Shown here piece by piece: positions 1-64,000 of a DNA stretch of 64,000 nucleotides. Position 1 is the stretch's first letter. The number at the start of each line of letters is the position of its first letter. The translations under genes were made by a program, and so were the position numbers. The notes under the pieces are model-generated. The model saw nothing but the letters and a program-made list of their open reading frames with translations. It had not been told where the DNA came from and did no database searches. Source of the DNA: Catenulispora sp. EB89 (GTDB lineage: Bacteria; Actinomycetota; Actinomycetes; Streptomycetales; Catenulisporaceae); the NCBI RefSeq assembly GCF_041261445.1, contig NZ_JBGCCU010000014.1:62001-126000 (forward strand), in the 5' to 3' direction.

Positions 1-305
1 CCGTCTACGCCGAGAACGACGAGATGGCCCTCGGCGCGATCCAGGCGATCATCGCCGCGGGCAAGGTCCCGGGCAAGGACATCAAGATCGTCTCGATCGA
101 CGGCACCCAGCAGGCCGTCCAGGACGTCGTCTCCGGCTCGATCTACGCCGACGTGGAGACCAACCCGCGCTTCGGCCCGCTGGCGTTCCAGTCCCTGCAG
201 GCCTTCTACGGCAGCACCGGCGTGTCCAGCAAGGTGATCATCAAGGACAGCCACTTCACCCAGGCCAACGCCAAACAGGCGCTCGCCGGCGGGCAGGTCT
301 ACTGA
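1..305 (+). CDS. Sugar ABC transporter substrate-binding protein, C-terminal part
   Basis: Only the last ~100 codons are in the window; the gene enters from the left edge in the frame whose codons begin at base 3. The stretch VYAENDEMALGAIQA followed by KIVSIDGTQQAVQDV is the C-terminal lobe signature of periplasmic-binding-protein type 1 sugar receptors (ribose/galactose/xylose type), where the Asn/Asp pair and the downstream Asp contact the sugar. The protein would sit outside the membrane as a lipoprotein and deliver sugar to the two permeases. The ATPase gene follows after 56 bp in the same direction, so this is the first gene of the import operon. Substrate cannot be told from this fragment. 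Confidence 0.9.
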   Translation, partial: VYAENDEMALGAIQAIIAAGKVPGKDIKIVSIDGTQQAVQDVVSGSIYADVETNPRFGPLAFQSLQAFYGSTGVSSKVIIKDSHFTQANAKQALAGGQVY

Positions 306-361
306 GCTGGTGGCCGGGGGTTTGCGACATCTGAGTTCCTGGGTTGACCGAGGGAGGAACC

Positions 362-2230
362 GTGCCGTCGAGGCCGGATGAACCAGACCCCTCCGGGCCG
401 CCGGAGGCAGGAGCGCCCACGGGCGCTCCTGCCGCGTTGCAGGCGCGCGAGGTGGCCAAGAGTTTCGGCGGCGTGCACGCGCTGCGCGGCGCGGACCTGC
501 TGGTCCGCCCCGGCGAGGTGCACGCCCTGATGGGGGAGAACGGCGCGGGCAAGTCCACGCTGATCAAGCTGCTCACCGGCGTCTACCGCCCGGACGACGG
601 CGTCATCACGCTGCACGGGCAGGAGCGGTCATTCCGCACGCCCCTGGAGGCGCAGGCCGCCGGCATCTCGACGATCTACCAGGAAGTGAACCTGGTACCG
701 ATGATGTCGGTGGCCCGGAACCTGTTCCTGGGCCGCGAACCGCGCCGCCGGGGCCTGGTCGACCTGCGCGCGATGAACCGGATGGCCGCCGAGATCCTGG
801 TGCGCTACGGGGTCCACGTGGACGTGACCGCGCCGGTGCACACGCTGGGCCTGGGCGCCCGGCAGATGGTGGCGCTGGCCCGGGCGGTGCGCACCGACGC
901 GCGGGTGGTGATCATGGACGAGCCGACGTCGAGCCTGGAACCGCGCGAGGTCCAGACCCTGTTCGGGGTGATCAGGACACTGCGGGAGCAGGGCGCGGCG
1001 GTGGTGTTCGTCAGCCACCGGCTGGACGAGCTGTACGAAATCTGCGACCGGGTCACGGTGCTGCGCGACGGCCGCACGGTGCACAGCGGGCCGATGGCCG
1101 GGCTCCCGCGCACGGAGCTGGTCGCGCTGATGCTGGGCCGTGCGTTGCTGGCCGCGCACGACGGCCGGGTGACGGCGTTCGCGCCGGACAAGGCGCAGCG
1201 GCGGCCGGCGCCTGATGACGCGGCGCTGGGGGACCTGCTGCCGGCGGCGCGGCGGGGGCGGGAGCGGGGACGCGGTTCAGGGTGGGGGCGCGGCCGGGAC
1301 CGTCAGGCGGGCGGCCCCGGCGGCTCCGATTCGCATGCCGCGGTCGATGCCGGCATGGAGTTCGGGGCGCGGGCTGCTGCGGCCGCGGCAGCCGAGGCTG
1401 CGGGCTTGGAGGTTGCGGCTCGCGATGGTGCGGGTGCCGGTGCTTCGGGCTCGGGCTCGGGTGCTGCGGGTCACCCCGCACTCAGTATCAGCGGCCTGAC
1501 CGACCGCCACCGGCTGCGCGACGTCAGCCTGGACGTCGCCCCTGGCGAGGTCGTCGGCCTCGGCGGTCTGCTGGGCGCGGGCCGCAGCGAGACCGCGCAG
1601 GCGGTGATCGGCGCGCATCCCGCCGCCGGCGCGGTTTCCGTCGACGGCAAGCTGATCCGGCGCCGCAGTCCGCAGGCCGCCGTGCGGGCCGGGATCGCGA
1701 TGCTCGCTGAGGACCGCAAGGCCGAGGGGGTCATCCCGGGCCTGTCCGTGCGGGAGAACATCGTGCTGGCTGCGCTTCCACGCCTGTCACGTGCCGGGAT
1801 CGTTTCCACCGGGCGGCAGGACCGGATCGTCGAGTTCTTCATGAAGCGCCTGCGGATCAAGGCCTCCAGCCCCGAGCAGAAGGTCCAGGATCTCTCCGGC
1901 GGCAACCAGCAGAAGGTGCTGCTGGCCCGCTGGATGTGCCTGAATCCCCGCGTCCTGCTCCTCGATGAGCCGACGCGCGGCATCGACGTCGGCGCCAAGG
2001 CCGAGGTCCAGACCATCATCGACCAGCTGGCGGCCGAGGGGGTCGGCGTGCTGCTGATCTCCTCCGAACTCGACGAGCTGATCGAGGGGTCCGACCGGGT
2101 CGTGGTCCTGCACACCGGATCGGTCGCGGCACGGCTGGACGGCGAGGAGGTCACGGCGCCGAACCTGATGCGCGCCCTGGCCGGGGAGGCCTCTGGCACT
2201 GAGCAGTCCGATGAGGAGGGAGCCCCGTGA
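362..2230 (+). CDS. Sugar ABC transporter ATP-binding protein with two ABC domains and a long linker
   Basis: About 622 residues. The GTG at 362 is chosen over the in-frame TTG at 344 because GGGAGGA lies just upstream of it. Domain 1 (about residues 25-260) has Walker A GENGAGKST and Walker B VVIMDEPTSS; domain 2 (about 375-615) has the degenerate P-loop GLLGAGRSE, signature LSGGNQQK and Walker B LLLDEPTRGID. This pairing of one good and one degenerate site is normal for the RbsA/MglA/XylG family, which powers uptake of pentoses and hexoses. The oddity is the linker: residues ~263-374 are a Gly/Ala/Arg/Ser-rich low-complexity stretch of ~110 residues, where the family usually has a short connector (usual total ~500 residues). 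The start codon of the next gene overlaps the stop. Confidence 0.93.
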   Translation: MPSRPDEPDPSGPPEAGAPTGAPAALQAREVAKSFGGVHALRGADLLVRPGEVHALMGENGAGKSTLIKLLTGVYRPDDGVITLHGQERSFRTPLEAQAAGISTIYQEVNLVPMMSVARNLFLGREPRRRGLVDLRAMNRMAAEILVRYGVHVDVTAPVHTLGLGARQMVALARAVRTDARVVIMDEPTSSLEPREVQTLFGVIRTLREQGAAVVFVSHRLDELYEICDRVTVLRDGRTVHSGPMAGLPRTELVALMLGRALLAAHDGRVTAFAPDKAQRRPAPDDAALGDLLPAARRGRERGRGSGWGRGRDRQAGGPGGSDSHAAVDAGMEFGARAAAAAAAEAAGLEVAARDGAGAGASGSGSGAAGHPALSISGLTDRHRLRDVSLDVAPGEVVGLGGLLGAGRSETAQAVIGAHPAAGAVSVDGKLIRRRSPQAAVRAGIAMLAEDRKAEGVIPGLSVRENIVLAALPRLSRAGIVSTGRQDRIVEFFMKRLRIKASSPEQKVQDLSGGNQQKVLLARWMCLNPRVLLLDEPTRGIDVGAKAEVQTIIDQLAAEGVGVLLISSELDELIEGSDRVVVLHTGSVAARLDGEEVTAPNLMRALAGEASGTEQSDEEGAP

Positions 2231-3198
2231 CCGCCGCCGTGATCGAGCCGGCCGACGGCGCCGGCGCGCGCGAACGGATCCTGGACCTGGCGCAGCGCTA
2301 CGGCGTCTACGCCGCGCTGGCCGTCCTGATCGCCGTCGCCACCGCGCTCGACAGCGACTTCATGTCCGTCTCCAACTGGCGCGTGCAGCTGTTCCAGGCC
2401 GCGCCGATCGTGCTCGTCGCGCTCGGGATGGCGCTGGTGATCGGCACCGAGGGCGTGGACCTGTCGGTCGGGGCGACGATCGCGCTGGCCGCGTCGATCA
2501 TCCCGCTCTACATCGGCTACGGCCCGGTGCCGGCGATCGCTCTGGCGCTGCTGCTCGGTGCGGCGGCGGGCCTCGTCGGCGGCGCGATGGTGGCGTTCGC
2601 CGGGGTGCAGCCGATCGTGGCGACGCTGTCGCTGATGATCGGGCTGCGCGGGGTCGCCGAGCTGATGAACGGCGCCGCCGCCAAGCCCGTGGCCGACGCC
2701 ACGATCCTCGACCTCGGCGAGCGCAACCTGGCCGGGGTGCCGCTGATGGCGTGGATCGCGCTGGCCGCGACCGGGGTCGTGGCGTACACCGTGCGGCGCA
2801 CCACCTTCGGCCGCCAGCTGGTGGCGATCGGCGACAACAAGCGCGCCAGCCTGCTGGCCGGGCTGCCGGTGCGGCGGGTGCTGGTGACCGTGTACGTGCT
2901 GTCCGGGGTGCTGGCCGCGCTGGCCGGCGTGCTGATCGTCGGGCACGGGGCCGAGGCCGATCCGGCGAATCAGGGGTTGAACATGGAACTGAGCGCGATC
3001 ACCGCCGTGGTGGTCGGCGGCACGCCGCTGTCCGGCGGCCGGGTGCGGGTGCTCGGCACGGTGGCCGGGGCGCTGTTCATGCAGCTGGCCTCGGCGGTGC
3101 TGATCCAGCACAACGCGCCGACCTCCACCACGCAGATCGTCGAGGCCGTGCTGATCTGCCTGGCCGTCTACGTGTCCAGGGAACGGGGGACGCGATGA
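2227..3198 (+). CDS. Sugar ABC transporter permease 1
   Basis: 323 residues with 8-10 predicted hydrophobic segments. The motif EGVDLSVGATIAL (about residues 77-90) and the later AVVVGGTPLSGGRVRVLGT are hallmarks of the BPD_transp_2 permease family (RbsC/AraH type). GTG start overlaps the TGA of the ATPase gene (GTGA), so translation is coupled. It should form the membrane channel as a heterodimer with the next permease rather than a homodimer, because two different permeases are encoded in tandem. The transported sugar is not decided by sequence; the mutarotase and galactosidase genes in the window suggest an aldose such as galactose, which is inference. Confidence 0.93.
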   Translation: MTAAVIEPADGAGARERILDLAQRYGVYAALAVLIAVATALDSDFMSVSNWRVQLFQAAPIVLVALGMALVIGTEGVDLSVGATIALAASIIPLYIGYGPVPAIALALLLGAAAGLVGGAMVAFAGVQPIVATLSLMIGLRGVAELMNGAAAKPVADATILDLGERNLAGVPLMAWIALAATGVVAYTVRRTTFGRQLVAIGDNKRASLLAGLPVRRVLVTVYVLSGVLAALAGVLIVGHGAEADPANQGLNMELSAITAVVVGGTPLSGGRVRVLGTVAGALFMQLASAVLIQHNAPTSTTQIVEAVLICLAVYVSRERGTR

Positions 3199-4220
3199 GC
3201 GTGCGGACGTCGGAGACCGCGGCGCCGCTGCCGGCTCCGCCGCCGCGGCGCGCCGGCCGCGACGGCCTGCTGGAGACGCCGCGCGAGCGCTGGATCCGGC
3301 GCGCGGAGCGGCGCGGGCCGCTGGTGGTGCTGGTGGCGGTGTGCGCGGCGGCGACGGCGGCCTCGCCGTCGGACGCCTCGTGGTCGGACGTGAGCACCAT
3401 CCTGGGCAACAACGCCTTCGTGTGGTTGCTGGCGCTGGGGATGACGTTCGTCATCACCACCGGCGGCATCGACCTGTCGGTGGGGTCGCTGTACGCGCTC
3501 GGCGGGGTGCTGGCGGCGCGAGCTTCGTCGAGCGGGCCGTGGCTGGCCATCCTGCTGCCGCTGGTGGTGTGCGCGGCGTGGGGCGCGGTGCAGGGGCTGC
3601 TGGTGGCGTACGGCGGGATGGCGCCCTTCATCGTCACGCTGGCCGGGCTGCTCGGCGCGCGCGGGCTGCTGCAGGCGCTGACGAATCAGGGCTCGACGAC
3701 GTACCTGGTCCCGGCACACTCCTGGTTCCGGCACCTGGGCGCGGGCACGTGGGTCCCGGTGGGGATCGTGGCGGTGCTGTTCGCACTCGGCTGGATCCTG
3801 ATGGAGCGCACCGGCTACGGCGCGACCCTGACCGCGATCGGCGGCAACCAGGACTCCGCGGTCCTGCTGGGCCTGCCGGTGGCGCGCGCGAAAGTCCTGG
3901 TCTACCTGCTGTCCGGCACCCTCGCCGGCGCGGCGGGAGCGCTGGCCGGCGCGCGCCTGGGCTCCGGCGTGACCACGATCGGCGTCGGCTACGAACTGAC
4001 CGCGATCGCCGCCGTGGTGATCGGCGGCACCCTGCTGACCGGCGGCTACGGCACGATCGGCGGCACCGTCTGCGGCGTCCTGCTGCTGGCGGTGATCCAC
4101 CACCTGATCGACCGCTACCTGTCCCAGTACGGCTCGGCGATGACGGACGCGGTCAACGGCGCGTTCCTGGCCGTGGTGGTGCTGGCGCAGGCGCTGCTCG
4201 AGCGCTCGCGCCGGCAATGA
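3195..4220 (+). CDS. Sugar ABC transporter permease 2
   Basis: 341 residues. The ATG at 3195 overlaps the TGA of permease 1 (ATGA). The first ~40 residues are Pro/Ala/Arg-rich and cytoplasmic (APLPAPPPRRAG), then a multi-span BPD_transp_2 permease follows with TGGIDLSVGSLYALGG and VVIGGTLLTGGYGTIGGT, parallel to the motifs of its partner. Sequence divergence from permease 1 is large, so this is a heteromeric channel of the YtfT/YjfF or AraH kind. It is the last gene of the operon; a 7-bp-stem hairpin follows at 4278 before the convergent LacI gene. Confidence 0.93.
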   Translation: MSVRTSETAAPLPAPPPRRAGRDGLLETPRERWIRRAERRGPLVVLVAVCAAATAASPSDASWSDVSTILGNNAFVWLLALGMTFVITTGGIDLSVGSLYALGGVLAARASSSGPWLAILLPLVVCAAWGAVQGLLVAYGGMAPFIVTLAGLLGARGLLQALTNQGSTTYLVPAHSWFRHLGAGTWVPVGIVAVLFALGWILMERTGYGATLTAIGGNQDSAVLLGLPVARAKVLVYLLSGTLAGAAGALAGARLGSGVTTIGVGYELTAIAAVVIGGTLLTGGYGTIGGTVCGVLLLAVIHHLIDRYLSQYGSAMTDAVNGAFLAVVVLAQALLERSRRQ

Positions 4221-4277
4221 CCGAGGCGGGGGAGGAGGCGACGGCGAGGTCGGGGGCCGCCGGCTGCCGCGCCGACT

Positions 4278-4300
4278 CGCCGGGTGGAGCGTGCCCGGCG
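4278..4300. terminator. Candidate terminator hairpin between convergent genes
   Basis: Arms CGCCGGG (4278-4284) and CCCGGCG (4294-4300) pair perfectly around a 9-nt loop, 57 bp after the permease stop and before the 3' end of the convergent lacI-type gene. There is no U-tract, as is common in actinobacteria. In such GC-rich DNA a 7-bp stem can be chance. Confidence 0.4.
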
Positions 4301-4354
4301 ACGAGTGCCGGCCCGCATGGCATAAGCCTGAGCCGGCAGACCAACCAGCGAGCC

Positions 4355-5410
4355 TCACTCCCCGCTGCTCTCCCGCACCACCAACCGATGCCCCGGCTGA
4401 ATCAGCCGCCCCGGCTCCGCGTACCCCTCCGCGATCCGCAGCAGCAGCGCGTCCACCGCCGCCTCGGCGATGCCGGTCTTGTCCGGCGCCACCGTGGTCA
4501 GCGAGGGGATCGCGTACTCCGCCTCCTCCACGTCGTCGAAGCCGACCAGTGCGATGTCCTGCGGCACCCGCAGTCCGGCCTCGTGGATCGCGCGCAGGGC
4601 TCCGAGGGCCATCAGGTCGTTGAAGCAGAACACGGCGTCCGGCCGCTCCGGGAGCTTCAGCAGGCGTCGCATCGCCGCCGCGCCGTCGGGGCGGAAGTAG
4701 GCGCGGACCGGTGGGCACAGCGCCGGTTCGGCGGGCAGGCCTGCCGCCGCCAGCGCTTGGCGGTAGCCGGCCATGCGCTGCTGGGCGGTGGCGCGGGGGC
4801 TCGGGTCCTGCCAGCCGATGGCGGCGATGCGGCGGCGGCCCGCGGCGATCAGGTGGTCCACCGCCTCGCGGGCGGCGGTGACGTTGTCGATGTGCACGTG
4901 GTCGCAGACCAGGCCCAGGTCCGCCTCGCCGAGCAGGACCAGGGGGATCTGGCGTTCGCGCGCCGCCAGTTCGTGCTGGTCCAGGCCCAGGGGGCTGAGG
5001 ATCACGCCGTCGATCATCGGGTCGCCCAGGCCGCTGGCGATGCGCAGTTCGGCGCGGGGGTCGCCGGCGGTGTCGTCCATCAGGACCGTGCAGCCGTGGC
5101 GGCGGGCCGCGGCGATCACCTCGACGGCCAGTTCCGCGAAGTACGGCGAGGGCAGTTCGGGGAACGCCAGGGCGATCACGCCGCTGCGGCCGGTGCGCAG
5201 CCGGCGGGCCGCCATGTTGGGGTGGTAGCCCAGGGCGTCGATCGCGGCCTGGACCTTGGCCCGGGTGTCGGCGGCGACGTGCACCGTGCCGTTGACCACG
5301 TTGGACACCGTCTTCACCGACACGCCGGCGGCCTCGGCGACGTCCTTCAGCCGCGGCGCGGAACCGGCGCCGTTCGGGCCGTCCGCCGGCCCGCCTATCG
5401 CCCCATCCAT
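4355..5410 (-). CDS. LacI-family transcriptional repressor
   Basis: 351 residues, ATG at 5410. A LacI helix-turn-helix is clear near residues 20-65: RLKDVAEAAGVSVKTVSNVV, then hinge-helix context GYHPNMAARRLRTGRSG. The remainder is a type 1 periplasmic-binding-protein-like sugar-sensing domain ending HRLVVRESSG. It is convergent to the sugar importer and divergent from the aldose epimerase, so it probably represses the epimerase, itself and possibly the importer until a sugar effector binds. A dyad at 5456-5469 between the two divergent genes fits a LacI-type operator. Family assignment is certain; effector is unknown. Confidence 0.95.
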   Translation of the reverse strand: MDGAIGGPADGPNGAGSAPRLKDVAEAAGVSVKTVSNVVNGTVHVAADTRAKVQAAIDALGYHPNMAARRLRTGRSGVIALAFPELPSPYFAELAVEVIAAARRHGCTVLMDDTAGDPRAELRIASGLGDPMIDGVILSPLGLDQHELAARERQIPLVLLGEADLGLVCDHVHIDNVTAAREAVDHLIAAGRRRIAAIGWQDPSPRATAQQRMAGYRQALAAAGLPAEPALCPPVRAYFRPDGAAAMRRLLKLPERPDAVFCFNDLMALGALRAIHEAGLRVPQDIALVGFDDVEEAEYAIPSLTTVAPDKTGIAEAAVDALLLRIAEGYAEPGRLIQPGHRLVVRESSGE

Positions 5411-5455
5411 GGTCGCCTCAACGCTCCGTCCGCCTGATGTGATCTGATGTCAGTG

Positions 5456-5496
5456 TTCCAACGTTAGAATAGCTCATTTCCTGACAATCGTCACAA
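5456..5496. promoter_or_regulatory. LacI-type operator overlapping divergent promoters
   Basis: TTCCAACGTTAGAA (5456-5469) is a dyad centred on CG, the usual shape of LacI-family operators. It overlaps a plus-strand -10-like TAGAAT (5465-5470) and a minus-strand -10-like TATTCT (complement of 5467-5472). The minus -10 has a -35-like TTGTGA (complement of 5491-5496) at 18 bp. One bound repressor would block both directions. Binding is inferred. Confidence 0.55.
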
Positions 5497-5534
5497 ACTT
5501 CTGATTCCCCTGAACCGCGCCGAGGAGCAGCCCC

Positions 5535-6626
5535 TTGCGATCTCCAGCCCTCCGACCATTCGGCACTCTGTCCGACGGCACACCGGTCGACGACTGGCGG
5601 CTGACCGACTCCTCCGGCGCCCGCGCCACGATCCTCGCCTATGGCGCGACCTTGCAGGAAATCAGTGTCCCGGACCGGGACGGCCGGATGGCCAACGTCG
5701 TGCTGGGTTTCACCGACCTGTCCGACTATGTCGAGCGCAGCGCCTACTTCGGCTGCGTCGTCGGACGTTACGCCAACCGCATCGCCGGCGGCACTTTCCC
5801 GCTGGACGGCCGCGAGATCCGCCTGCCGCTCAACGACGGCCCACGCCCCAACACCCTGCACGGCGGCACCCCCGGCTTCGGCTCCCGCCTGTGGAGCGCC
5901 CCGGACGGCGTGACCGATGTCGAGAACGGCACGTCCGTGACCCTGACCCGCATCAGCCCCGATGGCGAGGAAGGCTTCCCGGGCGAGGTCACCGTCAGCG
6001 TCCGCTACACCCTCGCCGCCGGCCGCCTCACCCTGGACTACCGCGCCGAGACGACCGCCCCCACGGTCCTGAACCTGTCCAACCACGCCCGCTTCAACCT
6101 GGCCGGCGAAGGCGTCGGCACGGTCCTGGAGCACGAACTCACCGTCGCCGCCGACGGCTTCCTCCCGGTCGACGCCGCCCTGATCCCCCTCGACGGCGCC
6201 GCCCCGGTGGCCGGCACCCCCTTCGACTTCCGCACCCCGACCCCGGTCGGCGCGCGTCTGTCGGACCCGCACCCGCAGCTCACCCTTGTCGGCGGCTACG
6301 ACCACTGCTTCGTGCTGCGCGGCGGCCGCACCGCCGACCCGCGCCCGGTCCTCACCCTCCACGACCCGGCCGGCGGCCGCACCATGCGCGTCGCGACCAC
6401 CGAGCCGGGCCTCCAGCTCTACCTGTCCTCCGAACTCGACGGCACCCTGACCGGCCCCGGCGGACGCCCCTACCAGCGCTACGGCGGCATCGTGCTGGAG
6501 ACCCAGCACTTCCCCGACTCACCCCACCGCCCCGACTACCCCTCGACCCTGCTGCTGCCGGGCCGGGTCTTCACCTCGACGACGGTCCTGGAGTTCGGCG
6601 TTCAGGGCTCGAGCACGCCGCGCTGA
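5535..6626 (+). CDS. Aldose 1-epimerase (galactose mutarotase)
   Basis: 363 residues from a TTG at 5535, preceded at 7 nt by GAGGAG. The family pattern is present throughout: [15 protein letters not shown], then [34 protein letters not shown] (with the catalytic His), [13 protein letters not shown] (second His), and the C-terminal [15 protein letters not shown], which holds the catalytic Glu. The enzyme interconverts alpha and beta anomers of free aldoses in the cytoplasm and normally feeds the Leloir pathway. It is divergent from the LacI gene. Its last 25 bp overlap the 3' end of the convergent bL32 gene, so the two transcripts must collide. Confidence 0.95.
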
Positions 6627-6766
6627 TACGCCGCGACGAGCCGGCGGGGCACGCGCAGCGCGACCCCGTCGACCGTGATCGGCACCAGCTCGACCGGCGC
6701 GGCCTTCCACTGGGCCCGCCGGTGCCGGGTCCGGCTCCGGGACTTCTTGCGCTTGGGGACGGCCAT
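6602..6766 (-). CDS. rpmF: Ribosomal protein bL32, zinc-independent form
   Basis: 54 residues starting [20 protein letters not shown], the invariant N-terminus of bL32. An upstream in-frame extension exists but the ATG at 6766 gives the canonical start. No cysteines are present, so the four-Cys zinc ribbon of the standard protein is missing: this is the C-minus paralogue used when zinc is scarce. It is the last gene of a minus-strand set uS14, COG0523, uS18, bL32. The C-terminus overlaps the convergent epimerase gene by 25 bp. Confidence 0.93.
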
Positions 6767-6818
6767 GGTGGCTCCTGTCTGTAGTGATCGTGGATAGCGA
6801 CAAATCAGGCGGCGTGGA

Positions 6819-7076
6819 TCACCGTCCGCCCTTGAACGAGCTCGACGCATACGGCAGCAGCGCCATCTCCCGCGCGTTCTTCACCGCACGCGCCATCGCG
6901 TGCTGCTGCCGCACCGTCAGCCCGGTCACGCGGCGGCTGCGGATCTTGCCGCGGTCGGAGATGAACATCCGCAGCAGGTCGGTGTCCTTGTAGTCGATGT
7001 GTTCCAGCCGGGCGATCAGCGCCTTGTCGAGGCGCTTCTTCTTGCGCGGTTTGCCGGTGGGGGAGAGGCGTGGCAT
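6819..7076 (-). CDS. rpsR: Ribosomal protein uS18 (bS18), zinc-independent paralogue
   Basis: 85 residues from ATG 7076, with AAGGAAG upstream. The core [21 protein letters not shown] followed by [20 protein letters not shown] is the bS18 signature. No cysteine residues remain, in line with the C-minus set. bS18 binds 16S rRNA in the platform of the 30S subunit next to bS6. It lies 22 bp downstream of the COG0523 gene and 52 bp upstream of bL32, in one apparent transcript. Confidence 0.94.
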
Positions 7077-7098
7077 CAGGGTTCTTCCTTCCAAGTGT

Positions 7099-8235
7099 TC
7101 AGGCAACGGGGTTGAGGAGTTCCTCGAAAGCGTCGGGCAGCAGTCGCCAGGCGGATTCGCCCGCCGCGATCTCGTCGTCGGTGAGCAGGCAGCCGTCGAG
7201 GATCTCGGTGATCGCCTCGACGTCGAGCCCCGGAGAGGTGAAGGAGAGCAGCTGCATGCGATCGCCGTAGTGCGGATCCCACTCCATCGCGGCGGCGGCC
7301 CGGCGCTCCGGCGGGAACTCCTCCCACTCCTCGTCCGACAGCGCGGCCAGCCACGGCCCGCAGTCGCCGACGCTCAGGCTCGCACCGGCCGCGTCCCACG
7401 CCAGCAGCGCGCCGGGCCGGTTGGCCAGCCAGAACCGGCCGCGGCTGCGCTCGGCTACCGGCACCAGCTGCTTCAGCGCCTCGTACAGCCGCCCCGGGTG
7501 CAGCGGACGGCGCCGATGCCATAGCAGCGTGTGGACGCCGTCGTCCTCACCCTGCGTCGGCAGCAGTGCCAGCGCCGGATCGACGCGCTGCGCCGCCTCC
7601 TCGACGTCGAAGCCGGCCAGCGCCGCCGGGATCAGCTGCCGGGTCGCCAGCGTCAGGGCCCGCGCGGTCGGGTTCAGCCGGCGCAGCATGGCCAGGCCGG
7701 TGCGCAGCTCGCGCTCGTCGGAGTCCGTGCCCCGGTGCGGGTCGTAGCCGACGGCCAGCACGTTCGCGTACTCAATCTGGTGCGCCAGCGTCTCGGCGAC
7801 GGAGCCGTCGTCCTCGGGGTTGGTGTGCAGGTTGTGGTCGGCCAGCGCGTCGTCGCACCGCAGATCGGCGAGGACGCGCAGCGGATCGATGGCTGCGACC
7901 ACGCCGACGACCTTCACGTACTCGTCCATGTTGCTCTGGCCGGTGCCGTCGATGTTGACCGGCACGACCGCCCCGGCGATCGTCTCGACCAGCGGCTCCG
8001 GATCGCTGCCGTCCCACAGGTCGACGATCGCCAGCCGGTTCCGGCCGGCCACGGACAGCCGCACCAGCTGCGGCAGCAGCTCCTCCCGCAGCGCGCAGCA
8101 CGGGCAGCCCTCGGACATGCCGTGGTACAGCACCGCGGACTCCGGGTAGCGGGACAGCTCGCGCACCGCCCTGCGCCGTTGCTTCCGGTGCAGGCCGGTC
8201 ACGACCACCACGGGCAGCAGACTCGCGACGGACAC
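7099..8235 (-). CDS. COG0523/CobW-like protein of the zinc-starvation ribosomal cluster, no Walker A motif
   Basis: 378 residues from GTG 8235, chosen because AGAGGAA lies just upstream; a longer frame lacks such support. The N-terminus [19 protein letters not shown] occupies the place of the GTPase P-loop but has no GxxGxGK(S/T), so GTP binding in the usual way is unlikely. The metal-site motif [19 protein letters not shown] (CxCC) is intact. The C-terminal part has the CobW_C pattern [15 protein letters not shown] and GRFWLANRP. Mycobacterial members of this operon also lack the P-loop; one has been reported to help recruit a hibernation factor to C-minus ribosomes (from memory, not tested here). 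Alternatives are a zinc chaperone or insertase. Confidence 0.85.
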
Positions 8236-8296
8236 GGTGGTTCCTCTTTCGTTCTGGGCTGTCGGGTGGATCGGGCGATCAGGTACCGGTCGCCGA

Positions 8297-8602
8297 CTAC
8301 CAGCTGGACTTGCGGACGCCGGGAAGGTGTCCGGCGTGGGCATGCGTGCGCAGGTTGATGCGCGACAGGCCGAAGGCGCCGACGTAGCCGCGCGGCCGGC
8401 CGTCCACCGAGTCGCGGTTGCGCACCCGCGTGGCGCTGGCGTCGCGCGGCTGGCGCTGCAACTCCGCGATGGCGGCCGCGCGCGCCTCGTCCGAGGTGCG
8501 TGGGGACTTGATCAGCCGCTTGAGCTCGGTGCGGCGCTCGGCGTACCGGGCCACCACGTCGCGCCGCTTGTCGTTCTTGGCGACCTTCGAGGACTTGGCC
8601 AT
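8297..8602 (-). CDS. rpsN: Ribosomal protein uS14, zinc-independent form
   Basis: 101 residues from ATG 8602 ([20 protein letters not shown]), the long-form uS14. The region [20 protein letters not shown] stands where the zinc form has a CxxC...CxxC ribbon, and no cysteines occur. The end [19 protein letters not shown], then LPGVRKSSW, is canonical. uS14 sits in the head of the 30S subunit near the A and P sites. It is the first gene of the minus-strand cluster and starts 58 bp from a Zur-like box. Confidence 0.95.
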
Positions 8603-8659
8603 CAGAACGGAGGTCCTTTCCAAAGAGGGGTTGCTTCGAAGCGCCACCCTAGATGAAAA

Positions 8660-8674
8660 TGAAAACGGTTGCCA
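8660..8674. promoter_or_regulatory. Zur-like operator between divergent zinc-free ribosomal genes
   Basis: TGAAAACGGTTGCCA is a 15-bp pseudo-palindrome (half-sites TGAAAAC and TGGCAAC, 5 of 7 identical) that matches the style of actinobacterial Zur boxes. It lies 58 bp upstream of rpsN and 98 bp upstream of rpmE, so one site could control both arms of the zinc-starvation set. Assignment to Zur rests on the motif and on the genes beside it. Confidence 0.65.
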
Positions 8675-8772
8675 ATAAGCTCGCGGAATAACCCGGCGCG
8701 GATCGCGTTGAACACCGCGGGCCCGATCGTTCATCGCACTGTCAACCCCGCGAAGAGCGCAGGAGGAACACC

Positions 8773-9030
8773 ATGAAGCCCGGAATCCACCCCGAATACC
8801 ACGCCGTCGTCTTCCGCGACCAGGCCGCGAACTACGCCTTCCTCACCCGGTCCACCGCCACGAGCGCGCAAACCGTGCAGTGGGAGGACGGCAAGACCTA
8901 CCCGGTCATCGACGTCGAGGTCTCCTCGGCCAGCCACCCCTTCTACACCGGCAACAGCCGCGTCGTGGACACCGCCGGACGGGTCGAGCGCTTCAACCGG
9001 CGCTACCAGCGCCCCACCTCCGGGGACTGA
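8773..9030 (+). CDS. rpmE2: Ribosomal protein bL31 type B (zinc-independent)
   Basis: 85 residues with a strong AGGAGGA 6 nt before the [23 protein letters not shown] and the end [20 protein letters not shown] are typical of type B bL31, which lacks the CxxC zinc site of type A and has the extra internal loop. It replaces the zinc form under zinc limitation, releasing zinc from ribosomes. It is divergent from the rpsN-led set across the Zur-like box. bL28 and bL33 paralogues that often join this cluster are not in the window. Confidence 0.95.
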
Positions 9031-9196
9031 GGCCGGTTCGGGCCGGCTCCGAACCGAACCGGCCCGCCACCCGTGTCATGCAGGCAGCCTCGCACTCCTT
9101 AGAATCCCGTTGAGGAATCGGAGCACCCGAAGTCGGGGTCGCGTATAACGATCCTGGTTTGTCTCCCGCTGCGGCGGGCTCGGGTGAAGGGATGCC

Positions 9197-9973
9197 ATGG
9201 AGGAGAAGCGGACGATCCCGCTGCCGGCGGATCCGCTCAACGCGAGGCGCAAGCGCACGATCGCGATCGCCGCGGGAGCAGTTGTCGCCGTGGCGGTGGG
9301 CGTGGTGTCGGTGGTCGCGGTGGCCGGCGGTTCGGCCCCGCACAAGCCCACCGTCGGCGTGGCGGCGGCCGCCGAGAGCTCGTCGCCGTACGCCACTGAT
9401 GCCGGAGGCGGCTACTCGCAGCAGCCGTCGTTCACCTGGTCCGCGCGGGCCGGGCTGCCGCCGGGGTCGCCGACCTCCAAGCCGTCGTCGCCGGCCGCGC
9501 CGCCGCCATCGTCGCCGTCGACGTCGATTGCCGCGCCGCCGCCCACCGGCCCGGTCGGCAATCCGGTGCAGTCGACCTCGGCCGCCGCGCCGCCTCCGTC
9601 CACGGTGACGAAGAGCGCCGCGCCGCCGAAGACCTCGGCGCCGCCCCCGCCTCCGACGTCGAAGGCCCCGACGACGTACGCGATCAGCGGGACCGTCTCC
9701 TGCGTGTCCGGGCACTCGGTCGAGGGGGTCTGGGTGCAGGCCGCCCAAGGCTCCGGGTACTCGCCGTGGCAGGGCATCGGCAACGGATCGACGTCGCGCT
9801 ACTGGTACACGCTGCCCTCGACGATGTCCTTCTCCCTGCACGTCGGCTGCGGCGGTACGACGGCCTCCTGGGGCGTCGCGCTCACCACGGCGCAGGCTCC
9901 CGGCCCGGTCGCCAACTTCACCTGCCACGACGTCTCCGGACAGGCCGAATACGGGACCTGCGACCTGCAATAG
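9197..9973 (+). CDS. Membrane-anchored Pro/Ser-rich protein with a small Cys-containing C-terminal domain
   Basis: 258 residues; function not recognised. Residues ~20-43 (TIAIAAGAVVAVAVGVVSVV) are one membrane segment after a short positively charged N-terminus, so the rest is outside the cell. Residues ~75-155 are a Pro/Ser/Ala/Thr linker of the kind that spans the cell wall. Residues ~155-258 are a compact domain starting TYAISGTVSCVSGHSVEGVW and holding four cysteines (SCVSG, GCGGT, FTCHD, GTCDL) that could form two disulfides. A beta-rich binding domain on a stalk is the likely shape. It stands alone, with its own promoter region upstream. Confidence 0.75.
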   Translation: MEEKRTIPLPADPLNARRKRTIAIAAGAVVAVAVGVVSVVAVAGGSAPHKPTVGVAAAAESSSPYATDAGGGYSQQPSFTWSARAGLPPGSPTSKPSSPAAPPPSSPSTSIAAPPPTGPVGNPVQSTSAAAPPPSTVTKSAAPPKTSAPPPPPTSKAPTTYAISGTVSCVSGHSVEGVWVQAAQGSGYSPWQGIGNGSTSRYWYTLPSTMSFSLHVGCGGTTASWGVALTTAQAPGPVANFTCHDVSGQAEYGTCDLQ

Positions 9974-10045
9974 CCGGCGGCAGCCGCTGTTGTGATCGGT
10001 CCGGTGCCTCCTTGGCGCCGTGCCGCCGTGCCGCCCTACAGCCCC

Positions 10046-10609
10046 TCAGCCGTCGAGCCGCAGCAGGTCGCGCCCGGCACGGATCACCGTGTCCCGCACC
10101 TGCTGCGGATCGTCGAGTTCGGCGGCTGACAACGCGCCGTCGTGCAGCAGCACCAGCACGCGTCCGGCGTACTCCGGATCCGGATGCCCGGCGCGCTCGG
10201 CGAGCCGCGTCACCGTGTCCTGGAACCAGGCGCGGTGCTCGGCCACGGCCACCCGGATCGGGTCCTCGGGGTCCGGGTACTCGGCCGAGGCGTTGATGAA
10301 GTGGCAGCCGCGGAAGCCCGCCGAGCACGTGACCTCGCCGATCAGCTCCAGCAGCGCGGCGGCGCTCTCCTGCGGGGTCCCCTTGTCCAGCGCCTCGGCG
10401 ACCGCGGCGCGCAGCTCGTCGTCGGTGGCCCGCAGGTAGGCCTCGACCAGGTTCTCCTTGGCCGGGAAGTGCCGGTAGAAGGTCGCCCTGGTGACGTTGG
10501 CCTCGGTGACGAGCCGGTCGACCGGCACGGTGTGGATGCCCTCGGTGTAGAAGAGCTTCCGCGCCGTCTCCAGCAGGCGGTCTCTGGGGCTCTGGGCGGA
10601 GTTCGGCAT
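10046..10609 (-). CDS. TetR-family repressor of the divergent carbonic-anhydrase-like gene
   Basis: 187 residues from ATG 10609 (MPNSAQSPRDRLLETARKLF). The helix-turn-helix VDRLVTEANVTRATFYRHFP, then AKENLVEAYL, is typical. The ligand domain has CSAGFRGCHFINASAEYPDP, a pattern shared by a large TetR subgroup with a loosely known range of effectors. It is transcribed away from the carbonic-anhydrase-like gene over a 120-bp gap that holds two inverted copies of the same 11-mer, so it very likely controls both itself and that gene. Confidence 0.92.
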   Translation of the reverse strand: MPNSAQSPRDRLLETARKLFYTEGIHTVPVDRLVTEANVTRATFYRHFPAKENLVEAYLRATDDELRAAVAEALDKGTPQESAAALLELIGEVTCSAGFRGCHFINASAEYPDPEDPIRVAVAEHRAWFQDTVTRLAERAGHPDPEYAGRVLVLLHDGALSAAELDDPQQVRDTVIRAGRDLLRLDG

Positions 10610-10625
10610 ATCTCGATGGTAGTGG

Positions 10626-10696
10626 AAGGAACGTTCTGTTGACTTCGCTCGGCGGCGTCTCCTAGAGTCGGAGCAGAGGGAGAATGAACGTTCCTT
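10626..10696. promoter_or_regulatory. Paired inverted operator sites for the TetR regulator
   Basis: AAGGAACGTTC (10626-10636) and GAACGTTCCTT (10686-10696) are exact reverse complements 60 bp apart, measured start to start. Each also has an internal near-palindrome, GAACGTTC. One lies at the start of the TetR gene and one just before the carbonic-anhydrase-like gene, so each promoter has its own site. The 60-bp spacing is close to six helical turns. Confidence 0.75.
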
Positions 10697-10729
10697 CTGT
10701 GTGAGCAGCCATCGAGAGGACCCGACTCC

Positions 10730-11275
10730 ATGTCGTCCCGCTTCACCACGTACCTCGAGCGCAACCAGGCCTTCGCCGCCACCGACGCCAAGCTCCGCAT
10801 CCCGGAGATCCCGTTCATCCCCTTCCGGCAGGTGTACCTGCTGACCTGTGTCGACCCGCGGGTCGAGCCGGCGGCGATCGCCGGGGTGGGGTTGGGGGAG
10901 GCGATCGTGGCCCGCAACATCGGCGGCCGCGTCACCGAGTCCGCGATCAACGACCTGGCCTGGGTCTGCCACCTGCACGAGAACAAGACCCCGGACGCCG
11001 ACTGGTTCGAGGTCGCGATCCTGCACCACACCGACTGCGGCTCCGGCCTGCTGGCCGATCCGGAGCTGCGGCGCACCTTCGCCGAACGCGGCGGGTACGA
11101 CGAGCAGGCCGCCGCCGCGATGGCCGTGCTCGACCCGGCCGAGACCGTGCGGCACGACGTCGAGGCACTGCGGCGCGCGCCGGTGCTGGCGCCGAGCATC
11201 GGCAAGCTCAAGATCGGCGGGTACGCCTACGACCTCAAGACCGGCGTGATCACCACCGTGGTGGCGCCGGAGTGA
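10730..11275 (+). CDS. Beta-carbonic-anhydrase-like protein
   Basis: 181 residues, ATG with GAGAGGA upstream. The zinc-site pattern of beta carbonic anhydrases is present: CVDPRVEP (Cys plus the Asp/Arg dyad) near residue 40, ARNIGGRVTESAINDL near 63-78, and HHTDCGSGLL (His and Cys ligands) near 103-112. The family hydrates CO2 in the cytoplasm, though many actinobacterial members of this short, divergent branch are uncharacterised. Control by the adjacent TetR suggests an inducible rather than housekeeping role, so a different substrate such as a small thiocarbonyl compound is possible. Confidence 0.82.
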   Translation: MSSRFTTYLERNQAFAATDAKLRIPEIPFIPFRQVYLLTCVDPRVEPAAIAGVGLGEAIVARNIGGRVTESAINDLAWVCHLHENKTPDADWFEVAILHHTDCGSGLLADPELRRTFAERGGYDEQAAAAMAVLDPAETVRHDVEALRRAPVLAPSIGKLKIGGYAYDLKTGVITTVVAPE

Positions 11276-11359
11276 CCTGACCGGTCGGGAACCAGTGACT
11301 CCGTCGGCTCTCCTCGGTAAGGTTCAATCATCACAAGGAATCATTACGGGGAGGGCCGC

Positions 11360-11986
11360 ATGACCGCCGATCTGATGCACCGTTGGGCCGAGGGCTGGAG
11401 CGTGTCCCGCGGTACTGAAGCGCCGGTCCCGACGCCGTGGGGGCTGCGGATCGAGGTCGGTGCCGACAACCAGCTGCGCCGCCATCTGCTGCTCGATCCC
11501 CAGGAGCAGGGCGTGCGCGAACTGGTCGCCGCCATCGACGAGCCGCTGACGTGGCTCAAGAGCCACGTGGAGCCCGCCGAGCTGGCGCCCTGGCTGCCGG
11601 CCGGCTGGACCGAGGACGAGCCGGGCTGGCTGATGGCGGTCGATGTGGCGCCGGCGGCCGTCGCGGTCCCGGACGGCTACCGGCTCACCTCCGAGTCGAA
11701 GGACGGCACGACCTTTGTGCGGATCCTGACATCCGACGGCGCACTCGCGGCGCGCGGGCAGTACGGCTACGTCGGGGACCACGGCGCCGTCGACCAGATC
11801 TCGACCGAACCCGACCACCGGCGCCGCGGCCTGGGCTCGGTCGTGATGAACGCGTTGGCCAACAAGGCCTACGAGCTGGGCGCCTCGACCAGCGTGCTGG
11901 GCGCGACGACCGAGGGCCGGGCGTTGTACGAGTCGCTGGGCTGGAAGGTGCACGCGCCTTTGGCGGGGTTCATCTACAAGCGGTAG
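11360..11986 (+). CDS. GNAT-family N-acetyltransferase
   Basis: 208 residues. The acetyl-CoA-binding motif DQISTEPDHRRRGLGSVVMN (motif A, R/Q-x-x-G-x-G/A as RRRGLG) is at about residues 146-165, followed by LGATTEGRALYESLGWKVHA (motif B). The N-terminal ~100 residues carry a family-specific domain (RRHLLLDPQEQGVRELVAAI) without a name I recognise. GNAT enzymes transfer acetyl groups to amines of small molecules or protein N-termini; the substrate is not deducible. It is monocistronic, with an AT-rich promoter-like stretch at 11320-11345. Confidence 0.88.
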   Translation: MTADLMHRWAEGWSVSRGTEAPVPTPWGLRIEVGADNQLRRHLLLDPQEQGVRELVAAIDEPLTWLKSHVEPAELAPWLPAGWTEDEPGWLMAVDVAPAAVAVPDGYRLTSESKDGTTFVRILTSDGALAARGQYGYVGDHGAVDQISTEPDHRRRGLGSVVMNALANKAYELGASTSVLGATTEGRALYESLGWKVHAPLAGFIYKR

Positions 11987-12099
11987 GCCGTGGTCCGCGG
12001 TGACATGGAAACCGATGTCGTTGCCATCTTTGCGTCCATACGCAAATGTGCGATTCACTTCGGGTGTCACCTTCAGGATCCCGGCCCGGTGGGAGCAGA

Positions 12100-13140
12100 G
12101 TGTCTGAGCATGAGCACGACCACGACGAGCGTGGCGGCCACGGCGACGATGGCGGCCACGGCGGCCACGCCGGCCACAGCCACGGCGTGGCCGTCGACGC
12201 CGACCGCCGCTGGCTGCTGATCGGCCTGGCGCTGATCCTCGGCTTCATGTCGGTCGAGGTGGTCATCGGCGTGCTCGCGCACTCCCTGGCCCTGCTCTCC
12301 GACGCCGCGCACATGCTCACCGACGCCGCCTCGATCCTGCTCGCGCTGTTCGCGATGCGGCTGGCCGCGCGGCCCGCGCGTGGCGGCTACACCTTCGGGC
12401 TCAAGCGCGCTGAGATCCTGTCCGCGCAGGCCAACGGCGTGACGCTGCTGGTGCTGTCCGCGGTGCTGGCGTTCGAGGCGGTGCGGCGGCTGATCAGCCC
12501 GCCGGACGTGACCGGCGGCCTGGTGCTGGCCACCGCGCTGGTCGGGGTGGCGGTGAACATCGCGGCGGCGTGGTCGATCTCCAAGGCCAACCGCACCTCG
12601 TTGAACGTCGAGGGCGCGTTCCAGCACATCCTGACCGACCTGTACGGCTTCATCGCCACCGCGATCGCCGGGCTGGTGGTGGTGCTGACCGGCTTCGCCC
12701 GCGCCGACGCGATCGCCACGCTCGTCGTCGTGGCGCTGATGCTCAAGGCCGGGCTCGGGCTGGTGACGGCGGCCGGGCGGATCTTCCTGGAGGCCGCGCC
12801 GGCCGGCGTCGACCCGGACGCCGTGGGGGATCAGATGGCGGCCGTCGAGCAGGTGATAGAGGTCCACGACCTGCACATCTGGGAGATCACCTCGGGGCAG
12901 GCGGCGCTGAGCGCGCACGTGCTGGTGGTGCCCGGCGGGGACTGCCACAACGTGCGGCGGGTGCTGCAACAGCAGCTGCAGGACGCGCACGGGATCAGCC
13001 ACGCCACGCTGCAGGTCGACCATCTCGGGGACGTCGAGGGCGACGTGCTGCAGATCGCGCACAGCGTGCCGGCCAACGGTTCCGGGCACTGCGAGGACAC
13101 GCACGGTCCGGTGCACCGGACCGGTCCGCACGATCACTGA
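12100..13140 (+). CDS. Cation diffusion facilitator (Zn/Cd/Co efflux antiporter)
   Basis: 346 residues; GTG at 12100 chosen since the His-rich tail SEHEHDHDERGGHGDD begins there and GGGAG precedes it. Six membrane segments follow. HSLALLSDAAHMLTDAASIL contains the HxxxD transport-site motif of TM2, and QHILTDLYGFIATAIAG holds the TM5 HxxxD site. The cytoplasmic C-terminal domain has VHDLHIWEITSGQAALSAHV, the CDF signature. His-rich ends at both termini (final GPHDH) may buffer metal. It should export Zn2+ or similar in exchange for protons. An imperfect dyad at 12006-12026 upstream could be a metal-sensor site, with low confidence. Confidence 0.93.
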   Translation: MSEHEHDHDERGGHGDDGGHGGHAGHSHGVAVDADRRWLLIGLALILGFMSVEVVIGVLAHSLALLSDAAHMLTDAASILLALFAMRLAARPARGGYTFGLKRAEILSAQANGVTLLVLSAVLAFEAVRRLISPPDVTGGLVLATALVGVAVNIAAAWSISKANRTSLNVEGAFQHILTDLYGFIATAIAGLVVVLTGFARADAIATLVVVALMLKAGLGLVTAAGRIFLEAAPAGVDPDAVGDQMAAVEQVIEVHDLHIWEITSGQAALSAHVLVVPGGDCHNVRRVLQQQLQDAHGISHATLQVDHLGDVEGDVLQIAHSVPANGSGHCEDTHGPVHRTGPHDH

Positions 13141-13153
13141 CCGGCCGGCCGGC

Positions 13154-13379
13154 GATCTGCCGGCCACGGATCTGCCTGCCAGCCACCGGTCTGCCCGCCA
13201 GCTACCGACCTGTCTGCCCGGCTACGGATCTGCCTGCCGGCCACCGATCTGACCGCTGGCTACCGGTCTGACCGCTGGCTACCGGTCGGCTTGCCGGCTA
13301 CCGATCTGACCGCCGGCCACCGGTCTGCCTGTCGGCTACCGATCTGACCGCCGGCTACTGACTGCTCTGCCTACCGGCC
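13154..13379. repeat. 19-bp tandem repeat array at a convergent junction
   Basis: Nine consecutive units of exactly 19 bp run from 13189 to 13359 (typical unit GATCTGACCGCCGGCTACC), flanked by degenerate copies from 13154 and to about 13379. A 19-bp period is not a multiple of three, so it cannot encode a protein repeat. The array fills nearly the whole gap between the convergent CDF and thioredoxin genes and starts 13 bp after the CDF stop. The unit core TGACCGCCGGC resembles the CDF stop-codon context TGACCGGCCGGC. Confidence 0.93.
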
Positions 13380-13385
13380 TACCGC

Positions 13386-13823
13386 CTACTGATCCGCCCC
13401 GACCAACGCCCCGACAGCCGCCGCGAGCTCAGCCCGCCGCGGCGGCCCCGAGACCCGGTGCGTGATCCGGCCCGCGCCGTCGAGCAGCAGCACGGTCGGC
13501 GTCCGCAGCACGGTGAGCCGGCGGGCCAGATCCAGCCGTTCCTCGGCGTCGATGTCGAGGAACGCCACAGCGTGCCGCTCGGCGAGCTCGGTCAGGACGC
13601 GCCGGGTCGGACCGCAGTACTGGCAGACCCTCGAGGAGAACTGGACCAGCGTCGCCCGCGGATCCAGCTCGATGCCGAGGTCCGTGGCCGTGAGCTGTTC
13701 CGTGCCCGCCGTCGGGGCCGCCTTCACGGCGCCGTCGGTCCGTCTGCGCCACAGCCCGAAGGCCGAGGCCGCCGCCAGCACGCCCACCGCCGCCAGCACT
13801 CCGGTGACATCCATGCAGGACAC
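13386..13823 (-). CDS. Membrane-anchored thioredoxin-fold protein (CxxC)
   Basis: 145 residues from GTG 13823; an ATG three codons in is an alternative. Residues ~6-25 (VTGVLAAVGVLAAASAFGLW) form a membrane anchor. The rest is a thioredoxin fold: TLVQFSSRVCQYCGPTRRVL holds the active site CQYC, and LRTPTVLLLDGAGRI holds the cis-Pro. The domain probably faces outward or lies on the membrane surface and exchanges disulfides. It is divergent from a DUF4395 membrane protein; this pair recurs in actinobacteria, where DUF4395 and thioredoxin proteins are thought to act together in thiol chemistry. Confidence 0.88.
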   Translation of the reverse strand: MSCMDVTGVLAAVGVLAAASAFGLWRRRTDGAVKAAPTAGTEQLTATDLGIELDPRATLVQFSSRVCQYCGPTRRVLTELAERHAVAFLDIDAEERLDLARRLTVLRTPTVLLLDGAGRITHRVSGPPRRAELAAAVGALVGADQ

Positions 13824-13911
13824 AGTGACGCCGTCTCGCGGGTTATTCCCCCCTTGTCCGGTGCGTGAGACACCTATCGTCTCACCGGAATCCCCGACCT
13901 ACCTTTGCCGC

Positions 13912-14355
13912 ATGACGGAAACGCAGGTCACACCGCCCGCGGGCATCGATGTCCGGGGCCCGAGGTTCGGCGCGACGGTGACCACCGCCGTGCTCGTCGT
14001 GGTGCTCGCGACCGGCAGCGGATGGCTGCTGGCGGCGCAGGCGCTGGTCTTCGCGATCGGCGCCTTCGCCGGACTGCGGCGCGCGCCCTACGGTCTGCTG
14101 TTCGCCCGCCTGGTCCGTCCGCGCCTCGGGCCCCCGACCGCGTTCGAGGACGAGGCGCCGCCGCGGTTCGCGCAGGGCGTGGGCGTGGTGTTCGCGGTCG
14201 TCGGTGTCATCGGCTACCTGGCCGGAGTGCCGGCGCTGGGCATCGCCGCCACCGCGTTGGCGCTGGCCGCGGCGTTCCTCAACGCGGCGTTCGGTTACTG
14301 CCTGGGGTGCGAGATGTACCTGATGCTGGTGCGGCTGCGGGGACGAACCACCTGA
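13912..14355 (+). CDS. DUF4395 integral membrane protein
   Basis: 147 residues from ATG 13912. IDVRGPRFGATVTTAVLVVV at the start and FLNAAFGYCLGCEMYLMLVR at the end are the DUF4395 pattern; the paired cysteines in GYCLGC sit at the membrane edge and could be a redox relay. About four membrane segments. Neighbouring thioredoxin on the other strand, 88 bp away, suggests a partner in periplasmic thiol or sulfur transfer. Exact function of DUF4395 is not established. Confidence 0.88.
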   Translation: MTETQVTPPAGIDVRGPRFGATVTTAVLVVVLATGSGWLLAAQALVFAIGAFAGLRRAPYGLLFARLVRPRLGPPTAFEDEAPPRFAQGVGVVFAVVGVIGYLAGVPALGIAATALALAAAFLNAAFGYCLGCEMYLMLVRLRGRTT

Positions 14356-14381
14356 GTTCGATGCTAGGGTCCTGACCTAAA

Positions 14382-14444
14382 GTCAGCGGCCTGGCTCGTC
14401 TATACGGCCGCTGACAACGGGCGTCTCGTGGAGAACGAGCCAGG
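14382..14444 (+). promoter_or_regulatory. Interlocked inverted repeats (H-type pseudoknot or switch) before the lipoprotein gene
   Basis: Stem 1: GTCAGCGGCC (14382-14391) pairs perfectly with GGCCGCTGAC (14406-14415). Stem 2: CCTGGCTCGT (14390-14399) pairs perfectly with ACGAGCCAGG (14435-14444). The 5' arm of stem 2 lies in the loop of stem 1 and overlaps it by two bases. So the RNA can form an H-type pseudoknot, or the two stems can exclude each other. The element ends 21 nt before the ATG of the lipoprotein gene. Confidence 0.6.
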
Positions 14445-14465
14445 TTGAACTGTGGGGGTTGGTCC

Positions 14466-14912
14466 ATGTCCACTCGTCCTCGTATACCCGCGCTGGCCGG
14501 TGCCGTGTGCGCCGCGCTGCTGCTCGCCGGGTGCTCGAGTTCGGGCACGGTCGGTGCGGGCGGGTCGGCGAGCGGTGGCGTGGCGGGTCTCACCGGCGGG
14601 ACGTCCGGCGGCACCGGGGGGACTTCCAGCGGGCCCGACGCCGGCTGCACGTCGGCGATGCTGGCGATTCAGAGCGCTGAGCGGGCCCAGACCAACACCA
14701 ACCTCCAGGCCGCGGTCAGCGCCGCGAACACCTCGATCGGCCAACTGCGGGCCGCCGCCGCCACCACCCAGAAGCCCGGCGGGAAGGACGCGATGAACAA
14801 GGTCGCCGACGACCTGCAGTCGATCGTGAGCCAGGCGGCGGCCGGGCACCAGCCCGACACCTCGGAGGCGCTGCGCGACGCCCAGATCGTCGCGAGCATC
14901 TGCGGGATGTGA
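14466..14912 (+). CDS. Small secreted lipoprotein, unknown function
   Basis: 148 residues from ATG 14466. A signal peptide ends in the lipobox LLAGC (Cys near residue 23), so the mature protein is lipid-anchored on the outer face of the membrane. A Gly/Ser/Thr-rich linker follows (residues ~24-60), then a helical domain beginning DAGCTSAMLAIQSAERAQTN and ending AQIVASICGM; its two cysteines may bond. The helical domain with regular Ala/Asn/Thr spacing resembles four-helix cell-wall proteins but I recognise no family. The gene is preceded by the interlocked inverted repeats at 14382-14444. Confidence 0.8.
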   Translation: MSTRPRIPALAGAVCAALLLAGCSSSGTVGAGGSASGGVAGLTGGTSGGTGGTSSGPDAGCTSAMLAIQSAERAQTNTNLQAAVSAANTSIGQLRAAAATTQKPGGKDAMNKVADDLQSIVSQAAAGHQPDTSEALRDAQIVASICGM

Positions 14913-14994
14913 GCCGCCCCGCCGGTCGAAAGCCTCATTGAACGCACACGCGATGCAAACAGCCGGACGCCCCGAACCGGGGTATTCGTGGGGT

Positions 14995-15756
14995 ATGAGG
15001 ATTTTCGACCGGGTGCACCGCGACCGCTGGGCCGGGACGGCCGCCGTGCTCCTGCCCCTGGCGGTCGCGACGGTCTTCCTGCCCTGGCGGGCCTCGCTGG
15101 CGAACTCCGCGATGGCGCTGCTGCTCGTGGTGGTCGTCGTCGCGGTCGCCGCCAACGGCCACCGGGTGGCCGGCATCGTCGCGGCGGCGTCGGCCGCGCT
15201 GTGGTTCGACTTCTTCTGGACCATGCCCTACGAGCGGCTGAGCATCACGCACGGCACCGACATCCAGACCACCGTCCTGCTCCTGGCGGTCGGCGCGGCG
15301 GTGAGCGAACTCGCGGCGCGCGCCCGACGGGCCCGCCGCACCGTCGTCTACGACACCGCGTACCTGGCCGAACTGCGCTCCACCTCGCGGCTCGTCGCGG
15401 ACCAGCACCAGTCTCCGGAAGTGGTCGAGCATGTGCGGGCCCAACTCGTGATGCTGCTCGGCCTGCGCGCGGCGCGCTTCGAACCCGGCCGCATCCTCGG
15501 CCATCCGCCGCGCCTCACCGATGACGGCACGCTTATCTGGAACGGCAAGCCCTGGAACATCGAGGGCTACGGATTCCCCGACGCGGACGTCGAACTGCTG
15601 GCCCGCTCCGGCGGCCGCACCCTCGGCCGCTTCATGCTGACCCCGCAGCCCGGCACGACCCCGTCGCCGGCCGCCCGGCAGGTCGCTGCGATGCTCGCGG
15701 CGCAGGTCGGGGTGGTGCTCGCCCGCGATGCGGGGCGGGTGCCGGCGGACGCCTGA
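14995..15756 (+). CDS. DUF4118 (KdpD-like) membrane protein
   Basis: 253 residues from ATG 14995. The first ~100 residues are four closely packed membrane helices with ANGHRVAGIVAAASAALWFD and FFWTMPYERLSI, the DUF4118 pattern found in the sensor kinase KdpD. No histidine kinase domain follows; the C-terminal ~150 residues are a cytoplasmic domain (RLVADQHQSPEVVEHVRAQL to the end) resembling a GAF-like sensor without output. It may therefore be a stand-alone sensor or a partner protein. It faces the TetR gene and a 17-bp tandem repeat lies between them. Confidence 0.82.
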   Translation: MRIFDRVHRDRWAGTAAVLLPLAVATVFLPWRASLANSAMALLLVVVVVAVAANGHRVAGIVAAASAALWFDFFWTMPYERLSITHGTDIQTTVLLLAVGAAVSELAARARRARRTVVYDTAYLAELRSTSRLVADQHQSPEVVEHVRAQLVMLLGLRAARFEPGRILGHPPRLTDDGTLIWNGKPWNIEGYGFPDADVELLARSGGRTLGRFMLTPQPGTTPSPAARQVAAMLAAQVGVVLARDAGRVPADA

Positions 15757-15771
15757 GCGTGCTGATCTGTC

Positions 15772-15822
15772 ACTTGGCGATACTGCTGACTTGGCGATAT
15801 TGCTGGCTTGGCGATAGTGCTG
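15772..15822. repeat. 17-bp tandem repeat, three copies, at a convergent junction
   Basis: Three adjacent units ACTTGGCGATACTGCTG (15772), ACTTGGCGATATTGCTG (15789) and GCTTGGCGATAGTGCTG (15806), with a partial copy upstream. The array begins 15 bp after the DUF4118 gene stop and ends 22 bp before the stop of the convergent TetR gene. Confidence 0.92.
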
Positions 15823-15844
15823 CCGACGTCAGCCTGCCGCCGCC

Positions 15845-16447
15845 TCAGGCGACCCGGACGCCGTCCAGGAACAAGCCGACCATCTGCTTCCCCAGCTCCC
15901 GGCGCGTCAACGGCCCCTCCGCGTGGAACCAGCGGTGGATCTGCACCACGCTGCTCAGGAACGTGTTCGTGATGACGCTGGCCGCCACGTCGGCCCGGAA
16001 CACCCCGGCCTTCTGACCCTCCTCGACCAGGTCCTGGAACAGGTGCTGGTAGCGGCGGCGCTCGGCGCGCACGGCCGCGGCGTGCTCGCCGGCCACCAGG
16101 TGCATCGAGCGGGCCCAGACCGTCAGCGGCTCGGCGTGGTCGTCCATGTGCGCGAACAGGTCCGTGACCGCGCGGGACAGCCGGACGTCGGCCGGGCCGT
16201 CGGCGGCGGCGATCGCCTCCAGGCGCTGGGTCTGTTCGGCGAGCAGTTCTCGGTAGATGCTGGTGAGCAGCTCCTCCTTGGAGCTGAACCAGTGGTACAA
16301 CGCGCCCTTGGTGACCTGCGCGGCCTCCACGATCTGGCGGGTGGTCGTGGCCTCGTAGCCCTGGCGGCCGAACAGGTTCGTGGCGGCGGCGACGATCCGC
16401 TCCCGGGCCTGCCCGCGCTGCACCTTCGTCCGGTCCTGCTCAGTCAT
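15845..16447 (-). CDS. TetR-family regulator of the acyl-CoA ligase/MFS operon
   Basis: 200 residues from ATG 16447. RQIVEAAQVTKGALYHWFSS with KEELLTSIYRE is the helix-turn-helix and helix 4. The C-terminal half resembles TetR regulators of fatty-acid or xenobiotic metabolism (FHAEGPLTRRELGKQMVGLF). It is divergent from the acyl-CoA ligase gene with a 22-bp dyad between them, so it should repress that operon until an acyl-CoA or related ligand binds. Ligand is inference from the neighbour. Confidence 0.92.
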   Translation of the reverse strand: MTEQDRTKVQRGQARERIVAAATNLFGRQGYEATTTRQIVEAAQVTKGALYHWFSSKEELLTSIYRELLAEQTQRLEAIAAADGPADVRLSRAVTDLFAHMDDHAEPLTVWARSMHLVAGEHAAAVRAERRRYQHLFQDLVEEGQKAGVFRADVAASVITNTFLSSVVQIHRWFHAEGPLTRRELGKQMVGLFLDGVRVA

Positions 16448-16479
16448 GTCGCTCCTCGTCAGGCTCCTGATCGGACCCA

Positions 16480-16537
16480 TTGACAGCACGGGATTCAAGA
16501 CGATACTAAGGCGAAACATACCGGGCGGTCGGTCTGT
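16480..16537 (+). promoter_or_regulatory. Promoter and TetR operator for the acyl-CoA ligase operon
   Basis: TTGACA (16480-16485) and GATACT (16502-16507) are spaced by 16 bp and make a good housekeeping promoter. Just downstream ACATACCGGGCGGTCGGTCT (first 20 bases of a 22-bp dyad at 16516-16537) matches its own reverse complement at 16 of 22 positions, with the ACCG...CGGT core common in operators of fatty-acid TetR regulators. Its place downstream of the -10 suits a roadblock repressor. Confidence 0.7.
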
Positions 16538-16558
16538 GACCGGGAAGTGAGAGCGCCG

Positions 16559-18079
16559 ATGACCTTCAACCTCGCGACGATCCTCCGCGAGTCGCGGCAC
16601 GCCTGTCCGGGCAAGCCGCTGTGCCACAGCAAAGACCGGACCCTCACCTACGAGCAGGCCGACGAGGACTCCGGCCGAGTGGCCGCCGCCCTGCTCGCGC
16701 TCGGTCTGGAACGCGGGGACCGGGTCGCGGTGCAGCTGCCGAACCTGCCGGAGTTCCTGCTGTGCTACTTCGGCATTCTCAAGGCCGGGCTGATCATGGT
16801 GCCGCTGAACCCGCTGCTCAAGGGCCGCGAGATCGCGTACCACCTGCAGGATTCGGGATCGAGGATCCTGGTGGCCTGTGCTCCGTTGGCCGCCGAGGCG
16901 GTCGCCGGGGCCGAGGAGGCCGGCGGAGTCCCGGTCTACGTCGTGGGGGTGCCCGGATTCGACGAGACGCCGGCCGGCACGCACCCCTTCGCCGAACTCG
17001 TTAACGCCACCGACACCGGCGACATCGCGCCGACCGACGCCGACGACACCGCCGTGGTCCTCTACACCAGCGGCACCACTGGCAAGCCGAAGGGCGCCGA
17101 GCTGACGCACTTCCAGCTCTTCATGAACTGCACCGTCTCCGGCGAGCTGTTCGGCATCCGCGACGACGACGTGATCCTCGCGGTCCTCCCGCTCTTCCAC
17201 GTGTTCGGCCTGTCCAGCGTCCTGAACGTCGCGGTCCGCTTCGGGAGCACGATGGCGCTGGTGCCGCGCTTCGAGACCACGCCGGTGCTGGAGATGATGG
17301 AGAAGCACCGCTGCACGATCTTCTCCGGCGTCCCCACGATGTTCTTCGCGCTCCTGCACGCCGACACCTCCGAGCACGACCTGTCGGCGCTGCGCGTCGG
17401 CTGCTCCGGCGGCGCCGCGATCCCCGGCGAGGTGATCCGGGCCTTCGAGGAGAAGTTCCCCGGCGTGGTGATCCTGGAGGGCTACGGCCTGTCGGAGTCG
17501 GCGAGCACCACGACCTTCAACATCAGCGCCGAACAGCGCAGGGTCGGCTCCATCGGCAAGCCGGTCTGGGGCATCGAAACGCGCGTGGTCGACGACGCGG
17601 ACCGCACGCTGCCGCCGGGGCCCGAGCACGTCGGCGAGATCGTCATCCGCGGCCACAACATGATGAAGGGCTACTGGAACAACCCCGAGGCCACCGCCGA
17701 GGTGGTCCGCGACGGCTGGTTCCACACCGGGGACCTCGGCTACGCCGACGAGGACGGCTACTTCTACATCGTCGACCGGAAGAAAGACCTGGTCATCCGC
17801 GGCGGGTTCAACGTCTACCCGCGCGAGGTCGAGGAGGTCCTGTACACGCATCCGGCGGTCGCCGAGGCCGCGGTCATCGGACGCGCGGACGAACGGCTGG
17901 GGGAGGAGGTGGTGGCGTACGTCGCGCTCAAGGCCGGAGCGCAGGCGGACGAGCAGGACGTCATAGCGTTCTGCAAAGACCGGATGGCGGCCTACAAGTA
18001 CCCGCGTGAAGTGAAGTTTCTCAGTGCCCTGCCGACAGGGCCGACCGGCAAGATCCTGAAGAAGGAGTTGCGGACGTGA
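16559..18079 (+). CDS. Long-chain fatty acid / acyl-CoA ligase (AMP-binding)
   Basis: 506 residues. ATG 16559 is preferred to the GTG at 16547, which has no spaced ribosome site. The adenylation motifs are complete: LYTSGTTGKPKGAELTH (A3, phosphate loop), LEGYGLSESASTTTFN (A5), GWFHTGDLGYADEDGYFYIV (A7), DRKKDLVIRGGFNVYPREVE (A8), and the A10 lysine in GPTGKILKKEL. It activates a carboxylic acid to its AMP ester and then the CoA thioester in the cytoplasm. Class: medium/long-chain fatty acyl or aryl acid ligase; the acid is not deducible. The next gene overlaps by 4 bp. Confidence 0.93.
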   Translation: MTFNLATILRESRHACPGKPLCHSKDRTLTYEQADEDSGRVAAALLALGLERGDRVAVQLPNLPEFLLCYFGILKAGLIMVPLNPLLKGREIAYHLQDSGSRILVACAPLAAEAVAGAEEAGGVPVYVVGVPGFDETPAGTHPFAELVNATDTGDIAPTDADDTAVVLYTSGTTGKPKGAELTHFQLFMNCTVSGELFGIRDDDVILAVLPLFHVFGLSSVLNVAVRFGSTMALVPRFETTPVLEMMEKHRCTIFSGVPTMFFALLHADTSEHDLSALRVGCSGGAAIPGEVIRAFEEKFPGVVILEGYGLSESASTTTFNISAEQRRVGSIGKPVWGIETRVVDDADRTLPPGPEHVGEIVIRGHNMMKGYWNNPEATAEVVRDGWFHTGDLGYADEDGYFYIVDRKKDLVIRGGFNVYPREVEEVLYTHPAVAEAAVIGRADERLGEEVVAYVALKAGAQADEQDVIAFCKDRMAAYKYPREVKFLSALPTGPTGKILKKELRT

Positions 18080-19755
18080 GTTCTTCGAGCATCGCAGTGG
18101 ACGCAGGTCCTGGCGTCCTGAACCGCCTCTGGCGCCGAGACCTGGCGGCCTACCCGGAGTCCGCACGCCGCTACGCCTATCTGGGCATCGTCGTGCTGAC
18201 CACCATCGTCCTGTACTACCTCCTCTACATCCAGTACGCGGTCGCGACGTCGATCATCACCCGCTACCACATGACCTTCACCTACTTCATCTGGATGTCG
18301 GTCATCGGCAACGCCGTCGGCGCGGCCTCCTCGCTGCTCGCGGGCCTGGCCGACCGCTGGGGCCGGGCCAACCTGGTGGTCTACGGGCTCCTGGTGGCCG
18401 GCATCCTGGTGCTGATCCTGCCCAGCACGTCGAGCAAGGGCGAGTTCCTGGCCCTGTTCGCCGCGCTGTTCTTCGTCGAGGGCATCATCCTGGTCGCCAC
18501 CCCGGCGCTGATCCGCGACTTCTCGCCGCAGCTGGGCCGGGCCACCGCGATGGGCTTCTGGGCGATCGGACCGGTGGTCGGCAGCCTGGTGGTGACCACC
18601 GTGACCAGCCACACCCTGGGCAGCTCGACCTGGCAGGACGAACTCCACTACTCGGGGATCAGCTCCCTGATCGTGTTCGTGCTGGCGCTGTTCGCGCTGC
18701 GCGAGCTCTCGCCCCGGCTGCGCGACCAGATCATGGTCAGCATGCGCGACCGCGCGCTGGTCGAGGCGCGGGCCCGGGGCATCGACCCGGAGGAGGCGCT
18801 GGCCGGGCACTGGCGGCAGATGCTGCGGCCGGGCATCGCCGGCCCGGCGTTCGCGGTCAGCGTGTACCTGCTGCTGTACTACGCGCTGGTCGGCAACCTG
18901 GTCATCTACTTCTCCTCGGTCTACGGCTACAGCGAGCAGCGCGCCAACGCGGTCGCGAACTGGTACTGGGGCGCGAACGCGGTCTCCCTGGTGGTGGCCG
19001 GGGTGATCTCGGACAAGCTCAAGGTCCGCAAACCCCTGATGATCGTGGGCTGTGTCGGCACCATCACCACCACGACTGTCTTCGCGCTGCTGGCCACACA
19101 CGCGCACACCGGCTACTACACCTTCGCCGTGCTGTTCTTGATCGGCGGCGCGCTGGCCGGGGTGACCTACGCGCCGTGGATGGCGGCGTTCACCGAGACC
19201 GTCGAGGAGAAGAACCCGGCGGCCACGGCGACCGGCCTGGCGGTCTGGGGCTGGATCCTGCGTGTGGTGGTCGCGGTGTCGGCGGCGTTCGTGCCGGTGG
19301 TGGTGACCTCGGTGACGCCGATCGTGGACCACGGCGCCGAGGTGGCCGCCGCGCAGGCGAAGGCCGGACCGGCGCTGGCGATCATCGACGCGCACCCGGC
19401 GATCTTCGCCGAGCTGGCCAAGTACCCGCCGAACCCGGCCGCGATCCCGCCGGCCGTGCTCGGGCAGGCGGTGGCCCAGGTCGGGCTGGCGAACCTGCAG
19501 ACGGTGCAGGCGGCGCAGCCGGACATCGCGATCCTGCAGGCCCATGGCGCGTCCGTCGCCAAGGCGGTCAAGGACGGGCCCAAGCAGTGGCAGACCTGGT
19601 GGTGGGTGGCGTTGGCCGGGCAGATCTTGTTCCTGCCCTTCGCAGCCACCATGCGGGGCCGGTGGAGTCCGCGCAAGGCGCGGGAGGACGCGGAAGCGCA
19701 CGAGCAGGCGGTCGCGGCGGAGTTGGCGAAGTTGCAGGAGGCGCCGGCTTCGTGA
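18076..19755 (+). CDS. MFS transporter coupled to the acyl-CoA ligase
   Basis: 559 residues; GTG start overlaps the ligase stop (GTGA), so the two are made together. Twelve likely membrane segments; LLAGLADRWGRANLVVYGLL is the loop 2-3 MFS signature. Unusual is a ~110-residue Ala/Pro/Val-rich loop between the last two helices (about residues 410-515, from VDHGAEVAAAQAKAGPALAI to AKAVKDGPKQWQTWWW), and a charged C-terminal tail. Together with the ligase this suggests uptake of an organic acid followed by CoA activation (a transport/trapping pair). The acid is unknown. Confidence 0.88.
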   Translation: MSSSSIAVDAGPGVLNRLWRRDLAAYPESARRYAYLGIVVLTTIVLYYLLYIQYAVATSIITRYHMTFTYFIWMSVIGNAVGAASSLLAGLADRWGRANLVVYGLLVAGILVLILPSTSSKGEFLALFAALFFVEGIILVATPALIRDFSPQLGRATAMGFWAIGPVVGSLVVTTVTSHTLGSSTWQDELHYSGISSLIVFVLALFALRELSPRLRDQIMVSMRDRALVEARARGIDPEEALAGHWRQMLRPGIAGPAFAVSVYLLLYYALVGNLVIYFSSVYGYSEQRANAVANWYWGANAVSLVVAGVISDKLKVRKPLMIVGCVGTITTTTVFALLATHAHTGYYTFAVLFLIGGALAGVTYAPWMAAFTETVEEKNPAATATGLAVWGWILRVVVAVSAAFVPVVVTSVTPIVDHGAEVAAAQAKAGPALAIIDAHPAIFAELAKYPPNPAAIPPAVLGQAVAQVGLANLQTVQAAQPDIAILQAHGASVAKAVKDGPKQWQTWWWVALAGQILFLPFAATMRGRWSPRKAREDAEAHEQAVAAELAKLQEAPAS

Positions 19756-19808
19756 GGTGAGCGCGGGCTGATTGTCGCTGACCGCGATGATCGTGCCCTG
19801 ATACGACG

Positions 19809-19843
19809 CGGCCCGCCGTCACGCACTGCGTGACGGCGGGCCG
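19809..19843. terminator. Strong bidirectional terminator hairpin
   Basis: CGGCCCGCCGTCACGCA (19809-19825) pairs with TGCGTGACGGCGGGCCG (19827-19843): 17 perfect base pairs around one unpaired base, so in practice a 15-bp stem with a small loop. It lies between the convergent MFS gene and the first CIS-linked gene, and insulates the CIS region from read-through on its left. Confidence 0.88.
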
Positions 19844-19856
19844 TCGGTTGTCGCCT

Positions 19857-19928
19857 CGAATCAGAGGCCGAATCAGGCGCCGAATCAGGCGCCGAATCAG
19901 GCGCCGAATCAGACGCCGAATCAGACCC
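19857..19928. repeat. 12-bp tandem repeat containing the stop codon of the adjacent gene
   Basis: Six units of 12 bp (consensus CGAATCAGGCGC). Read on the minus strand each unit is TTC GGx xxC TGA, i.e. Phe-Gly-Val/Ala/Leu-stop. The real stop of the minus-strand gene (19921-19923) is in the last unit, so the final four codons including the stop have been duplicated in frame five more times downstream. Any ribosome reading past one stop meets another after three residues. Confidence 0.93.
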
Positions 19929-21348
19929 CGAACAGCCAGAACCACTGGCTCTGGTCCGACGTGTTGCACGGCGCCATCGAGAGCCACTGCTGGTTGCCCT
20001 TGCCGGCCAGGCAGGTCCCGGTCTGCTTGTTCTTCAGCACCCCGTAGTTGGTGTTGCCGGGGATGGCGGTCACAGTCCACAGCTGGAAGGGCGCCGTCAG
20101 GTGCGCCTGGAGGCCGGGCACAGCGTTGAAGTCGTCGGAGATGTCGACATCGGTGGCGTTGCTGGGGTCCACCTGGAGGACCTTCGTGCCGGCGGTCGCC
20201 GGTTTGTCGTTGGACTGGATGACCGTGGTGCCGTCGGAATAGGTCCACACGGTCCAGGTCTGCGCGAGGGAATGGTTCGTCGGCCAGAGGTCCACCTGCT
20301 GGCCGTCGTTGAACTTGTCCTCGTTCAGGTCGACCGAGGCGTTGGCCGCGTAGTTCAGGATGTTGGTCGTCTTCTGCTGTGTCGGCGGCGCGGGCTTGGA
20401 CGGAGCCGGGGGAGCAGCGGGCTTGGAGCTGGAGGCCGGGGCCGGCGGGGCGGCGGGGCTCGAGGTGGATGCCGGTGGGGCCGAGCTGGGCGTCGACTTC
20501 GGCGGCGGGGTCGGCGACGGGCTGCTGGGCGGCGCTGATGGTGTCGGCTGGATGACGATCACCTGCGGCCCGGTCGCAGCGGCCGGCTGGGGTGACGCCT
20601 GTGCGCTGGAGGCGAAGGAGGGGTGGATCCCGAACCAGAGTGCCAGGATGGCTGCTGCGGCGCCGGCGAAGATCATCACAAGTCGTTGGAGCCAGCGGGG
20701 CAGGAGTGCCGATTGTAGGTAGGTGCCTTGCAGGCTGACGGGCTGGCCCAGCCCCGATGGGGTGATGGTGATGTTGTATTGGTGCCGGGCTTTGACGCCG
20801 AACCACAGCAGTCGTCCGGGTCGGACGGCGAATTTGCTGAATTGTGCGCGTCCGGGTTGGAGTCGTAGTGCTGGGGTGCGGATGTCGATGCGCAGGTTGG
20901 TGTTGTTGGAGGTGGTGGCGACGGCGGCGCTGGTGGCGATGTTGCTGTAGTTGTCGACGGCCAGTTTGACGCGGCCGCGGTGCCAGCCGCGGGTGGTGGC
21001 CGGGACGAGTTCGGCGCGGAGGTCGGCGAATTCTGCGACGCGCAGGATGCCTTCGATGGCGAAGGTGTTTTCGCGGTCTTCGCGTGGGGTGACTTTCACC
21101 GCGTACGGCTGTGGCCCGGCTTGGGCTTCGGAGCTGCGGGGCGGCGTGAAGGTGAGTTGTGCGGTGCCGGTGGTGCCGGGGTACAGGCGCAGCGTCTGTG
21201 GTTCGACGACGGCCCATTGTCCGGGGTCCCCGGTGGCCTGCAGGTGGTACTCCTCGACGATGTCGCCGGTGTTCCGCACGGTGATCGCCACCGTCGCCTC
21301 GCCACCGGGCTCGACATCCGCCGTCACCGGGTTCACATCAACCCACAC
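19921..21348 (-). CDS. CIS-associated membrane protein: Ig-like N-terminus, TM helix, ricin-like C-terminus
   Basis: 475 residues from GTG 21348 (GGGAG 9 nt upstream). Residues 1-210 look like two Ig-like beta domains (VDVNPVTADVEPGGEATVAI, TVRNTGDIVEEYHLQA), as in actinobacterial proteins often labelled hydrolytic protein or COG1470. One membrane helix follows (~217-238, LVMIFAGAAAAILALWFGI), then a Pro/Ser linker (~250-335) and a trefoil-like C-terminal domain with WTVWTYSDGTTVIQSN and GTCLAGKGNQQWLSMAPC (QxW, ricin pattern). Orientation is likely N-inside, lectin outside. It is divergent from the sheath gene. It may tether the CIS to the membrane and sense wall sugar; that role is inference. 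Confidence 0.7.
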   Translation of the reverse strand: MWVDVNPVTADVEPGGEATVAITVRNTGDIVEEYHLQATGDPGQWAVVEPQTLRLYPGTTGTAQLTFTPPRSSEAQAGPQPYAVKVTPREDRENTFAIEGILRVAEFADLRAELVPATTRGWHRGRVKLAVDNYSNIATSAAVATTSNNTNLRIDIRTPALRLQPGRAQFSKFAVRPGRLLWFGVKARHQYNITITPSGLGQPVSLQGTYLQSALLPRWLQRLVMIFAGAAAAILALWFGIHPSFASSAQASPQPAAATGPQVIVIQPTPSAPPSSPSPTPPPKSTPSSAPPASTSSPAAPPAPASSSKPAAPPAPSKPAPPTQQKTTNILNYAANASVDLNEDKFNDGQQVDLWPTNHSLAQTWTVWTYSDGTTVIQSNDKPATAGTKVLQVDPSNATDVDISDDFNAVPGLQAHLTAPFQLWTVTAIPGNTNYGVLKNKQTGTCLAGKGNQQWLSMAPCNTSDQSQWFWLFGV

Positions 21349-21643
21349 GATCCGCTGCTCCCTGCGTTCCTTGCCGGCGTGCGCCCGCGCCGACTGCTCG
21401 GCCGGGCCTGCCCGGACACCTTACGGGCCGGTCAGAGGCTTTCGACCACGGCTTGGGGATTCCCGGACCAATCCCGGACTCAGGGGTCTACCGGCCCCGC
21501 CCGTACGGGCAGAACCGAGTGCACCTGTGTCCGTCCCTGTGGACCTGTCGAGGGGGCGCCGACATCGGTCAGTGTGGCGGCTGAACTTTTTTGCCCGAGT
21601 ACGGGTTTCGCACCCGAGTACGGTTTTCGAGGAGACATCGACC
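21349..21643. promoter_or_regulatory. Divergent control region at the head of the CIS cluster
   Basis: This 295-bp gap has no gene. It holds the inverted repeat GGGATT (21456-21461) / AATCCC (21470-21475) and, just before the sheath gene, a 19-bp direct repeat: CCCGAGTACGGGTTTCG (21594) and CCCGAGTACGGTTTTCG (21613), 16 of 17 identical. The second copy abuts the ribosome site GAGGAG. The repeat could be an operator for the cluster's LuxR regulator or an RNA element; no clear -35/-10 pair is visible. Confidence 0.5.
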
Positions 21644-23296
21644 ATGCCGACATATCTGTCGCCGGGCGTCTACGTGGAAGAGGTCGCCAGCGGCTCGCGG
21701 CCGATCGAGGGCGTGGGCACCTCGGTCGCGGCCTTTGTCGGCCTCGCGCCGCGAGGGGCCCTGAACGCGCCGACGCTGGTCACCAACTGGTCCCAGTACG
21801 TCGCCGAGTTCGGCGAGTTCACCGAGGGCTACTACCTGGCCCATTCGGTGTACGGGTTCTTCAACAACGGCGGGACGACGGCCTACGTGGTCCGCGTCGG
21901 CGGTGTCGAGGGCGGCCTGGCCGGCCCGGGCGCCGTGGACGGGGGCAACGGCCGGGCCGTCAGCTCCGGCCACCGGGGCGTCGTGACCGGCGCCGAGCGC
22001 CAGGCCCTCACCGCCGGCGAGCCGGTCGCGCTGGGCGGCTTCAAGGTCACCGCGCAGCCCGGCGCCGCCGGCCAGGTCACGGTCGAGGTCACGGACGTGC
22101 CGGCCGGCGAGGGCGGCGGCGACAAGGGCGGCGACGCGGCGGACCGCTTCCGGCTGCTGGTCAAGGTCGACGACAAGGTCGCAGAGACCTTCGACGTGTC
22201 GGCGAACAAGAAGGCCGGCCGGTCGTACGTCACCACCCAGGTGCGCGAGCGTTCGAAGCTCATCATCGTCGAGGAGGCCGGTTCCGGGACCCTGGCCCGG
22301 CCGGACAACCAGAGCGTGGCGGTGCCGGTCTCGGCCGCGTCCGCGGGTGGCAGCGCTGCCGGCGGCGACGCGCCGTCGTCGGCCCCGGTGTCCACCGGCT
22401 CCTACATCGGCGACTCCGCCGACCGCACCGGCTTCGGCGGCCTGGAGGCCATCGACGAGATCACCATGGTCGCGGTCCCGGACCTGATGTCCGCCTACCA
22501 GCAGGGCACGATCTCCGAGGAGGAGGTCAAGGCGGTCCAGACGGCGCTGATCGGGCACTGCGAGCTGATGGGCGACCGGGTCGCGATCATCGACCCGCTG
22601 CCGAACCTCAACGCCCAGCAGATCCGCACCTGGCGCCAGACCGGAGCCGGCTACGACTCGCACTACGCGGCGATGTACTACCCCTGGATCCGGGTCTTCG
22701 ACCCGGCCGTCGGCAAGTCGATCGCGGTCCCGCCCAGCGGCCACATGGCCGGCGTCTGGGCCCGCAGCGACGCCGAGCGCGGCGTGCACAAGGCCCCGGC
22801 CAACGAGATCGTGCGCGGCGCGGTGGACCTGGAGCTGCAGATCACCAAGGGCGAGCAGGACCTGCTCAACCCGATCGGCGTGAACTGCATCCGCGCCTTC
22901 CCCGGCCGCGGCATCCGCATCTGGGGCGCCCGCACCCTGTCCTCGGACCCGGCGTGGCGCTACCTGAACGTGCGCCGCTACTTCAACTACCTGGAGGAGT
23001 CGATCCTCAGCGGGACGCAGTGGGTGGTCTTCGAGCCGAACGACCAGGCCCTGTGGGCGCGCGTGCGCCGCAACATCTCGGCGTTCCTGGTGAACGAATG
23101 GCGCGGCGGCGCGCTGTTCGGCTCCCGCGCCGAGGACTCGTTCTACGTCAAGTGCGACGAGGAGACCAACCCCCCGGAGTCGGTGGACGTCGGCCGGGTG
23201 ATCTGCGAGATCGGCATCGCCCCGGTGAAGCCCGCCGAGTTCGTGGTGTTCCGCCTCGCGCAGATCTCCGGCGGCGGCAGCGAACTGGAGGAGTAG
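21644..23296 (+). CDS. CIS contractile sheath protein
   Basis: 550 residues from ATG 21644 with GGAG 9 nt upstream. MPTYLSPGVYVEEVASGSRP is the near-universal N-terminus of phage-tail-like sheaths (Afp2-4/Pvc2-4). The C-terminal half (from ITMVAVPDLMSAYQQGTISE onward, including NPIGVNCIRAFPGRGIRIWG, ARTLSSDPAWRYLNVRR and SFYVKCDEETNPPESVDVGR) is the conserved core that forms the contracting helix. Residues ~100-240 are an inserted surface domain rich in Gly/Ala/Asp. Only one sheath gene is present, unlike Afp/PVC which have several, and like Streptomyces CIS. First gene of the structural operon. Confidence 0.96.
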   Translation: MPTYLSPGVYVEEVASGSRPIEGVGTSVAAFVGLAPRGALNAPTLVTNWSQYVAEFGEFTEGYYLAHSVYGFFNNGGTTAYVVRVGGVEGGLAGPGAVDGGNGRAVSSGHRGVVTGAERQALTAGEPVALGGFKVTAQPGAAGQVTVEVTDVPAGEGGGDKGGDAADRFRLLVKVDDKVAETFDVSANKKAGRSYVTTQVRERSKLIIVEEAGSGTLARPDNQSVAVPVSAASAGGSAAGGDAPSSAPVSTGSYIGDSADRTGFGGLEAIDEITMVAVPDLMSAYQQGTISEEEVKAVQTALIGHCELMGDRVAIIDPLPNLNAQQIRTWRQTGAGYDSHYAAMYYPWIRVFDPAVGKSIAVPPSGHMAGVWARSDAERGVHKAPANEIVRGAVDLELQITKGEQDLLNPIGVNCIRAFPGRGIRIWGARTLSSDPAWRYLNVRRYFNYLEESILSGTQWVVFEPNDQALWARVRRNISAFLVNEWRGGALFGSRAEDSFYVKCDEETNPPESVDVGRVICEIGIAPVKPAEFVVFRLAQISGGGSELEE

Positions 23297-23305
23297 GCGA
23301 GCCCC

Positions 23306-23348
23306 GCGCTCCGGCCGGTTCGCCAGAACTCGCATGCGGCCGGGGCGC
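23306..23348 (+). terminator. Stem-loop between sheath and tube genes
   Basis: GCGCTCCGGCCG (23306-23317) pairs with CGGCCGGGGCGC (23337-23348) over 12 bp with one G-T wobble and a 19-nt loop. It lies inside the operon, 10 bp after the sheath stop. It may partly end transcription or protect the upstream mRNA end, giving different sheath and tube levels. No second promoter before the tube gene is obvious. Confidence 0.55.
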
Positions 23349-23425
23349 GCGGCCTGCCTTCCCTCCCACAATCTTCGACCCCTTATTCACCGCGGTAAGC
23401 GCACACTTAAAGGAATCGGATCACC

Positions 23426-23869
23426 ATGGGTTTGATGAACGGCGACTCCGCCGCCGCGCACAATTTCGCCCTCCAGATCGACGGCGTGCAGGTCGAGTAC
23501 CTGGCCGAGGTCGGCGCGCTCCAGCTGGAGCAGGACGTGATCAAGCACGTGCAGAACAACCCGCAGGGCAAGCCGATCGTCCGGATGATGCCGGGCATCT
23601 CCCAGGGCGGCACCGTGTCGGTGACCCGCGGCCAGACCCAGAGCTCGTCCTTCACGAACTGGATCAACGAGTCGCTGGCCGGGAACATGGGCTCGGCGCG
23701 CAAGAACGCGACGATCATCTACATGGACTACATGAACAACCCGATCAAGCGCTACGACCTGCGCAACGCGTGGTGCTGCAAGGTCGAGACGGCCGGCACC
23801 AAGGCCGGCGAGGCCCAGGTGCTGACCGAGCAGGTCACGATCACCTTCGAAGAACTGGTCATCGCCTGA
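23426..23869 (+). CDS. CIS inner tube protein
   Basis: 147 residues, ATG preceded by AAGGA. The sequence follows the Afp1/Pvc1/T4 gp19 tube fold: AHNFALQIDGVQVEYLAEVG, MPGISQGGTVSVTRGQTQSS, FTNWINESL and the end EQVTITFEELVIA. Hexameric rings of it stack to form the rigid tube that the sheath drives forward. The next gene's ATG overlaps its TGA (TGATG). Confidence 0.95.
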   Translation: MGLMNGDSAAAHNFALQIDGVQVEYLAEVGALQLEQDVIKHVQNNPQGKPIVRMMPGISQGGTVSVTRGQTQSSSFTNWINESLAGNMGSARKNATIIYMDYMNNPIKRYDLRNAWCCKVETAGTKAGEAQVLTEQVTITFEELVIA

Positions 23870-24444
23870 TGAAGCGCTCGCTCCCGGGGGCCGCGACGGC
23901 GGCCCCGGCGGTGCCGGCGCAGGCCGCCGCGGTTTCCGGGGCGGTTTCGGGCGCGGTGCCCGGGGTCGTGGACGGCGGCGGGACGGCGGTCGCGGTGGCC
24001 GAGGGTGGCTTTGCGGCTGCTGCCGCCCCTGGCTCTGCTCCCGTTTCCGCCTCTGCTCCCGCCCGCGTCGACACCCTCCGCACGGAATTCGACTTCGAAC
24101 TCCCGCGCGGCTACGTCGACGACGCCGGCACGGTCCACCGCCGCGGCACCATGCGCCTGTCCACGGCCCGCGACGAACTCGTCCCGCTGCGCGACGTCCG
24201 CGTCCGCGAGAACCCGGCGTACCTGTCGGTGGTCCTCCTCGGCCGCGTGATCACCCGCCTGGGCACCCTGCCGATGGTCCACGACGGCATCGTCGAGAAC
24301 ATGTTCGCCTCCGACCTGGCATTCCTCCAGGACTTCTACGAGCAGATCAACGCCGAAGGCCACACCCTGGCCTCGGTGACGTGCCCGAACTGCGCGGAGG
24401 ACTTCGAGATCGACCTCGGCGGGAGCCGCCTGGGGGAATCGTGA
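23869..24444 (+). CDS. CIS tail-assembly protein with half zinc ribbon
   Basis: 191 residues. The first ~65 are Ala/Gly/Val-rich and probably disordered. The folded part (from FDFELPRGYVDDAGTVHRRG, through MRLSTARDELVPLRDVRVRE and NMFASDLAFLQDFYEQINAE) matches the small phage-tail-assembly protein found next to the tube gene in actinobacterial and other CIS loci. The final VTCPNCAEDFEIDLGG has a single CxxC that could bind metal with a second subunit. Probably a chaperone or connector for tube assembly; role inferred from position. Confidence 0.8.
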   Translation: MKRSLPGAATAAPAVPAQAAAVSGAVSGAVPGVVDGGGTAVAVAEGGFAAAAAPGSAPVSASAPARVDTLRTEFDFELPRGYVDDAGTVHRRGTMRLSTARDELVPLRDVRVRENPAYLSVVLLGRVITRLGTLPMVHDGIVENMFASDLAFLQDFYEQINAEGHTLASVTCPNCAEDFEIDLGGSRLGES

Positions 24445-24596
24445 CGTACGCGGCCGACCAGCTCCGCGACGAGGTCGCGTACGTCGCCTACCACTTCCAC
24501 TGGGCCCTGGACCAGATCCTCGACCTGGAGCACGGCGACCGGCGCGACTTCGTGACCGGCATCGCCGGCCTCAACGCGCGCGCTTCGGAGGGGTGA
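24441..24596 (+). CDS. DUF6760-like small CIS protein
   Basis: 51 residues. GTG at 24441 overlaps the stop of the previous gene (GTGA). The sequence YAADQLRDEVAYVAYHFHWA followed by LDQILDLEHGDRRDFV resembles the short DUF6760 proteins that sit at this exact place in Streptomyces CIS clusters. It pairs with the CxxC protein before it, much like the paired tail-assembly chaperones of phages. The DUF number is from memory. Confidence 0.75.
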   Translation: MTYAADQLRDEVAYVAYHFHWALDQILDLEHGDRRDFVTGIAGLNARASEG

Positions 24597-24600
24597 GGGG

Positions 24601-27600
24601 ATGGGGATCTTCTCGCGGCGGGGGCGGGATGCGGCTGATGCCGATACCGCTGGCGGTGCCAGTACCGACGCCGGTTCTGATGCCGGTTCCGATGCAGGGG
24701 TGGTCGGCCCGATGGCCGACGTGAGCGCTGTTGCCGCGGGCGCAAGCGCGGCGGGCGCAAGCGCAGCATCGGCTGACTCGTCAGGTGACGTGTCGGGTTC
24801 CACGGCTTCAGCGGTCTCGTCGGTCGGAGCAGCGGTGCAGCGACGCGAGTGGGCAGCGGTCCCGACGATGCGCGGCGTCAGCCGCTCCGCCGCGGGCGGC
24901 GTGTCGGAGTTGAACTTCGGTGCGCGCCTGGCGACGTGGCAGAACCCTTCGTTCCAACGCGAGCCGCGCCGCCAGGTCCGTACGGACGCGCCGACCGGCC
25001 GCGTGGTCGCGCGCTCGATCGCGCGCAGCGGCACTCCGGCGTCGCTCGAACTCCCGGCGCTGAACCTGCCGCTGACGACGCCGGTTCAGCGCAGCGCGGA
25101 GGCGTCCGAGTCCGTGGCGATGCCTGCCGCGCCGTTGCAGTCGCTGCCGACACCGACGCCGACGCCGGTCGTACGCCAGTCGACGATCCGCAGCTCCGCG
25201 CAGCCCGTCGCACGCCCGAACCCCACGCGTACAGCCCGCCCCCGCCTGACGGAGGCGGCAGTCACGCCCCGCGTGCGACCGTTGGCGCCGATCCAGCGGG
25301 CCACGTCGCCTTCGGCCCCGCCTGCGCCACAGCCTAAGACGCCCCCCGAGACGCCGGTGGCCCAGCCTTCAGCCGCCTCAACACCGCCAGCGACTCAGCG
25401 CTCGCAATCGGGGCCGTCTGCGAACACGCGCGGCGGCATCGGCGACCCGTCGACGGTCCAGCGTGCCTCTGCGCCCGACGCGTCGCATGCCCAGCGCCCC
25501 GACTCAGCCTCGGCCGACTTCACCCTGCCCACGGTCCAACGCGCCGTCCCGTCGACCCCCCAAGCCATGCCGATCCGTGCCGTCCACCGGCGCGCGGCCT
25601 CGACGCCACCGCCTACCTCCGCACCGGACTCGCCAGCCACCGCGCCTTCGCCCACGAAGTCCCCCTCCACTCCGCCTGCCTCCTCACCCGCCACACAGCG
25701 CGTGCCTGATGTGCAGGTACAGCGTGCTCCCGCTTCGGACACGCGTGCCCCGGTGCGCCTGAACACCTCGCGACCGGCGTCCCCCACCCCAACGACGTCG
25801 ACGAGGCCACTGCTCGGCTCACGCCAGCTCTCCGGCTTCCCCACCCCCGAGACACCGCCATCGAGCACCGGCGCCACCCGACGCGAGCCGGTCCGACCGA
25901 TCTACAACCGCCCGCACAACACCTCCGCTTCAGGCGCACCAACCGCCGACCCGCCACCATCGCCCCAGCCAACCGCCACCACCGGCGCGATCCAGCGCTC
26001 GGCATCAGCCGCGCCGACCGGCACGGCGACCACTGGCGGCACACAGGCCGGCACCGGCTCAATCCAGCGCGCCTCCGCCAGCCCGATGGAACACTCGGCC
26101 ACAACCTCGCCGAGCTCCGCTTCGACCGGCGCGGGCTCCCAGCCCAGTCCTGGCCCGAATCAGCGCACGGCATCGGCCTCGCCAGGCGGTGCTGGTGAGC
26201 CGACCGGTGTGGCCTCGGGTCCCGTCCAGCGCTCGGCATCGAGCTCGCCAGGCGGTGTTGGTGAGCCGACTGGTGTGGCCTCGGGTCCCATCCAGCGTTC
26301 CGCATCGGCCTCGGCAGGTGGTGTTGGTGAGCCGACTGGCGTGGCCTCCGGTCCTATCCAGCGCTCGGCATCGGCCTCGGCAGGCGGTGCTGGTGAGCCG
26401 ACTGGTTTGGCCACCGGTCCCATCCAGCGTTCCGCATCGACCTCGCTAGGCGGCGCTGCTGAGTCGGCCAGTGCGGCCTTCGGCCCGACCCAGCGCTCAG
26501 CTCCGGCCTTGCCGGGCTCCGGTCCGACCGGCGCGGGCTCGCAGGCTGGCTCTGGCGCGGTCCAGCGTTCCGCGTCGACCTCGCCAGGCAGCGCTGCTGA
26601 GTCGACTGGTGCCTCCTCCGGCCAGTCCCAGCGCTCAGCTGCGGCCTTGCCGAACTCCGGTGCGACCGGCGCGGGCTCGCAGGCTGGTCCCGGCCCGATT
26701 CAGCGTTCGGCATCGACTTCGGCAAGCAGCGCTGCTGAGTCGACCGGTGCGTCCTCCGGCCAGTCCCAGCGCACAGCGATGCCGAGCGCTGGCTCGATCC
26801 AGCGTTCGGTATCGAGTTCGCCAACGAGCGCTGCTGAGTCGACCGGTGCGTCCTCCGGCCAGATGCCGAGCGCTGGCTCGATCCAGCGTTCCGCGTCGAG
26901 CTCGCCAGCGAGCGCTGCTGAGTCGACCGGTGCGTCCTCCGGCCAGTCCCAGCGCTCAGCTGCGGCCTTGCCGGGCTCCGGTGCGACCGGCGTGGGCTCG
27001 CAGGCTGGTCCCGTCTCGATCCAGCGCTCTGCCACAGGCTCGCCGATCTCTGATTCCACCAGCGGCTCGGCGGTCCCCGCTGGCTCAAGCGCCCGGCCGA
27101 CTCCTGGGCTGAGCGGGGGCTCGGCAGCTGGCCCGTCGGCGTCCGCAGGATCTACCGGTGGCGCGGGACAAAGCCTGTCGGCGTCCGCTGGCCCGATCCA
27201 GCGTTCGGCCACATCCTCAGCCGCACCGATCCGACGCGTGGCCCGACCCGTCCCGACCACCGCCGCGATCGAGCGCTCGGGCACGCAGGGGCCTGGCTCG
27301 ATGGAAGGTCCGGCAGCGACGTCGATCCAGCGTTCGGTGACGGTGGCTGGTTCGCACAGCTCCGGCCAAAGCGGTTCTGTCGCGGGCTCGCAGGCGCCTG
27401 GCCAGACTGGCGGTTCGACAGCAGCCCCCGGGCCGGTCCAGCGTTCGGTGAATGCTCGGCCCACCCCGATTCGGCGCCTGGCAGCGGCCTCAACCAGCAC
27501 GCCGTCGATCGCCGCGCTGATTCAGCGCGCGGCGGTCGCACCCGCCAGCCAGGCATCTGACTCGCTTAGCCGCTCGGGAGGTTCCCAGCTGTCGTCCGCT

Positions 27601-28314
27601 TCGGGCATCGGCCCCGGCGGAGCACCCGGGCCTGCCACGCCAGCAGTCGGCCCGGCCGGAGCAGTCCGCCACGCCGCACCAACAGCTGGTCCCGTCGCGG
27701 CGCTCGGGCGCGCAGTCCCGGCAGCCAGCCCCACCGCCGGAGCACCGACACGCCCCGCCCCCGCATCCAGCCCCACCCCGGCCCGCATCCAGCGAGCCGT
27801 CCCCGTCCACCGCCCCGCCGCGCCGGCGACCGCGCGCCTGCCCCTCCCGATGGCCTTCCGTGCGCCGGCCCCGCCGCCGCCGGTGCAGCGTGCGCCGATG
27901 GCCTCCTTCCTCGCCGACGCGGTCAGCGACCAGGCGCGCGACACTCGGCAGCGGCTCAACGACACCGTCGGTGACCAGGTCGGGGGCTTCAGCGACAAGA
28001 TCGCCGATGTTCGGGACGCTGCCGCGCTCATTCGTGATCCGTCGCAGTTTCGGCAGGTCGTCAAGCAGCGGGGGTTGGACATGCTCGCCGAGTCCAATCC
28101 CGTTGCCGGGACGTTGTTCGGGTACCGGCGTACCGAGCAGGAGTCCGGCTCCGGGGCGCGTGGCGGTGGCTCCGGACGGAACCGGGGCCGCGGCGAGCAC
28201 CAAGAGATGGAACAGCTCGCCGAGAAGCTGGTCGCGCCGCTGGCCCGGCTGCTTCGCACCGAGTTGCGCATGGACCGCGAGCGGACGGGGCGCCTGCGTG
28301 ACTCAGGACGTTAA
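24601..28314 (+). CDS. Giant QR-repeat protein of the CIS cluster
   Basis: 1237 residues, ATG after a short GGGG ribosome site. Layout: disordered N-terminus (1-80); a short conserved-looking block (~80-150) with MRGVSRSAAGGVSELNFGAR and LATWQNPSFQREPRRQV; a ~900-residue Ser/Ala/Pro/Thr/Gly tract with more than 25 copies of hydrophobic-Gln-Arg (VQRS, IQRS, IQRA); and a helical C-terminal domain (~1095-1237, FLADAVSDQARDTRQRLNDT to LARLLRTELRMDRE). Part of the tract is true tandem repeats (see 26161-27021). Position fits the tape-measure slot, but composition is unlike known tape measures. Function unknown; it could set length, scaffold assembly or hold cargo. Confidence 0.85.
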   Translation: MGIFSRRGRDAADADTAGGASTDAGSDAGSDAGVVGPMADVSAVAAGASAAGASAASADSSGDVSGSTASAVSSVGAAVQRREWAAVPTMRGVSRSAAGGVSELNFGARLATWQNPSFQREPRRQVRTDAPTGRVVARSIARSGTPASLELPALNLPLTTPVQRSAEASESVAMPAAPLQSLPTPTPTPVVRQSTIRSSAQPVARPNPTRTARPRLTEAAVTPRVRPLAPIQRATSPSAPPAPQPKTPPETPVAQPSAASTPPATQRSQSGPSANTRGGIGDPSTVQRASAPDASHAQRPDSASADFTLPTVQRAVPSTPQAMPIRAVHRRAASTPPPTSAPDSPATAPSPTKSPSTPPASSPATQRVPDVQVQRAPASDTRAPVRLNTSRPASPTPTTSTRPLLGSRQLSGFPTPETPPSSTGATRREPVRPIYNRPHNTSASGAPTADPPPSPQPTATTGAIQRSASAAPTGTATTGGTQAGTGSIQRASASPMEHSATTSPSSASTGAGSQPSPGPNQRTASASPGGAGEPTGVASGPVQRSASSSPGGVGEPTGVASGPIQRSASASAGGVGEPTGVASGPIQRSASASAGGAGEPTGLATGPIQRSASTSLGGAAESASAAFGPTQRSAPALPGSGPTGAGSQAGSGAVQRSASTSPGSAAESTGASSGQSQRSAAALPNSGATGAGSQAGPGPIQRSASTSASSAAESTGASSGQSQRTAMPSAGSIQRSVSSSPTSAAESTGASSGQMPSAGSIQRSASSSPASAAESTGASSGQSQRSAAALPGSGATGVGSQAGPVSIQRSATGSPISDSTSGSAVPAGSSARPTPGLSGGSAAGPSASAGSTGGAGQSLSASAGPIQRSATSSAAPIRRVARPVPTTAAIERSGTQGPGSMEGPAATSIQRSVTVAGSHSSGQSGSVAGSQAPGQTGGSTAAPGPVQRSVNARPTPIRRLAAASTSTPSIAALIQRAAVAPASQASDSLSRSGGSQLSSASGIGPGGAPGPATPAVGPAGAVRHAAPTAGPVAALGRAVPAASPTAGAPTRPAPASSPTPARIQRAVPVHRPAAPATARLPLPMAFRAPAPPPPVQRAPMASFLADAVSDQARDTRQRLNDTVGDQVGGFSDKIADVRDAAALIRDPSQFRQVVKQRGLDMLAESNPVAGTLFGYRRTEQESGSGARGGGSGRNRGRGEHQEMEQLAEKLVAPLARLLRTELRMDRERTGRLRDSGR
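26161..27021. repeat. In-frame 66-bp and 72-bp tandem repeats inside the QR-repeat gene
   Basis: Five 66-bp units (22 residues, QRSAS...GEPTGVASGPI type) lie at 26161-26490. Then 72-bp (24-residue, QRSAALPxSGATGAGSQAGP type) and 66-bp (22-residue, QRSASxSxxSAAESTGASSG type) units alternate to 27021 as a 138-bp higher-order repeat, with one contracted region at 26767-26883. All changes keep the frame. Copies are similar enough in DNA for slippage or recombination to change their number. Confidence 0.93.
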
Positions 28315-28435
28315 TACTCCCGGCGCGCCACCACCACCACCAGCTGCGCCGCCGACCGCCGCGCCGCCACCGCCACCGCCAGCCGCGTCGCCCCCTCCGC
28401 CCCACCAGAACACCAGCACCCCGAATAAGGACTGA
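28298..28435 (+). CDS. Small proline-rich protein, possible gene
   Basis: 45 residues from GTG 28298, overlapping the end of the giant repeat gene by 17 bp in another frame, with GGACGGGG upstream. About half of the residues are proline (runs of five and six), between short polar ends VTQDVNTPGA and HQNTSTPNKD. It ends 6 bp before the next tube-like gene, whose ribosome site AAGGA lies inside it, so its translation could be coupled. A real proline-rich peptide or only a coupling frame: undecided. Confidence 0.45.
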   Translation: MTQDVNTPGAPPPPPAAPPTAAPPPPPPAASPPPPHQNTSTPNKD

Positions 28436-28441
28436 CCGACC

Positions 28442-28879
28442 ATGACCACCGCCACCCAGGACCCCGGCTCCAGCCTGTTCTTCAAGCTGACCATCGACGG
28501 GCAGGACCTCGGCCTGTTCAACCAGTGCGAGGGCCTGACCGCGGAGGTGGAGGTCTACCAGCACAAGGAGGGCGGCAACAACGGCTACACCACCTACCTC
28601 CCGGGCCGGGTCAGCCACGGCAACATCACGCTTATCCGGCCCCTGACGCCGGACAGCAGCAAGATCGCCGCGTGGATCTCCTCCATCGCCACCGGCATCC
28701 AGCGGCCGACGGCGCAGATCGCCGCCTTGCGCGCGGACGGCTCGTTGGTCGTGCAGTGGGGCCTGCTGGACGTCCTGCCGGTCAGCTGGAGCGGCCCGAC
28801 GCTGGACCCCACCTCCAACACCGTGGCCACCGAGCGGCTGGTCATCGCCCACCACGGCTTCACCGAATCGGGAGCGTGA
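28442..28879 (+). CDS. Second tube-like CIS protein (tube initiator type)
   Basis: 145 residues, ATG with AAGGA. SLFFKLTIDGQDLGLFNQCE followed by GLTAEVEVYQHKEGGNNGYT is the tail-tube-family pattern of Afp5/Pvc5-type proteins, which make the first tube ring on the baseplate. It differs clearly from the main tube protein at 23426. The next gene begins within its last codon (GTGA). Confidence 0.9.
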   Translation: MTTATQDPGSSLFFKLTIDGQDLGLFNQCEGLTAEVEVYQHKEGGNNGYTTYLPGRVSHGNITLIRPLTPDSSKIAAWISSIATGIQRPTAQIAALRADGSLVVQWGLLDVLPVSWSGPTLDPTSNTVATERLVIAHHGFTESGA

Positions 28880-29598
28880 TCCGCGTGTCCTCGCAGCCCG
28901 GAGTCAGCCTCGTCAAGGCCTCGCTCACCATCAAGGAACCGCCGATCGGCCCGGCGCTGGAGCCCGGCGGCACCATGCGGGAGATCAACTTCCAGTTCAA
29001 CCCGGAGACGCTGACGCTGGCCAAGAGTGCCAACTGGAGCAGCACGCCGCTGCCCCTGTTCAAGTACGTCAGCATCCCCAGCTTCGGCGGCGCCGATCCC
29101 TACACCCTCTCCTTCCAGCTCTTCCTCGACTCCTCCATGACCCCGGCCGGCACCAAGGTCCAGGACGACGTCGAAGCCCTCCTGAAGTGCTGCGAGGTCA
29201 CCGACCAGTCGATCGCCGCCTTCCAGCCCTCCACGCCGTGGGTCTTCTTCCAGTGGGGCAGCTTCTCAACGGTCAGTTTCAACGCATATGTCCAGAACAT
29301 CTCTGCTAACTACACGTACTTCGACCCCTCCGGAGTTCCCCTCCGGGCCACCTGTGATCTGACGATCACTCAGATCCCGTCGCTCACCCTGGGTCAGAAC
29401 CCGACGTCCGGCGCGCTGTCCGCGCACCGCTCGCACCGCGTGCGCGCCGGCGACACGCTGCAGTCCATGGCCTGGTCCGAGTACGGCGACGCCACCGCCT
29501 GGCGCACCATCGCCGAGGCCAACGAGATCGACGACCCGATGCGCCTCACGCCCGGCCACGAACTGCTCATTCCCGCCCCCGACCAGGTAAGGCGGTGA
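28876..29598 (+). CDS. LysM-containing baseplate protein (Afp7/Pvc7 type)
   Basis: 240 residues from GTG 28876. The N-terminal ~170 residues have NFQFNPETLTLAKSANWSST, the fold of the baseplate hub adapter in CIS and R-type particles. The last ~50 residues are a LysM-like domain: SHRVRAGDTLQSMAWSEYGD, TAWRTIAEANEIDDPMRLTP and GHELLIPAP. In these proteins the LysM binds baseplate partners rather than peptidoglycan. Gene order before the spike matches Afp and PVC. Confidence 0.9.
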   Translation: MIRVSSQPGVSLVKASLTIKEPPIGPALEPGGTMREINFQFNPETLTLAKSANWSSTPLPLFKYVSIPSFGGADPYTLSFQLFLDSSMTPAGTKVQDDVEALLKCCEVTDQSIAAFQPSTPWVFFQWGSFSTVSFNAYVQNISANYTYFDPSGVPLRATCDLTITQIPSLTLGQNPTSGALSAHRSHRVRAGDTLQSMAWSEYGDATAWRTIAEANEIDDPMRLTPGHELLIPAPDQVRR

Positions 29599-29605
29599 CG
29601 CGACA

Positions 29606-31588
29606 GTGAGTTTCGGCTCCTTCTCCTCGGTCCCCAAGGTCGAGATCGGCGGCGCGCTGCCCCGGCTCCTGAAGGCCTCCCTGGACTCCTGCTGGGTGGA
29701 GTCCAGCCTCAATGTGCCCTCCACGTTCCACATCGCCTTCAAGGACAAGACCCGCCTGCTGATGTCCCTCTACGGGCAGCTGAAGATCGGCGCCCCGGTG
29801 ACCGTCTTCGCGGTGGCCGGGCTCATCGGCGAAGACCAGCCGCTGATCACCGGCCAGGTCACCGGCATCGAGGCCGACTACTCCGGCGGCGACTTCTACA
29901 CCGTCATCCGCGGCATGGACCACGCCTTCAAGCTGCTGCGCAAGCGGCGGGTGGCGTTGTACAAGAACATGTCCGCCTCCGACATCGTCCGCCAGGTGGC
30001 CGGTTCGCACGGGGTGTCGATCGGCAAGATCGAGTCCACGCCCCCGCCGCCCCCGGACTCGCAGACCTCGCAGCCCAACATCGACGACTGGACCTTCATC
30101 CAGGGCCTGGCCGAGCGGGCCGGCAAGGTCGTGTACTTCGACAACATGGGCCTGCTGCACTTCCGCGCGCCGGTCAAGGCCGTGCCGCTGGCCGGCGTGA
30201 GCGCCGACAAGAGTCCCTACGTGCTGGAGTTCGGTGCCAACACCCTGCGCTGCCGCTCCGGCTTCACCGCCGCCGACCAGGTCTCGATGGTCACCTCGCG
30301 GGGCTGGAACATGGTCACCAAGCAGACCCTGGTCGGCCGGGCCCCGGCGGTGGAGAACCCCGACGTGCTGGCCGGGCTGATCCCGGGGCAGGTGTCCTCG
30401 CCGTTCGGCACCGGCACCCTGGTCGAGACCGGTACCCCCTACGTCAGCCAGACCGAGACCGACTCCGCCGCCAAGTCCCTGGCCACCGACGTCACCTCCT
30501 CGTTCGCAGAGCTCGAAGTCGCCGTCCGGGGCACGCCGCAGCTGCTGCCCGACAAGTCCGTCACCCTGACCAAGGCCGGCACGCCCTTCGACGGCGCCTA
30601 CACCGTCACCGGCGTCCGGCACGTGTTCGAGCAGGGCACGTACGAGACGTGGGTGTCGATGACCGGCCGCCAGTTCCGCTCCCTGTACGGCCTGGCCTCC
30701 GGCGGCGCAGGCGGCGCCGGCGGTCCGGGCGGCCCCGGCGGCACCGGGCACCGCATGAGCGGCGTGGTCAGTGCGATCGTCACCGACATCCACGACCCGC
30801 TGCGCATGGGCCGGGTCAAGCTGCGCTTCCCCTGGCTCGACGACGACTACGTCAGCGACTGGGCCCGCACCGTGCAGCACGGCGGCGTCAGCGCCGAGGG
30901 CGGCATGGTCCCCAACGGCGGCGGCGCCGGCGGCCACATCCCGGCCGGCGCCCCGGGCTCCGGCGGCTTCATCGGCTACGCCGTCAACGACGAGGTGCTG
31001 GTCACCTTCGACCGCGGCGACTTCGACCAGCCCTACGTCCTGGGCGGCCTGTACAACGGCGTGAACAAGCCCACCAAGTTCACCGTCGACGACCTGGTCT
31101 CCCGGGACGGCATCCCGAACGTCCTGGCCGTGTCCTCCCGGCGCGGCCACCGGCTGGAGCTGCTCGACGACGACTACGCCATGAACGCCGGCGTCAAGCT
31201 CCTGACGAACGACGGCGAGCAGCTGGTCCATCTGGACAAGATGGAGAACGAGATCGGCGTCAAGAACACCTCCGGCAAGATCACCATCGAGAGCCGGACC
31301 CCGGTCGGCGGCGTCACGATCCGCGCCGGCAGCGCCAGCATCACCCTGACGCCGGAGGGCGCGGTGACCATCGACGGCGCCGCCGAGGTCAGCATCAGCG
31401 CCGGCGCGGCGATGTCGCTCAAGGCGCTGGAACTGAACCTGGCCGCGGCCACGACCACCGTGGAGTCCGCGGAGATCAACTTCACCGGCGCCTCGCTGTC
31501 CGTGGAGGCCGCCGAGATCACGCTGACCGGCAACGTCGCCATCGTCGGCGAGGGCACGCTGGACGGCCAGCAGATCCTGGCGGTCTGA
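29606..31588 (+). CDS. CIS spike (VgrG-like, gp27-gp5 fusion)
   Basis: 660 residues from GTG 29606. Residues 1-~340 are the gp27-like hub (FYTVIRGMDHAFKLLRKRRV, NIDDWTFIQGLAERAGKVVY); a Gly-rich hinge (~362-380) leads to the gp5 OB domain (HRMSGVVSAIVTDIHDPLRM, GRVKLRFPWLDDDYVSDWA), then a beta-helix from ~560 (GAASITLTPEGA-like ladder). The tip lacks a lysozyme or toxin extension. The trimer forms the central spike at the tube end. No PAAR gene follows it, so how the tip is sharpened is unclear. Confidence 0.94.
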   Translation: MSFGSFSSVPKVEIGGALPRLLKASLDSCWVESSLNVPSTFHIAFKDKTRLLMSLYGQLKIGAPVTVFAVAGLIGEDQPLITGQVTGIEADYSGGDFYTVIRGMDHAFKLLRKRRVALYKNMSASDIVRQVAGSHGVSIGKIESTPPPPPDSQTSQPNIDDWTFIQGLAERAGKVVYFDNMGLLHFRAPVKAVPLAGVSADKSPYVLEFGANTLRCRSGFTAADQVSMVTSRGWNMVTKQTLVGRAPAVENPDVLAGLIPGQVSSPFGTGTLVETGTPYVSQTETDSAAKSLATDVTSSFAELEVAVRGTPQLLPDKSVTLTKAGTPFDGAYTVTGVRHVFEQGTYETWVSMTGRQFRSLYGLASGGAGGAGGPGGPGGTGHRMSGVVSAIVTDIHDPLRMGRVKLRFPWLDDDYVSDWARTVQHGGVSAEGGMVPNGGGAGGHIPAGAPGSGGFIGYAVNDEVLVTFDRGDFDQPYVLGGLYNGVNKPTKFTVDDLVSRDGIPNVLAVSSRRGHRLELLDDDYAMNAGVKLLTNDGEQLVHLDKMENEIGVKNTSGKITIESRTPVGGVTIRAGSASITLTPEGAVTIDGAAEVSISAGAAMSLKALELNLAAATTTVESAEINFTGASLSVEAAEITLTGNVAIVGEGTLDGQQILAV

Positions 31589-31589
31589 G

Positions 31590-31676
31590 ATGAGCGACCT
31601 GACTGTGAGCGGCCCGACCACATCAGACCCGACCACAACAGACCCGACCACAAGGGGCCTGATCCGCCATGGGTGA
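31590..31676 (+). CDS. Possible 28-residue peptide between spike and gp25 genes
   Basis: ATG 31590 opens a short frame, MSDLTVSGPTTSDPTTTDPT, that ends at the TGA inside the start of the gp25 gene. It is built from a 15-bp repeat (CCCGACCACAWCAGA) in three copies. No ribosome site is seen, so it may be a coupling frame rather than a gene. Confidence 0.25.
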   Translation: MSDLTVSGPTTSDPTTTDPTTRGLIRHG

Positions 31677-32103
31677 GCGATTCGTCGGCTCCGGCTGGGG
31701 CTTCCCGCTGCGCGTGGACGCCGGCGGCCGCATCGGCCTGGTCTCCCACGACCAGGAGATCGAGGAGGCCATGCGCCTGGTCCTGGCCACCGCGCCGGGG
31801 GAGCGGCCGATGCGCCCGGAGTTCGGCTGCGCCGTCCACGACCTGGTCTTCGCCCCGGTCAACGACAAGACCGTGGGCCGCATCCAGCACGAGGTGCGCT
31901 CCAGCCTGGACCGCTGGGAGCCGCGCATCTCGGTGACCGGCGTCGAGGTCAGCGTGGACCCCGACCGCCCGACCGTGCTCTACATCGACGTGCACTACCA
32001 GCTACGCGGCACCAACAACCCGCGGTCCCTGGTCTTCCCCTTCTACGTCATCCCCGACCACGAAGGACCGGGCACCGCAGCGACAGATACGGAAGCAGCC
32101 TGA
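31669..32103 (+). CDS. Baseplate wedge protein gp25/Afp9-like
   Basis: 144 residues from ATG 31669. The sequence has the GPW/gp25 pattern: HDQEIEEAMRLVLATAPGER, PMRPEFGCAVHDLVFAPVND, and VEVSVDPDRPTVLYIDVHYQ. In T4 and CIS particles this protein starts sheath assembly at the baseplate. It is followed after 1 bp by the baseplate J-like gene, so they are co-translated. Confidence 0.93.
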   Translation: MGERFVGSGWGFPLRVDAGGRIGLVSHDQEIEEAMRLVLATAPGERPMRPEFGCAVHDLVFAPVNDKTVGRIQHEVRSSLDRWEPRISVTGVEVSVDPDRPTVLYIDVHYQLRGTNNPRSLVFPFYVIPDHEGPGTAATDTEAA

Positions 32104-32104
32104 C

Positions 32105-34075
32105 ATGGCTATGCCCTCGCCGAACCTCGACGACCGCCGGTTCCAGCAGTTCGTGGACGACGCCAAGCGGTACGTCCAACAGCGCTGCCCGGAGTGGACG
32201 GACCACAACGTGTCCGACCCCGGCGTGACGCTGATCGAGGCCGTGGCCTACATGGCCGACCAGCTGGTCTACCGGCTGAACCGGGTCCCGGACAAGAACT
32301 ACCTGGCGTTCCTGGACCTGTTGGGCATCAACCGGTTCCCGCCGGCGCCGGCGCGCGCCGAGGTCACCTTCCGGCTGTCCGCACCGCAGCCGAACACGGT
32401 GCTGGTCCCGGTCGGCTCGCAGATCGCGACCCTGCGCACCGAGTCCGAGGAGGCGCTGGTCTTCAGCTCCGCCGAGCCGCTGCGGATCGTGCCGTGCGCG
32501 CTGACCGCGGTGGTGGTGCAGAACAACGGCGCCGGCCCCACCGACCGCACCGTCGACGTGCTCGACGGCAAGGACGTGCCGGTATTCTCCCCGGCCCCCT
32601 CGCCCGGCGACGCGCTGTACTTCGGCCTGTCCGCGCCGGTGCCCTCGTGCCTGGCGGTGCTGCGGCTGAGCAGCCAGGTCGACGGCGTCGGCGTGGACCC
32701 GCGGCAGCCGCCGCTGGTCTGGGAGGCGTGGTCGGCCGACGGCTGGCTGCCGTGCGAGGTGGACTCCGACGACACCGGCGGCCTGAACCGGCCCGGGGAC
32801 GTGGCCGTGCACGTCCCGTCCCGGCACATCGTCTCCCGGCTGGCCGGGATCGAGGCGGCGTGGCTGCGCTGCCGGGTGCTGGAACCGCGTCCGGCGCAGC
32901 CGTTCTACGCCGTCAGCCCGAGTCTGCGCGGCGCCACCGCGCGCACGATGGGCGGCACTGTCAGGGCCCTGCATTCCGAGGCGGTCCGGGACGAAGAGCT
33001 CGGCGAGTCCTCCGGGGTGGCCGGCCAGCGCTTCCGGCTGTCCCGCACGCCGGTCGCGGTCGACGACCCGATGCTCCAGCTCGACTCCTCCGACGGCGAG
33101 GGCTGGCAGCGCTGGGAGCTGGTCGACACCTTCGCCGGCTCCGGGCCGGAGGACCGGCACTTCCAGCTCGACCCGGTGACCGGCGAGATCGCCTTCGGTC
33201 CGGCGCTGCGGCAGCCCGACGGCAGCGTGCGGCAGTACGGCGCGGTCCCGCTCAAGGGCGTGCGGATCCGGGCCACCGCCTACCGGATCGGCGGCGGCCG
33301 GTCCGGGAACGTCGCACGCGGCGCTCTCAGTGTCCTGCGAACCTCGATCCCGTATGTTTCCAGCGTGGAGAACCGCGAGGCCGCGCGCGGCGGCGTGGAC
33401 GGCGAGTCGGTCGCCGAGGCGAAGGTGCGCGCCCCGATCTCGCTGCGGGCCCAGGACCGCGCGGTCACGGTCCGGGACTACGAAGAGCTCACCCGCCGCG
33501 CGGCCCCGGAAGCCGCGCGCATCCACTGCCTGCCGGTCGACGAGCAGACCAAGCTCAACGGCAAGGAGGCCGGGATCGGCGCGGTCCGGCTGCTCGTGGT
33601 GCCGCAGGCCGTACCGGACGTCGGCGGCTTCCTGCGCTTCGAGCAGCTGGTCCCGGGCGACGAACTGCTCAGCCGGATCGCCGCCTACCTGGACGAGCGG
33701 CGCCCGATCGGCACCCGGCTGGCCGTCGGCCCGCCGTACTACCAGGGCGTCACGGCCGCGGTGACGCTGCACGCCTTCCGCGGCGCCGAGACCGACCTGG
33801 TCCGCACCGGCGCGATCAACGCCCTGTACTCCTACCTCGATCCGCTGACCGGCGGCCCGACCGGCGGGGGCTGGCCGTTCGGCCGCGCGGTCCACTCCGG
33901 CGAGCTGTACGCGGTGCTGCAGCGGGTCCCGGGCGTGGAGATGGTCGACGAGGTGCGCCTGCACCCGGCCGACCCGCTGACCGGCAAGCGCGGCGACGCC
34001 GCCGAACGGATCGAACTGGACCCCTCGGCCCTGGTGTTCTCCTACGATCACCGGGTGAAGGTGGTGGGCGGATGA
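32105..34075 (+). CDS. Baseplate assembly protein (gpJ/Afp11-like)
   Basis: 656 residues. PNLDDRRFQQFVDDAKRYVQ, then WTDHNVSDPGVTLIEAVAYM and ADQLVYRLNRVPDKNYLAFL, is the hallmark start of the putative baseplate assembly protein of CIS loci; the later RDYEELTRRAAPEAARIHCL is the gpJ core. It forms the wedge ring around the hub with gp25 and tail-I-like proteins. One protein of this class is present, where Afp/PVC have Afp11 and Afp12 separately. Confidence 0.93.
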   Translation: MAMPSPNLDDRRFQQFVDDAKRYVQQRCPEWTDHNVSDPGVTLIEAVAYMADQLVYRLNRVPDKNYLAFLDLLGINRFPPAPARAEVTFRLSAPQPNTVLVPVGSQIATLRTESEEALVFSSAEPLRIVPCALTAVVVQNNGAGPTDRTVDVLDGKDVPVFSPAPSPGDALYFGLSAPVPSCLAVLRLSSQVDGVGVDPRQPPLVWEAWSADGWLPCEVDSDDTGGLNRPGDVAVHVPSRHIVSRLAGIEAAWLRCRVLEPRPAQPFYAVSPSLRGATARTMGGTVRALHSEAVRDEELGESSGVAGQRFRLSRTPVAVDDPMLQLDSSDGEGWQRWELVDTFAGSGPEDRHFQLDPVTGEIAFGPALRQPDGSVRQYGAVPLKGVRIRATAYRIGGGRSGNVARGALSVLRTSIPYVSSVENREAARGGVDGESVAEAKVRAPISLRAQDRAVTVRDYEELTRRAAPEAARIHCLPVDEQTKLNGKEAGIGAVRLLVVPQAVPDVGGFLRFEQLVPGDELLSRIAAYLDERRPIGTRLAVGPPYYQGVTAAVTLHAFRGAETDLVRTGAINALYSYLDPLTGGPTGGGWPFGRAVHSGELYAVLQRVPGVEMVDEVRLHPADPLTGKRGDAAERIELDPSALVFSYDHRVKVVGG

Positions 34076-34611
34076 GGGGCGCGGTCGACGGGCTCGGCAG
34101 CCCCTTCCCGCTCGGCGAGCAGCTGCCGAGCGTCTACGCCGACGACGACTTCGCGCAGCGGTTCGTCGGCGGCCTGGACGACCTGTTCGCGCCGCTGCTC
34201 TCGGTGCTGGACAACATCGCGGCCTACCTGCGGCCCGAGCTCGCGCCCCCGGACTTCGTGTCCTGGCTCGGCGGCTGGGTCGGCGCCGAGCTGTCCGGGG
34301 ACGAGTCCGACCCCGACCTGCGCGCGGCGGTGTCCGGCGCGGCCGCCATGCACCGGCACCGCGGCACCGTGCACGGCCTGGCCGAGGCCGTCCGGCTCGG
34401 CTTCGGCATCGAGCCGCGGATCACCGAGAGCGGCGGCATGTCCTGGTCGGCGCGCCCGCTCGGGCCGCTGCCCGGGGAGCCCGAGCCGCGCCTGGAGGTG
34501 CGGCTGACCGCCGCGCAGGCCCGCTCGGTCGACCTGGCCCGGCTGCAGGCGCTCGTCGCCTCGGTCCGGCCGGCGCACGTGCCGTGTTCCATCGTCGTCG
34601 AAAAATCCTGA
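34072..34611 (+). CDS. Phage tail protein I-like (CIS baseplate)
   Basis: 179 residues; ATG overlaps the previous stop (ATGA). LGEQLPSVYADDDFAQRFVG, LPPDFVSWLGGWV-like context and RHRGTVHGLAEAVRLGFGIE are typical of tail protein I of CIS clusters (part of Afp12 in other systems). It should sit on the periphery of the baseplate. No tail-fibre gene follows; instead a membrane protein comes next, which suggests attachment to a membrane partner rather than to an outside target cell. Confidence 0.88.
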   Translation: MRGAVDGLGSPFPLGEQLPSVYADDDFAQRFVGGLDDLFAPLLSVLDNIAAYLRPELAPPDFVSWLGGWVGAELSGDESDPDLRAAVSGAAAMHRHRGTVHGLAEAVRLGFGIEPRITESGGMSWSARPLGPLPGEPEPRLEVRLTAAQARSVDLARLQALVASVRPAHVPCSIVVEKS

Positions 34612-34630
34612 AAGGTAGCGTTCCCCGCCG

Positions 34631-36076
34631 ATGTCCACCGATCTCAGTGAGCTGACCTGCCCCGACTGCGGTGCGCGCGACCAGCGGGAGGCCTTCTGCG
34701 ACAGCTGCGGTGCGGCGCTCACGCGGGCCAAGCCGGCGCCGGTCACCGTCGGCGCGGCAGCCTTCGACGAGTCGCCGGCCGAGGATTCGGCTCCGGATTC
34801 CGCCGAGAGCTCGGGTCCGAGCCGGAGCCCGAAGGCGGATCCCGGCGCGAGCCAGAGCCCGGTTCCGAGCCCGAAGGCAGAATCCGGGGCGAGCCAGAGC
34901 ACGGTCCCGAGCCAGCGCGACTCCTCGACCGCGAGTGCGAACCCGGTCGCGAGCATGGCCGCGAATCCGGTCGCATCCTTCGCCGACCGCATCGCGGCGT
35001 CCGAGTCGACGTCGACGTCGACGTCAGCGCCGACGTCAGCGCAGGCTCTGCCGACCTCTCCGGCACCCGAGCCGCAGGTCGCCGACGAGGCCGACACCGT
35101 GCCCCTGGTCGAGGTCGCCCGCGCCGCTGCCGAGAAGGCCCAGCAGGCCGCGCGCGAGCAGGCCGACGCCGAGCGCGCCGAACGGGCCCGAGCCCTGCTG
35201 GTCCCGGTCGCCGACCAGAGCGCCCCGACCGGCGGCATCCTCCCGGTCCTGCCCGGCAAGCCCGAGCCGATCGCCCCGCAGCGCAAGGGCTCCGATCGGC
35301 TGGAGGCCCTGGACGCGGGCATCGAATGTCAGTGGTGCGCGACCCGCAACCCGCCGGAGCGCCACTTCTGCCGGCGCTGCGGCCAGCGCCTGGCGTACGC
35401 GCCGGTGGAGGCGCGGCGTCCGTCGTGGTGGCGGCGGCTGATCTTCTTCTGGCGCAACCGGCCGCTGCCCTACGCCGGCCAGCGGCCCCGGCTGCGGCGC
35501 GGTCCGGGCCAGGCGATCCGGCCGGTGGTGTGGACCGCGGTGGGGGTCGTGGCGGTCGTCGTCGTGGTCCAGGAGTACAAGCCGGCCTCCACGAACGTCC
35601 GCGACCACTTCGCCAAGCCCAACGAGATCTCCAACTGGACCATCACCGCCTCGCACGAGGACCCGAACCACGCCGCCAAGCTGCTCCACGACACCTACTC
35701 CGACACCTGGTGGGGCAGCGGCTTCGCGCCGCAGAACAGCAACGGCACCAGCCTGACGGTGACCTTCACCCAGCCGGTGAACCTGCTGGACATGGGCCTG
35801 ACGCCGGGCGCCGGCACCGCCGCGGACACCTTCGGCGCGCAGGGCTCGCCGGAGACCGTCGACGCCGTGCTGATCCCGATCCCGGGCAAGGGCGACCCGG
35901 TCAGGAAGACGTTCACGCTCGACGACCAGCCCGGATTCCAGAAGCTCCAGTTGCGCGGCGACGACATCCGCCAAGTGGTGCTCACCATCACCTCGTCGTA
36001 CGAGCCCACCTCGGCCAACCCCCCGAAGGCGGTGGAGACGGCGATCACGGAGCTGGAGTTCTATACGCGCCACTGA
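34631..36076 (+). CDS. Zinc-ribbon/TM/discoidin-like membrane adaptor, CisA-like candidate
   Basis: 481 residues. Two zinc ribbons frame a disordered cytoplasmic part: CPDCGARDQREAFCDSC (~10-26) and CQWCATRNPPERHFCRRC (~234-251), joined by a Ser/Pro/Ala-rich then Ala/Glu-helical stretch. One membrane helix follows (~297-315, VVWTAVGVVAVVVVVQEY). The outside part (~330-481) resembles an F5/8 type C (discoidin, sugar-binding) domain: DTWWGSGFAPQNSNGTSLTV, SPETVDAVLIPIPGKGD. In Streptomyces a conserved CIS-linked membrane protein, CisA, is needed for firing; the architecture and place fit, but identity is inferred. Confidence 0.75.
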   Translation: MSTDLSELTCPDCGARDQREAFCDSCGAALTRAKPAPVTVGAAAFDESPAEDSAPDSAESSGPSRSPKADPGASQSPVPSPKAESGASQSTVPSQRDSSTASANPVASMAANPVASFADRIAASESTSTSTSAPTSAQALPTSPAPEPQVADEADTVPLVEVARAAAEKAQQAAREQADAERAERARALLVPVADQSAPTGGILPVLPGKPEPIAPQRKGSDRLEALDAGIECQWCATRNPPERHFCRRCGQRLAYAPVEARRPSWWRRLIFFWRNRPLPYAGQRPRLRRGPGQAIRPVVWTAVGVVAVVVVVQEYKPASTNVRDHFAKPNEISNWTITASHEDPNHAAKLLHDTYSDTWWGSGFAPQNSNGTSLTVTFTQPVNLLDMGLTPGAGTAADTFGAQGSPETVDAVLIPIPGKGDPVRKTFTLDDQPGFQKLQLRGDDIRQVVLTITSSYEPTSANPPKAVETAITELEFYTRH

Positions 36077-36392
36077 ACGGCCGTCGCCGAGGCAACAGCG
36101 GACCAACGCCGAACCAACCACGGAGCAACCCCCTGGCATCGGCGACCGACGGGGCCGCCGAACCGGCCCCGTCACCGTCAACCTCATAATTCTCATCGTC
36201 CGGCCCTGAGCCGCTCACGTCGCCCTCGCCTGGCGGTTTTCGATCAAGGCGCGGATGCCGGCGTGGGCGTTCCCGTGCTGTTTCGTTGAGGTGCGTTGGT
36301 TTCGCAAACGTTCCCGTGATGTCCTTCATGCGGCGGCAGCCGCCGTCCCGGCTTCGGCGACCCTGGCCGGAGAAGGCGAGGGGGGACATCCT
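36077..36392. other. Gene-free gap inside the CIS cluster
   Basis: 316 bp without a supported gene between the membrane adaptor and the LuxR gene. It holds GTTTCGCAAAC (GTTT/AAAC dyad, about 36300-36310) and a GC stem near 36331. It likely contains the promoter of the regulator and of the second half of the cluster. Confidence 0.5.
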
Positions 36393-37019
36393 GTGCGACG
36401 CGTCCAGACTGTGGTGATGGCCGCCGATCCGGTGCTCCGCGCCGGGATCGTCAACCTGCTCGACCACCGTTCCGAGATCGAGCTGCTGGATGCGGACGGC
36501 CCCGGCCGCGACCCGCTGATCGTGATGTGCGCCGACGACGCCGGCGAGCTGCTGGCCGCCGGGCCCCAGAACGCGCCCAAGCCCGCGTACACCGTCCTCG
36601 TGGTGAGCCGGATGAACAAGGCCCAGCTGCTGGAGGTGGTCGAGCTCGGCGTGACCGCCGTGGTCTGGCGCCGCGAGGCCACCGCCGACCGGCTGGTGCG
36701 CGCCGTCCAACTGGTCGACCGGGGCGCCGGCGACCTGCCGGCCGATCTGCTCGGCGGCCTGCTCGGCGAGGTCGGCCGGGCCCGGCGGGCGCGCGGCGCC
36801 GGCACCGAGCCGCTGCCGATGGGCCTGTCCAGCCGCGAGGTGGACGTCATCCGCCTGGTGTCCGAGGGCATGGAGACCAAGGAGATAGCGGCGAAGCTGT
36901 GCTACTCCGAGCGCACCATCAAGGGCGTGCTGCACGACGTGATGACGCGGCTGGAGCTGCGCAACCGGGCGCACGTGGTCGCGCATGCCGCCCGCGAGGG
37001 CTACCTGCGCTGGACCTGA
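36393..37019 (+). CDS. LuxR/NarL-type regulator with pseudo-receiver, CIS-linked
   Basis: 208 residues from GTG 36393, with a GGGGGG ribosome site. The C-terminal helix-turn-helix is intact: GLSSREVDVIRLVSEGMETK, EIAAKLCYSERTIKGVLHDV. The N-terminal ~120 residues have the receiver layout (MAADPVLRAGIVNLLDHRSE) but the phosphorylated Asp is absent: the strand that should carry it reads DPLIVMCADD. Phosphorylation-independent control is therefore likely. It lies in the middle of the CIS genes and is the only regulator there, so it probably controls the cluster. Confidence 0.85.
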   Translation: MRRVQTVVMAADPVLRAGIVNLLDHRSEIELLDADGPGRDPLIVMCADDAGELLAAGPQNAPKPAYTVLVVSRMNKAQLLEVVELGVTAVVWRREATADRLVRAVQLVDRGAGDLPADLLGGLLGEVGRARRARGAGTEPLPMGLSSREVDVIRLVSEGMETKEIAAKLCYSERTIKGVLHDVMTRLELRNRAHVVAHAAREGYLRWT

Positions 37020-37158
37020 TGGGCGCCATGCGCTGCCCGTCCGGACATCGGGCACTGCCCGGGACGCCGTCCCCGCGCACCTGGCAGGCTCCGGCCGCGC
37101 GCGCCGAGGATGTGGTGGCGAAGTGTAGAGCGGCCAGTGAAGTGGAAGAGAACCGAGC

Positions 37159-37785
37159 TTGATCCCCGAAATCGACGAGGCGTTGCGCAGCCTGCTGCGA
37201 TCCTCCCTCCCGGACAAGGGCGTGGAGATCGCCTTCGACGCCCCCACCCGGGACTGGGCCGCGCGCCGCAACACGCCCACGGTCGACGCCTACCTCTACG
37301 ACATCCGCGAGGATCTCAGCCGGCGGGAGCGCGGCGTCGTGGCGATCCGCGACGAGCGCGGCATCGTCGTGCGCCGCCGCCAGCCCCCGCGCTACTTCCG
37401 CCTGTCCTACCTGGTGACCGCCTGGACCAAGCGCGCCGAGGACGAGCACCGGCTGCTGGCCGTGGTGCTCGGCTGCCTGCTCGCGCACGACTCGCTGCCG
37501 ATCCCCGAAGGCCCCGGCCAACTCTCCGCCCTCGGCCTGCAAGTCCCGATGACCCCGGCCGCACCGCCGCAGGAGTCCCGCTCCATCGCCGACATCTGGT
37601 CGGCCCTCGGCGGCGACCTCAAGCCCTCCCTGGACCTGGTGATCACCGCGCCGTACCCGGTGGGCCCCGAGTACCCGGTCGGGCCGGCGGTCACCGAGGG
37701 CGCCGGACTGCGCAGCCACCGGCTCGACGAACCGGAGGCCGAGGCGCCGCTGCGGCTGCGCCGCTACGGGAAGATCGAGCGATGA
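37159..37785 (+). CDS. DUF4255 / Pvc16-like tail-terminator protein
   Basis: 208 residues from TTG 37159 (GGAAGAG upstream). IPEIDEALRSLLRSSLPDKG and NTPTVDAYLYDIREDLSRRE, then YFRLSYLVTAWTKRAEDEHR, are the DUF4255 (Pvc16 N-terminal) pattern. This protein caps the sheath-tube end in Afp/PVC particles and fixes their length. It overlaps the ATPase gene by 4 bp. Confidence 0.92.
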   Translation: MIPEIDEALRSLLRSSLPDKGVEIAFDAPTRDWAARRNTPTVDAYLYDIREDLSRRERGVVAIRDERGIVVRRRQPPRYFRLSYLVTAWTKRAEDEHRLLAVVLGCLLAHDSLPIPEGPGQLSALGLQVPMTPAAPPQESRSIADIWSALGGDLKPSLDLVITAPYPVGPEYPVGPAVTEGAGLRSHRLDEPEAEAPLRLRRYGKIER

Positions 37786-39884
37786 GCGGCGGGAGCCCCT
37801 CCGACGCGGCCGCCAGGATTCCCGCCGACGCGGCCGCGGCCCGCCGCTGCCTGGACCGGCTGGCGGAGCAAGTCAGAGACCTGATCGAGGCACGCTCGGA
37901 GCAGGACCCGAGCGCCGACGATCCGCTGCGCGGGCTGCGGCTGTCCGCGGACCACGTCGAATGGCTGCTGGATGCCGATCCGGCGCACGGGAGCGTGGTG
38001 GCTCCGAGCGCCGAATGGCCACGGCTGGCCGGGCTGAGCGAGGCGTTCGGGCTCACCGACTTCGACCTGGCCGTCCTGGTGCTGGCTCTGGCACCGGACC
38101 TCGACCGGGTCTTCGAGTCCTGCTACGGCTACCTGAACGACGACGTGACCCGACGGCGCGCCACCGTCGGCCTGGCGCTCGACCTGTGCGGATACCAGGC
38201 CTGGGATCCGGCGGCGCGGGCCCGCTTCGGCGCCGGAGCGCCGCTGGTCGAAGGCGGGCTGCTGGAGCTCGAGGACGCCGATCGGCCGCTGCTGTCCCGA
38301 GCGCTGCGCGTGCCAGACCGCGTGGTGGCGCATCTGCTCGGCGACGACACCCCCGACGACATCCTGCACGGCCTGATTCAGACCATTGCTTCCAACGCCG
38401 ATTCCCACACCGATTCCTCCGCCGGCGTATCCGACAGCAACGCAGTTGATCCGGCCGCCCCCGACGCCGCGACCCTCGCCGAAATCGCCCGCCGCCCCGG
38501 CCTGGTCGAGCTCCTGCGCGCCGGCCCCACCCTGATCCAGCTCCGCGAGCACCGCAAAGGCAGCGCCGACGCGGTCGCCCTGGCGCTGTTCGCCGCCGCC
38601 GGCCGTCCCGCGCTCCGCATCACCCTCACGGAGCAGGTCCTGGCGCGCGCCGACCAGATCGTCCCCGCGCTCGTCCGCGAAGCCCGCCTGCGCCGCGCCG
38701 GCCTGGTCGTGTTCCTGCCCGAACCCGTGGATCCGGGCCCGCTGTGCACCGACCGGGTGCCGGTCCTGCTGGTCGGCGAGGCGCGCCGCGAATCGGGCGG
38801 CTGGCCGGTGCGTCCGCTCGTCGTGGACATCGAGTCCCCGCCCGGCGGCGCACCGGAGTGGATCGCCCGCTGGCACACCGAGCTCGGTCCGGTCGCCCCC
38901 GGAACGGACCTGGAAGCGACCGTCGCGCCGTTCCGCCTCACCGCGACCGGAATCGCCCGGGCCGCCGGCACGGCCCGCGCCCTCGCCGCGCTCGAAGGCC
39001 GCCAGCCCGACGAGACGCACATCCGCCGCGCGGCGCGCCAGGAGAACGCGCGCGGCATGGGACCCGGCGTCCGGCACGTCGAACCCGCCGTCGGCTGGCC
39101 GGACCTGGTCCTGCCGGAGACCGAGGGCGCGCGCCTGCGCGAGCTGGTCGACCGCGTCCGCAACCGGGACCGCGTCCTGGGCGCCTGGGGCCTGCGCACC
39201 GGCGGCGGCCGGGGCCGCGGCGTCGCGGCGTTGTTCGCGGGGGAGTCCGGCACCGGCAAGACCCTCGCGGCCGAGGTGGTGGCCGGCGAGCTGGGCCTGG
39301 ACCTGTACGTGGTCGAACTCAGTGCCCTGGTCGACAAGTACGTCGGCGAGACCGAGAAGAACCTGGAGCGCCTGTTCGCCGAGGCCGACCGGGTCGACGC
39401 GGTCATCCTGTTCGACGAGGCCGACGCGGTCTTCGGCAAGCGCTCGGAGACCAAGGACGCGCACGACCGCTACGCCAACATGGAGAGCGCCTACCTGTTG
39501 CAGCGCCTGGAGTCCTTCAACGGCGTCGCCCTGCTCACCACCAACCTGCGGGCCAACATCGACGACGCCTTCACCCGCCGCTTCGACCTGATCGTCGACT
39601 TCCCCTTCCCCGACGCTGCACTGCGCAAGGCCCTGTGGCAGCGCTGCCTGGCCGGGCCGGTCCCGCTGGAGCCCGACGTCGCCGACGGCTCGGCGCTGGC
39701 CCCGGTCGCCGACCGCTTCGAACTGGCCGGCGGCGCGATCCGCGCCGCCGCCACCACCGCGGCGTACCTCGCGGCGGCCGAGGGACGTTCGGTGGGCGCC
39801 GAGGACCTGCTCACCGGGGCCCGCCGGGAGTACCGCAAGATGGGCCGGCTGTCCGAGGAAGACCTGGTGGGCCTGGAGTTCTGA
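37782..39884 (+). CDS. CIS AAA+ ATPase (Afp15/Pvc15-like)
   Basis: 700 residues, ATG overlapping the previous stop. The N-terminal ~450 residues are helical and include a winged region (GLTDFDLAVLVLALAPDLDR, CYGYLNDDVTRRRATVGLAL). The AAA+ module is at the end: Walker A GESGTGKT (~487-494), Walker B VILFDEADAVFG (~541-552), sensor 1 in LLTTNLRANIDDAFTRRFD with arginine finger. In PVC this ATPase is needed for effector loading or particle assembly. It directly precedes the DUF4157 cargo gene, in line with a loading role. Confidence 0.93.
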   Translation: MSGGSPSDAAARIPADAAAARRCLDRLAEQVRDLIEARSEQDPSADDPLRGLRLSADHVEWLLDADPAHGSVVAPSAEWPRLAGLSEAFGLTDFDLAVLVLALAPDLDRVFESCYGYLNDDVTRRRATVGLALDLCGYQAWDPAARARFGAGAPLVEGGLLELEDADRPLLSRALRVPDRVVAHLLGDDTPDDILHGLIQTIASNADSHTDSSAGVSDSNAVDPAAPDAATLAEIARRPGLVELLRAGPTLIQLREHRKGSADAVALALFAAAGRPALRITLTEQVLARADQIVPALVREARLRRAGLVVFLPEPVDPGPLCTDRVPVLLVGEARRESGGWPVRPLVVDIESPPGGAPEWIARWHTELGPVAPGTDLEATVAPFRLTATGIARAAGTARALAALEGRQPDETHIRRAARQENARGMGPGVRHVEPAVGWPDLVLPETEGARLRELVDRVRNRDRVLGAWGLRTGGGRGRGVAALFAGESGTGKTLAAEVVAGELGLDLYVVELSALVDKYVGETEKNLERLFAEADRVDAVILFDEADAVFGKRSETKDAHDRYANMESAYLLQRLESFNGVALLTTNLRANIDDAFTRRFDLIVDFPFPDAALRKALWQRCLAGPVPLEPDVADGSALAPVADRFELAGGAIRAAATTAAYLAAAEGRSVGAEDLLTGARREYRKMGRLSEEDLVGLEF

Positions 39885-39929
39885 TGGAGCCACTGACTAC
39901 TGGAGCACGTTTCCCGGACGGAGCCTCGC

Positions 39930-41999
39930 ATGCGTGATCAGGACCCTGGCAAGGCCGGCAAGAAGAGCGAGGCGCGGTCGGCCCCGGCGGCCCGTTCCGG
40001 CGCCGCGCAGTCCACCGATCCGACCGGCATCCTGACCCTCCAGCGCAGCATCGGGAACGCCGCTGTCGTGCAGCTGCTGGCGGCGGCCGGCGACGAGTAC
40101 TCCCAGGAGCGCCACAGCCACGGCCCCGGCTGCGGACACGGCGTCGTCGGCGACGTTGGCGGTGGCGTGGCGCCGGTGCAGCGCTCCGAGGTCCAGTCGG
40201 TCCTGTCCTCCCCGGGCCAGCCGCTGGCCGGACCGGTGCGCGCCGAGATGGAGACCCGGCTCGGCGCCGACTTCGCCGACGTGCGCCTGCACACCGGCGG
40301 TGCCGCGCGCCGCTCCGCCGCCGAGATCGGCGCGCGCGCCTACACCTCCGGCAGCCACGTCGTCATCGGCGACGGCGGCGCCGACAAGCACACGCTCGCG
40401 CACGAGCTCACGCACGTCATCCAGCAGCGCAGTGGCCCGGTCGCCGCGACCGACAACGGCTCCGGCCTCAAGGTCTCCGACCCCTCGGACCGTTTCGAGC
40501 GCGAGGCGGAGGCCAACGCCACGCGCGCGCTCGGTGCGCCGCTGCCGACGGCTCCGACGGCTCCGACGCAAGCTGATGCGAGTGCCGGAGGCGCCGACAC
40601 GACCGGCTCGGTGCAGCGCACCGCGTCGTCCGCGTCGTCCGCGTCGTCCGCGTCGTCCGCAACCTCCGCCGCCCCGGCCGTCACCGACCAGATCCAGCGC
40701 GCCGGCGGCACCAGCCTGCTGGAGCGCGGCAAGGCCGCGGTGAAGAAGGGCGCGCACACCGCCGACAGCGCCGCGGACAAGTCGGCGAGCCGCAGCGCCC
40801 CGGTCGCGGACTTCATGGCCGGCGGGTTCAACGCCGGCGGCAACACCCCGGGCGACTTCGGCATCGCCAGCGGCATCGGCGCGGCCGCCATCGTCGGCGG
40901 CGTGCTGGCGACCCCGGACATGGCCAGCTCGCTGCTCGTGGTGTGCCACCGCTTCTCGGCCTGGCGCCACGCCCCCGAGGGCGAGGAGAAGACCAAGGCC
41001 CGCAACAAGCTCCTGAAGGCGCTCGCGGACACCACGTCGAACGGCTCGGCGGTATCCGGCGGCGTCGCCACCGGGGTCGGCACCGTCACCGGAGCCGTCG
41101 GCCCGGGCATCGCCGGCGGCTCGCTCGGCGTCTTCACCGGCCTCTACACCGCCATCACCAAGGCGGTCAGCGCTTACAAGACGCACGAGAAGAAGGAAGC
41201 GCTGAAAAAGGCTGACTTCGCGGAGAAGGACTTCAGGAAGCTGCTCAAGGAGTTCCAGGACCTGTCCAAGCGCCTGGACGAGAACCACGAGCAGCAGGTG
41301 GCGAACCTGAAGGAGCAGTTCGAGCTGGAGAACCGGCAGCTCCAGCAGCTCCCCTCGGCGGCCCGCCGAGTCAAGGAGGCCGCGCTGACGGCCCGCCAGA
41401 ACGACCGGCTGGCCGACTGCGACTCCCGCTACGCGCTGAGCAAGACGACGGTGCAGGACAGCATCGCCGAGTGCGCGGAAGCAGCGAACCTGCAGGGCGC
41501 GAAGGAACTCGGCGTCCGCAAGAGCGACCGCAAGACGGTCCGCGACCTGCTGGGCGCGCTCGGCGGGACGATGGGCATCTCCGCCGGCGCCCTGTCGATC
41601 GTGGCCGTCGCCCTGGGCCTGACCGCCGGTGCGATCCCGATCGCCGGCTGGGCCATCGCCGCGGTCGCCGGCATGGTCGCCGCCGGCACCCTGAGCTGGA
41701 TCTTCGTGAACAAGGTGCGGGCCAACCTCAAGGCGATGTCGTCGGACCCGGCGTTCAAGGACCATTCCGGATGGGGCCTGTTCTACGAGGCCATGAAGGT
41801 CTGGAAGCCGAAGGCCGAGAGTTCGCGCGACCGGGCGGCCGCGACCCTGTTCGAGGGCCTGAGCTCTCAGTACTCGGAGAACAAGGCCGGGGCCGAAGCG
41901 CTGGTCAAGGCGCTGAGTCTGGATCCGGAGCAGCTGCTGAAGATGCCCGAGGCCAAGGACGCGATCGCGAAGATTAAGGGCAGGCTTGCCTCAACATGA
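39930..41999 (+). CDS. DUF4157 protein, probable CIS cargo with membrane-active C-terminus
   Basis: 689 residues. N-terminus: ILTLQRSIGNAAVVQLLAAA (~33-52), the LQRxxGN motif of CIS-linked toxins. DUF4157 domain ~85-185 with ADFADVRLHTGGAARRSAAE, and metallopeptidase site HELTHVIQQ (~157-165) intact. A Ser/Ala linker (four 9-bp repeats at 40623-40658) follows. C-terminal part: glycine-rich hydrophobic hairpins (~309-337, ~370-405), a charged coiled coil (~417-535) and a longer hydrophobic hairpin (~545-592, AVALGLTAGAIPIAGWAIAA). This is the layout of a pore-forming or membrane-inserting toxin. No separate immunity gene is evident. Confidence 0.82.
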   Translation: MRDQDPGKAGKKSEARSAPAARSGAAQSTDPTGILTLQRSIGNAAVVQLLAAAGDEYSQERHSHGPGCGHGVVGDVGGGVAPVQRSEVQSVLSSPGQPLAGPVRAEMETRLGADFADVRLHTGGAARRSAAEIGARAYTSGSHVVIGDGGADKHTLAHELTHVIQQRSGPVAATDNGSGLKVSDPSDRFEREAEANATRALGAPLPTAPTAPTQADASAGGADTTGSVQRTASSASSASSASSATSAAPAVTDQIQRAGGTSLLERGKAAVKKGAHTADSAADKSASRSAPVADFMAGGFNAGGNTPGDFGIASGIGAAAIVGGVLATPDMASSLLVVCHRFSAWRHAPEGEEKTKARNKLLKALADTTSNGSAVSGGVATGVGTVTGAVGPGIAGGSLGVFTGLYTAITKAVSAYKTHEKKEALKKADFAEKDFRKLLKEFQDLSKRLDENHEQQVANLKEQFELENRQLQQLPSAARRVKEAALTARQNDRLADCDSRYALSKTTVQDSIAECAEAANLQGAKELGVRKSDRKTVRDLLGALGGTMGISAGALSIVAVALGLTAGAIPIAGWAIAAVAGMVAAGTLSWIFVNKVRANLKAMSSDPAFKDHSGWGLFYEAMKVWKPKAESSRDRAAATLFEGLSSQYSENKAGAEALVKALSLDPEQLLKMPEAKDAIAKIKGRLAST

Positions 42000-42097
42000 G
42001 CCGCCGCGCGCACAAACAGTGCGCGCGGCGCCACGCGGTTAGGGTCGAAGTCGACAAGATGTGCGCATCTGTCGGTCTCGACCGGAAGGAGGCCGCT

Positions 42098-42256
42098 GTG
42101 GCTGCGTCAAGAGGACGTCCCTCGGGGCTCATGCTAATGGTTTTCATCGCCGGTGGACTGTTGATGGTCGGAGCCATCCAGGCCGGGAACGGAATGCTCG
42201 TCATCATCACGCTGCTGCTCATGGCCGTGAGCGTGGACACTCTGCGGCGTCGGTGA
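42098..42256 (+). CDS. Small two-helix membrane protein
   Basis: 52 residues from GTG 42098, chosen for the near-perfect AAGGAGG 5 nt upstream. Residues ~9-27 (GLMLMVFIAGGLLMVGAIQA) and ~31-47 (LVIITLLLMAVSV) are membrane helices with a short NG turn, and the C-terminus is basic (DTLRRR). It follows the DUF4157 gene after 99 bp and is before the cluster terminator, so an immunity or partner role is possible but not shown. Confidence 0.7.
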   Translation: MAASRGRPSGLMLMVFIAGGLLMVGAIQAGNGMLVIITLLLMAVSVDTLRRR

Positions 42257-42260
42257 GGGT

Positions 42261-42302
42261 GGCGGCCGTCGGCGGGGCGCTTGCCGGCCGCCGACGGCCG
42301 CC
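42261..42302 (+). terminator. Strong terminator closing the CIS cluster
   Basis: GGCGGCCGTCGGCGG (42261-42275) pairs perfectly with CCGCCGACGGCCGCC (42288-42302), 15 bp, 12-nt loop, 5 bp after the last stop codon. Together with the 17-bp hairpin at 19809 it brackets the whole CIS region. Confidence 0.85.
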
Positions 42303-42369
42303 GACTGTCACCGTGCGGCTATGTGGGTGAACGGGGTTTCAACTGCTTCAGGTCGGTTACCCGGCGTCA

Positions 42370-43971
42370 ATGACCGACGAGGCTTACTGGACGAACGGCG
42401 GCGGCGAGACGGGGTACCCGAGGCTGGACGGTCGAGGCCGAGCCGACGTGGCGGTCATCGGCGGCGGCGCCGCCGGACTGTGGACGGCCTGGGAGCTGGC
42501 CCGGACCGGACGCCGGGTGGCGGTGCTGGAGGCCGGGCGCATCGTGGAGGCCGCCAAAGGCGGCGGAGCGGGTCAGGCCTCGATGATCCAGACCCTGGCC
42601 TACGACCGCATTGCGCGCGCCGCCGGCCCGGACGCGGCCCGGTGCTTCGCCGAGGCGCAGGCGCTCGCCGTGGAACGCCTCGCCGAGGTGGCCGGGGCCC
42701 TGGACGCCGACTGCGAACTGGAGCGGCGCCCGGCGTACATCTACGCCGCCGACGAGCACGCGCTGCCGGAGCTGCACGAGGAGTGGGCCGCCGCGATCGA
42801 GGCCGGCGTCCCGGCCGTCTACGGCGGCGGCAGCGGACTGCCGTCGCCGATACTCGGCGCGATGAGCGTCGACGCCCAGCTCCAGTTCCACCCGCGCAAG
42901 CTGCTCATGGCGCTGGCCCGCGACCTCGTCCGGCGCGGTTCGGCAGTGTACGAACACAGCCGCGTGGTCACGGTCGACGAAGGAGAACCCTGCGTCGTCA
43001 TGACCGAGAACGGCGGTTCGGTCGCCGCCGAGCACGTGGTGGTGGCCACCGGCTTCCCGATCGCCGCGCCCTCGGCCGTCCGGCGCGCGCTGCGGCCCCG
43101 GCGTGAGCTGCTGCTGGCCGGGCCGGTGCCGGCCGGGCAGGCGCCGGACGGGATGTACACGGCCGTTGGCGACCTCGGCGGATCGGTCCGCACCGCGCCG
43201 ATGCCCGATGGGGCCGACGGAGCCGGCGGAGCCGACGGGACTGACCGGGCTGACAGGTCTGACCGGGCCGGCGGATCCGACGGCCGCCGCATGGTCGTCG
43301 TCGCGGGGGAGCAGCACGAGCCCGGCTCCGGCGGCATCGGCGAGCGCTTCGCGCGGCTGTCCGCGTGGGCCGCTGCTGCCGTCGGCCTGACCGAGGTGAC
43401 CCACCGCTGGTCGGCTCAGGACTATGAGACCGCCGACCACCTGCCGGTGATCGGGCGGGCCTCGGCCGACCCGGACCGGCGCGGCGTCTGGCTCGCGACC
43501 GGGTTCGGCGGCTGGGACGCGACGAACGCGGTGCTGGCCGGGCGCCTCATCAAGGCCGGGATCCGCGGCGAGAAGCTGCCGGCGTGGGCCGGGCCGTTCG
43601 CGCCGCTGCGGCTGGAGCAGGACCTGCGGCCGGAGGACACCTGGAGCGGGCCGGTCCGCTCGATCGTCCGGCACCGCGTCGAGCCCGACGAGCGGCAGGC
43701 GCTGGACGCGATCCGGCCCGGCGACGGCGCGGTGGTGGAGGTCGGCGGCGAGCACTGCGCGGCCTACCGCGACGAGAGCGGGCTGCTGCGGATGGTCTCG
43801 GCGCTGTGCCCGCACCGGGGCTGCACCGTGGGCTTCAACGACGCGGAGAAGACGTGGGAGTGCCCGTGCCACGGATCCCGCTTCGCCCCGGACGGCGCGC
43901 TGCTCCAGGGTCCGGCCGTCGAGCCGCTGGCCCCGGCGCGCGCCTATCTGGCACTGGCGGCGGCGGAATGA
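42370..43971 (+). CDS. FAD-dependent oxidoreductase fused to a Rieske [2Fe-2S] domain
   Basis: 533 residues from ATG 42370. The N-terminal dinucleotide fold ADVAVIGGGAAGLWTAWELA starts a DAO-type flavin oxidase (glycine-oxidase/YrbE-like); HRWSAQDYETADHLPVIGRA is typical of the Rieske-fused branch. The C-terminal Rieske domain has CPHRGC (~480-485) and CPCHGS (~497-502). The cytoplasmic enzyme would oxidise an amine or hydroxyl substrate and pass electrons through the cluster. A Gly/Ala/Asp repeat insert (~275-305, built from GACGGGAC-like DNA repeats) is unusual. Substrate unknown. Confidence 0.92.
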   Translation: MTDEAYWTNGGGETGYPRLDGRGRADVAVIGGGAAGLWTAWELARTGRRVAVLEAGRIVEAAKGGGAGQASMIQTLAYDRIARAAGPDAARCFAEAQALAVERLAEVAGALDADCELERRPAYIYAADEHALPELHEEWAAAIEAGVPAVYGGGSGLPSPILGAMSVDAQLQFHPRKLLMALARDLVRRGSAVYEHSRVVTVDEGEPCVVMTENGGSVAAEHVVVATGFPIAAPSAVRRALRPRRELLLAGPVPAGQAPDGMYTAVGDLGGSVRTAPMPDGADGAGGADGTDRADRSDRAGGSDGRRMVVVAGEQHEPGSGGIGERFARLSAWAAAAVGLTEVTHRWSAQDYETADHLPVIGRASADPDRRGVWLATGFGGWDATNAVLAGRLIKAGIRGEKLPAWAGPFAPLRLEQDLRPEDTWSGPVRSIVRHRVEPDERQALDAIRPGDGAVVEVGGEHCAAYRDESGLLRMVSALCPHRGCTVGFNDAEKTWECPCHGSRFAPDGALLQGPAVEPLAPARAYLALAAAE

Positions 43972-43982
43972 TGGACGCACTG

Positions 43983-44011
43983 TGAGGGTGTGATGATCGC
44001 ACCTCAGTTTT
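43983..44011 (+). terminator. Terminator hairpin with U-tract
   Basis: TGAGGGTGTGA and TCGCACCTCA form a 10-bp stem with one bulged G and a 3-nt loop, followed by GTTTT, 12 bp after the Rieske gene. This is closer to the classical intrinsic terminator than most here. Confidence 0.7.
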
Positions 44012-44111
44012 GCCTCGTTCCGCGGACGTTTGACCGGCCGTGATCGGGTAACCAAGGGGGAACCCATGGATCCGTGGGCTTCTCCGACCGTCCCAGCACC
44101 TGGAGGATGTC

Positions 44112-44414
44112 GTGCTGTCTCTCACCGATCGGGCCGCGGCCGCCATTCAGGTCCTGACCTCGAACTCCGAACTCCCACCGGACACCGCCGGGCTGCGCAT
44201 CGTGGCCGCCGACCCGAGCCTGAACGGCAACCAGGACCAGTTCTCGGCGTCCCTGGCCACCGGCCCCGACGCCGGGGACCAGGTCGTGGAGTCGGGTCCG
44301 GCGCGTATCTTCCTGGAGTCCACGGCCGCCACCGTGCTGGACGGCCGCGAGCTCGACGCGACCGTCGACGTCGACGGGAGCGTGAAGTTCGTGGTCGGGG
44401 AGCCGGGCTTGTAG
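44112..44414 (+). CDS. HesB/IscA-like protein lacking the cluster-binding cysteines
   Basis: 100 residues from GTG 44112, GGAGG 6 nt upstream. LSLTDRAAAAIQVLTSNSEL, then TAGLRIVAADPSLN, is the start of the Fe-S biogenesis (HesB/IscA) fold, and VLDGRELDATVDVDGSVKFV matches its end. The fold's three conserved cysteines are absent, so it cannot scaffold an Fe-S cluster in the known way. Actinobacterial genomes carry such Cys-free members, of unknown function. It is not in an Fe-S operon here. Confidence 0.75.
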   Translation: MLSLTDRAAAAIQVLTSNSELPPDTAGLRIVAADPSLNGNQDQFSASLATGPDAGDQVVESGPARIFLESTAATVLDGRELDATVDVDGSVKFVVGEPGL

Positions 44415-44513
44415 CCGTCCGGCGCAGGCCGGAGCCTGTTGTCCGACAATCGTCCGATTCGCGGATTTCGTCGTTCTCGAATCGACCGCCGATTTCGGGG
44501 CAACGGGCCCGGC

Positions 44514-45059
44514 ATGAAGCTCCTCGCCTACGCCGACCGAGCAGTCGAGCTGGTGAACACGGACGACCACGGGGCCGGCCTGGACCGGCTGCAATCGTGC
44601 GACGACGTGTGCCGCCTGATGCCGCAGGGCTGGAACGTGTCCCGCACCGCGGCCGAAGCGGGCCTGGACGAGCTGCGCGAGGCCCGCCCCCGGCTGCGGC
44701 GCGTCTTCGAGCTCGCGGCCACCGGCCGGGTCGAGCGCGCCACCGACGCCCTGAACAAGCTCCTGTGCGACTTCCCGGTCTCGGCGTCGATCAGCGACCA
44801 CGTGAACGGCGACTGGCACCTGCACCTCACCGACGAGCCGAAGGGCCCGGCCCGCTCCTACCTGACCGGGGCGGCCTTCGGCCTGGCGTGCACGATCGCG
44901 GAACGCGGCCCGGAGCGCCTGGGGGTGTGCGAGGCGCTGCCGTGCCGGAAGGTGTTCGTCGACACCACCACGAACAGCTCGCGGCGGTACTGCTCGGACA
45001 AGTGCGCGACCAGGGCCAACGTCGCGGCCTATCGGGCACGCAAGCGCGGCGACGCTTAG
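44514..45059 (+). CDS. CGNR zinc-finger (ABATE domain) regulator
   Basis: 181 residues from ATG 44514. The ABATE domain begins KLLAYADRAVELVNTDDHGA; the C-terminal treble-clef zinc finger is LPCRKVFVDTTTNSSRRYCS, then DKCATRANVAAYRARKR (Cys ligands C, C, C in CRKVF, RYCSDKC; the normal first CGNR appears as PCRK). These are thought to be stress-related transcription regulators. Its TAG stop is directly followed, in the same frame, by the TetR remnant. Confidence 0.88.
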   Translation: MKLLAYADRAVELVNTDDHGAGLDRLQSCDDVCRLMPQGWNVSRTAAEAGLDELREARPRLRRVFELAATGRVERATDALNKLLCDFPVSASISDHVNGDWHLHLTDEPKGPARSYLTGAAFGLACTIAERGPERLGVCEALPCRKVFVDTTTNSSRRYCSDKCATRANVAAYRARKRGDA

Positions 45060-45410
45060 GCGCCCTGGGAACGCTGGGAACGCTGGAGGTACGCCTCCGG
45101 CATCGCGTCCTCGGTCTTCAGCGGCGGGCCGAAGACGATCCGCGACGGCGCCGCCACCTCAACGTCCCGTGCCGAGAGCTTCACGCTCCTGGAAGACGCC
45201 GGCGAAGCGCTGCTGCGCTCGGCCGTGGCAGCCGGCTCGGCGCGCGCCGACGTCTCCGTCGCCGACCTTCTGGTCGTCGTCAACGCGATCGCCGGGGCAA
45301 CAGCCGGTGCCCCTGCGGGCGATACGCTCCGCTTGCTCGCTCTCGTCCGGGACGGCGTGAGGCCACGGGATGAACCCTTAGCTCCCTTAGTTGCAGGCCG
45401 CCCTCGATGA
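45060..45410 (+). pseudogene. C-terminal remnant of a TetR-family (SbtR-like) regulator
   Basis: An open frame without a start runs from the CGNR stop to 45410. It reads RYASGIASSVFSGGPKTIRD, then SFTLLEDAGEALLRSAVAAG, SARADVSVADLLVVVNAIAG and DTLRLLALVRDGVRP. This is the ligand-domain pattern of SbtR-type TetR proteins (LL..A..AG..R.DV...DLL). The helix-turn-helix half is missing. It is in frame with the CGNR gene, parted by one TAG codon. A 9-bp duplication TGGGAACGC at 45066-45083 marks the junction. GC3 is still near 100 percent, so loss is recent or the piece is used. Confidence 0.6.
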
Positions 45411-45426
45411 GGCAGATGCTGGTTCC

Positions 45427-47157
45427 GTGACGAACGAGGGCGACGCGCAGAGCGCGCACGGCACGCGGACAGAGCAGGCCAGGCGCCTGGCGACCATGGC
45501 CCGGGGCCGCTCGGTCCTGACCGATCCGCGCCTGAACCGGGGCACCGCCTTCACCCTCGCCGAGCGGCACGCCCTCGGCCTGGTCGGGCTGCTGCCGCAG
45601 GCCGTGGTCACGCAGGACCAGCAGGCGGCGCGCGTCTACGACCAGTTCCGGTCCCAGCCGACGGCGCTGGAGAAGTACGTCTCGCTGGCCGCCCTGCGCG
45701 ACCGCAACGAGGTCCTGTTCTACCGGCTGGTCACGGATCACCTGGCGGAGATCCTGCCGATCGTCTACACCCCGACCGTCGGCACCGCGATCCAGCACTA
45801 CAACGCCGAATACCGCAGGCCGCACGGCGTGTACCTGTCGGTGGACGCCCCGCAGGACATCGAGCGCTCGCTGAGTGCCGCCGGGCTCGGGCCCGAGGAC
45901 GTGGACCTGATCGTCGCCACCGACGGCGAGGCGATCCTGGGCATCGGGGACTGGGGCGTCGGCGGCGTCGACATCGCGGTCGGCAAGCTCGTCGTCTACA
46001 CCGCCGCCGCCGGCATCGACCCGGCCCGGGTGTTGCCGGTGATGCTGGACGTCGGCACCAACCGCCAGGAACTGCTGGACGACCCCGGCTACCTGGGCAA
46101 CCGGCACCCGCGGGTGGACCCCGAGGCGTACGACGAGTTCATCGACGCCTATGTGCAGGCCGCCGGGCACCTGTTCCCGAACGCGCTGCTGCACTGGGAG
46201 GACTTCGGGACCGCGAACGCCCACCGCATCCTGGACCGCTACCGCGACAAGGTCTTCACCTTCAACGACGACATCCAGGGCACCGGCGCGGTCACCCTCG
46301 CCGCGGTCCTGGCCGGCGTCGCGGCCAGCGGCCGGCCGCTGCGCGAGCACCGCATCGTGGTGTTCGGGGCGGGCAGCGCCGGCGTCGGGATCGCCGACGA
46401 CCTGCGCGAGGCCCTGCACGGCGACGGTCTCACGCCGGAGGAGGCGACGGCCCGGATCTGGTGCGTCGACCGCTACGGCCTCCTCACCGACGACCAGGAC
46501 ACGCTGCGCGACTTCCAGGTCCGCTACGCCAGGCCCGCCGCCGAGAGCGCGGACTGGGCCCACGACGCCGACCGGAACGGCGTGACCCTGGCCGAGGTCG
46601 TCGACCGGATCCACCCGACGATCCTGATCGGCACCTCCGGCCGCGGCGGCGCCTTCACCGAGCCGATCGTGCGCGCCATGGCCGCGCACACCGACCGGCC
46701 GCTGATCCTGCCGATGTCGAACCCCACCGAATTGGCCGAGGCCACCCCGGCCGACCTGCTGGACTGGACCGACGGCCGGGCGCTGATCGCCGCCGGCAGC
46801 CCCTTCGACCCGGTCGAGCGGGACGGCGTCACCCACCAGATCGCGCAGGCGAACAACGCCCTGGTCTTCCCCGGCCTGGGGCTGGGGGCCATCGTCGCGC
46901 GGGCCTCGCGCGTCACCGACGGGATGCTCGCCGCCGCGGCCCAGGCCGTCGCCGACCGCGTGGACACCGACACGCCCGGCGCGCCGATCCTGCCGCCGGT
47001 GCCGCAGCTGCGCGAGACGTCCGTGGCGGTCGCCGTCGCGGTGGCTCGGGCGGCGGCCGCGGCCGGGGTGGCCGGTGCGGAGGTCGGGGACGGGATCGAG
47101 AAGCAGGTGCGGGCCGCGATGTGGCAGCCGGTGTATCCGGAGATCGTCGCGATCTGA
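45427..47157 (+). CDS. NAD-dependent malic enzyme
   Basis: 576 residues from GTG 45427 (a TTG at 45391 is possible but runs into the TetR remnant). Malic enzyme motifs are complete: LPIVYTPTVGTAIQHYNAEY, VDLIVATDGEAILGIGDWGV, FTFNDDIQGTGAVTLAAVLA (metal and catalytic residues), GAGSAGVGIADDLREAL (NAD site), LPMSNPTELAEATP. It oxidatively decarboxylates malate to pyruvate, linking the TCA cycle with gluconeogenesis or lipid supply. Length suits the large bacterial/mitochondrial class without a phosphotransacetylase extension. Confidence 0.95.
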   Translation: MTNEGDAQSAHGTRTEQARRLATMARGRSVLTDPRLNRGTAFTLAERHALGLVGLLPQAVVTQDQQAARVYDQFRSQPTALEKYVSLAALRDRNEVLFYRLVTDHLAEILPIVYTPTVGTAIQHYNAEYRRPHGVYLSVDAPQDIERSLSAAGLGPEDVDLIVATDGEAILGIGDWGVGGVDIAVGKLVVYTAAAGIDPARVLPVMLDVGTNRQELLDDPGYLGNRHPRVDPEAYDEFIDAYVQAAGHLFPNALLHWEDFGTANAHRILDRYRDKVFTFNDDIQGTGAVTLAAVLAGVAASGRPLREHRIVVFGAGSAGVGIADDLREALHGDGLTPEEATARIWCVDRYGLLTDDQDTLRDFQVRYARPAAESADWAHDADRNGVTLAEVVDRIHPTILIGTSGRGGAFTEPIVRAMAAHTDRPLILPMSNPTELAEATPADLLDWTDGRALIAAGSPFDPVERDGVTHQIAQANNALVFPGLGLGAIVARASRVTDGMLAAAAQAVADRVDTDTPGAPILPPVPQLRETSVAVAVAVARAAAAAGVAGAEVGDGIEKQVRAAMWQPVYPEIVAI

Positions 47158-47242
47158 CGGCCCTGACCGGTCTGGTCTGTCTGTTCCTCCTCCCAGCGGC
47201 GCCGTATATTCGAAAGAGACCCACGGGTCGAGGAGTGCGGCG

Positions 47243-47770
47243 ATGAGCGATTCCGCGATATTCGAGTTGGGGAGCAGGGTGTACTGCTCCGACGCCGACT
47301 GCGGGGAGCTGCTGCAGTTCGTGGTCGAACCGGACGTCCCGCGCCTGACCGACCTGGTCGTGTGCTCGGTCGGCGGCGGTGCGCGGCTGGTCGCGGCTTC
47401 GTTCGCGCGGCCTACCGCGTACGGCGTCCTGCTGGATTGCGACCGCCGCGAATTCAACCGGCTCCCGGCGGCGCGGGTGCGCGACCCCGAGGCTCCGCCG
47501 GTGACGCCGGCGACGCCGAGCCTGCCCGACGCGCAGACCCGGATCCGGCGCGGCGACCATGTGCAGGCGCTGGACGGCGACGCCGGGCGCGTTCTGGGGC
47601 TGGTCGTGCGCAGCGCGGACGGTGCCATCACGCACGTGCTGGTGACCGCCGGGCATCTGTGGCACCGCAAGCACGTCGCCGTGCCGGTCGACTACGTCGC
47701 AGGGCTCGGCTTCGCCGGCCTGGACCTGCTGCTGACCAGGCAGCACGTGGCGGAGTTCCCGCTGGTGTAG
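47243..47770 (+). CDS. PRC-barrel-like double-repeat protein
   Basis: 175 residues from ATG 47243 (GAGGAG upstream; -10-like TATATT near 47205). Two similar halves: FELGSRVYCSDADCGELLQF and RRGDHVQALDGDAGRVLGLV, each followed by a beta-rich stretch (DLVVCSVGGG; ITHVLVTAGHLWHRKHVAVP). This is the tandem PRC-barrel layout of small actinobacterial stress or envelope proteins. CSDADC in the first half might bind metal. Function unknown. Confidence 0.7.
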   Translation: MSDSAIFELGSRVYCSDADCGELLQFVVEPDVPRLTDLVVCSVGGGARLVAASFARPTAYGVLLDCDRREFNRLPAARVRDPEAPPVTPATPSLPDAQTRIRRGDHVQALDGDAGRVLGLVVRSADGAITHVLVTAGHLWHRKHVAVPVDYVAGLGFAGLDLLLTRQHVAEFPLV

Positions 47771-47806
47771 GGCTGGGCTTCAGCGCGCCATGAGAGTGTG
47801 GTTTTC

Positions 47807-48205
47807 ATGCCCTTGAGCGACTACGAACTCCGAACGTCGATCGCTGTCTCCGACATTCAGCAGGCCGTCGCCTTCTACGAAGGCAAGCTCGGTCTGCCGG
47901 TGGTGAAGACCGTGCCGAGCGCCCACATCGCCGGCGGCGCGCGTATCTACGCATCCGGCGGCGGCCCGGCGCTGAACGTGTACCAGTCGGCGACCGCCGG
48001 GACGACGGCGGCGACGCTGGCCGTCTGGTACGTCGACGACCTCGACCGGATCGTCGACGAGCTCACCGCGGCCGGCGTGGAGTTCACGCGCTACGAGCAG
48101 TTCGAGCACGACGCGCGGGGGATCACGCCGCGGGCCGGCGGTGGGCGGATCGCGTGGTTCCAGGATCCGGACGGGAACACGTTCGCGCTCGAGTCCGACG
48201 TCTGA
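47807..48205 (+). CDS. VOC (glyoxalase/bleomycin-resistance fold) protein
   Basis: 132 residues from ATG 47807. ELRTSIAVSDIQQAVAFYEG starts the first beta-alpha-beta-beta-beta unit; WFQDPDGNTFALESDV closes the second. Likely metal ligands are in the family positions (His/Glu), but the N-terminal ligand is not obvious. Enzymes of this fold include glyoxalases, dioxygenases and antibiotic-binding proteins, so no substrate is assigned. The last five codons including the stop are the seed of the repeat at 48194-48270. Confidence 0.85.
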   Translation: MPLSDYELRTSIAVSDIQQAVAFYEGKLGLPVVKTVPSAHIAGGARIYASGGGPALNVYQSATAGTTAATLAVWYVDDLDRIVDELTAAGVEFTRYEQFEHDARGITPRAGGGRIAWFQDPDGNTFALESDV

Positions 48206-48270
48206 CTCGGTGCGGCGGATCCGACGTCTGACCCACTGCGGATCCGACGTCTGACTCACCTCGGATCCGC
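48194..48270. repeat. Tandem repeat made from the VOC gene's last codons
   Basis: TCCGACGTCTGAC occurs at 48194, 48220 and 48243, each within a longer 23-26-bp unit ending GCGGA or TCGGA. The first copy is the Ser-Asp-Val-stop end of the VOC gene. The array lies in the convergent gap with the next gene. Confidence 0.9.
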
Positions 48271-48301
48271 GCCGTCCGTCAGACTCAGCCGACAGCGGAA
48301 C

Positions 48302-48637
48302 TCAGTCCGGTGGCGGCCCGGTCCGCGTCAGCTGCACCATCTCGGCGGTCACCGCCGCCAACCGCCGGGAGTCCTTGTCCGCCTCGACCGCACGCCGCCG
48401 GGCGGCGCGAGCGAACGAGGCACGCTCGCGTTCCAGGATCAGCCGCACGGTGGGATCGGCGTGCTCGGCGTGGTCCAGGCCCTCGATCCACACCGTCTCC
48501 ACGAGGTCCTCGGCCTCGCGGACCAACGCCCGACCGCACAGCTCCCGCATCAGGCGCTCACACGTCGCCTTCTGCCTCGTTTCACGATACCGACGCCAGG
48601 TTGCCGGGCCGAACATCATCCACCACCGCCTCGTCAC
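48302..48637 (-). CDS. Hypothetical helical protein
   Basis: 111 residues from GTG 48637; ATG 48619 is a possible start with GAGG upstream. Not recognised. It is highly charged and helical, with RYRETRQKATCERLMRELCG, LVREAEDLVETVWIEGLDH and RLILERERASFARAARRRAV; no membrane segment. The regular heptad-like spacing suggests a helical bundle or coiled coil. Real coding is supported by natural helix periodicity and GC3, not by homology. Confidence 0.55.
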   Translation of the reverse strand: MTRRWWMMFGPATWRRYRETRQKATCERLMRELCGRALVREAEDLVETVWIEGLDHAEHADPTVRLILERERASFARAARRRAVEADKDSRRLAAVTAEMVQLTRTGPPPD

Positions 48638-48908
48638 ACTCGGGCCATGGGCGACTCAAACTGATCGCGACCGGTTGCCCCGGATTCTGCGATGTAAACG
48701 CCCCCGCCGCCATCCGGCAGCCGCTTCGCAACAGGATCGACACCTGCGCGAGCTGTGCGAACGCGCCGCCGCGCCGACTGGTCCATCCGGTGGACGTGCG
48801 GGGGAGCGCGGCGGTCCATGGCGCGCACGTGTCGCGTACTCGTACCCGGCGTGAGCAAGGACCCATATTCACCGGGCTCTGTCGGCGAGCTCGTCGCACA
48901 ATTGCGCC

Positions 48909-49319
48909 ATGACCCCGATCACCGTCCGCACGCTGGAGGACCTGGACGGCGCGTGGGGCGACCCGCCGGCCGCCGCCACCCGCCTGATCGCCACCGCGCA
49001 CAAGCTGCGCCGGCTCCCTCTCTCGGCGCTCCAGGCAGAAGACCTGCGCCTGCTGATCGGGCAGAACATCGGGCTCTCAAATCTCGTGCCGCTCGCCCTG
49101 GAGCTCCTGCGGAACGACCCGCTCGCGGCCGGCGACTTCTACGAGGGCGCGCTGCTCAAGGCCGTCCTCTCCGTCGACCGCACGTTCTGGGCCGCCCACG
49201 ATGAGCTGGCCGACCAGGTCCGAGCCGTCGTCGCCGCGATCGAGGACCCGCCGTCGCTCCTCGCGGCCGCCATCGCAGCCTTCGATGTGCTCCGACCGGG
49301 CCCGGATCCCCGACGGTAA
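48909..49319 (+). CDS. CdiI-type contact-dependent inhibition immunity protein, orphan
   Basis: 136 residues. TLEDLDGAWGDPPAAATRLI, LRRLPLSALQAEDLRLLIGQ and NIGLSNLVPLALELLRNDPL match the CdiI_2 immunity family (PF18593 by memory). Such proteins neutralise polymorphic toxins in the cytoplasm. No toxin gene or RHS/CdiA end lies beside it, so it may protect from incoming toxins of neighbours. The MarR gene begins 9 bp after its stop. Confidence 0.8.
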   Translation: MTPITVRTLEDLDGAWGDPPAAATRLIATAHKLRRLPLSALQAEDLRLLIGQNIGLSNLVPLALELLRNDPLAAGDFYEGALLKAVLSVDRTFWAAHDELADQVRAVVAAIEDPPSLLAAAIAAFDVLRPGPDPRR

Positions 49320-49328
49320 TGTCGACGC

Positions 49329-49793
49329 ATGACCCGCGAGGACGAGACGACGCCCGCCGCGCTGCCCACTCCGGGAGGCGCCGACGCGATGCTGAGCGAC
49401 CTGTTGTGGGAGGTCTCGGCGCACGTCGAGCTCCTCGGCGAGGCGGAGCTGGCCGATCTTCCGATCTCCACGGCCTCCAGCGGGATGCTCATGACCGTCC
49501 ACGCCGAGCCCGGTGTCACGGTCGCCGAGTTGGCCCGCCGCAAGCCCAAGTCGGCGCAGGCCATCAGCCAGATCGTCGCGCGCCTGGAGAAGCTGGGCCT
49601 GCTTGAGCGGCGCCTGAAGCAGGGGCGCGGTGTCGGTCTGCACCTCACCGCCGAGGGTCGGGACATGGCCGAGGTGGCGTTCCAGCGCGAACGCGCGGTC
49701 GATGCGCGGCTGGTCGGGATCCTCGGCGAGGAGAACCACGAGACCCTGCGCCGCCTGCTCGTCGAGACCCGGGGCCGGCTGCGTACCGCTTAA
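49329..49793 (+). CDS. MarR-family regulator
   Basis: 154 residues from ATG 49329. The winged helix is TVAELARRKPKSAQAISQIV, ARLEKLGLLERRLKQGRGVG, with the usual VGLHLTAEGRDMAEVAFQRE wing and helix. A perfect 7-bp inverted repeat overlaps its stop codon and the SDR promoter, so it likely represses the SDR gene downstream and responds to a small aromatic or oxidised ligand. Confidence 0.92.
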   Translation: MTREDETTPAALPTPGGADAMLSDLLWEVSAHVELLGEAELADLPISTASSGMLMTVHAEPGVTVAELARRKPKSAQAISQIVARLEKLGLLERRLKQGRGVGLHLTAEGRDMAEVAFQRERAVDARLVGILGEENHETLRRLLVETRGRLRTA

Positions 49794-49833
49794 TGCAAGA
49801 CCTTGCATAACCAACATCTTGTGCTAAGTTCGG
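49793..49833 (+). promoter_or_regulatory. MarR operator and promoter of the SDR gene
   Basis: ATGCAAG (49793-49799) and CTTGCAT (49802-49808) form a perfect dyad with a 2-bp centre. It overlaps the -35-like TTGCAT (49803-49808), which stands 16 bp before the -10-like TAAGTT. A MarR dimer here would block RNA polymerase directly. The dyad is sequence fact; the binding is inference. Confidence 0.75.
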
Positions 49834-49895
49834 GGTGTCGGCAGCCGGACTCCGCAGGAGAGCCGCGGCGCGCGCAGCTTGGCGGGAGTCTCGCA

Positions 49896-50660
49896 ATGGT
49901 CCACGCATCCCTGACAGACGTCATCGACCTCACCGGCCGCCGCGCGGTGGTGACCGGCGCGGGCTCCGGCATCGGGCAAGCCGCCGCGGTCGTCCTGGCG
50001 AAGGCGGGCGCCTCGATCCTCGCCCTCGACGTCAACGAAGCAGGCCTCGCGGAATCGAAGGCGCTCGCCTCCGCGTGTTCGGACACGCAGTTCGACGTCG
50101 CGACGGTCGACGTCGCCGACGCCGCCGCGGTCGAGCACGCCCTGGCGGACCAGAGCTTCGCCATCGTGGTCAACGCGGCCGGCATCATGTCCCCGGACTC
50201 GCTCGCCGCGACCGGCCGCCAGGACTGGGACCGCGTCCTGGCGGTGAACCTGACCGGCTGCTTCACCGTCCTCAAGGCGGCCGTCCCGCACCTGCGCCGG
50301 CCCGGCAGCGTGATCCAGATCGCCTCGATGATGGGCCACGCCGGCCTCGCCTTCCCGGCCTACACCGCCACGAAGGGCGCGGTCCTGGCCCTCACCCGCC
50401 AGCTCGCCGCCGAGCTCGGCCCCACCGGCATCCGCGTCAACTCGGTGAGCCCCGGCATGATCCTCACCGGGATGACGCGCGACCACCTCGCCGAAGGCGA
50501 GAACCGCGGCCACATCGCGGACCGCACCCCGCTCCGCACGATCGGCGCACCGGAGGACATCGCGCACGCGGTCCTCTACCTCGCGAGCGACCTGTCCGCG
50601 TTCGTGACGGGCACGGACATCCTGGTCGACGGCGGGCTCACCTCCGTCATCAACCTGTGA
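49896..50660 (+). CDS. SDR-family oxidoreductase
   Basis: 254 residues from ATG 49896 (GGGAG upstream). The cofactor motif TGAGSGIGQ (~20-28), VNAAGIM (NNAG site), and catalytic Ser with YTATKGAVLALTRQLAAELG (YxxxK) are present; the end VTGTDILVDGGLTSVINL is standard. It reduces or oxidises a ketone/alcohol with NAD(P)H. Control by MarR suggests a role in handling a foreign compound. Confidence 0.93.
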   Translation: MVHASLTDVIDLTGRRAVVTGAGSGIGQAAAVVLAKAGASILALDVNEAGLAESKALASACSDTQFDVATVDVADAAAVEHALADQSFAIVVNAAGIMSPDSLAATGRQDWDRVLAVNLTGCFTVLKAAVPHLRRPGSVIQIASMMGHAGLAFPAYTATKGAVLALTRQLAAELGPTGIRVNSVSPGMILTGMTRDHLAEGENRGHIADRTPLRTIGAPEDIAHAVLYLASDLSAFVTGTDILVDGGLTSVINL

Positions 50661-50687
50661 ACGACGGCGCGAGAGCCATCGGCTCCC

Positions 50688-51902
50688 TCACCCCCGCAGC
50701 AGCTGCAGATCGATCGCATCCGCCATCGCCCGCATCCCCACATCGTTCGGATGCAGGTGGTCTCCGGAGTCGTACACCGGATTCAGCGCCGCGATGTTGT
50801 TCAGATCCCGCATCGTCTGGTCGAAGTCGACGACCCCGTCGAACGCGCCGCTGGTCCGGATCCACTCGTTCACGGTCTGCCGCAGCGTTTCGGCGGCCGC
50901 CGTGTAGTACCCGTTGCCCTTGATCGGCATCAGCGTCCCGCCGATGATCCGCACGTGCGCCGCGTGCGCCTGCGCGATCAGCGTCCGGTATCCGGTGATC
51001 AGGTCCTGCGCGGTCAGCGGCGCGCCGCCGGGCCCGGCGTTGTTCCCGATGTCGTTGATGCCCTCCAGCAGGATCACGTCGCGCACCCCCGGCTGCCCGA
51101 GCGCGTCGTGCCCGAAGCGTTTGAGGGCGCTGACCCCCTGCCACAGGTTCGGCACGTCGGTGAGCACCCGGTTGCCCCCGATCCCGGCGTCCACGACGCT
51201 CAGCCGCTGCGGGTCCGGCCCCGCGCCGAGCCGGTCGGCCAGCAGGTCCGGCCAGCGGGTGTAGGTGCCGGTCGAGGAGTGGTACCCGTCGGTGATCGAG
51301 TCGCCGAACGCCACCACGGTGCCCCGCGCCGTCGCCGGGACCACGTCCAGCCCGGACAGGTAGTACCACGACGTCGTAGTACTGCCGAACGCCGCTGGGC
51401 TCTCGTCACTGCTGTGGTCACCGGAGGCGAGGTACGTCGTGTCGAAGGCGTCCGAGTGCCAGGTGGAGGTACCGGTCGGGCCGGGCAGGTAAAGACTGAC
51501 CAGCAGGTTCTCCCCAGCGCTGACTGTGATCGGAACGGCATCGCTGACCACTTCCTGCCCGGCCGGCACGGTCACGGTGCCGGAGTGGCCGAAGGTGACC
51601 TTCTGCGTGCTGCCACCCACCGGCGTCGCACCGCTGGCCTGCGGAGCGACGGCCACAGCGCTCACGACAAGCGGGCTGCTGCTGTACCGGTTGGACAGTG
51701 TGATCCGAGCGTCCGATCCCGCGACGCTGCTGTGCGCGACCATCCGCACGGTCTGGTCGGTGAACGACGGCCCGCCGGTCGTCATGCTCGGCGACCACGC
51801 ACCCACCCGACTCCCGGACGCCTGCGCGGCGCCCTGCGGCGCGATCGTCAGGGCGAGGCCAACCATGGCGGCGACGACGGATCTCAGGACGACGCGTCTC
51901 AC
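50688..51902 (-). CDS. Secreted SGNH/GDSL esterase
   Basis: 404 residues from GTG 51902, which overlaps the GH95 stop (GTGA) with GAGGAG upstream. A signal peptide is clear (SVVAAMVGLALTIAPQGAAQ, then ASG). A beta-domain (~25-175) precedes the hydrolase with GDSITDGYHSS (block I Ser), AGIGGNRVL (II), LLEGINDIGNN (III) and GDHLHPNDVG (Asp/His). It removes acyl groups from polysaccharides such as xylan or pectin outside the cell. It is co-expressed with GH27 and GH95 enzymes. Confidence 0.92.
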   Translation of the reverse strand: MRRVVLRSVVAAMVGLALTIAPQGAAQASGSRVGAWSPSMTTGGPSFTDQTVRMVAHSSVAGSDARITLSNRYSSSPLVVSAVAVAPQASGATPVGGSTQKVTFGHSGTVTVPAGQEVVSDAVPITVSAGENLLVSLYLPGPTGTSTWHSDAFDTTYLASGDHSSDESPAAFGSTTTSWYYLSGLDVVPATARGTVVAFGDSITDGYHSSTGTYTRWPDLLADRLGAGPDPQRLSVVDAGIGGNRVLTDVPNLWQGVSALKRFGHDALGQPGVRDVILLEGINDIGNNAGPGGAPLTAQDLITGYRTLIAQAHAAHVRIIGGTLMPIKGNGYYTAAAETLRQTVNEWIRTSGAFDGVVDFDQTMRDLNNIAALNPVYDSGDHLHPNDVGMRAMADAIDLQLLRG

Positions 51903-54280
51903 AGCTCCTCCAAGGAAACGGACTGCCCGGCCCGCAAGCGCACGACCTGCGTCTTGCCGTTGACCACCACCGTCGTGCTCTGACCACCGACGCTCCGCAA
52001 CCTGGCCCGGGTGACCTTGCCACCCTTCCAAGCGATGTCGACACTGAAGCCGCCCCGCACCCCGACCCCGGTGACCGACCCCGAAGCAGCCCACGCGGCA
52101 GGCAGCGCCGGCAGCAGCTCGACGTACCCGGGCCGCGAGTACACCAGCATGTCGACAGCCGCGGACGGAGTCCCGAAGTTCGCGTCGATCTGGAACGCGC
52201 CGCTGCCGGCCGAGAGGTTGAGGATGTCGAACAGGTTCTGCGCCGTGCCGTTGCTCCCGTCAGTCGATGGCTTCAGGTTGTTGACGTACAGCTGGTAGGC
52301 GTTCTGCGAGTTCTTCAACCGCGACCAGCACAGGCTGCGCCACGCGTTGGCCCAGCCATAGCTGTTCATCCCACGCGCCGTGAGCAGCGCGGTCGCGCCG
52401 GCGACGATGTCCGCAGGCGTCGAACCGTCGGGCCGGATACGGTCGCCGGGGAACAGTCCGAACAGCGGGGACAGATGCCGGTGCTGCGGATCCCCGAGGT
52501 TGTCAGGAGTCATCCACTCCTCCAGCCACCCGGTCGTGGGGCTGACCACCGGCAGGTACAGCTGCTGCTGAAGCCCCTGGACGGTCCGGCTGTATCCGGA
52601 GTCCCGGCCGAGGACCTGAGCCGCGGTCTGGTAGTGGCTGAACAGGCTCCACACCTGCTCCTGCGCATAAGTGATGCCCTTGGCATCCAGCGGCCCCTGC
52701 TCCGGTGACCAGTCGCTGTCCGCGATCAGCACCTGCCGCGTGCTCCCAGAGGGATCCGTCACGGTCGTGGTGATCAGCCGCGCCTCCCAGAACTGCACGG
52801 CGCCCTTGATCAGCGGGTAGATCTTCGCCAGATACGCACGGTCCTGCGTGTACTCGTAGTGCTCGAACAGGTTGTGGCACAGCCACGCGTTCCCGGCCGG
52901 ATGCCACCACCAGCCGCCTCCGCCGTACGGATTGGTGGAGATCGCGATGGTCCAGCCGGCGATCTTCCCGCTGGAGTTGCGGTACCGGTTCGTCGGGCTG
53001 TTGAACAGCCGCTGCGTGATGTCCGTCCACGACGGCAGCTGCGCGAGGCAGTAGTCGGTCAGCGCGTCGAAGCAGTCGGACAGCCCGACCCGGTCGGCCA
53101 TCCAGTAGTTCATCTGCAGGTTGATGTCGGTGTGGAAGTCGGCCATCCACGCCGGGTTGTTGCCGTCCAGCCACAGCCCCTGGAGGTTGAGCGGCAGGCC
53201 GCCCCGGGATCCGGAGATCATCAGGTAGCGCCCGAACTGCACGTACGCGGCTTCCAGCTCCGGGTCGGGGATGTCGTCCCGGGCACGGGCCTGGATCCGG
53301 TCCCAGGTGTCCAGCGCCTTCTGGGACGGGGACGACGCGCCGAAGTCGACGGCGAACGTGCTGAACTCGCCGAGGAAGTCGGCGACGTGCGTGTAGAGCA
53401 GCGCGGTCGGCGCCTGCTGGACCGCGTCGAGGACCTTGGTCTGCGCCAGGCCGAGTGGATCGATGTCCGGGTTCCGGAAACCCGCCGCGAAGTCCGGCGC
53501 GTAGTCGGTGCCGCCGCTGACGACGATCGTCAGGTCCCGGCAACCGGTGAACGACAACGACGTCCCGGTGACGGCGACCGTGCCGGTGCCGCTCTGAGCC
53601 GTGAGGGCCGCGCCGTACGTCAAGCCGTTGGCGAGCGTGCCACCGAACGAGGCGAGCATCTGGGAACTGTCGACGGCAGTGGATTCGCCGTGGGTACCGG
53701 CCAGGGAGACCGTGCCGGTGTACGTGCCGCCGCCGTGCTGCGTGAATCGCAGGACTATGACGTCGTCAGGTCGGCTGGTGAAGATCTGCCGCTGGTAGGT
53801 GACGCCGTTGACGTCGTACGACGTCGTCAGCAGCCCCTGAGCGAGGTCGAGCGTGCGCCGGTAGTTGTTGACCACGCTCAGGTCATGAGCCGGAATGGCG
53901 ACGGTGAGCTGCGCGAGCAGAGCGAAGGAGCCGAAATCGTTGGCGCTGTACGGGAACTGGCCGTCGCTCTGCAACGAGTCGTTGCGGCCGCCGGTCCACA
54001 GCGTGTCGTCGGTGATCGTCAGGTACTCGGAGCCGGGGTCGTTGCTCGCCAGCGCCCCGAGCCGGCCGTTCCCGACCGGCAGGCCCTGCGTCATCATCGA
54101 GGAGGGGGAGGCGGGCGCCTGCCACCACAGCTGGTTCTTCGCGGCCAGAGCCGGGGACAGCAGCGGGGACTGTGCCGGACGTACCGGGGCCGGCGTGGCC
54201 GCGAAGGCGGGCCGCACGCCGAACACGGTGACCGCGCCGGCTGCGGCGCCGGCCAGGAAGCTTCTGCGAGGGATGTCCAT
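51899..54280 (-). CDS. Secreted GH95 alpha-L-fucosidase (or alpha-L-galactosidase)
   Basis: 793 residues from ATG 54280. A Tat signal is visible: RRSFLAGAAAGAVTVFG. GH95 hallmarks: LPVGNGRLGALASNDPGSEY, TLWTGGR, HTDINLQMNYW (catalytic Asn pair), SDWSPEQG (acid Glu) and HLSPLFGLFPGD. Enzymes of this family cleave terminal alpha-1,2-L-fucose or L-galactose from plant or host glycans by inversion. It is between GH27 and the esterase, overlapping the latter by 4 bp. Confidence 0.93.
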   Translation of the reverse strand: MDIPRRSFLAGAAAGAVTVFGVRPAFAATPAPVRPAQSPLLSPALAAKNQLWWQAPASPSSMMTQGLPVGNGRLGALASNDPGSEYLTITDDTLWTGGRNDSLQSDGQFPYSANDFGSFALLAQLTVAIPAHDLSVVNNYRRTLDLAQGLLTTSYDVNGVTYQRQIFTSRPDDVIVLRFTQHGGGTYTGTVSLAGTHGESTAVDSSQMLASFGGTLANGLTYGAALTAQSGTGTVAVTGTSLSFTGCRDLTIVVSGGTDYAPDFAAGFRNPDIDPLGLAQTKVLDAVQQAPTALLYTHVADFLGEFSTFAVDFGASSPSQKALDTWDRIQARARDDIPDPELEAAYVQFGRYLMISGSRGGLPLNLQGLWLDGNNPAWMADFHTDINLQMNYWMADRVGLSDCFDALTDYCLAQLPSWTDITQRLFNSPTNRYRNSSGKIAGWTIAISTNPYGGGGWWWHPAGNAWLCHNLFEHYEYTQDRAYLAKIYPLIKGAVQFWEARLITTTVTDPSGSTRQVLIADSDWSPEQGPLDAKGITYAQEQVWSLFSHYQTAAQVLGRDSGYSRTVQGLQQQLYLPVVSPTTGWLEEWMTPDNLGDPQHRHLSPLFGLFPGDRIRPDGSTPADIVAGATALLTARGMNSYGWANAWRSLCWSRLKNSQNAYQLYVNNLKPSTDGSNGTAQNLFDILNLSAGSGAFQIDANFGTPSAAVDMLVYSRPGYVELLPALPAAWAASGSVTGVGVRGGFSVDIAWKGGKVTRARLRSVGGQSTTVVVNGKTQVVRLRAGQSVSLEEL

Positions 54281-54310
54281 GGTCGTGCACTCCGTTGGTG
54301 AGGGATGGAC

Positions 54311-54351
54311 GGCGCGGGGCCGGTCCGGGTCGCCGGTCCCGGCCCCGCGCC
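54311..54351 (-). terminator. Hairpin between GH27 and GH95 genes
   Basis: GGCGCGGGGCCGG (54311-54323) pairs with CCGGCCCCGCGCC (54339-54351), 13 perfect bp, 15-nt loop. It lies in the 77-bp space after GH27 and before GH95 and could act as a partial terminator lowering the downstream genes. Confidence 0.65.
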
Positions 54352-54357
54352 GGCGGG

Positions 54358-56205
54358 TCAGGAGGACGCGGGGACGTCGATCTTGTCGATGTCGGGGGAG
54401 TACCACCCGTTGCTGTCGAAGGTGATGGTGTTGGCGCCCGCGTTCAGTCCCAGCTGGAAGCTGATGGAGTGGACGGTGTTCCAGTCGCCGGTGGACGGGA
54501 AGGCGATGTTCGTGCCGCTGCCGGTGTTGGAGGAGATGGTCGCGGTCCGGTCGGTGCTGCCGTCGACGTAGGCGACGGTGATGGTGTAGATCCCGGCCTT
54601 CTTCACCGTGATGCCGTTGAACTGGAGCTTCGCGGTGCCGTAGAGGTTCCCGACCTTCTTCCCGCCCGAGCACTCGGAGCAGTCGCCGATCGCGGCGCTG
54701 CCGGACAGCGTGTTGGTCGGGGACTCGGCCTCGTAGGCGGTGGTGGTCACGGGGCTGCCGGCGGGCCGGACGGTGAACAGGCGCGAGCCGTGCGCGGGCA
54801 GCGCCTCGGTGATCTGGTTGCGGTAGCTGCCGAGGTCCTGGTGGTTCCACAGGTCGTGCACCGCGGCGTTGCCCTGGAACCCGAGGGCGGCCCAGTTGGC
54901 GGTGACGGCTTCAGGCGCGGCGGCGAGGTTGAACAGCGCGACGGTGTAGCTTCCGTCGGCGTTCTTGGCGGCCCAGACCTGCTGGTCGCCCATGGTGCTG
55001 ATCGGCCGGGCGACCGGCGAGGCGCTCTGGTCGACGGCGATGACCTCGCGGTTGGTCAGCAGCGACAGGCCGTAGCTGTCCAGCTGGGTGAGGTCGTCGC
55101 CGGTGAACAGCGGGGACTTGTTGATGGCCCACAGCGTCTCGTAGCTCTGCCGCTCGGCGTTGGTCAGGCCGTCCATCGTGCCGTTGCCGACGTCGAGCGA
55201 GTCCAGGTCGTTCCAGCCGCCGGGGGCGGCCACGTCGCTCCACACCGGCGCGTCGTTCCAGCGCGCCTTGACCGAGTTGTCCCAGGTGACCAGCGTGCTG
55301 CAGTAGCACTCGACGTCGGTGTCGATGCGCCAGCCGTTCGAGTACTGCTTCCAGGTGGCGGCGGTGCCCCGGTCGAGCGACCAGGAGAGCTCCAGGTGGA
55401 TGGGGCGGCCGGTGGCGGCGATGGCCTGGTTCCAGGCGGCCACGTCCGGGGTGTTGTCGTAGTTGTCGCCGGACTTGCCCGAGCCGGGCCCGACGCCGTC
55501 GACCTTCAGGAAGTCGTAGCCCCAGTCGGCGAGCATCTGCGCCTGGGAGTCGACGTACTTCTGCGCGCAGGCGTTGGCGAAGTTCAGCTTGTAGGAGCTG
55601 TCCCAGCCGTTGGTGGTGCGCAGGTCCGGATAGACGATGTCGGCCGTGGTGCAGCCGGGGGCGTTCCAGATCGGGACGGTGCCGCCGCCGTAGGCTTCCT
55701 TCTCCAGGCCGACCGGGAGGTAGATACCGGCCTTGAGGCCCTTGGCGTGGATGTGGTCTGCGACCGCCTTCATCCCGTTCGGGAAGCGGACCGGGTCCGG
55801 GGCCTGCCGGGCGTTCTGGTCGTATTCGGGCTTCCACGTGTTGTCGCGCCACCAGCCGGCGTCGATGTTGACGTAGTCGTAGCCGTAGGCGCTGAGGGTG
55901 GCCGCCAAGGCGTCGGTCTGCTTCAGGACATTGGCCTCGGTCAGGTAGCTGTAGCTGCCGTTGGTGTTCAGCCCCGGATACGACGAGGACTGCATGCTCC
56001 AGCTCGACCAGCCCATGTAGGGCGTGGCGGCCATGGTGGTCGCGGTGGTGCTTGCGGCGGCGGTCGCGGTTGTCCGTGCGGCCGAGCTGTGGGTGTCGGC
56101 CTGCACGGCTGCTGCCGGGACGACCGCGGCGACCGTGCCCGCGGAGACCAGGATCAGCGCGGCTCTGGCGATTTTGGGCAGGCGGGGGTACGAGGATGAC
56201 CGCAT
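54358..56205 (-). CDS. Secreted GH27 alpha-galactosidase with C-terminal CBM35-like domain
   Basis: 615 residues from ATG 56205, AGGAGG upstream. Signal peptide in residues 1-37 (IARAALILVSAGTVAAVVPA). The GH27 barrel (~60-370): MGWSSWSMQ, YGYDYVNIDAGWWR, DFLKVDGVG (nucleophile Asp) and WRIDTDVECY (acid/base Asp). A beta domain follows, then a CBM35/CBM6-like domain (~485-615, YEAESPTNTLSGSAAIGDCS, SECSGGKKVGNLYG). It frees alpha-galactose (or beta-L-arabinose) from plant polysaccharides. Second gene after the ROK regulator. Confidence 0.94.
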   Translation of the reverse strand: MRSSSYPRLPKIARAALILVSAGTVAAVVPAAAVQADTHSSAARTTATAAASTTATTMAATPYMGWSSWSMQSSSYPGLNTNGSYSYLTEANVLKQTDALAATLSAYGYDYVNIDAGWWRDNTWKPEYDQNARQAPDPVRFPNGMKAVADHIHAKGLKAGIYLPVGLEKEAYGGGTVPIWNAPGCTTADIVYPDLRTTNGWDSSYKLNFANACAQKYVDSQAQMLADWGYDFLKVDGVGPGSGKSGDNYDNTPDVAAWNQAIAATGRPIHLELSWSLDRGTAATWKQYSNGWRIDTDVECYCSTLVTWDNSVKARWNDAPVWSDVAAPGGWNDLDSLDVGNGTMDGLTNAERQSYETLWAINKSPLFTGDDLTQLDSYGLSLLTNREVIAVDQSASPVARPISTMGDQQVWAAKNADGSYTVALFNLAAAPEAVTANWAALGFQGNAAVHDLWNHQDLGSYRNQITEALPAHGSRLFTVRPAGSPVTTTAYEAESPTNTLSGSAAIGDCSECSGGKKVGNLYGTAKLQFNGITVKKAGIYTITVAYVDGSTDRTATISSNTGSGTNIAFPSTGDWNTVHSISFQLGLNAGANTITFDSNGWYSPDIDKIDVPASS

Positions 56206-56278
56206 GGGTCGAACCTCCTGTGTGGGGTGGGAGATATGTTTTTTGGTGCTGGGACTGCCTTGGATTGCCTGATGCGTG

Positions 56279-57454
56279 TTACTGCGTGTCCGAACCGATG
56301 AAGGACTGGATCGAGGTCGCCGCGGCGCCGCGCGCCCACTCCTCGAACGACAGCGGCCGGGTCATCAGGTCGCACTGGGCCGCGGTGCCGAACGCCGCCG
56401 CCACGAACGCCTCGCGGATCCCGTCGGCGAACAGGTCGTAGGCGGCCAGCCCCTCGCCGGAGATGATCACCCGGTCCGGGCCGAACAGGTTGACGACGCA
56501 GCCGATGGCCCGGCCGATCGCCGCGCCGGCCCGGGCGTAGACCGCACGGGCCCCGGGGTCGCCGCGGCGGGCCATCTCCAGCGCGTCGGCCACCGTGGCC
56601 ACGGGTTCCCCCGAGGCCTCGCGGACGTCGCGCAGGATCGCCGGGTCCGCCGCGATGGCTTCGACGCACCCGTGGTTGCCGCAGTGGCACTGCGGGCCGA
56701 GCGGTTCGATGGGCAGATGGCCGATCTCGCCGGCCACTCCGTGCGTGCCCGACACCACGCGTCCGTGGACCACGAGGCCGCAGCCGATGCCGGCGCCGAC
56801 GGTCACGAGCGCGAAGTCGGACAGCCCGACTCCGGCCCCGAACCACTGCTCGGCGACGGTGAGCGCCCGGACGTCGTTGTCGACCGTGACCGGCAGCCCG
56901 GTGGCGGACGCGGCGATCTCGGCGAGCGGGACGTCCCGCCACTCCAGGAAGGGCGAGTAGCGGACCACGCCCTCGGCCCGGTCCACGTCGCCGGAGACGG
57001 CGATGCCCAGGCCCCGTACCGGCACACCCAGTCCGTCGGCTTCCGTGGACAGCTCCCCGACCAGCGCGGTGATCGCCGGGAGCACGGCCTCCGGCTCCCG
57101 GTCCGTGAGCCGGACGTGCCGGGCCGCCCGGACCCGGCAGCGCAGATCGGTCAGGACGGCGATGATCTCGTCGGCGGTCACCTTGACCCCGATGAACCAC
57201 GCCCGCCCCGCGTTCACCCGGACCGGATTGGCCGGGCGCCCCAGGGCGGAGCGCGCACCCTCGTTGAGGTCTTCGACGAGGTAGCCCACGTCCATGAGCG
57301 GCCGCACCGCCTTGGTCACGGCGGCCGCGGACAGGCCGGCCCGCTGCGCGATCTCGCTCCGGGTGATCGGCCCGTGGGCGAGCACGGTGGTGAAGACCAG
57401 GGACGCGGCGGGCGTCGCGGTCAGGACCAGGTCGTCGGCGGGAGTGGTGTGCAC
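56279..57454 (-). CDS. ROK-family repressor
   Basis: 391 residues. GTG 57454 is preferred since a consensus promoter ends 7 nt before it; upstream start codons lie inside that promoter. Winged helix: PITRSEIAQRAGLSAAAVTK, AVRPLMDVGYL. ROK domain: VDNDVRALTVAEQWFGAG, GIGCGLVVHGRVVSGTHGVA, GEIGHLPIEPLG and zinc motif CHCGNHGCVE. It senses a free sugar or sugar phosphate and should control its own operon, including GH27, GH95 and the esterase. Confidence 0.94.
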   Translation of the reverse strand: MHTTPADDLVLTATPAASLVFTTVLAHGPITRSEIAQRAGLSAAAVTKAVRPLMDVGYLVEDLNEGARSALGRPANPVRVNAGRAWFIGVKVTADEIIAVLTDLRCRVRAARHVRLTDREPEAVLPAITALVGELSTEADGLGVPVRGLGIAVSGDVDRAEGVVRYSPFLEWRDVPLAEIAASATGLPVTVDNDVRALTVAEQWFGAGVGLSDFALVTVGAGIGCGLVVHGRVVSGTHGVAGEIGHLPIEPLGPQCHCGNHGCVEAIAADPAILRDVREASGEPVATVADALEMARRGDPGARAVYARAGAAIGRAIGCVVNLFGPDRVIISGEGLAAYDLFADGIREAFVAAAFGTAAQCDLMTRPLSFEEWARGAAATSIQSFIGSDTQ

Positions 57455-57461
57455 GGCCGGA

Positions 57462-57490
57462 AACCTAGGACTGTTCTTTTCTGTTGTCAA
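57462..57490 (-). promoter_or_regulatory. Consensus promoter giving a leaderless ROK transcript
   Basis: On the minus strand TTGACA (complement of 57485-57490) is 17 bp from TAGGTT (complement of 57462-57467). The GTG start follows the -10 at 7 nt, where transcription should begin, so the mRNA would have no 5' leader. No ribosome site precedes the GTG. Confidence 0.75.
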
Positions 57491-57720
57491 TGAAAGAAGT
57501 AGGGGCACTGCGAAGAGTGATCATCTGTCGCTGATTTCCTGGGAAACACAAGCGATGGCTTGTCTTTGATATTCGATCGAAGGAGCGGCGCACGGCCGCC
57601 GATCAGGCGGCCCTCGGCGTGTGACGCGGTCGGTAACCACGGATGAACTCTTGCGCCGATCCTTCTTCGAGGGCTGACATCCCTGCGGCGGCTCCGTATT
57701 TTTGGAGTGTGGAGAACGGG

Positions 57721-58284
57721 ATGCACCTCCTCCTGCTCGCCGTCGACCCCGACCGCGACGGACGGCCACGCTTCCCCCCGGCCCTCGCGCCGGCCCTCGT
57801 CCTGGCCGACCTCCTCGACAAGACCAGGCGCGGCCGGCCGGCCCCGGACTCGCTGGCCGAGTACCTGCGGACCCGTGCGCCGGGACGGTTGGACCGGTAC
57901 GTCGAGGAGGCCCGGGAGCTGGGGATCCTGGAGGTCAGCGTGCGCCGGGAAGGCTACTTCGGGCACACCCGGATCCGTGTCGCCGACCGGTGGCCGGTGG
58001 AGCGGGCCGTGGACCGGCTGGTGCGAATCCTCAAATCGGATCAGCATCCTGATGACAGGGATCTGGCTTACGTCGTCCTGGCCGAGCACCTCGGGCGCGC
58101 GCAGGCGCACCTGAAGGGCCGCAAGTTCCGTGAGGAACGCCGGCGGCTGGAACTGCTGGTCGGGTGGGTCAGTAGCGGGCGCGGGCGGCATCGCTCGGTG
58201 GCGAACGCGGTGCTGTACGACGGCCTGCGGGCCATCCCCCTGACGACGGCGGACCTGGAAGCCTCGTTCGCCGCCCTTCGGTGA
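57721..58284 (+). CDS. GPP34 (GOLPH3/VPS74-like) protein
   Basis: 187 residues from ATG 57721 (GGAG 6 nt upstream; a GTG at 57709 lacks room for one). MHLLLLAVDPDRDGRPRFPP, ALVLADLLDKTRRGRPAPDS, IRVADRWPVERAVDRLVRIL and the helical end match the bacterial GPP34 family. Eukaryotic members bind phosphatidylinositol-4-phosphate at Golgi membranes; in Streptomyces and relatives the family is expanded and its role is unclear. Probably a peripheral membrane protein. Confidence 0.88.
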   Translation: MHLLLLAVDPDRDGRPRFPPALAPALVLADLLDKTRRGRPAPDSLAEYLRTRAPGRLDRYVEEARELGILEVSVRREGYFGHTRIRVADRWPVERAVDRLVRILKSDQHPDDRDLAYVVLAEHLGRAQAHLKGRKFREERRRLELLVGWVSSGRGRHRSVANAVLYDGLRAIPLTTADLEASFAALR

Positions 58285-58336
58285 CGCTGGGCGGGTCCGG
58301 GCTGTGGTGATGCCCGGCGCCGCCTATGGTTGAGGC

Positions 58337-60364
58337 ATGACGACGACTTCACCTTATGGGACCTGGCGATCGCCGATCAGCGCCGCCGACGTGGCCCGCG
58401 GCACGAAGGTATTGGGCTGGCCCGCGATGGTGGGCGACGAGGTCTGGTGGAGCGAGAGCCGGCCCGACGAGGGCGGCCGGATCACGGTCATGCGTTCGGC
58501 GGCGGATGGCAGCGGGAGCGTGGAGCTGCTTCCCGCGCCTTGGTACGCGCGGACCCGCGTGCACGAGTACGGCGGCCGGTCCTGGATCGCGATCCCCGAC
58601 GACGGCGGACACTCGTTGATCTTCGCGAACTTCGCCGACCAGCGGATCTATCGGCTCGCGCCGGGCGCGTCCGAGCCGGTCGCGCTGACGCCGGAGCCTT
58701 CGAGGCCTGGTGCGCTGCGCTATGGGGACCTGACGCTGTCGCGCGACGGTCGCGAGATCTGGTGCGTGCGGGAATCGCATTCGGACGACCACAAGGTCAG
58801 CCGTGCCTTCGTTGCGGTCCCTTTGTCCGGCTCTGGCGATGTTCGCGTCCTTGGCACCGACACGCACTTCCTGTCCGCGCCCCGGATCTCGCCGGACGGT
58901 CGGCGCTTGGCGTGGATCGGGTGGGAGCACCCGAACATGCCCTGGGACGGTACCTTCCTGCGGGTCGCGGAGATCGGCGACGGGGGAGTGCTCGGCGAAC
59001 CGGTGACGGTGCTCGGCGGTGCCGAGGAGTCGGTCACGCAGCCGACATGGATCGACGACACGTCGCTGTACGCCATTTCCGACCGTTCCGGCTGGTGGAA
59101 CCTGTACCGGGTGGGCATCGGGGACGGCGACGGCCCGCAGGCGCTGTGTCCGCGTGCTGAGGAGTTCTGCTCGGCGCCGTGGCTCCTGGGCTGGCACACC
59201 TACGTCGTGCTGCGCGACGGCAGGATCGTCGCGTCGCACGGCCTCGGGAGCCTGGCCCTCGGCGTGCTCGACCCGAAGACCGGTGAGCTGAACGACCTCG
59301 ACCTGCCGTACACCTCCTGGGGCACTATGGCGACCGACGGAGACGCGGTCGCGGCGTGGGCGGCGAGTCCGACCACCGCGTCGCGGATCGTGCGCGTCGA
59401 CATCGCGAACGGCGTGAATGGCGCGGCCGGCGCGGCCGGCGCGGCCGAGATCGTCGCGGAGTCCGTGGACCCGGCGAACATGCCGGACGCCGGCTACCTG
59501 CCGGTGCCGGAGGCCGTCGTGTCGACCGGCCCGGGCGGCCGCGAGGTCCACGCCAACGTCTACCCGCCGAACAACCGGGACTTCACGGCGCCCGAGGGCG
59601 AACTGCCGCCCTACGTCGTGCACGTCCACGGCGGGCCCACCGCGCAGTCCAGGATGGAGTTCAGCCTCGACGTCGCGTACCTGACCAGCCGGGGCATCGG
59701 CGTCCTCGACGTCAACTACGGCGGCTCCACCGGCTACGGCCGCGAGTACCGCAACCGCCTGCGCGGTCAGTGGGGCGTGGTGGACGTCGAGGACTGCGTC
59801 GCCGCCATCACCGGCCTGGCCGACACCGACCGCGCCGACCCCGCGCGCCTGGCGATCAGCGGCGGCAGCGCGGGCGGCTGGACGACCCTGTGCGCCCTGG
59901 TCGGCACCGACGTGTTCGCCTGCGGCACATCCCTGTTCGGCGTCTCGGACCTGACCGCCCTCGCCGAGGACACCCACGACTTCGAGTCCCGCTACCTCGA
60001 CTCCATGGTCGGTCCCCTTCCCGAGGCGGCCCAGATCTACGCCGACCGCGCCCCGGTGAACCGAGTGAGCACCCTGAGCTGCCCGATCCTGCTGCTCCAG
60101 GGCGAGGACGACCCGGTCGTCCCGCCCTCGCAGAGCGAGAAGTTCGCCGCAGCCCTCGCGGACAAGGGCATCCCGTACGCCTACCTGCTGTTCGCCGGCG
60201 AGCAGCACGGCTTCCGCAAGGCGGAGAACCAGATCACGTCGCTGGAGGCGGAGCTCTCGTTCTACGGACAGGTGCTCGGATTCGTGCCGGCCGGGATCCC
60301 GGTGGTGGAGCTGCGTACCGGTCGGGACGCCTCGACCGGGAAGCCGTACATCGACCGGCCGTAG
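58337..60364 (+). CDS. Prolyl-oligopeptidase family (S9) peptidase
   Basis: 675 residues from ATG 58337. The N-terminal ~400 residues form a beta-propeller (RISPDGRRLAWIGWEHPNMP, QPTWIDDTSLYAISDRSGWW). The C-terminal alpha/beta hydrolase has YVVHVHGGPTAQ, catalytic Ser in ISGGSAGGWTTL, Asp in LLQGEDDPVVPPSQS and His in AGEQHGFRKA. It is a cytoplasmic dipeptidyl-/acylaminoacyl-peptidase-like enzyme. A propeller insert at ~357-367 holds an Ala/Gly repeat. A strong hairpin terminates it. Confidence 0.94.
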   Translation: MTTTSPYGTWRSPISAADVARGTKVLGWPAMVGDEVWWSESRPDEGGRITVMRSAADGSGSVELLPAPWYARTRVHEYGGRSWIAIPDDGGHSLIFANFADQRIYRLAPGASEPVALTPEPSRPGALRYGDLTLSRDGREIWCVRESHSDDHKVSRAFVAVPLSGSGDVRVLGTDTHFLSAPRISPDGRRLAWIGWEHPNMPWDGTFLRVAEIGDGGVLGEPVTVLGGAEESVTQPTWIDDTSLYAISDRSGWWNLYRVGIGDGDGPQALCPRAEEFCSAPWLLGWHTYVVLRDGRIVASHGLGSLALGVLDPKTGELNDLDLPYTSWGTMATDGDAVAAWAASPTTASRIVRVDIANGVNGAAGAAGAAEIVAESVDPANMPDAGYLPVPEAVVSTGPGGREVHANVYPPNNRDFTAPEGELPPYVVHVHGGPTAQSRMEFSLDVAYLTSRGIGVLDVNYGGSTGYGREYRNRLRGQWGVVDVEDCVAAITGLADTDRADPARLAISGGSAGGWTTLCALVGTDVFACGTSLFGVSDLTALAEDTHDFESRYLDSMVGPLPEAAQIYADRAPVNRVSTLSCPILLLQGEDDPVVPPSQSEKFAAALADKGIPYAYLLFAGEQHGFRKAENQITSLEAELSFYGQVLGFVPAGIPVVELRTGRDASTGKPYIDRP

Positions 60365-60375
60365 CGTCCGAAGGT

Positions 60376-60413
60376 TGGACTCCGCCACGCCGCGCGCACC
60401 GTGGCGGAGTCCA
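60376..60413. terminator. Bidirectional terminator between S9 peptidase and SnoaL genes
   Basis: TGGACTCCGCCACG (60376-60389) and CGTGGCGGAGTCCA (60400-60413) make a perfect 14-bp stem with a 10-nt loop, in a convergent gap. A (GGCGTC)n run follows near 60450-60470. Confidence 0.85.
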
Positions 60414-60479
60414 GGTACTGCAACCTCACGGTCTGCGCCGGCGTCCGGGCTGCGGCGTCGGCGTCGGCGTCGACCGCCG

Positions 60480-60866
60480 TCAGAACATCCCGTTGTCGTT
60501 CGCGGCGGTCTTGGGCACGTCCTGGATGACATCCCAGTGCTCGACGACCTTGCCGTCCTCCAGCCGGAAGAAGTCCGCCAGCGCGCGCCCGGGGTTGTCC
60601 GTGCCGGGCTCCAGGTCGAGGTGGGAGTGCGTGGCTACCAGGTCGCCCTCGGCGATCACGCGCTTGATGTCCAGCCGCAGGTTCGGGTACTCGCCCCGCA
60701 GCCAGGTCACGAAGCCGATGAAGGCCTCCGGGCCGTCCTGGGCGTCCGGGTTGTGCTGCACGTAGCGGGGCCCGAAGTGGTCGGCAATCGCCTTCTGCGG
60801 ATTCCCGCCGAACGCGGTCTGGTAGTAGTCGACGACGACCTGCTTGTTGCGCTCGAGGTCCGTCAT
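60480..60866 (-). CDS. SnoaL-like / ester-cyclase family protein
   Basis: 128 residues from ATG 60866. NKQVVVDYYQTAFGGNPQKA, DHFGPRYVQHNPDAQDGPEA and DFFRLEDGKVVEHWDVIQDV are the SnoaL_2 (NTF2-like) pattern with a conserved His. Most members are of unknown substrate and often encode detoxifying or polyketide-modifying enzymes. It is divergent from a TetR gene that probably controls it. Confidence 0.9.
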   Translation of the reverse strand: MTDLERNKQVVVDYYQTAFGGNPQKAIADHFGPRYVQHNPDAQDGPEAFIGFVTWLRGEYPNLRLDIKRVIAEGDLVATHSHLDLEPGTDNPGRALADFFRLEDGKVVEHWDVIQDVPKTAANDNGMF

Positions 60867-60984
60867 GGAACGCTCCGATCTGCTGCGGATGATCGCGGGT
60901 GATCGCGGGTGGGTCCTCAAAACTGGTGTCACTACAACTTTAGCCCGCCCTCATGATCGCGCAACCTGGCTATCCTGGGACGCC

Positions 60985-61686
60985 ATGAGCTCCCACACGG
61001 TCGACTGGAGTGCGCTGCGGGCCCCGGGCGCCGCCGCCGGCCCGGCCGGAGGCCGCCGGGAGAGCCGCAAACGCGCGACCCGCCAACGGCTGGTCGACAC
61101 CGCCACCGAGATGTTCCTGGAGCGCGGCTTCGACGCCGTGACGGTGGTGGAGATCGCCCGGGTGTGCGGGGTGTCGCCGACCACGGTGTTCAACCACTTC
61201 CCGACCAAGGAGTCCCTGGTCCTGGACCTGCCGGCGGACCTCCTCGGCGCGCTCCGGGCCGGGCTGGCCGACCCGGGCACGCCGCCGGTCGAGGCCATGG
61301 CGCGCATCCTGGCCGGCGAGCTGGACAACCTGATCACCTGGCTCGAAGCCCAGGACGACCAGGCGTGGGCCGCCGCGGCGGTCCAGCGCTTCGAGGCGAT
61401 GGTCCGCGACACCCCCGCGCTGCGGGCGCACCACCGCGACATGCTCGCCCGGATGACCGACACGGCCTGCGAGGCGCTGGCCGCGAGGACCGGGTCGGCC
61501 CCGAGCGATCCCGAGCCGCAGATCGCCGCGACGGCACTGGTCGGCCTGTGGAGCGTCCAGGTCAACTCCTCCTGCGCACACCTGGACGGGCAGCGGAACC
61601 CGGCGCAGGTCCGCGCCGCCGTCACCGCCGAGGTCCGCCGCGCGGCGCAGCTGCTCGCCACCGGCCTGGCCGGCTTCGCATCCTGA
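60985..61686 (+). CDS. TetR-family regulator divergent from the SnoaL gene
   Basis: 233 residues from ATG 60985. The DNA-binding part is RQRLVDTATEMFLERGFDAV, IARVCGVSPTTVFNHFPTKE. An Ala/Gly-rich 35-residue extension precedes it. The 118-bp gap to the SnoaL gene has the direct repeat GATCGCGGGT twice (60895-60914) and an AT-rich stretch ACTGGTGTCACTACAAC that may be the operator. The ligand is unknown. Confidence 0.92.
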   Translation: MSSHTVDWSALRAPGAAAGPAGGRRESRKRATRQRLVDTATEMFLERGFDAVTVVEIARVCGVSPTTVFNHFPTKESLVLDLPADLLGALRAGLADPGTPPVEAMARILAGELDNLITWLEAQDDQAWAAAAVQRFEAMVRDTPALRAHHRDMLARMTDTACEALAARTGSAPSDPEPQIAATALVGLWSVQVNSSCAHLDGQRNPAQVRAAVTAEVRRAAQLLATGLAGFAS

Positions 61687-61705
61687 CCGGCTTGCGGCGC
61701 TCCAG

Positions 61706-61761
61706 GTGTCTGAGCGTCTGGGTGTCTGACCGTCTAGGTGTCTGGGCGGTCTAGGCGTCTG
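61706..61761. repeat. 16-bp tandem repeat at a convergent junction
   Basis: Units GTGTCTGAGCGTCTGG (61706), GTGTCTGACCGTCTAG (61722), GTGTCTGGGCGGTCTAG (61738, 17 bp) and a partial copy. The stop codon of the LysR gene (61751-61753) is inside the third unit, as the CTA of GGTCTAG. The convergent TetR gene stops 19 bp before the array. Confidence 0.9.
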
Positions 61762-62653
61762 CCGGTGGCCCGGTCAGCTGCCGTCGAGCGCACTTGCGGA
61801 AGGCCTCGACGAGCCGGTCGCGGTCGCCGGACCGCGTCGCGAGGACGACATGGCTCGGCTCGATGTCGGGCAGCGGCACGGTCGTGAGGTCCGGCCGGAT
61901 ACCGCGGAACCCGGCGGCGACGATGGCGACGGCCTGCCCGGCGGCGATCAGTTCGAGCTTGTCTTCGAGGACTTCGATGGCCGGACCGTCCGGCGCGTGG
62001 CTGCCGTCCGGGCGGGGGTCGATCCGCCAGAAGGCGTTCCACGCCGGGTCGGGCAGCTTCGGAAGCGGCTCGTCAGCGATGTCCGACAGCGCGGCCGACT
62101 CCTTGCCGGCGAGCCGGTGGTCCAGCGGGACGAGCAGTTCGCGCGGCTCGTCATACAGGACGGTGACGTCCAACGCGTCGGTGGTCAGCGGAAAGCGCGC
62201 CACTGCCGCGTCCACCCGGCGCTCCAGCAAAGCCTCGCGCGGCTCGTTCCAACTCAGGTCCACGACGTGCACCTCGGCATCCGGATGCAGCCTGCGCAGT
62301 TCGCGGACGGCGGCCTCGACATCGATGTGCCTGGTGTGCCCGACGGTGATGCGGCTCGGCGTGGCCGCCGCGCGCGCCGCCGCCTCGGCCTGAACAGCAG
62401 AGCGCAGCAGCGCCCTGGCTCGCGGCAGGAACACCTCGCCGGCCTCGGTCAGGCTGGTGCCGCGCGGACTGCGGTCGAGCAGGCGCGCGCCGAGGCGCTG
62501 CTCCAGGGCGCGGATCTGCTGGCTCAGGTACGGCTGGGAGACGTGCAACCCGGCTGCCGCGCGGCCGAAGTGCCGGGCCTCGGCGACCGCGACGAACAAC
62601 CGCACGGCTCGCAGGCCGAGATCGTCCGCGGCGGCGTACGGGATGTCAGACAC
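61751..62653 (-). CDS. LysR-family regulator
   Basis: 300 residues from GTG 62653. LysR helix-turn-helix: FVAVAEARHFGRAAAGLHVS, QPYLSQQIRALEQRLGARLL, DRSPRGTSLTEAGEVFLPRA. The effector domain is standard length. It is divergent from an NmrA-like gene and should activate or repress it; a GCAAT/ATTGC dyad at 62709-62722 fits. Effector unknown. Confidence 0.93.
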   Translation of the reverse strand: MSDIPYAAADDLGLRAVRLFVAVAEARHFGRAAAGLHVSQPYLSQQIRALEQRLGARLLDRSPRGTSLTEAGEVFLPRARALLRSAVQAEAAARAAATPSRITVGHTRHIDVEAAVRELRRLHPDAEVHVVDLSWNEPREALLERRVDAAVARFPLTTDALDVTVLYDEPRELLVPLDHRLAGKESAALSDIADEPLPKLPDPAWNAFWRIDPRPDGSHAPDGPAIEVLEDKLELIAAGQAVAIVAAGFRGIRPDLTTVPLPDIEPSHVVLATRSGDRDRLVEAFRKCARRQLTGPPADA

Positions 62654-62708
62654 CCCTCAACCATAGCAGTAGCTCGCCAACACCAATGGGCTTGAACTGC
62701 TGTCATAA

Positions 62709-62722
62709 GCAATACGCATTGC
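62709..62722. promoter_or_regulatory. Dyad in the LysR/NmrA intergenic region
   Basis: GCAATACGCATTGC: arms GCAAT and ATTGC with a 4-bp centre, 55 bp from the LysR start and 77 bp from the NmrA-like start. Likely a LysR or stress-regulator site. Confidence 0.5.
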
Positions 62723-62799
62723 CTTCAGGAACACGTCTTGGACGGGAACGGCAGCCGGCGCGCACTGTGGAGATCACACCACCGAAGCCAGGAGAAGTC

Positions 62800-63693
62800 A
62801 TGATCGTCATCACTACGCCGACCGGTCAGATCGGCCGCCAGGTTCTGGCGAACGTCCTCGACGGCGTGGGTGCCCAACCGGTGCGCGTCATCGTCCGCGA
62901 CCCGGCCCGGCTGCCGGAGCAGGTGCGTCGCCGCGTCGAAGTCGTCGAAGGCTCACACGGCGACGCCGCGGTGCTCGACCGCGCGTTCCAGCGGGCCGAC
63001 GCGGTGTTCTGGCTGGTGCCGCCGGACGACCGGGCCGTGAGCGTCGAAGAGGCCTACGTCGGCTTCGCCCGCCCGGCCGTGGAGGCGTTCGAACGCCACG
63101 GCGTACGCCGCGTCGTCGGCATCTCGGCCCTCGGCCGCGGCACCGACGTCGCCGCCAAGGCCGGCCACGTCGCCGCGACCCTGGCGATGGACGACCTGAT
63201 CGCCGGCAGCGGCGTCGCCTACCGTGCCCTGACGATGCCCTCGTTCATGGACAACCTGCTCTGGCAGGCCGCTCCGATCAAGAACAGCGGCACGTTCTTC
63301 GGACCGATCGACGCCGACCGCGAACTCCCCTCGGTCGCCACCCGCGACATCGCCGCGGTCGCCGCCCGCCTGCTGCTCGACGACGAGTGGACCGGCGTGG
63401 CCGAACAACCGGTGCTCGGCCCCGAGGACCTGTCCTCCAACGACATGGCCCGGATCATGTCCGAGGTGCTGGGCACGCCGGTGCGCTATCAGCAGATCCC
63501 GTTCGAGGCGTTCACCGCGAACCTCGCTGAGCGCGGCATGAGCCCGGCGATGGCCCAGGCCATGACGGACATGTTGTCCGCCAAGAACGAAGGGCTCGAC
63601 AACGCGGCAGTTCGTACGCCGCTGACCGCAAGCCCCACCAGCTTCCGGCAGTGGTGCCAGGACACGCTCAAGCCAGCCATCCGGGCCCAGTAG
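62800..63693 (+). CDS. NmrA-like NAD(P)-binding protein
   Basis: 297 residues from ATG 62800 (GGAG upstream). IVITTPTGQIGRQVLANVLD has the GxxGxxG nucleotide site as TPTGQIG; VVGISALGRGTDVAAKAGHV and SGVAYRALTMPSFMDNLLWQ are typical of the NmrA/quinone-reductase-2-like atypical SDR group, which lacks the YxxxK pair. Such proteins sense or use NADPH and reduce quinones. The alpha/beta hydrolase gene follows in 23 bp. Confidence 0.92.
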   Translation: MIVITTPTGQIGRQVLANVLDGVGAQPVRVIVRDPARLPEQVRRRVEVVEGSHGDAAVLDRAFQRADAVFWLVPPDDRAVSVEEAYVGFARPAVEAFERHGVRRVVGISALGRGTDVAAKAGHVAATLAMDDLIAGSGVAYRALTMPSFMDNLLWQAAPIKNSGTFFGPIDADRELPSVATRDIAAVAARLLLDDEWTGVAEQPVLGPEDLSSNDMARIMSEVLGTPVRYQQIPFEAFTANLAERGMSPAMAQAMTDMLSAKNEGLDNAAVRTPLTASPTSFRQWCQDTLKPAIRAQ

Positions 63694-63716
63694 AACCAAT
63701 AACGAGGAACCGACCT

Positions 63717-64000
63717 ATGTCTGACCCCGAGCAGATCCTCGAACGCTTCGCCGACGGCTTCAGCTTCCAGCGTCGCTCGCCGATCCTGCACGCGCCCGGC
63801 GACCACGGGCTCGACTACGAGCGCGTCAGCTTCCCGTCCCACGACGGCGTTCCGCTGGAGGGCTGGTACATCCCAGCCCCGGGCTCGGACAAGCTGATCA
63901 TCGCGAACCATCCGATGGGCTTCAACCGCTCCGGGCTTCCGACGCAGCTGGAACCGTGGCACAGCGAGTGGGCCGCCAGCGGCAACGGGTTCGAGGTCGA
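63717..64000 (+). CDS. Alpha/beta hydrolase, N-terminal part
   Basis: Only the first 94 codons are in the window; the gene runs off the right edge. MSDPEQILERFADGFSFQRR, then DYERVSFPSHDGVPLEGWYI and LIIANHPMGFNRSGLP: the HDGxxLEGWY start and NHPMGFNR oxyanion loop belong to dienelactone-hydrolase-like hydrolases of the DUF1100/UCP type. It is 23 bp after the NmrA-like gene, so both are likely one unit under LysR. Catalytic Ser is not yet reached. Confidence 0.85.
   Translation, partial: MSDPEQILERFADGFSFQRRSPILHAPGDHGLDYERVSFPSHDGVPLEGWYIPAPGSDKLIIANHPMGFNRSGLPTQLEPWHSEWAASGNGFEV

What the first reader, a model, noticed from the sequence alone, without database searches (positions are those of the whole stretch)
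24601..28314. A 1237-residue QR-repeat protein in the tape-measure slot
The protein is mostly a Ser/Ala/Pro/Gly tract with over 25 hydrophobic-Gln-Arg steps, with small ordered ends. Known tape measures are helical coiled coils. Either a disordered polymer sets particle length, or it does something not yet described, such as a flexible scaffold. The length is easily varied through tandem repeats.
Basis: partly seen in the sequence, partly recalled or inferred. Interest (0 to 1): 0.82.

Follow-up and report, generated by a model that had tools for sequence, protein, structure and literature searches.

The report
Disordered tape-measure-slot protein of injection systems
Next to the tube gene of a phage-tail-like injection machine in soil actinobacteria sits a large, probably floppy, unnamed protein carrying dozens of copies of a short motif and a conserved helix at its end; it is a good candidate for the missing part that sets how long these machines grow.

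Summary
ORF 24601-28314 (+, 1237 aa) has 34 Gln-Arg steps (5.8 expected), 24 preceded by V/I/L/M/F (0.75 expected), in a Pro/Ala/Ser/Gly/Thr-rich tract. It lies in an actinobacterial eCIS operon: sheath, tube, chaperone-like, DUF6760, this gene, tube initiator, LysM, VgrG. It belongs to a conserved family: a protein with the same C-terminal motif stands at this place in 123 of 133 loci; the other 10 contigs end just upstream. In 69 non-redundant homologues the motif reads P-P-[VI]-Q-R-[AS]; 68 exceed every shuffle. The end is a near-invariant helix; a conserved W..LPPIQR..TWQNPSF stretch near the start does not fold in AlphaFold2. The motif recurs in eCIS_core cargo proteins, and two divergent slot proteins carry an eCIS_core domain themselves. 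Papers on the Streptomyces systems report no tape-measure gene although S. coelicolor particles are uniformly 268 nm. My reading: a hub-anchored, lumen-directed disordered chain in the tape-measure position, ruler or assembly scaffold (0.45). Homology to known tape measures was not found. A cargo-docking scaffold is the main rival. No experiment places the protein in a particle, and one published mass-spectrometry list apparently lacks it.

The parts
24601..28314 (+). QR-motif slot protein, 1237 aa; candidate length ruler or lumen scaffold of the eCIS particle
   Evidence: ORF and motif statistics; counterpart at the same place in 123 of 133 loci
24601..24636 (+). short basic N-terminus MGIFSRRGRDAA (many homologues M/V-G-F-L-D-R-L-R-G); resembles in character the published description of an eCIS loading signal
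   Evidence: start regions of homologues; passage of PMC11297309; the resemblance is inference, not a test
24838..25110 (+). conserved stretch W..LPPIQR ... FG.RL.TWQNPSF (window: EWAAVP at residue 83, FGARLATWQNPSF at residue 106); no confident fold
   Evidence: alignments A3/A6; AlphaFold2 mean pLDDT 63; positions
25087..27894 (+). Pro/Ala/Ser/Gly/Thr tract with most of the VQR/IQR motifs, net positive
26161..26946 (+). tandem DNA repeats (66, 138, 84 bp units) inside the tract; 12 of 34 QR steps
27904..28116 (+). helical stretch present in the same-genus homologues, not recognisable in the Streptomyces rows (uncertain)
   Evidence: AlphaFold2 block pLDDT 47-77; rows
28189..28302 (+). C-terminal helix ...LxRLLRTELRxDRERxGRLRD, near-invariant; proposed hub anchor
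   Evidence: block pLDDT 82, 95, 93, 69; alignment A4; found directly upstream of a tube initiator across Actinomycetota; anchoring is inference
21644..23296 (+). contractile sheath
   Evidence: PF04984/PF17482; start MPTYLSPG
23426..23869 (+). inner tube (T4 gp19 family)
   Evidence: PF06841
23869..24444 (+). tail-assembly-chaperone-like protein
   Evidence: phrog_508 E 1.2e-4; no Pfam match
24441..24596 (+). DUF6760 protein, 51 aa
   Evidence: PF20546 E 7.7e-10
28442..28879 (+). tube initiator (second gp19-like protein; PDB chain 9gtp_a, E 1.9e-61)
28876..29598 (+). LysM/CIS_tube hub protein
   Evidence: PF19266, PF01476
29606..31588 (+). VgrG-like spike
   Evidence: PF04717, PF05954
31669..34611 (+). 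baseplate: gp25, baseplate J, Tail_P2_I
34631..36076 (+). CisA-like protein (zinc ribbons, hydrophobic segment, NADase-type glycan-binding C-terminus)
   Evidence: naming as CisA-like is by position and architecture (PMC12237407 passages)
37110..39884 (+). AAA+ ATPase
   Evidence: PF00004
39930..41999 (+). eCIS_core (DUF4157) protein with four hydrophobic-QR motifs, probable cargo
   Evidence: PF13699 E 2.7e-25; motif count

Best explanation
The protein is a conserved structural-operon component of the actinobacterial (class IId-like) contractile injection system. Its C-terminal helix anchors it at the hub (tube initiator/spike), and its long, net-positive disordered tract runs up the inner tube as the tube polymerises. 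There it does the job that a coiled-coil tape measure does elsewhere: it helps nucleate tube growth on the hub and limits or defines tube length, with the P-P-[VI]-Q-R-[AS] motifs as many weak docking sites for the negatively charged lumen, the hub or the eCIS_core cargo. Shown here: gene position, family conservation, motif and C-terminal conservation, composition unlike a coiled coil. Inferred: disorder, hub anchoring, lumen location. Most speculative: setting length.
For: Gene order sheath-tube-chaperone-DUF6760-slot-tube initiator matches phage tube-chaperone-tape measure-hub order (recalled). A slot protein with the C-terminal motif stands at 123 of 133 loci; the other 10 are contig ends (the search pattern was written after seeing part of the set). 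The C-terminal profile hit 22 of 396 Actinomycetota genomes; in 15 of 15 places fetched the hit ORF lies directly upstream of a tube-initiator-like gene. Motif: mean 14.6 [VILMF]QR against 0.38 expected in 69 non-redundant homologues. Motif Q and R are conserved at 86% and 89% against 45% and 66% for other Q and R of the tract in 14 homologue pairs (alignment may anchor on the motif). The CisA control has none (0.04 against 0.31, n=52). Papers: no tape-measure gene in these clusters (PMC10066040 section; PMC12237407 section; PMC10286715 passage), yet identical 268-nm particles with 60 tube layers. Relatives with a tube initiator 99-100% identical to PDB chain 9gtp_a, which I take for the S. 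coelicolor one, have slot proteins of about 1300-1357 aa: 0.18 nm per residue for 60 layers of 4.1 nm (4.1 nm from the AlgoCIS passage). That exceeds an alpha-helix (202 nm for 1350 aa) but lies within reach of confined disordered chains by a rough scaling estimate. Tract net positive in 65 of 69; CIS tube lumens are reported negatively charged (PMC8894135 passage). Deleting sle1/2 leaves particles without apparent structural defects (PMC13277306), so that tape-measure-like effector is unlikely to be the ruler.
Against: No experiment places the protein in a particle. The mass-spectrometry account of S. coelicolor particles names sco4242, sco4256 and sco4251 among proteins of unknown function (PMC10020575 section); by my inferred gene order the slot gene is sco4249, so it was apparently not detected. 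The cryo-EM model holds nine proteins and none of the names given fits it. The lumen of effector-deletion particles looks mostly empty (PMC10066040 passage). No match to known families in Pfam, PHROGs or NCBIfam; C-terminus without match in PDB, phages or viral contigs. Length variation, scaled by length, is no smaller than that of the protein's own N-terminal linker. Motif spacing has no period. The motif thins out in some divergent slot proteins (1 in L208, 3 in L204, 4 in L202). Charge-hydropathy does not class the tract as disordered.
Confidence: 0.45

Rival explanations
1. Cargo-docking scaffold: the hub-anchored disordered chain is a multivalent string that collects eCIS_core cargo or the loading ATPase through the VQR motifs; length is set otherwise.
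For: The motif is enriched in eCIS_core ORFs: 42 against 9.3 expected in 28 ORFs (window protein included), reversed motif 11. 11 of 17 located eCIS_core ORFs have it just before the domain, 33 loci tried and one locus counted twice. In L206 (Pfam E 2.5e-23) and L211 (blastp match to the window eCIS_core protein) the slot protein itself carries the domain. Sle2 (DUF4157) coelutes with the tube initiator (PMC13277306).
Against: No interaction data for the slot protein. Motif number varies 5 to 27 in the main clade. Only 11 of 28 eCIS_core ORFs are individually enriched; ORFs there were picked by an HExxH pattern and include weak family hits.
Confidence: 0.25
2. Effector or former effector: a Tme-like ejected slot protein that in this lineage lost eCIS_core and toxin parts, or acts after ejection as a polycationic polymer.
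For: In S. davawensis a DUF4157-bearing, about 70% disordered, tape-measure-related endonuclease is encoded immediately upstream of baseplate genes and coelutes with hub proteins (PMC11126660 passages). Some slot proteins here carry eCIS_core.
Against: No enzyme, toxin or membrane domain found in the window protein. Reported effectors of the Streptomyces systems are encoded by other genes. Presence at 123 of 133 loci is unlike a variable effector.
Confidence: 0.13
3. Protease-processed chain: P-[VI]-Q-R-[AS] are cleavage sites, and the chain is a removable assembly scaffold cut up before or on firing.
For: The motif has the look of a trypsin-like site (recalled); it also stands just before the eCIS_core domain in 11 of 17 ORFs; it would explain absence from particle mass-spectrometry lists.
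Against: No protease identified; a site repeated 5 to 27 times would be unusual for a scaffold.
Confidence: 0.1
4. Non-coding or spurious frame in GC-rich DNA.
For: High GC, low complexity; one database record annotates only a stub.
Against: Homologues with the same ends, motif constraint and synteny in Streptomyces and other Actinomycetota.
Confidence: 0.01

Closest known systems
Phage and eCIS tape measure proteins (lambda gpH, T5-like DT57C TMP, Afp14)
   Same: Largest gene of the tail operon, between tail assembly chaperone and hub genes (recalled for phages); C-terminal end at the hub (DT57C passages)
   Different: No homology found; Pro/Gly/Ser/Ala-rich tract, not a coiled coil; Afp14 lies elsewhere in its operon (recalled)
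Tme of Streptomyces davawensis CIS (BN159_7576)
   Same: Large, mostly disordered protein encoded immediately upstream of baseplate genes
   Different: Tme has DUF4157 and an endonuclease domain; the window protein has neither. The two were not compared by sequence
Sle1/Sle2 of S. lividans SLP
   Same: Same class of CIS; Sle2 (DUF4157) coelutes with the tube initiator
   Different: Encoded upstream of the structural genes in reverse; Sle1 is predicted coiled coil; deletion leaves particles without apparent defects
eCIS_core (DUF4157) cargo proteins
   Same: Share the hydrophobic-QR motif and, in two divergent loci, the same polypeptide
   Different: PF13699 domain absent from the window protein
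Alg6/Afp6 spike plug
   Same: Plug is a trimer with a C-terminal helix in the lumen-facing spike cavity, needed for assembly (section read); an analogous role for the slot protein's helix is my speculation
   Different: Plug is small; the DUF5908 model (equated with the plug from recall) matches none of 12 genomes or records over its cut-off

Membership tests
Tape measure protein | gene between tail assembly chaperone and hub/tube-initiator genes | tested here: met
Tape measure protein | sequence or profile homology to known tape measures | tested here: not met
   no Pfam, PHROG or NCBIfam match of the whole protein; no phage or viral-contig match of the C-terminus (the latter used a single peptide pattern)
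Tape measure protein | long alpha-helical coiled coil | tested here: not met
   tract 71% P/A/G/S/T, aromatics 0.7% on average in 69 homologues; only the C-terminus predicted as confident helix; the tract itself was not modelled
Tape measure protein | protein length proportional to tail length | tested here: inconclusive
   one species group with known length, about 0.18 nm per residue; main clade 1002-1486 aa and five shorter proteins of 604-945 aa, without particle lengths for the short ones
Tape measure protein | present in the particle lumen; deletion alters length or assembly | not testable with these tools
   needs EM and mutants; the mass-spectrometry account read does not name the mapped gene
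eCIS gene cluster (class IId-like) | sheath, tube, tube initiator, LysM, VgrG, gp25, baseplate J and I, AAA+, eCIS_core in one locus | tested here: met
   the cap gene was not looked for
eCIS_core / DUF4157 proteins | PF13699 domain | tested here: not met
   for the window protein; met in slot homologue L206
Afp6/Alg6 plug (DUF5908) | DUF5908 profile match | tested here: not met
   that DUF5908 is the plug family is recalled

The most novel reading that the evidence does not exclude
An entropic tape measure: a few hub-anchored intrinsically disordered chains, stretched by confinement in the tube lumen, set the length of a 0.27-micrometre contractile machine without any coiled coil, with VQR motifs as weak lumen or cargo docking sites. 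A disordered polymer would replace the helical ruler known from tailed phages.
Probability: 0.25. Interest if true: 0.88.

Novelty: new variant of a known kind. Interest (0 to 1): 0.66.

Why it matters
Papers on the Streptomyces systems record the absence of a tape-measure gene and, for S. coelicolor, particles of identical length. This family is a candidate in the right gene position, with a conserved end and a conserved motif, so how these particles measure length becomes directly testable. The motif shared with eCIS_core proteins also offers a sequence handle on how cargo and particle find each other; one 2024 study states that a conserved eCIS loading signal was not detected (PMC11297309 passage).

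Tried and rejected
Length conservation as proof of a ruler. The slot tract has a coefficient of variation of 8.2% (42 loci) against 25.5% for the CisA linker (51 of 52 loci; it includes outliers of 62 and 572 aa). Variance per residue, worked out by hand, is about 8 for the tract, 20 for the CisA linker and 7 for the protein's own N-terminal linker (64 homologues). The tract is therefore not specially conserved; not discriminating.

Motif as a register mark for tube layers: rejected. Spacing is broad (median 56 aa) and the count varies 5 to 27 in the main clade and 2 to 13 in the five short proteins.

C-terminal helix as a homologue of the plug family DUF5908: no match over the cut-off in 12 genomes or records. 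PDB sequence searches with the helix gave nothing significant. Foldseek of the C-terminal model gave no match with E <= 0.001.

Phage origin: no relative of the C-terminus in phage records or viral contigs (single pattern), and no phage match of the chaperone.

Similar helices in other phyla: seen by eye and in alignment A7, but the profile gave no significant hit there.

Charge-hydropathy puts the tract on the folded side of the boundary, against disorder; a TOP-IDP mean, rescaled by hand, puts it on the disordered side. Both scales were typed from recall.

A first regex for eCIS_core domains located only 4 (1 with the motif upstream) and was replaced.
Full report
What is there. ORF 24601-28314 on the + strand encodes 1237 aa. 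It has 34 QR dipeptides (5.8 expected, 500 shuffles) and 24 [VILMF]QR (0.75 expected). Of 18 other window genes only the eCIS_core protein exceeds its shuffle maximum for [VILMF]QR (4, mean 0.32, maximum 3). Reversed or altered motifs are almost absent. The protein has no match in Pfam, PHROGs or NCBIfam at the thresholds used.

Surroundings. Pfam, PHROG and NCBIfam scans give the order: sheath, tube, tail-assembly-chaperone-like (phrog_508, E 1.2e-4), DUF6760, the QR gene, tube initiator, LysM/CIS_tube, VgrG-like, gp25, baseplate J, Tail_P2_I, a CisA-like zinc-ribbon protein, LuxR regulator, AAA+ ATPase, eCIS_core protein. The genome is 11.9 Mb. A same-genus genome is a single 10.47-Mb contig, which I take for Catenulispora from recall of genome size. 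The tube initiator matches PDB chain 9gtp_a at E 1.9e-61; that this chain is the S. coelicolor tube initiator is inference.

Family. I collected loci through the tube initiator and looked at the ORF that ends just before it. Of 133 loci of 6 kb or more, 122 have the C-terminal motif there; the pattern was written after seeing part of the set. One more (L154) has the motif with a variant residue that the pattern missed. The remaining 10 are contigs that begin 450 bases or less before the tube initiator. The 133 include duplicates (window and L001, two S. clavuligerus records, genomes held both with and without a name). Of the 122, 16 ORFs run to the contig edge, and of the other 106, 16 lack the N-terminal pattern in the ORF as read; several of these are short ORFs (for example L051, L073, L091, L108, L131, L142), interrupted for a cause not determined. 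These 32, and two duplicates, were dropped before the motif counts. 88 proteins remained, 69 after removing those with 55% or more identical residues.

Anatomy. Many homologues start with a short basic stretch (M/V-G-F-L-D-R-L-R), then have a conserved W..LPPIQR...FGGRLxTWQNPSF stretch, then about 1000 residues of P/A/S/G/T-rich tract (71% of residues, aromatics 0.7%, net positive in 65 of 69), and end in forms of LVHRIIGRVTRLVRTELRMDRERIGRLRDPR. In 1150 QR steps the context, counted from Q as 0, is P at -3 and -2 (39%, 47%), V or I at -1 (84%), A or S at +2 (62%). Spacing is broad, median 56 aa. 68 of 69 homologues exceed all of 200 shuffles. CisA proteins of the same kind of loci, which also have long low-complexity linkers, show no such motif (0.04 against 0.31, n=52). 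In 14 homologue pairs (of 17 candidates) the motif Q and R are conserved at 86% and 89% against 45% and 66% for other Q and R of the tract; anchoring of the alignment on the motif may inflate this.

Ends. AlphaFold2 on the last 150 residues with 30 sequences gives a confident terminal helix (residues 110-147 of the fragment, block pLDDT 82, 95, 93, 69) and less certain helices before it; the stretch near the N-terminus does not fold. Foldseek of the C-terminal model found nothing at E <= 0.001.

Reach. A profile of the C-terminal 46 residues hits 22 of 396 Actinomycetota genomes. I fetched 15 of these 22 places; five others were the window or loci already held, two were not fetched. In 15 of 15 the hit ORF sits directly upstream of a tube-initiator-like gene, and in the 12 with enough upstream DNA sheath and tube genes precede it. 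Motif numbers there range from 1 to 14 [VILMF]QR, so the motif thins out in some divergent members. In L206 the slot ORF contains an eCIS_core domain (Pfam E 2.5e-23), in L211 it matches the window's eCIS_core protein by BLAST, and in L208 only an HExxH motif was seen. Of 41 plasmid records matching the chaperone I looked at seven besides two of S. clavuligerus. Haloferax and Deinococcus have no room for a slot gene before the tube initiator. Nostoc, Paenibacillus and Paraburkholderia, and Deinococcus with a DUF4157 protein, have a large ORF after the tube initiator whose end looks similar by eye, but the profile gives no significant score there. Streptomyces NBC_01324 has the slot protein. 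Brasilonema was unclear. No relative of the C-terminus was found in phage records or, with a single peptide pattern, in viral contigs.

The motif elsewhere. In 28 ORFs (30 loci tried, two not located; picked by an HExxH pattern, weak family hits and the window protein included) there are 42 [VILMF]QR against 9.3 expected and 11 reversed controls; 11 of 28 are individually enriched. With a second pattern 17 of 33 loci could be placed, and 11 of 17, one locus counted twice, have the motif just before the domain, against 0.125 per equal length elsewhere.

What papers say. PMC10066040 (section 6 and passages) states that a typical tape measure is absent from the S. coelicolor and S. venezuelae clusters. 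PMC12237407 (section 6 and passages) reports identical 268-nm particles with 61 sheath and 60 tube layers and again no tape-measure gene. PMC10286715 (passage) says the same of the S. lividans cluster. PMC10020575 (section 6 and passages) gives mass-spectrometry findings; by gene order I map the slot to sco4249, which is not named, whereas sco4251, by my count the chaperone-like gene, is. Tme and Sle1 are tape-measure-related effectors (PMC11126660 part 1 of 8 and passages; PMC13277306 parts 1-2 of 9 and passages); neither text describes this protein, and I did not compare Tme by sequence. Searches for a disordered tape measure and for disorder in actinobacterial CIS listed 4 papers and none; of the 4 I looked into one, whose tape measure is a coiled coil. 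Within searches, and the passages seen of 15 papers, I found no text naming this protein. Figures and supplements were not seen, and the gene is probably drawn in published cluster maps. One reason for neglect may be annotation: in an S. clavuligerus record the 1383-aa ORF is not called and only a terminal stub and an antisense CDS are listed.

Mechanism. I favour a hub-anchored, lumen-directed disordered chain acting as ruler or assembly scaffold. About 1350 aa for 60 layers of about 4.1 nm is 0.18 nm per residue, too long for one alpha-helix (202 nm) and feasible for disordered chains confined in a 3.6-nm lumen (192-332 nm for one to three chains by a de Gennes estimate with assumed parameters, order of magnitude only). 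Against it stand the missing detection in particles, the mostly empty lumen of effector mutants and a length-variation test that did not discriminate. The main rival is a cargo-docking scaffold.

Membership. It occupies the position of a tape measure and may work like one, but homology and coiled coil were tested and not met, so it is not filed as a member of that family.

Noticed in passing
window 39930-41999 and several of L158-L187: eCIS_core proteins often carry LQRxxGN or VQR motifs shortly before the DUF4157 domain, the same motif as in the slot protein.
   Followed up: partly
L017:7957-12108: The 1383-aa slot ORF of S. clavuligerus is not annotated in NZ_CP065235.1; a 71-aa stub and an antisense CDS are listed instead.
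   Followed up: partly
window 19921-21348 (-): Protein with weak ricin-type lectin matches upstream of the sheath in reverse, comparable to the ricin-like S. coelicolor effectors Sco4257/4258.
   Followed up: no
L213:10000-11574, L215:10930-12531, L216 ORF ending 12419, L218 ORF ending 16538: In Nostoc, Paenibacillus, Paraburkholderia and Deinococcus plasmid eCIS loci a large ORF after the tube initiator ends in a helix-like stretch that resembles the slot protein's end by eye.
   Followed up: partly
window 34806-34920: 42-bp tandem repeats in the linker of the CisA-like gene; CisA linker length varies widely between species (CV 25%).
   Followed up: partly
window 13157-13371, 19857-19932, 61696-61761: Further tandem repeats (19/57 bp, 12 bp, 16 bp).
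   Followed up: no
G004:C246, G008:C14, G009:C23: Second, divergent pairs of gp19-like tube genes in three genomes of the same genus, possibly further contractile systems.
   Followed up: no
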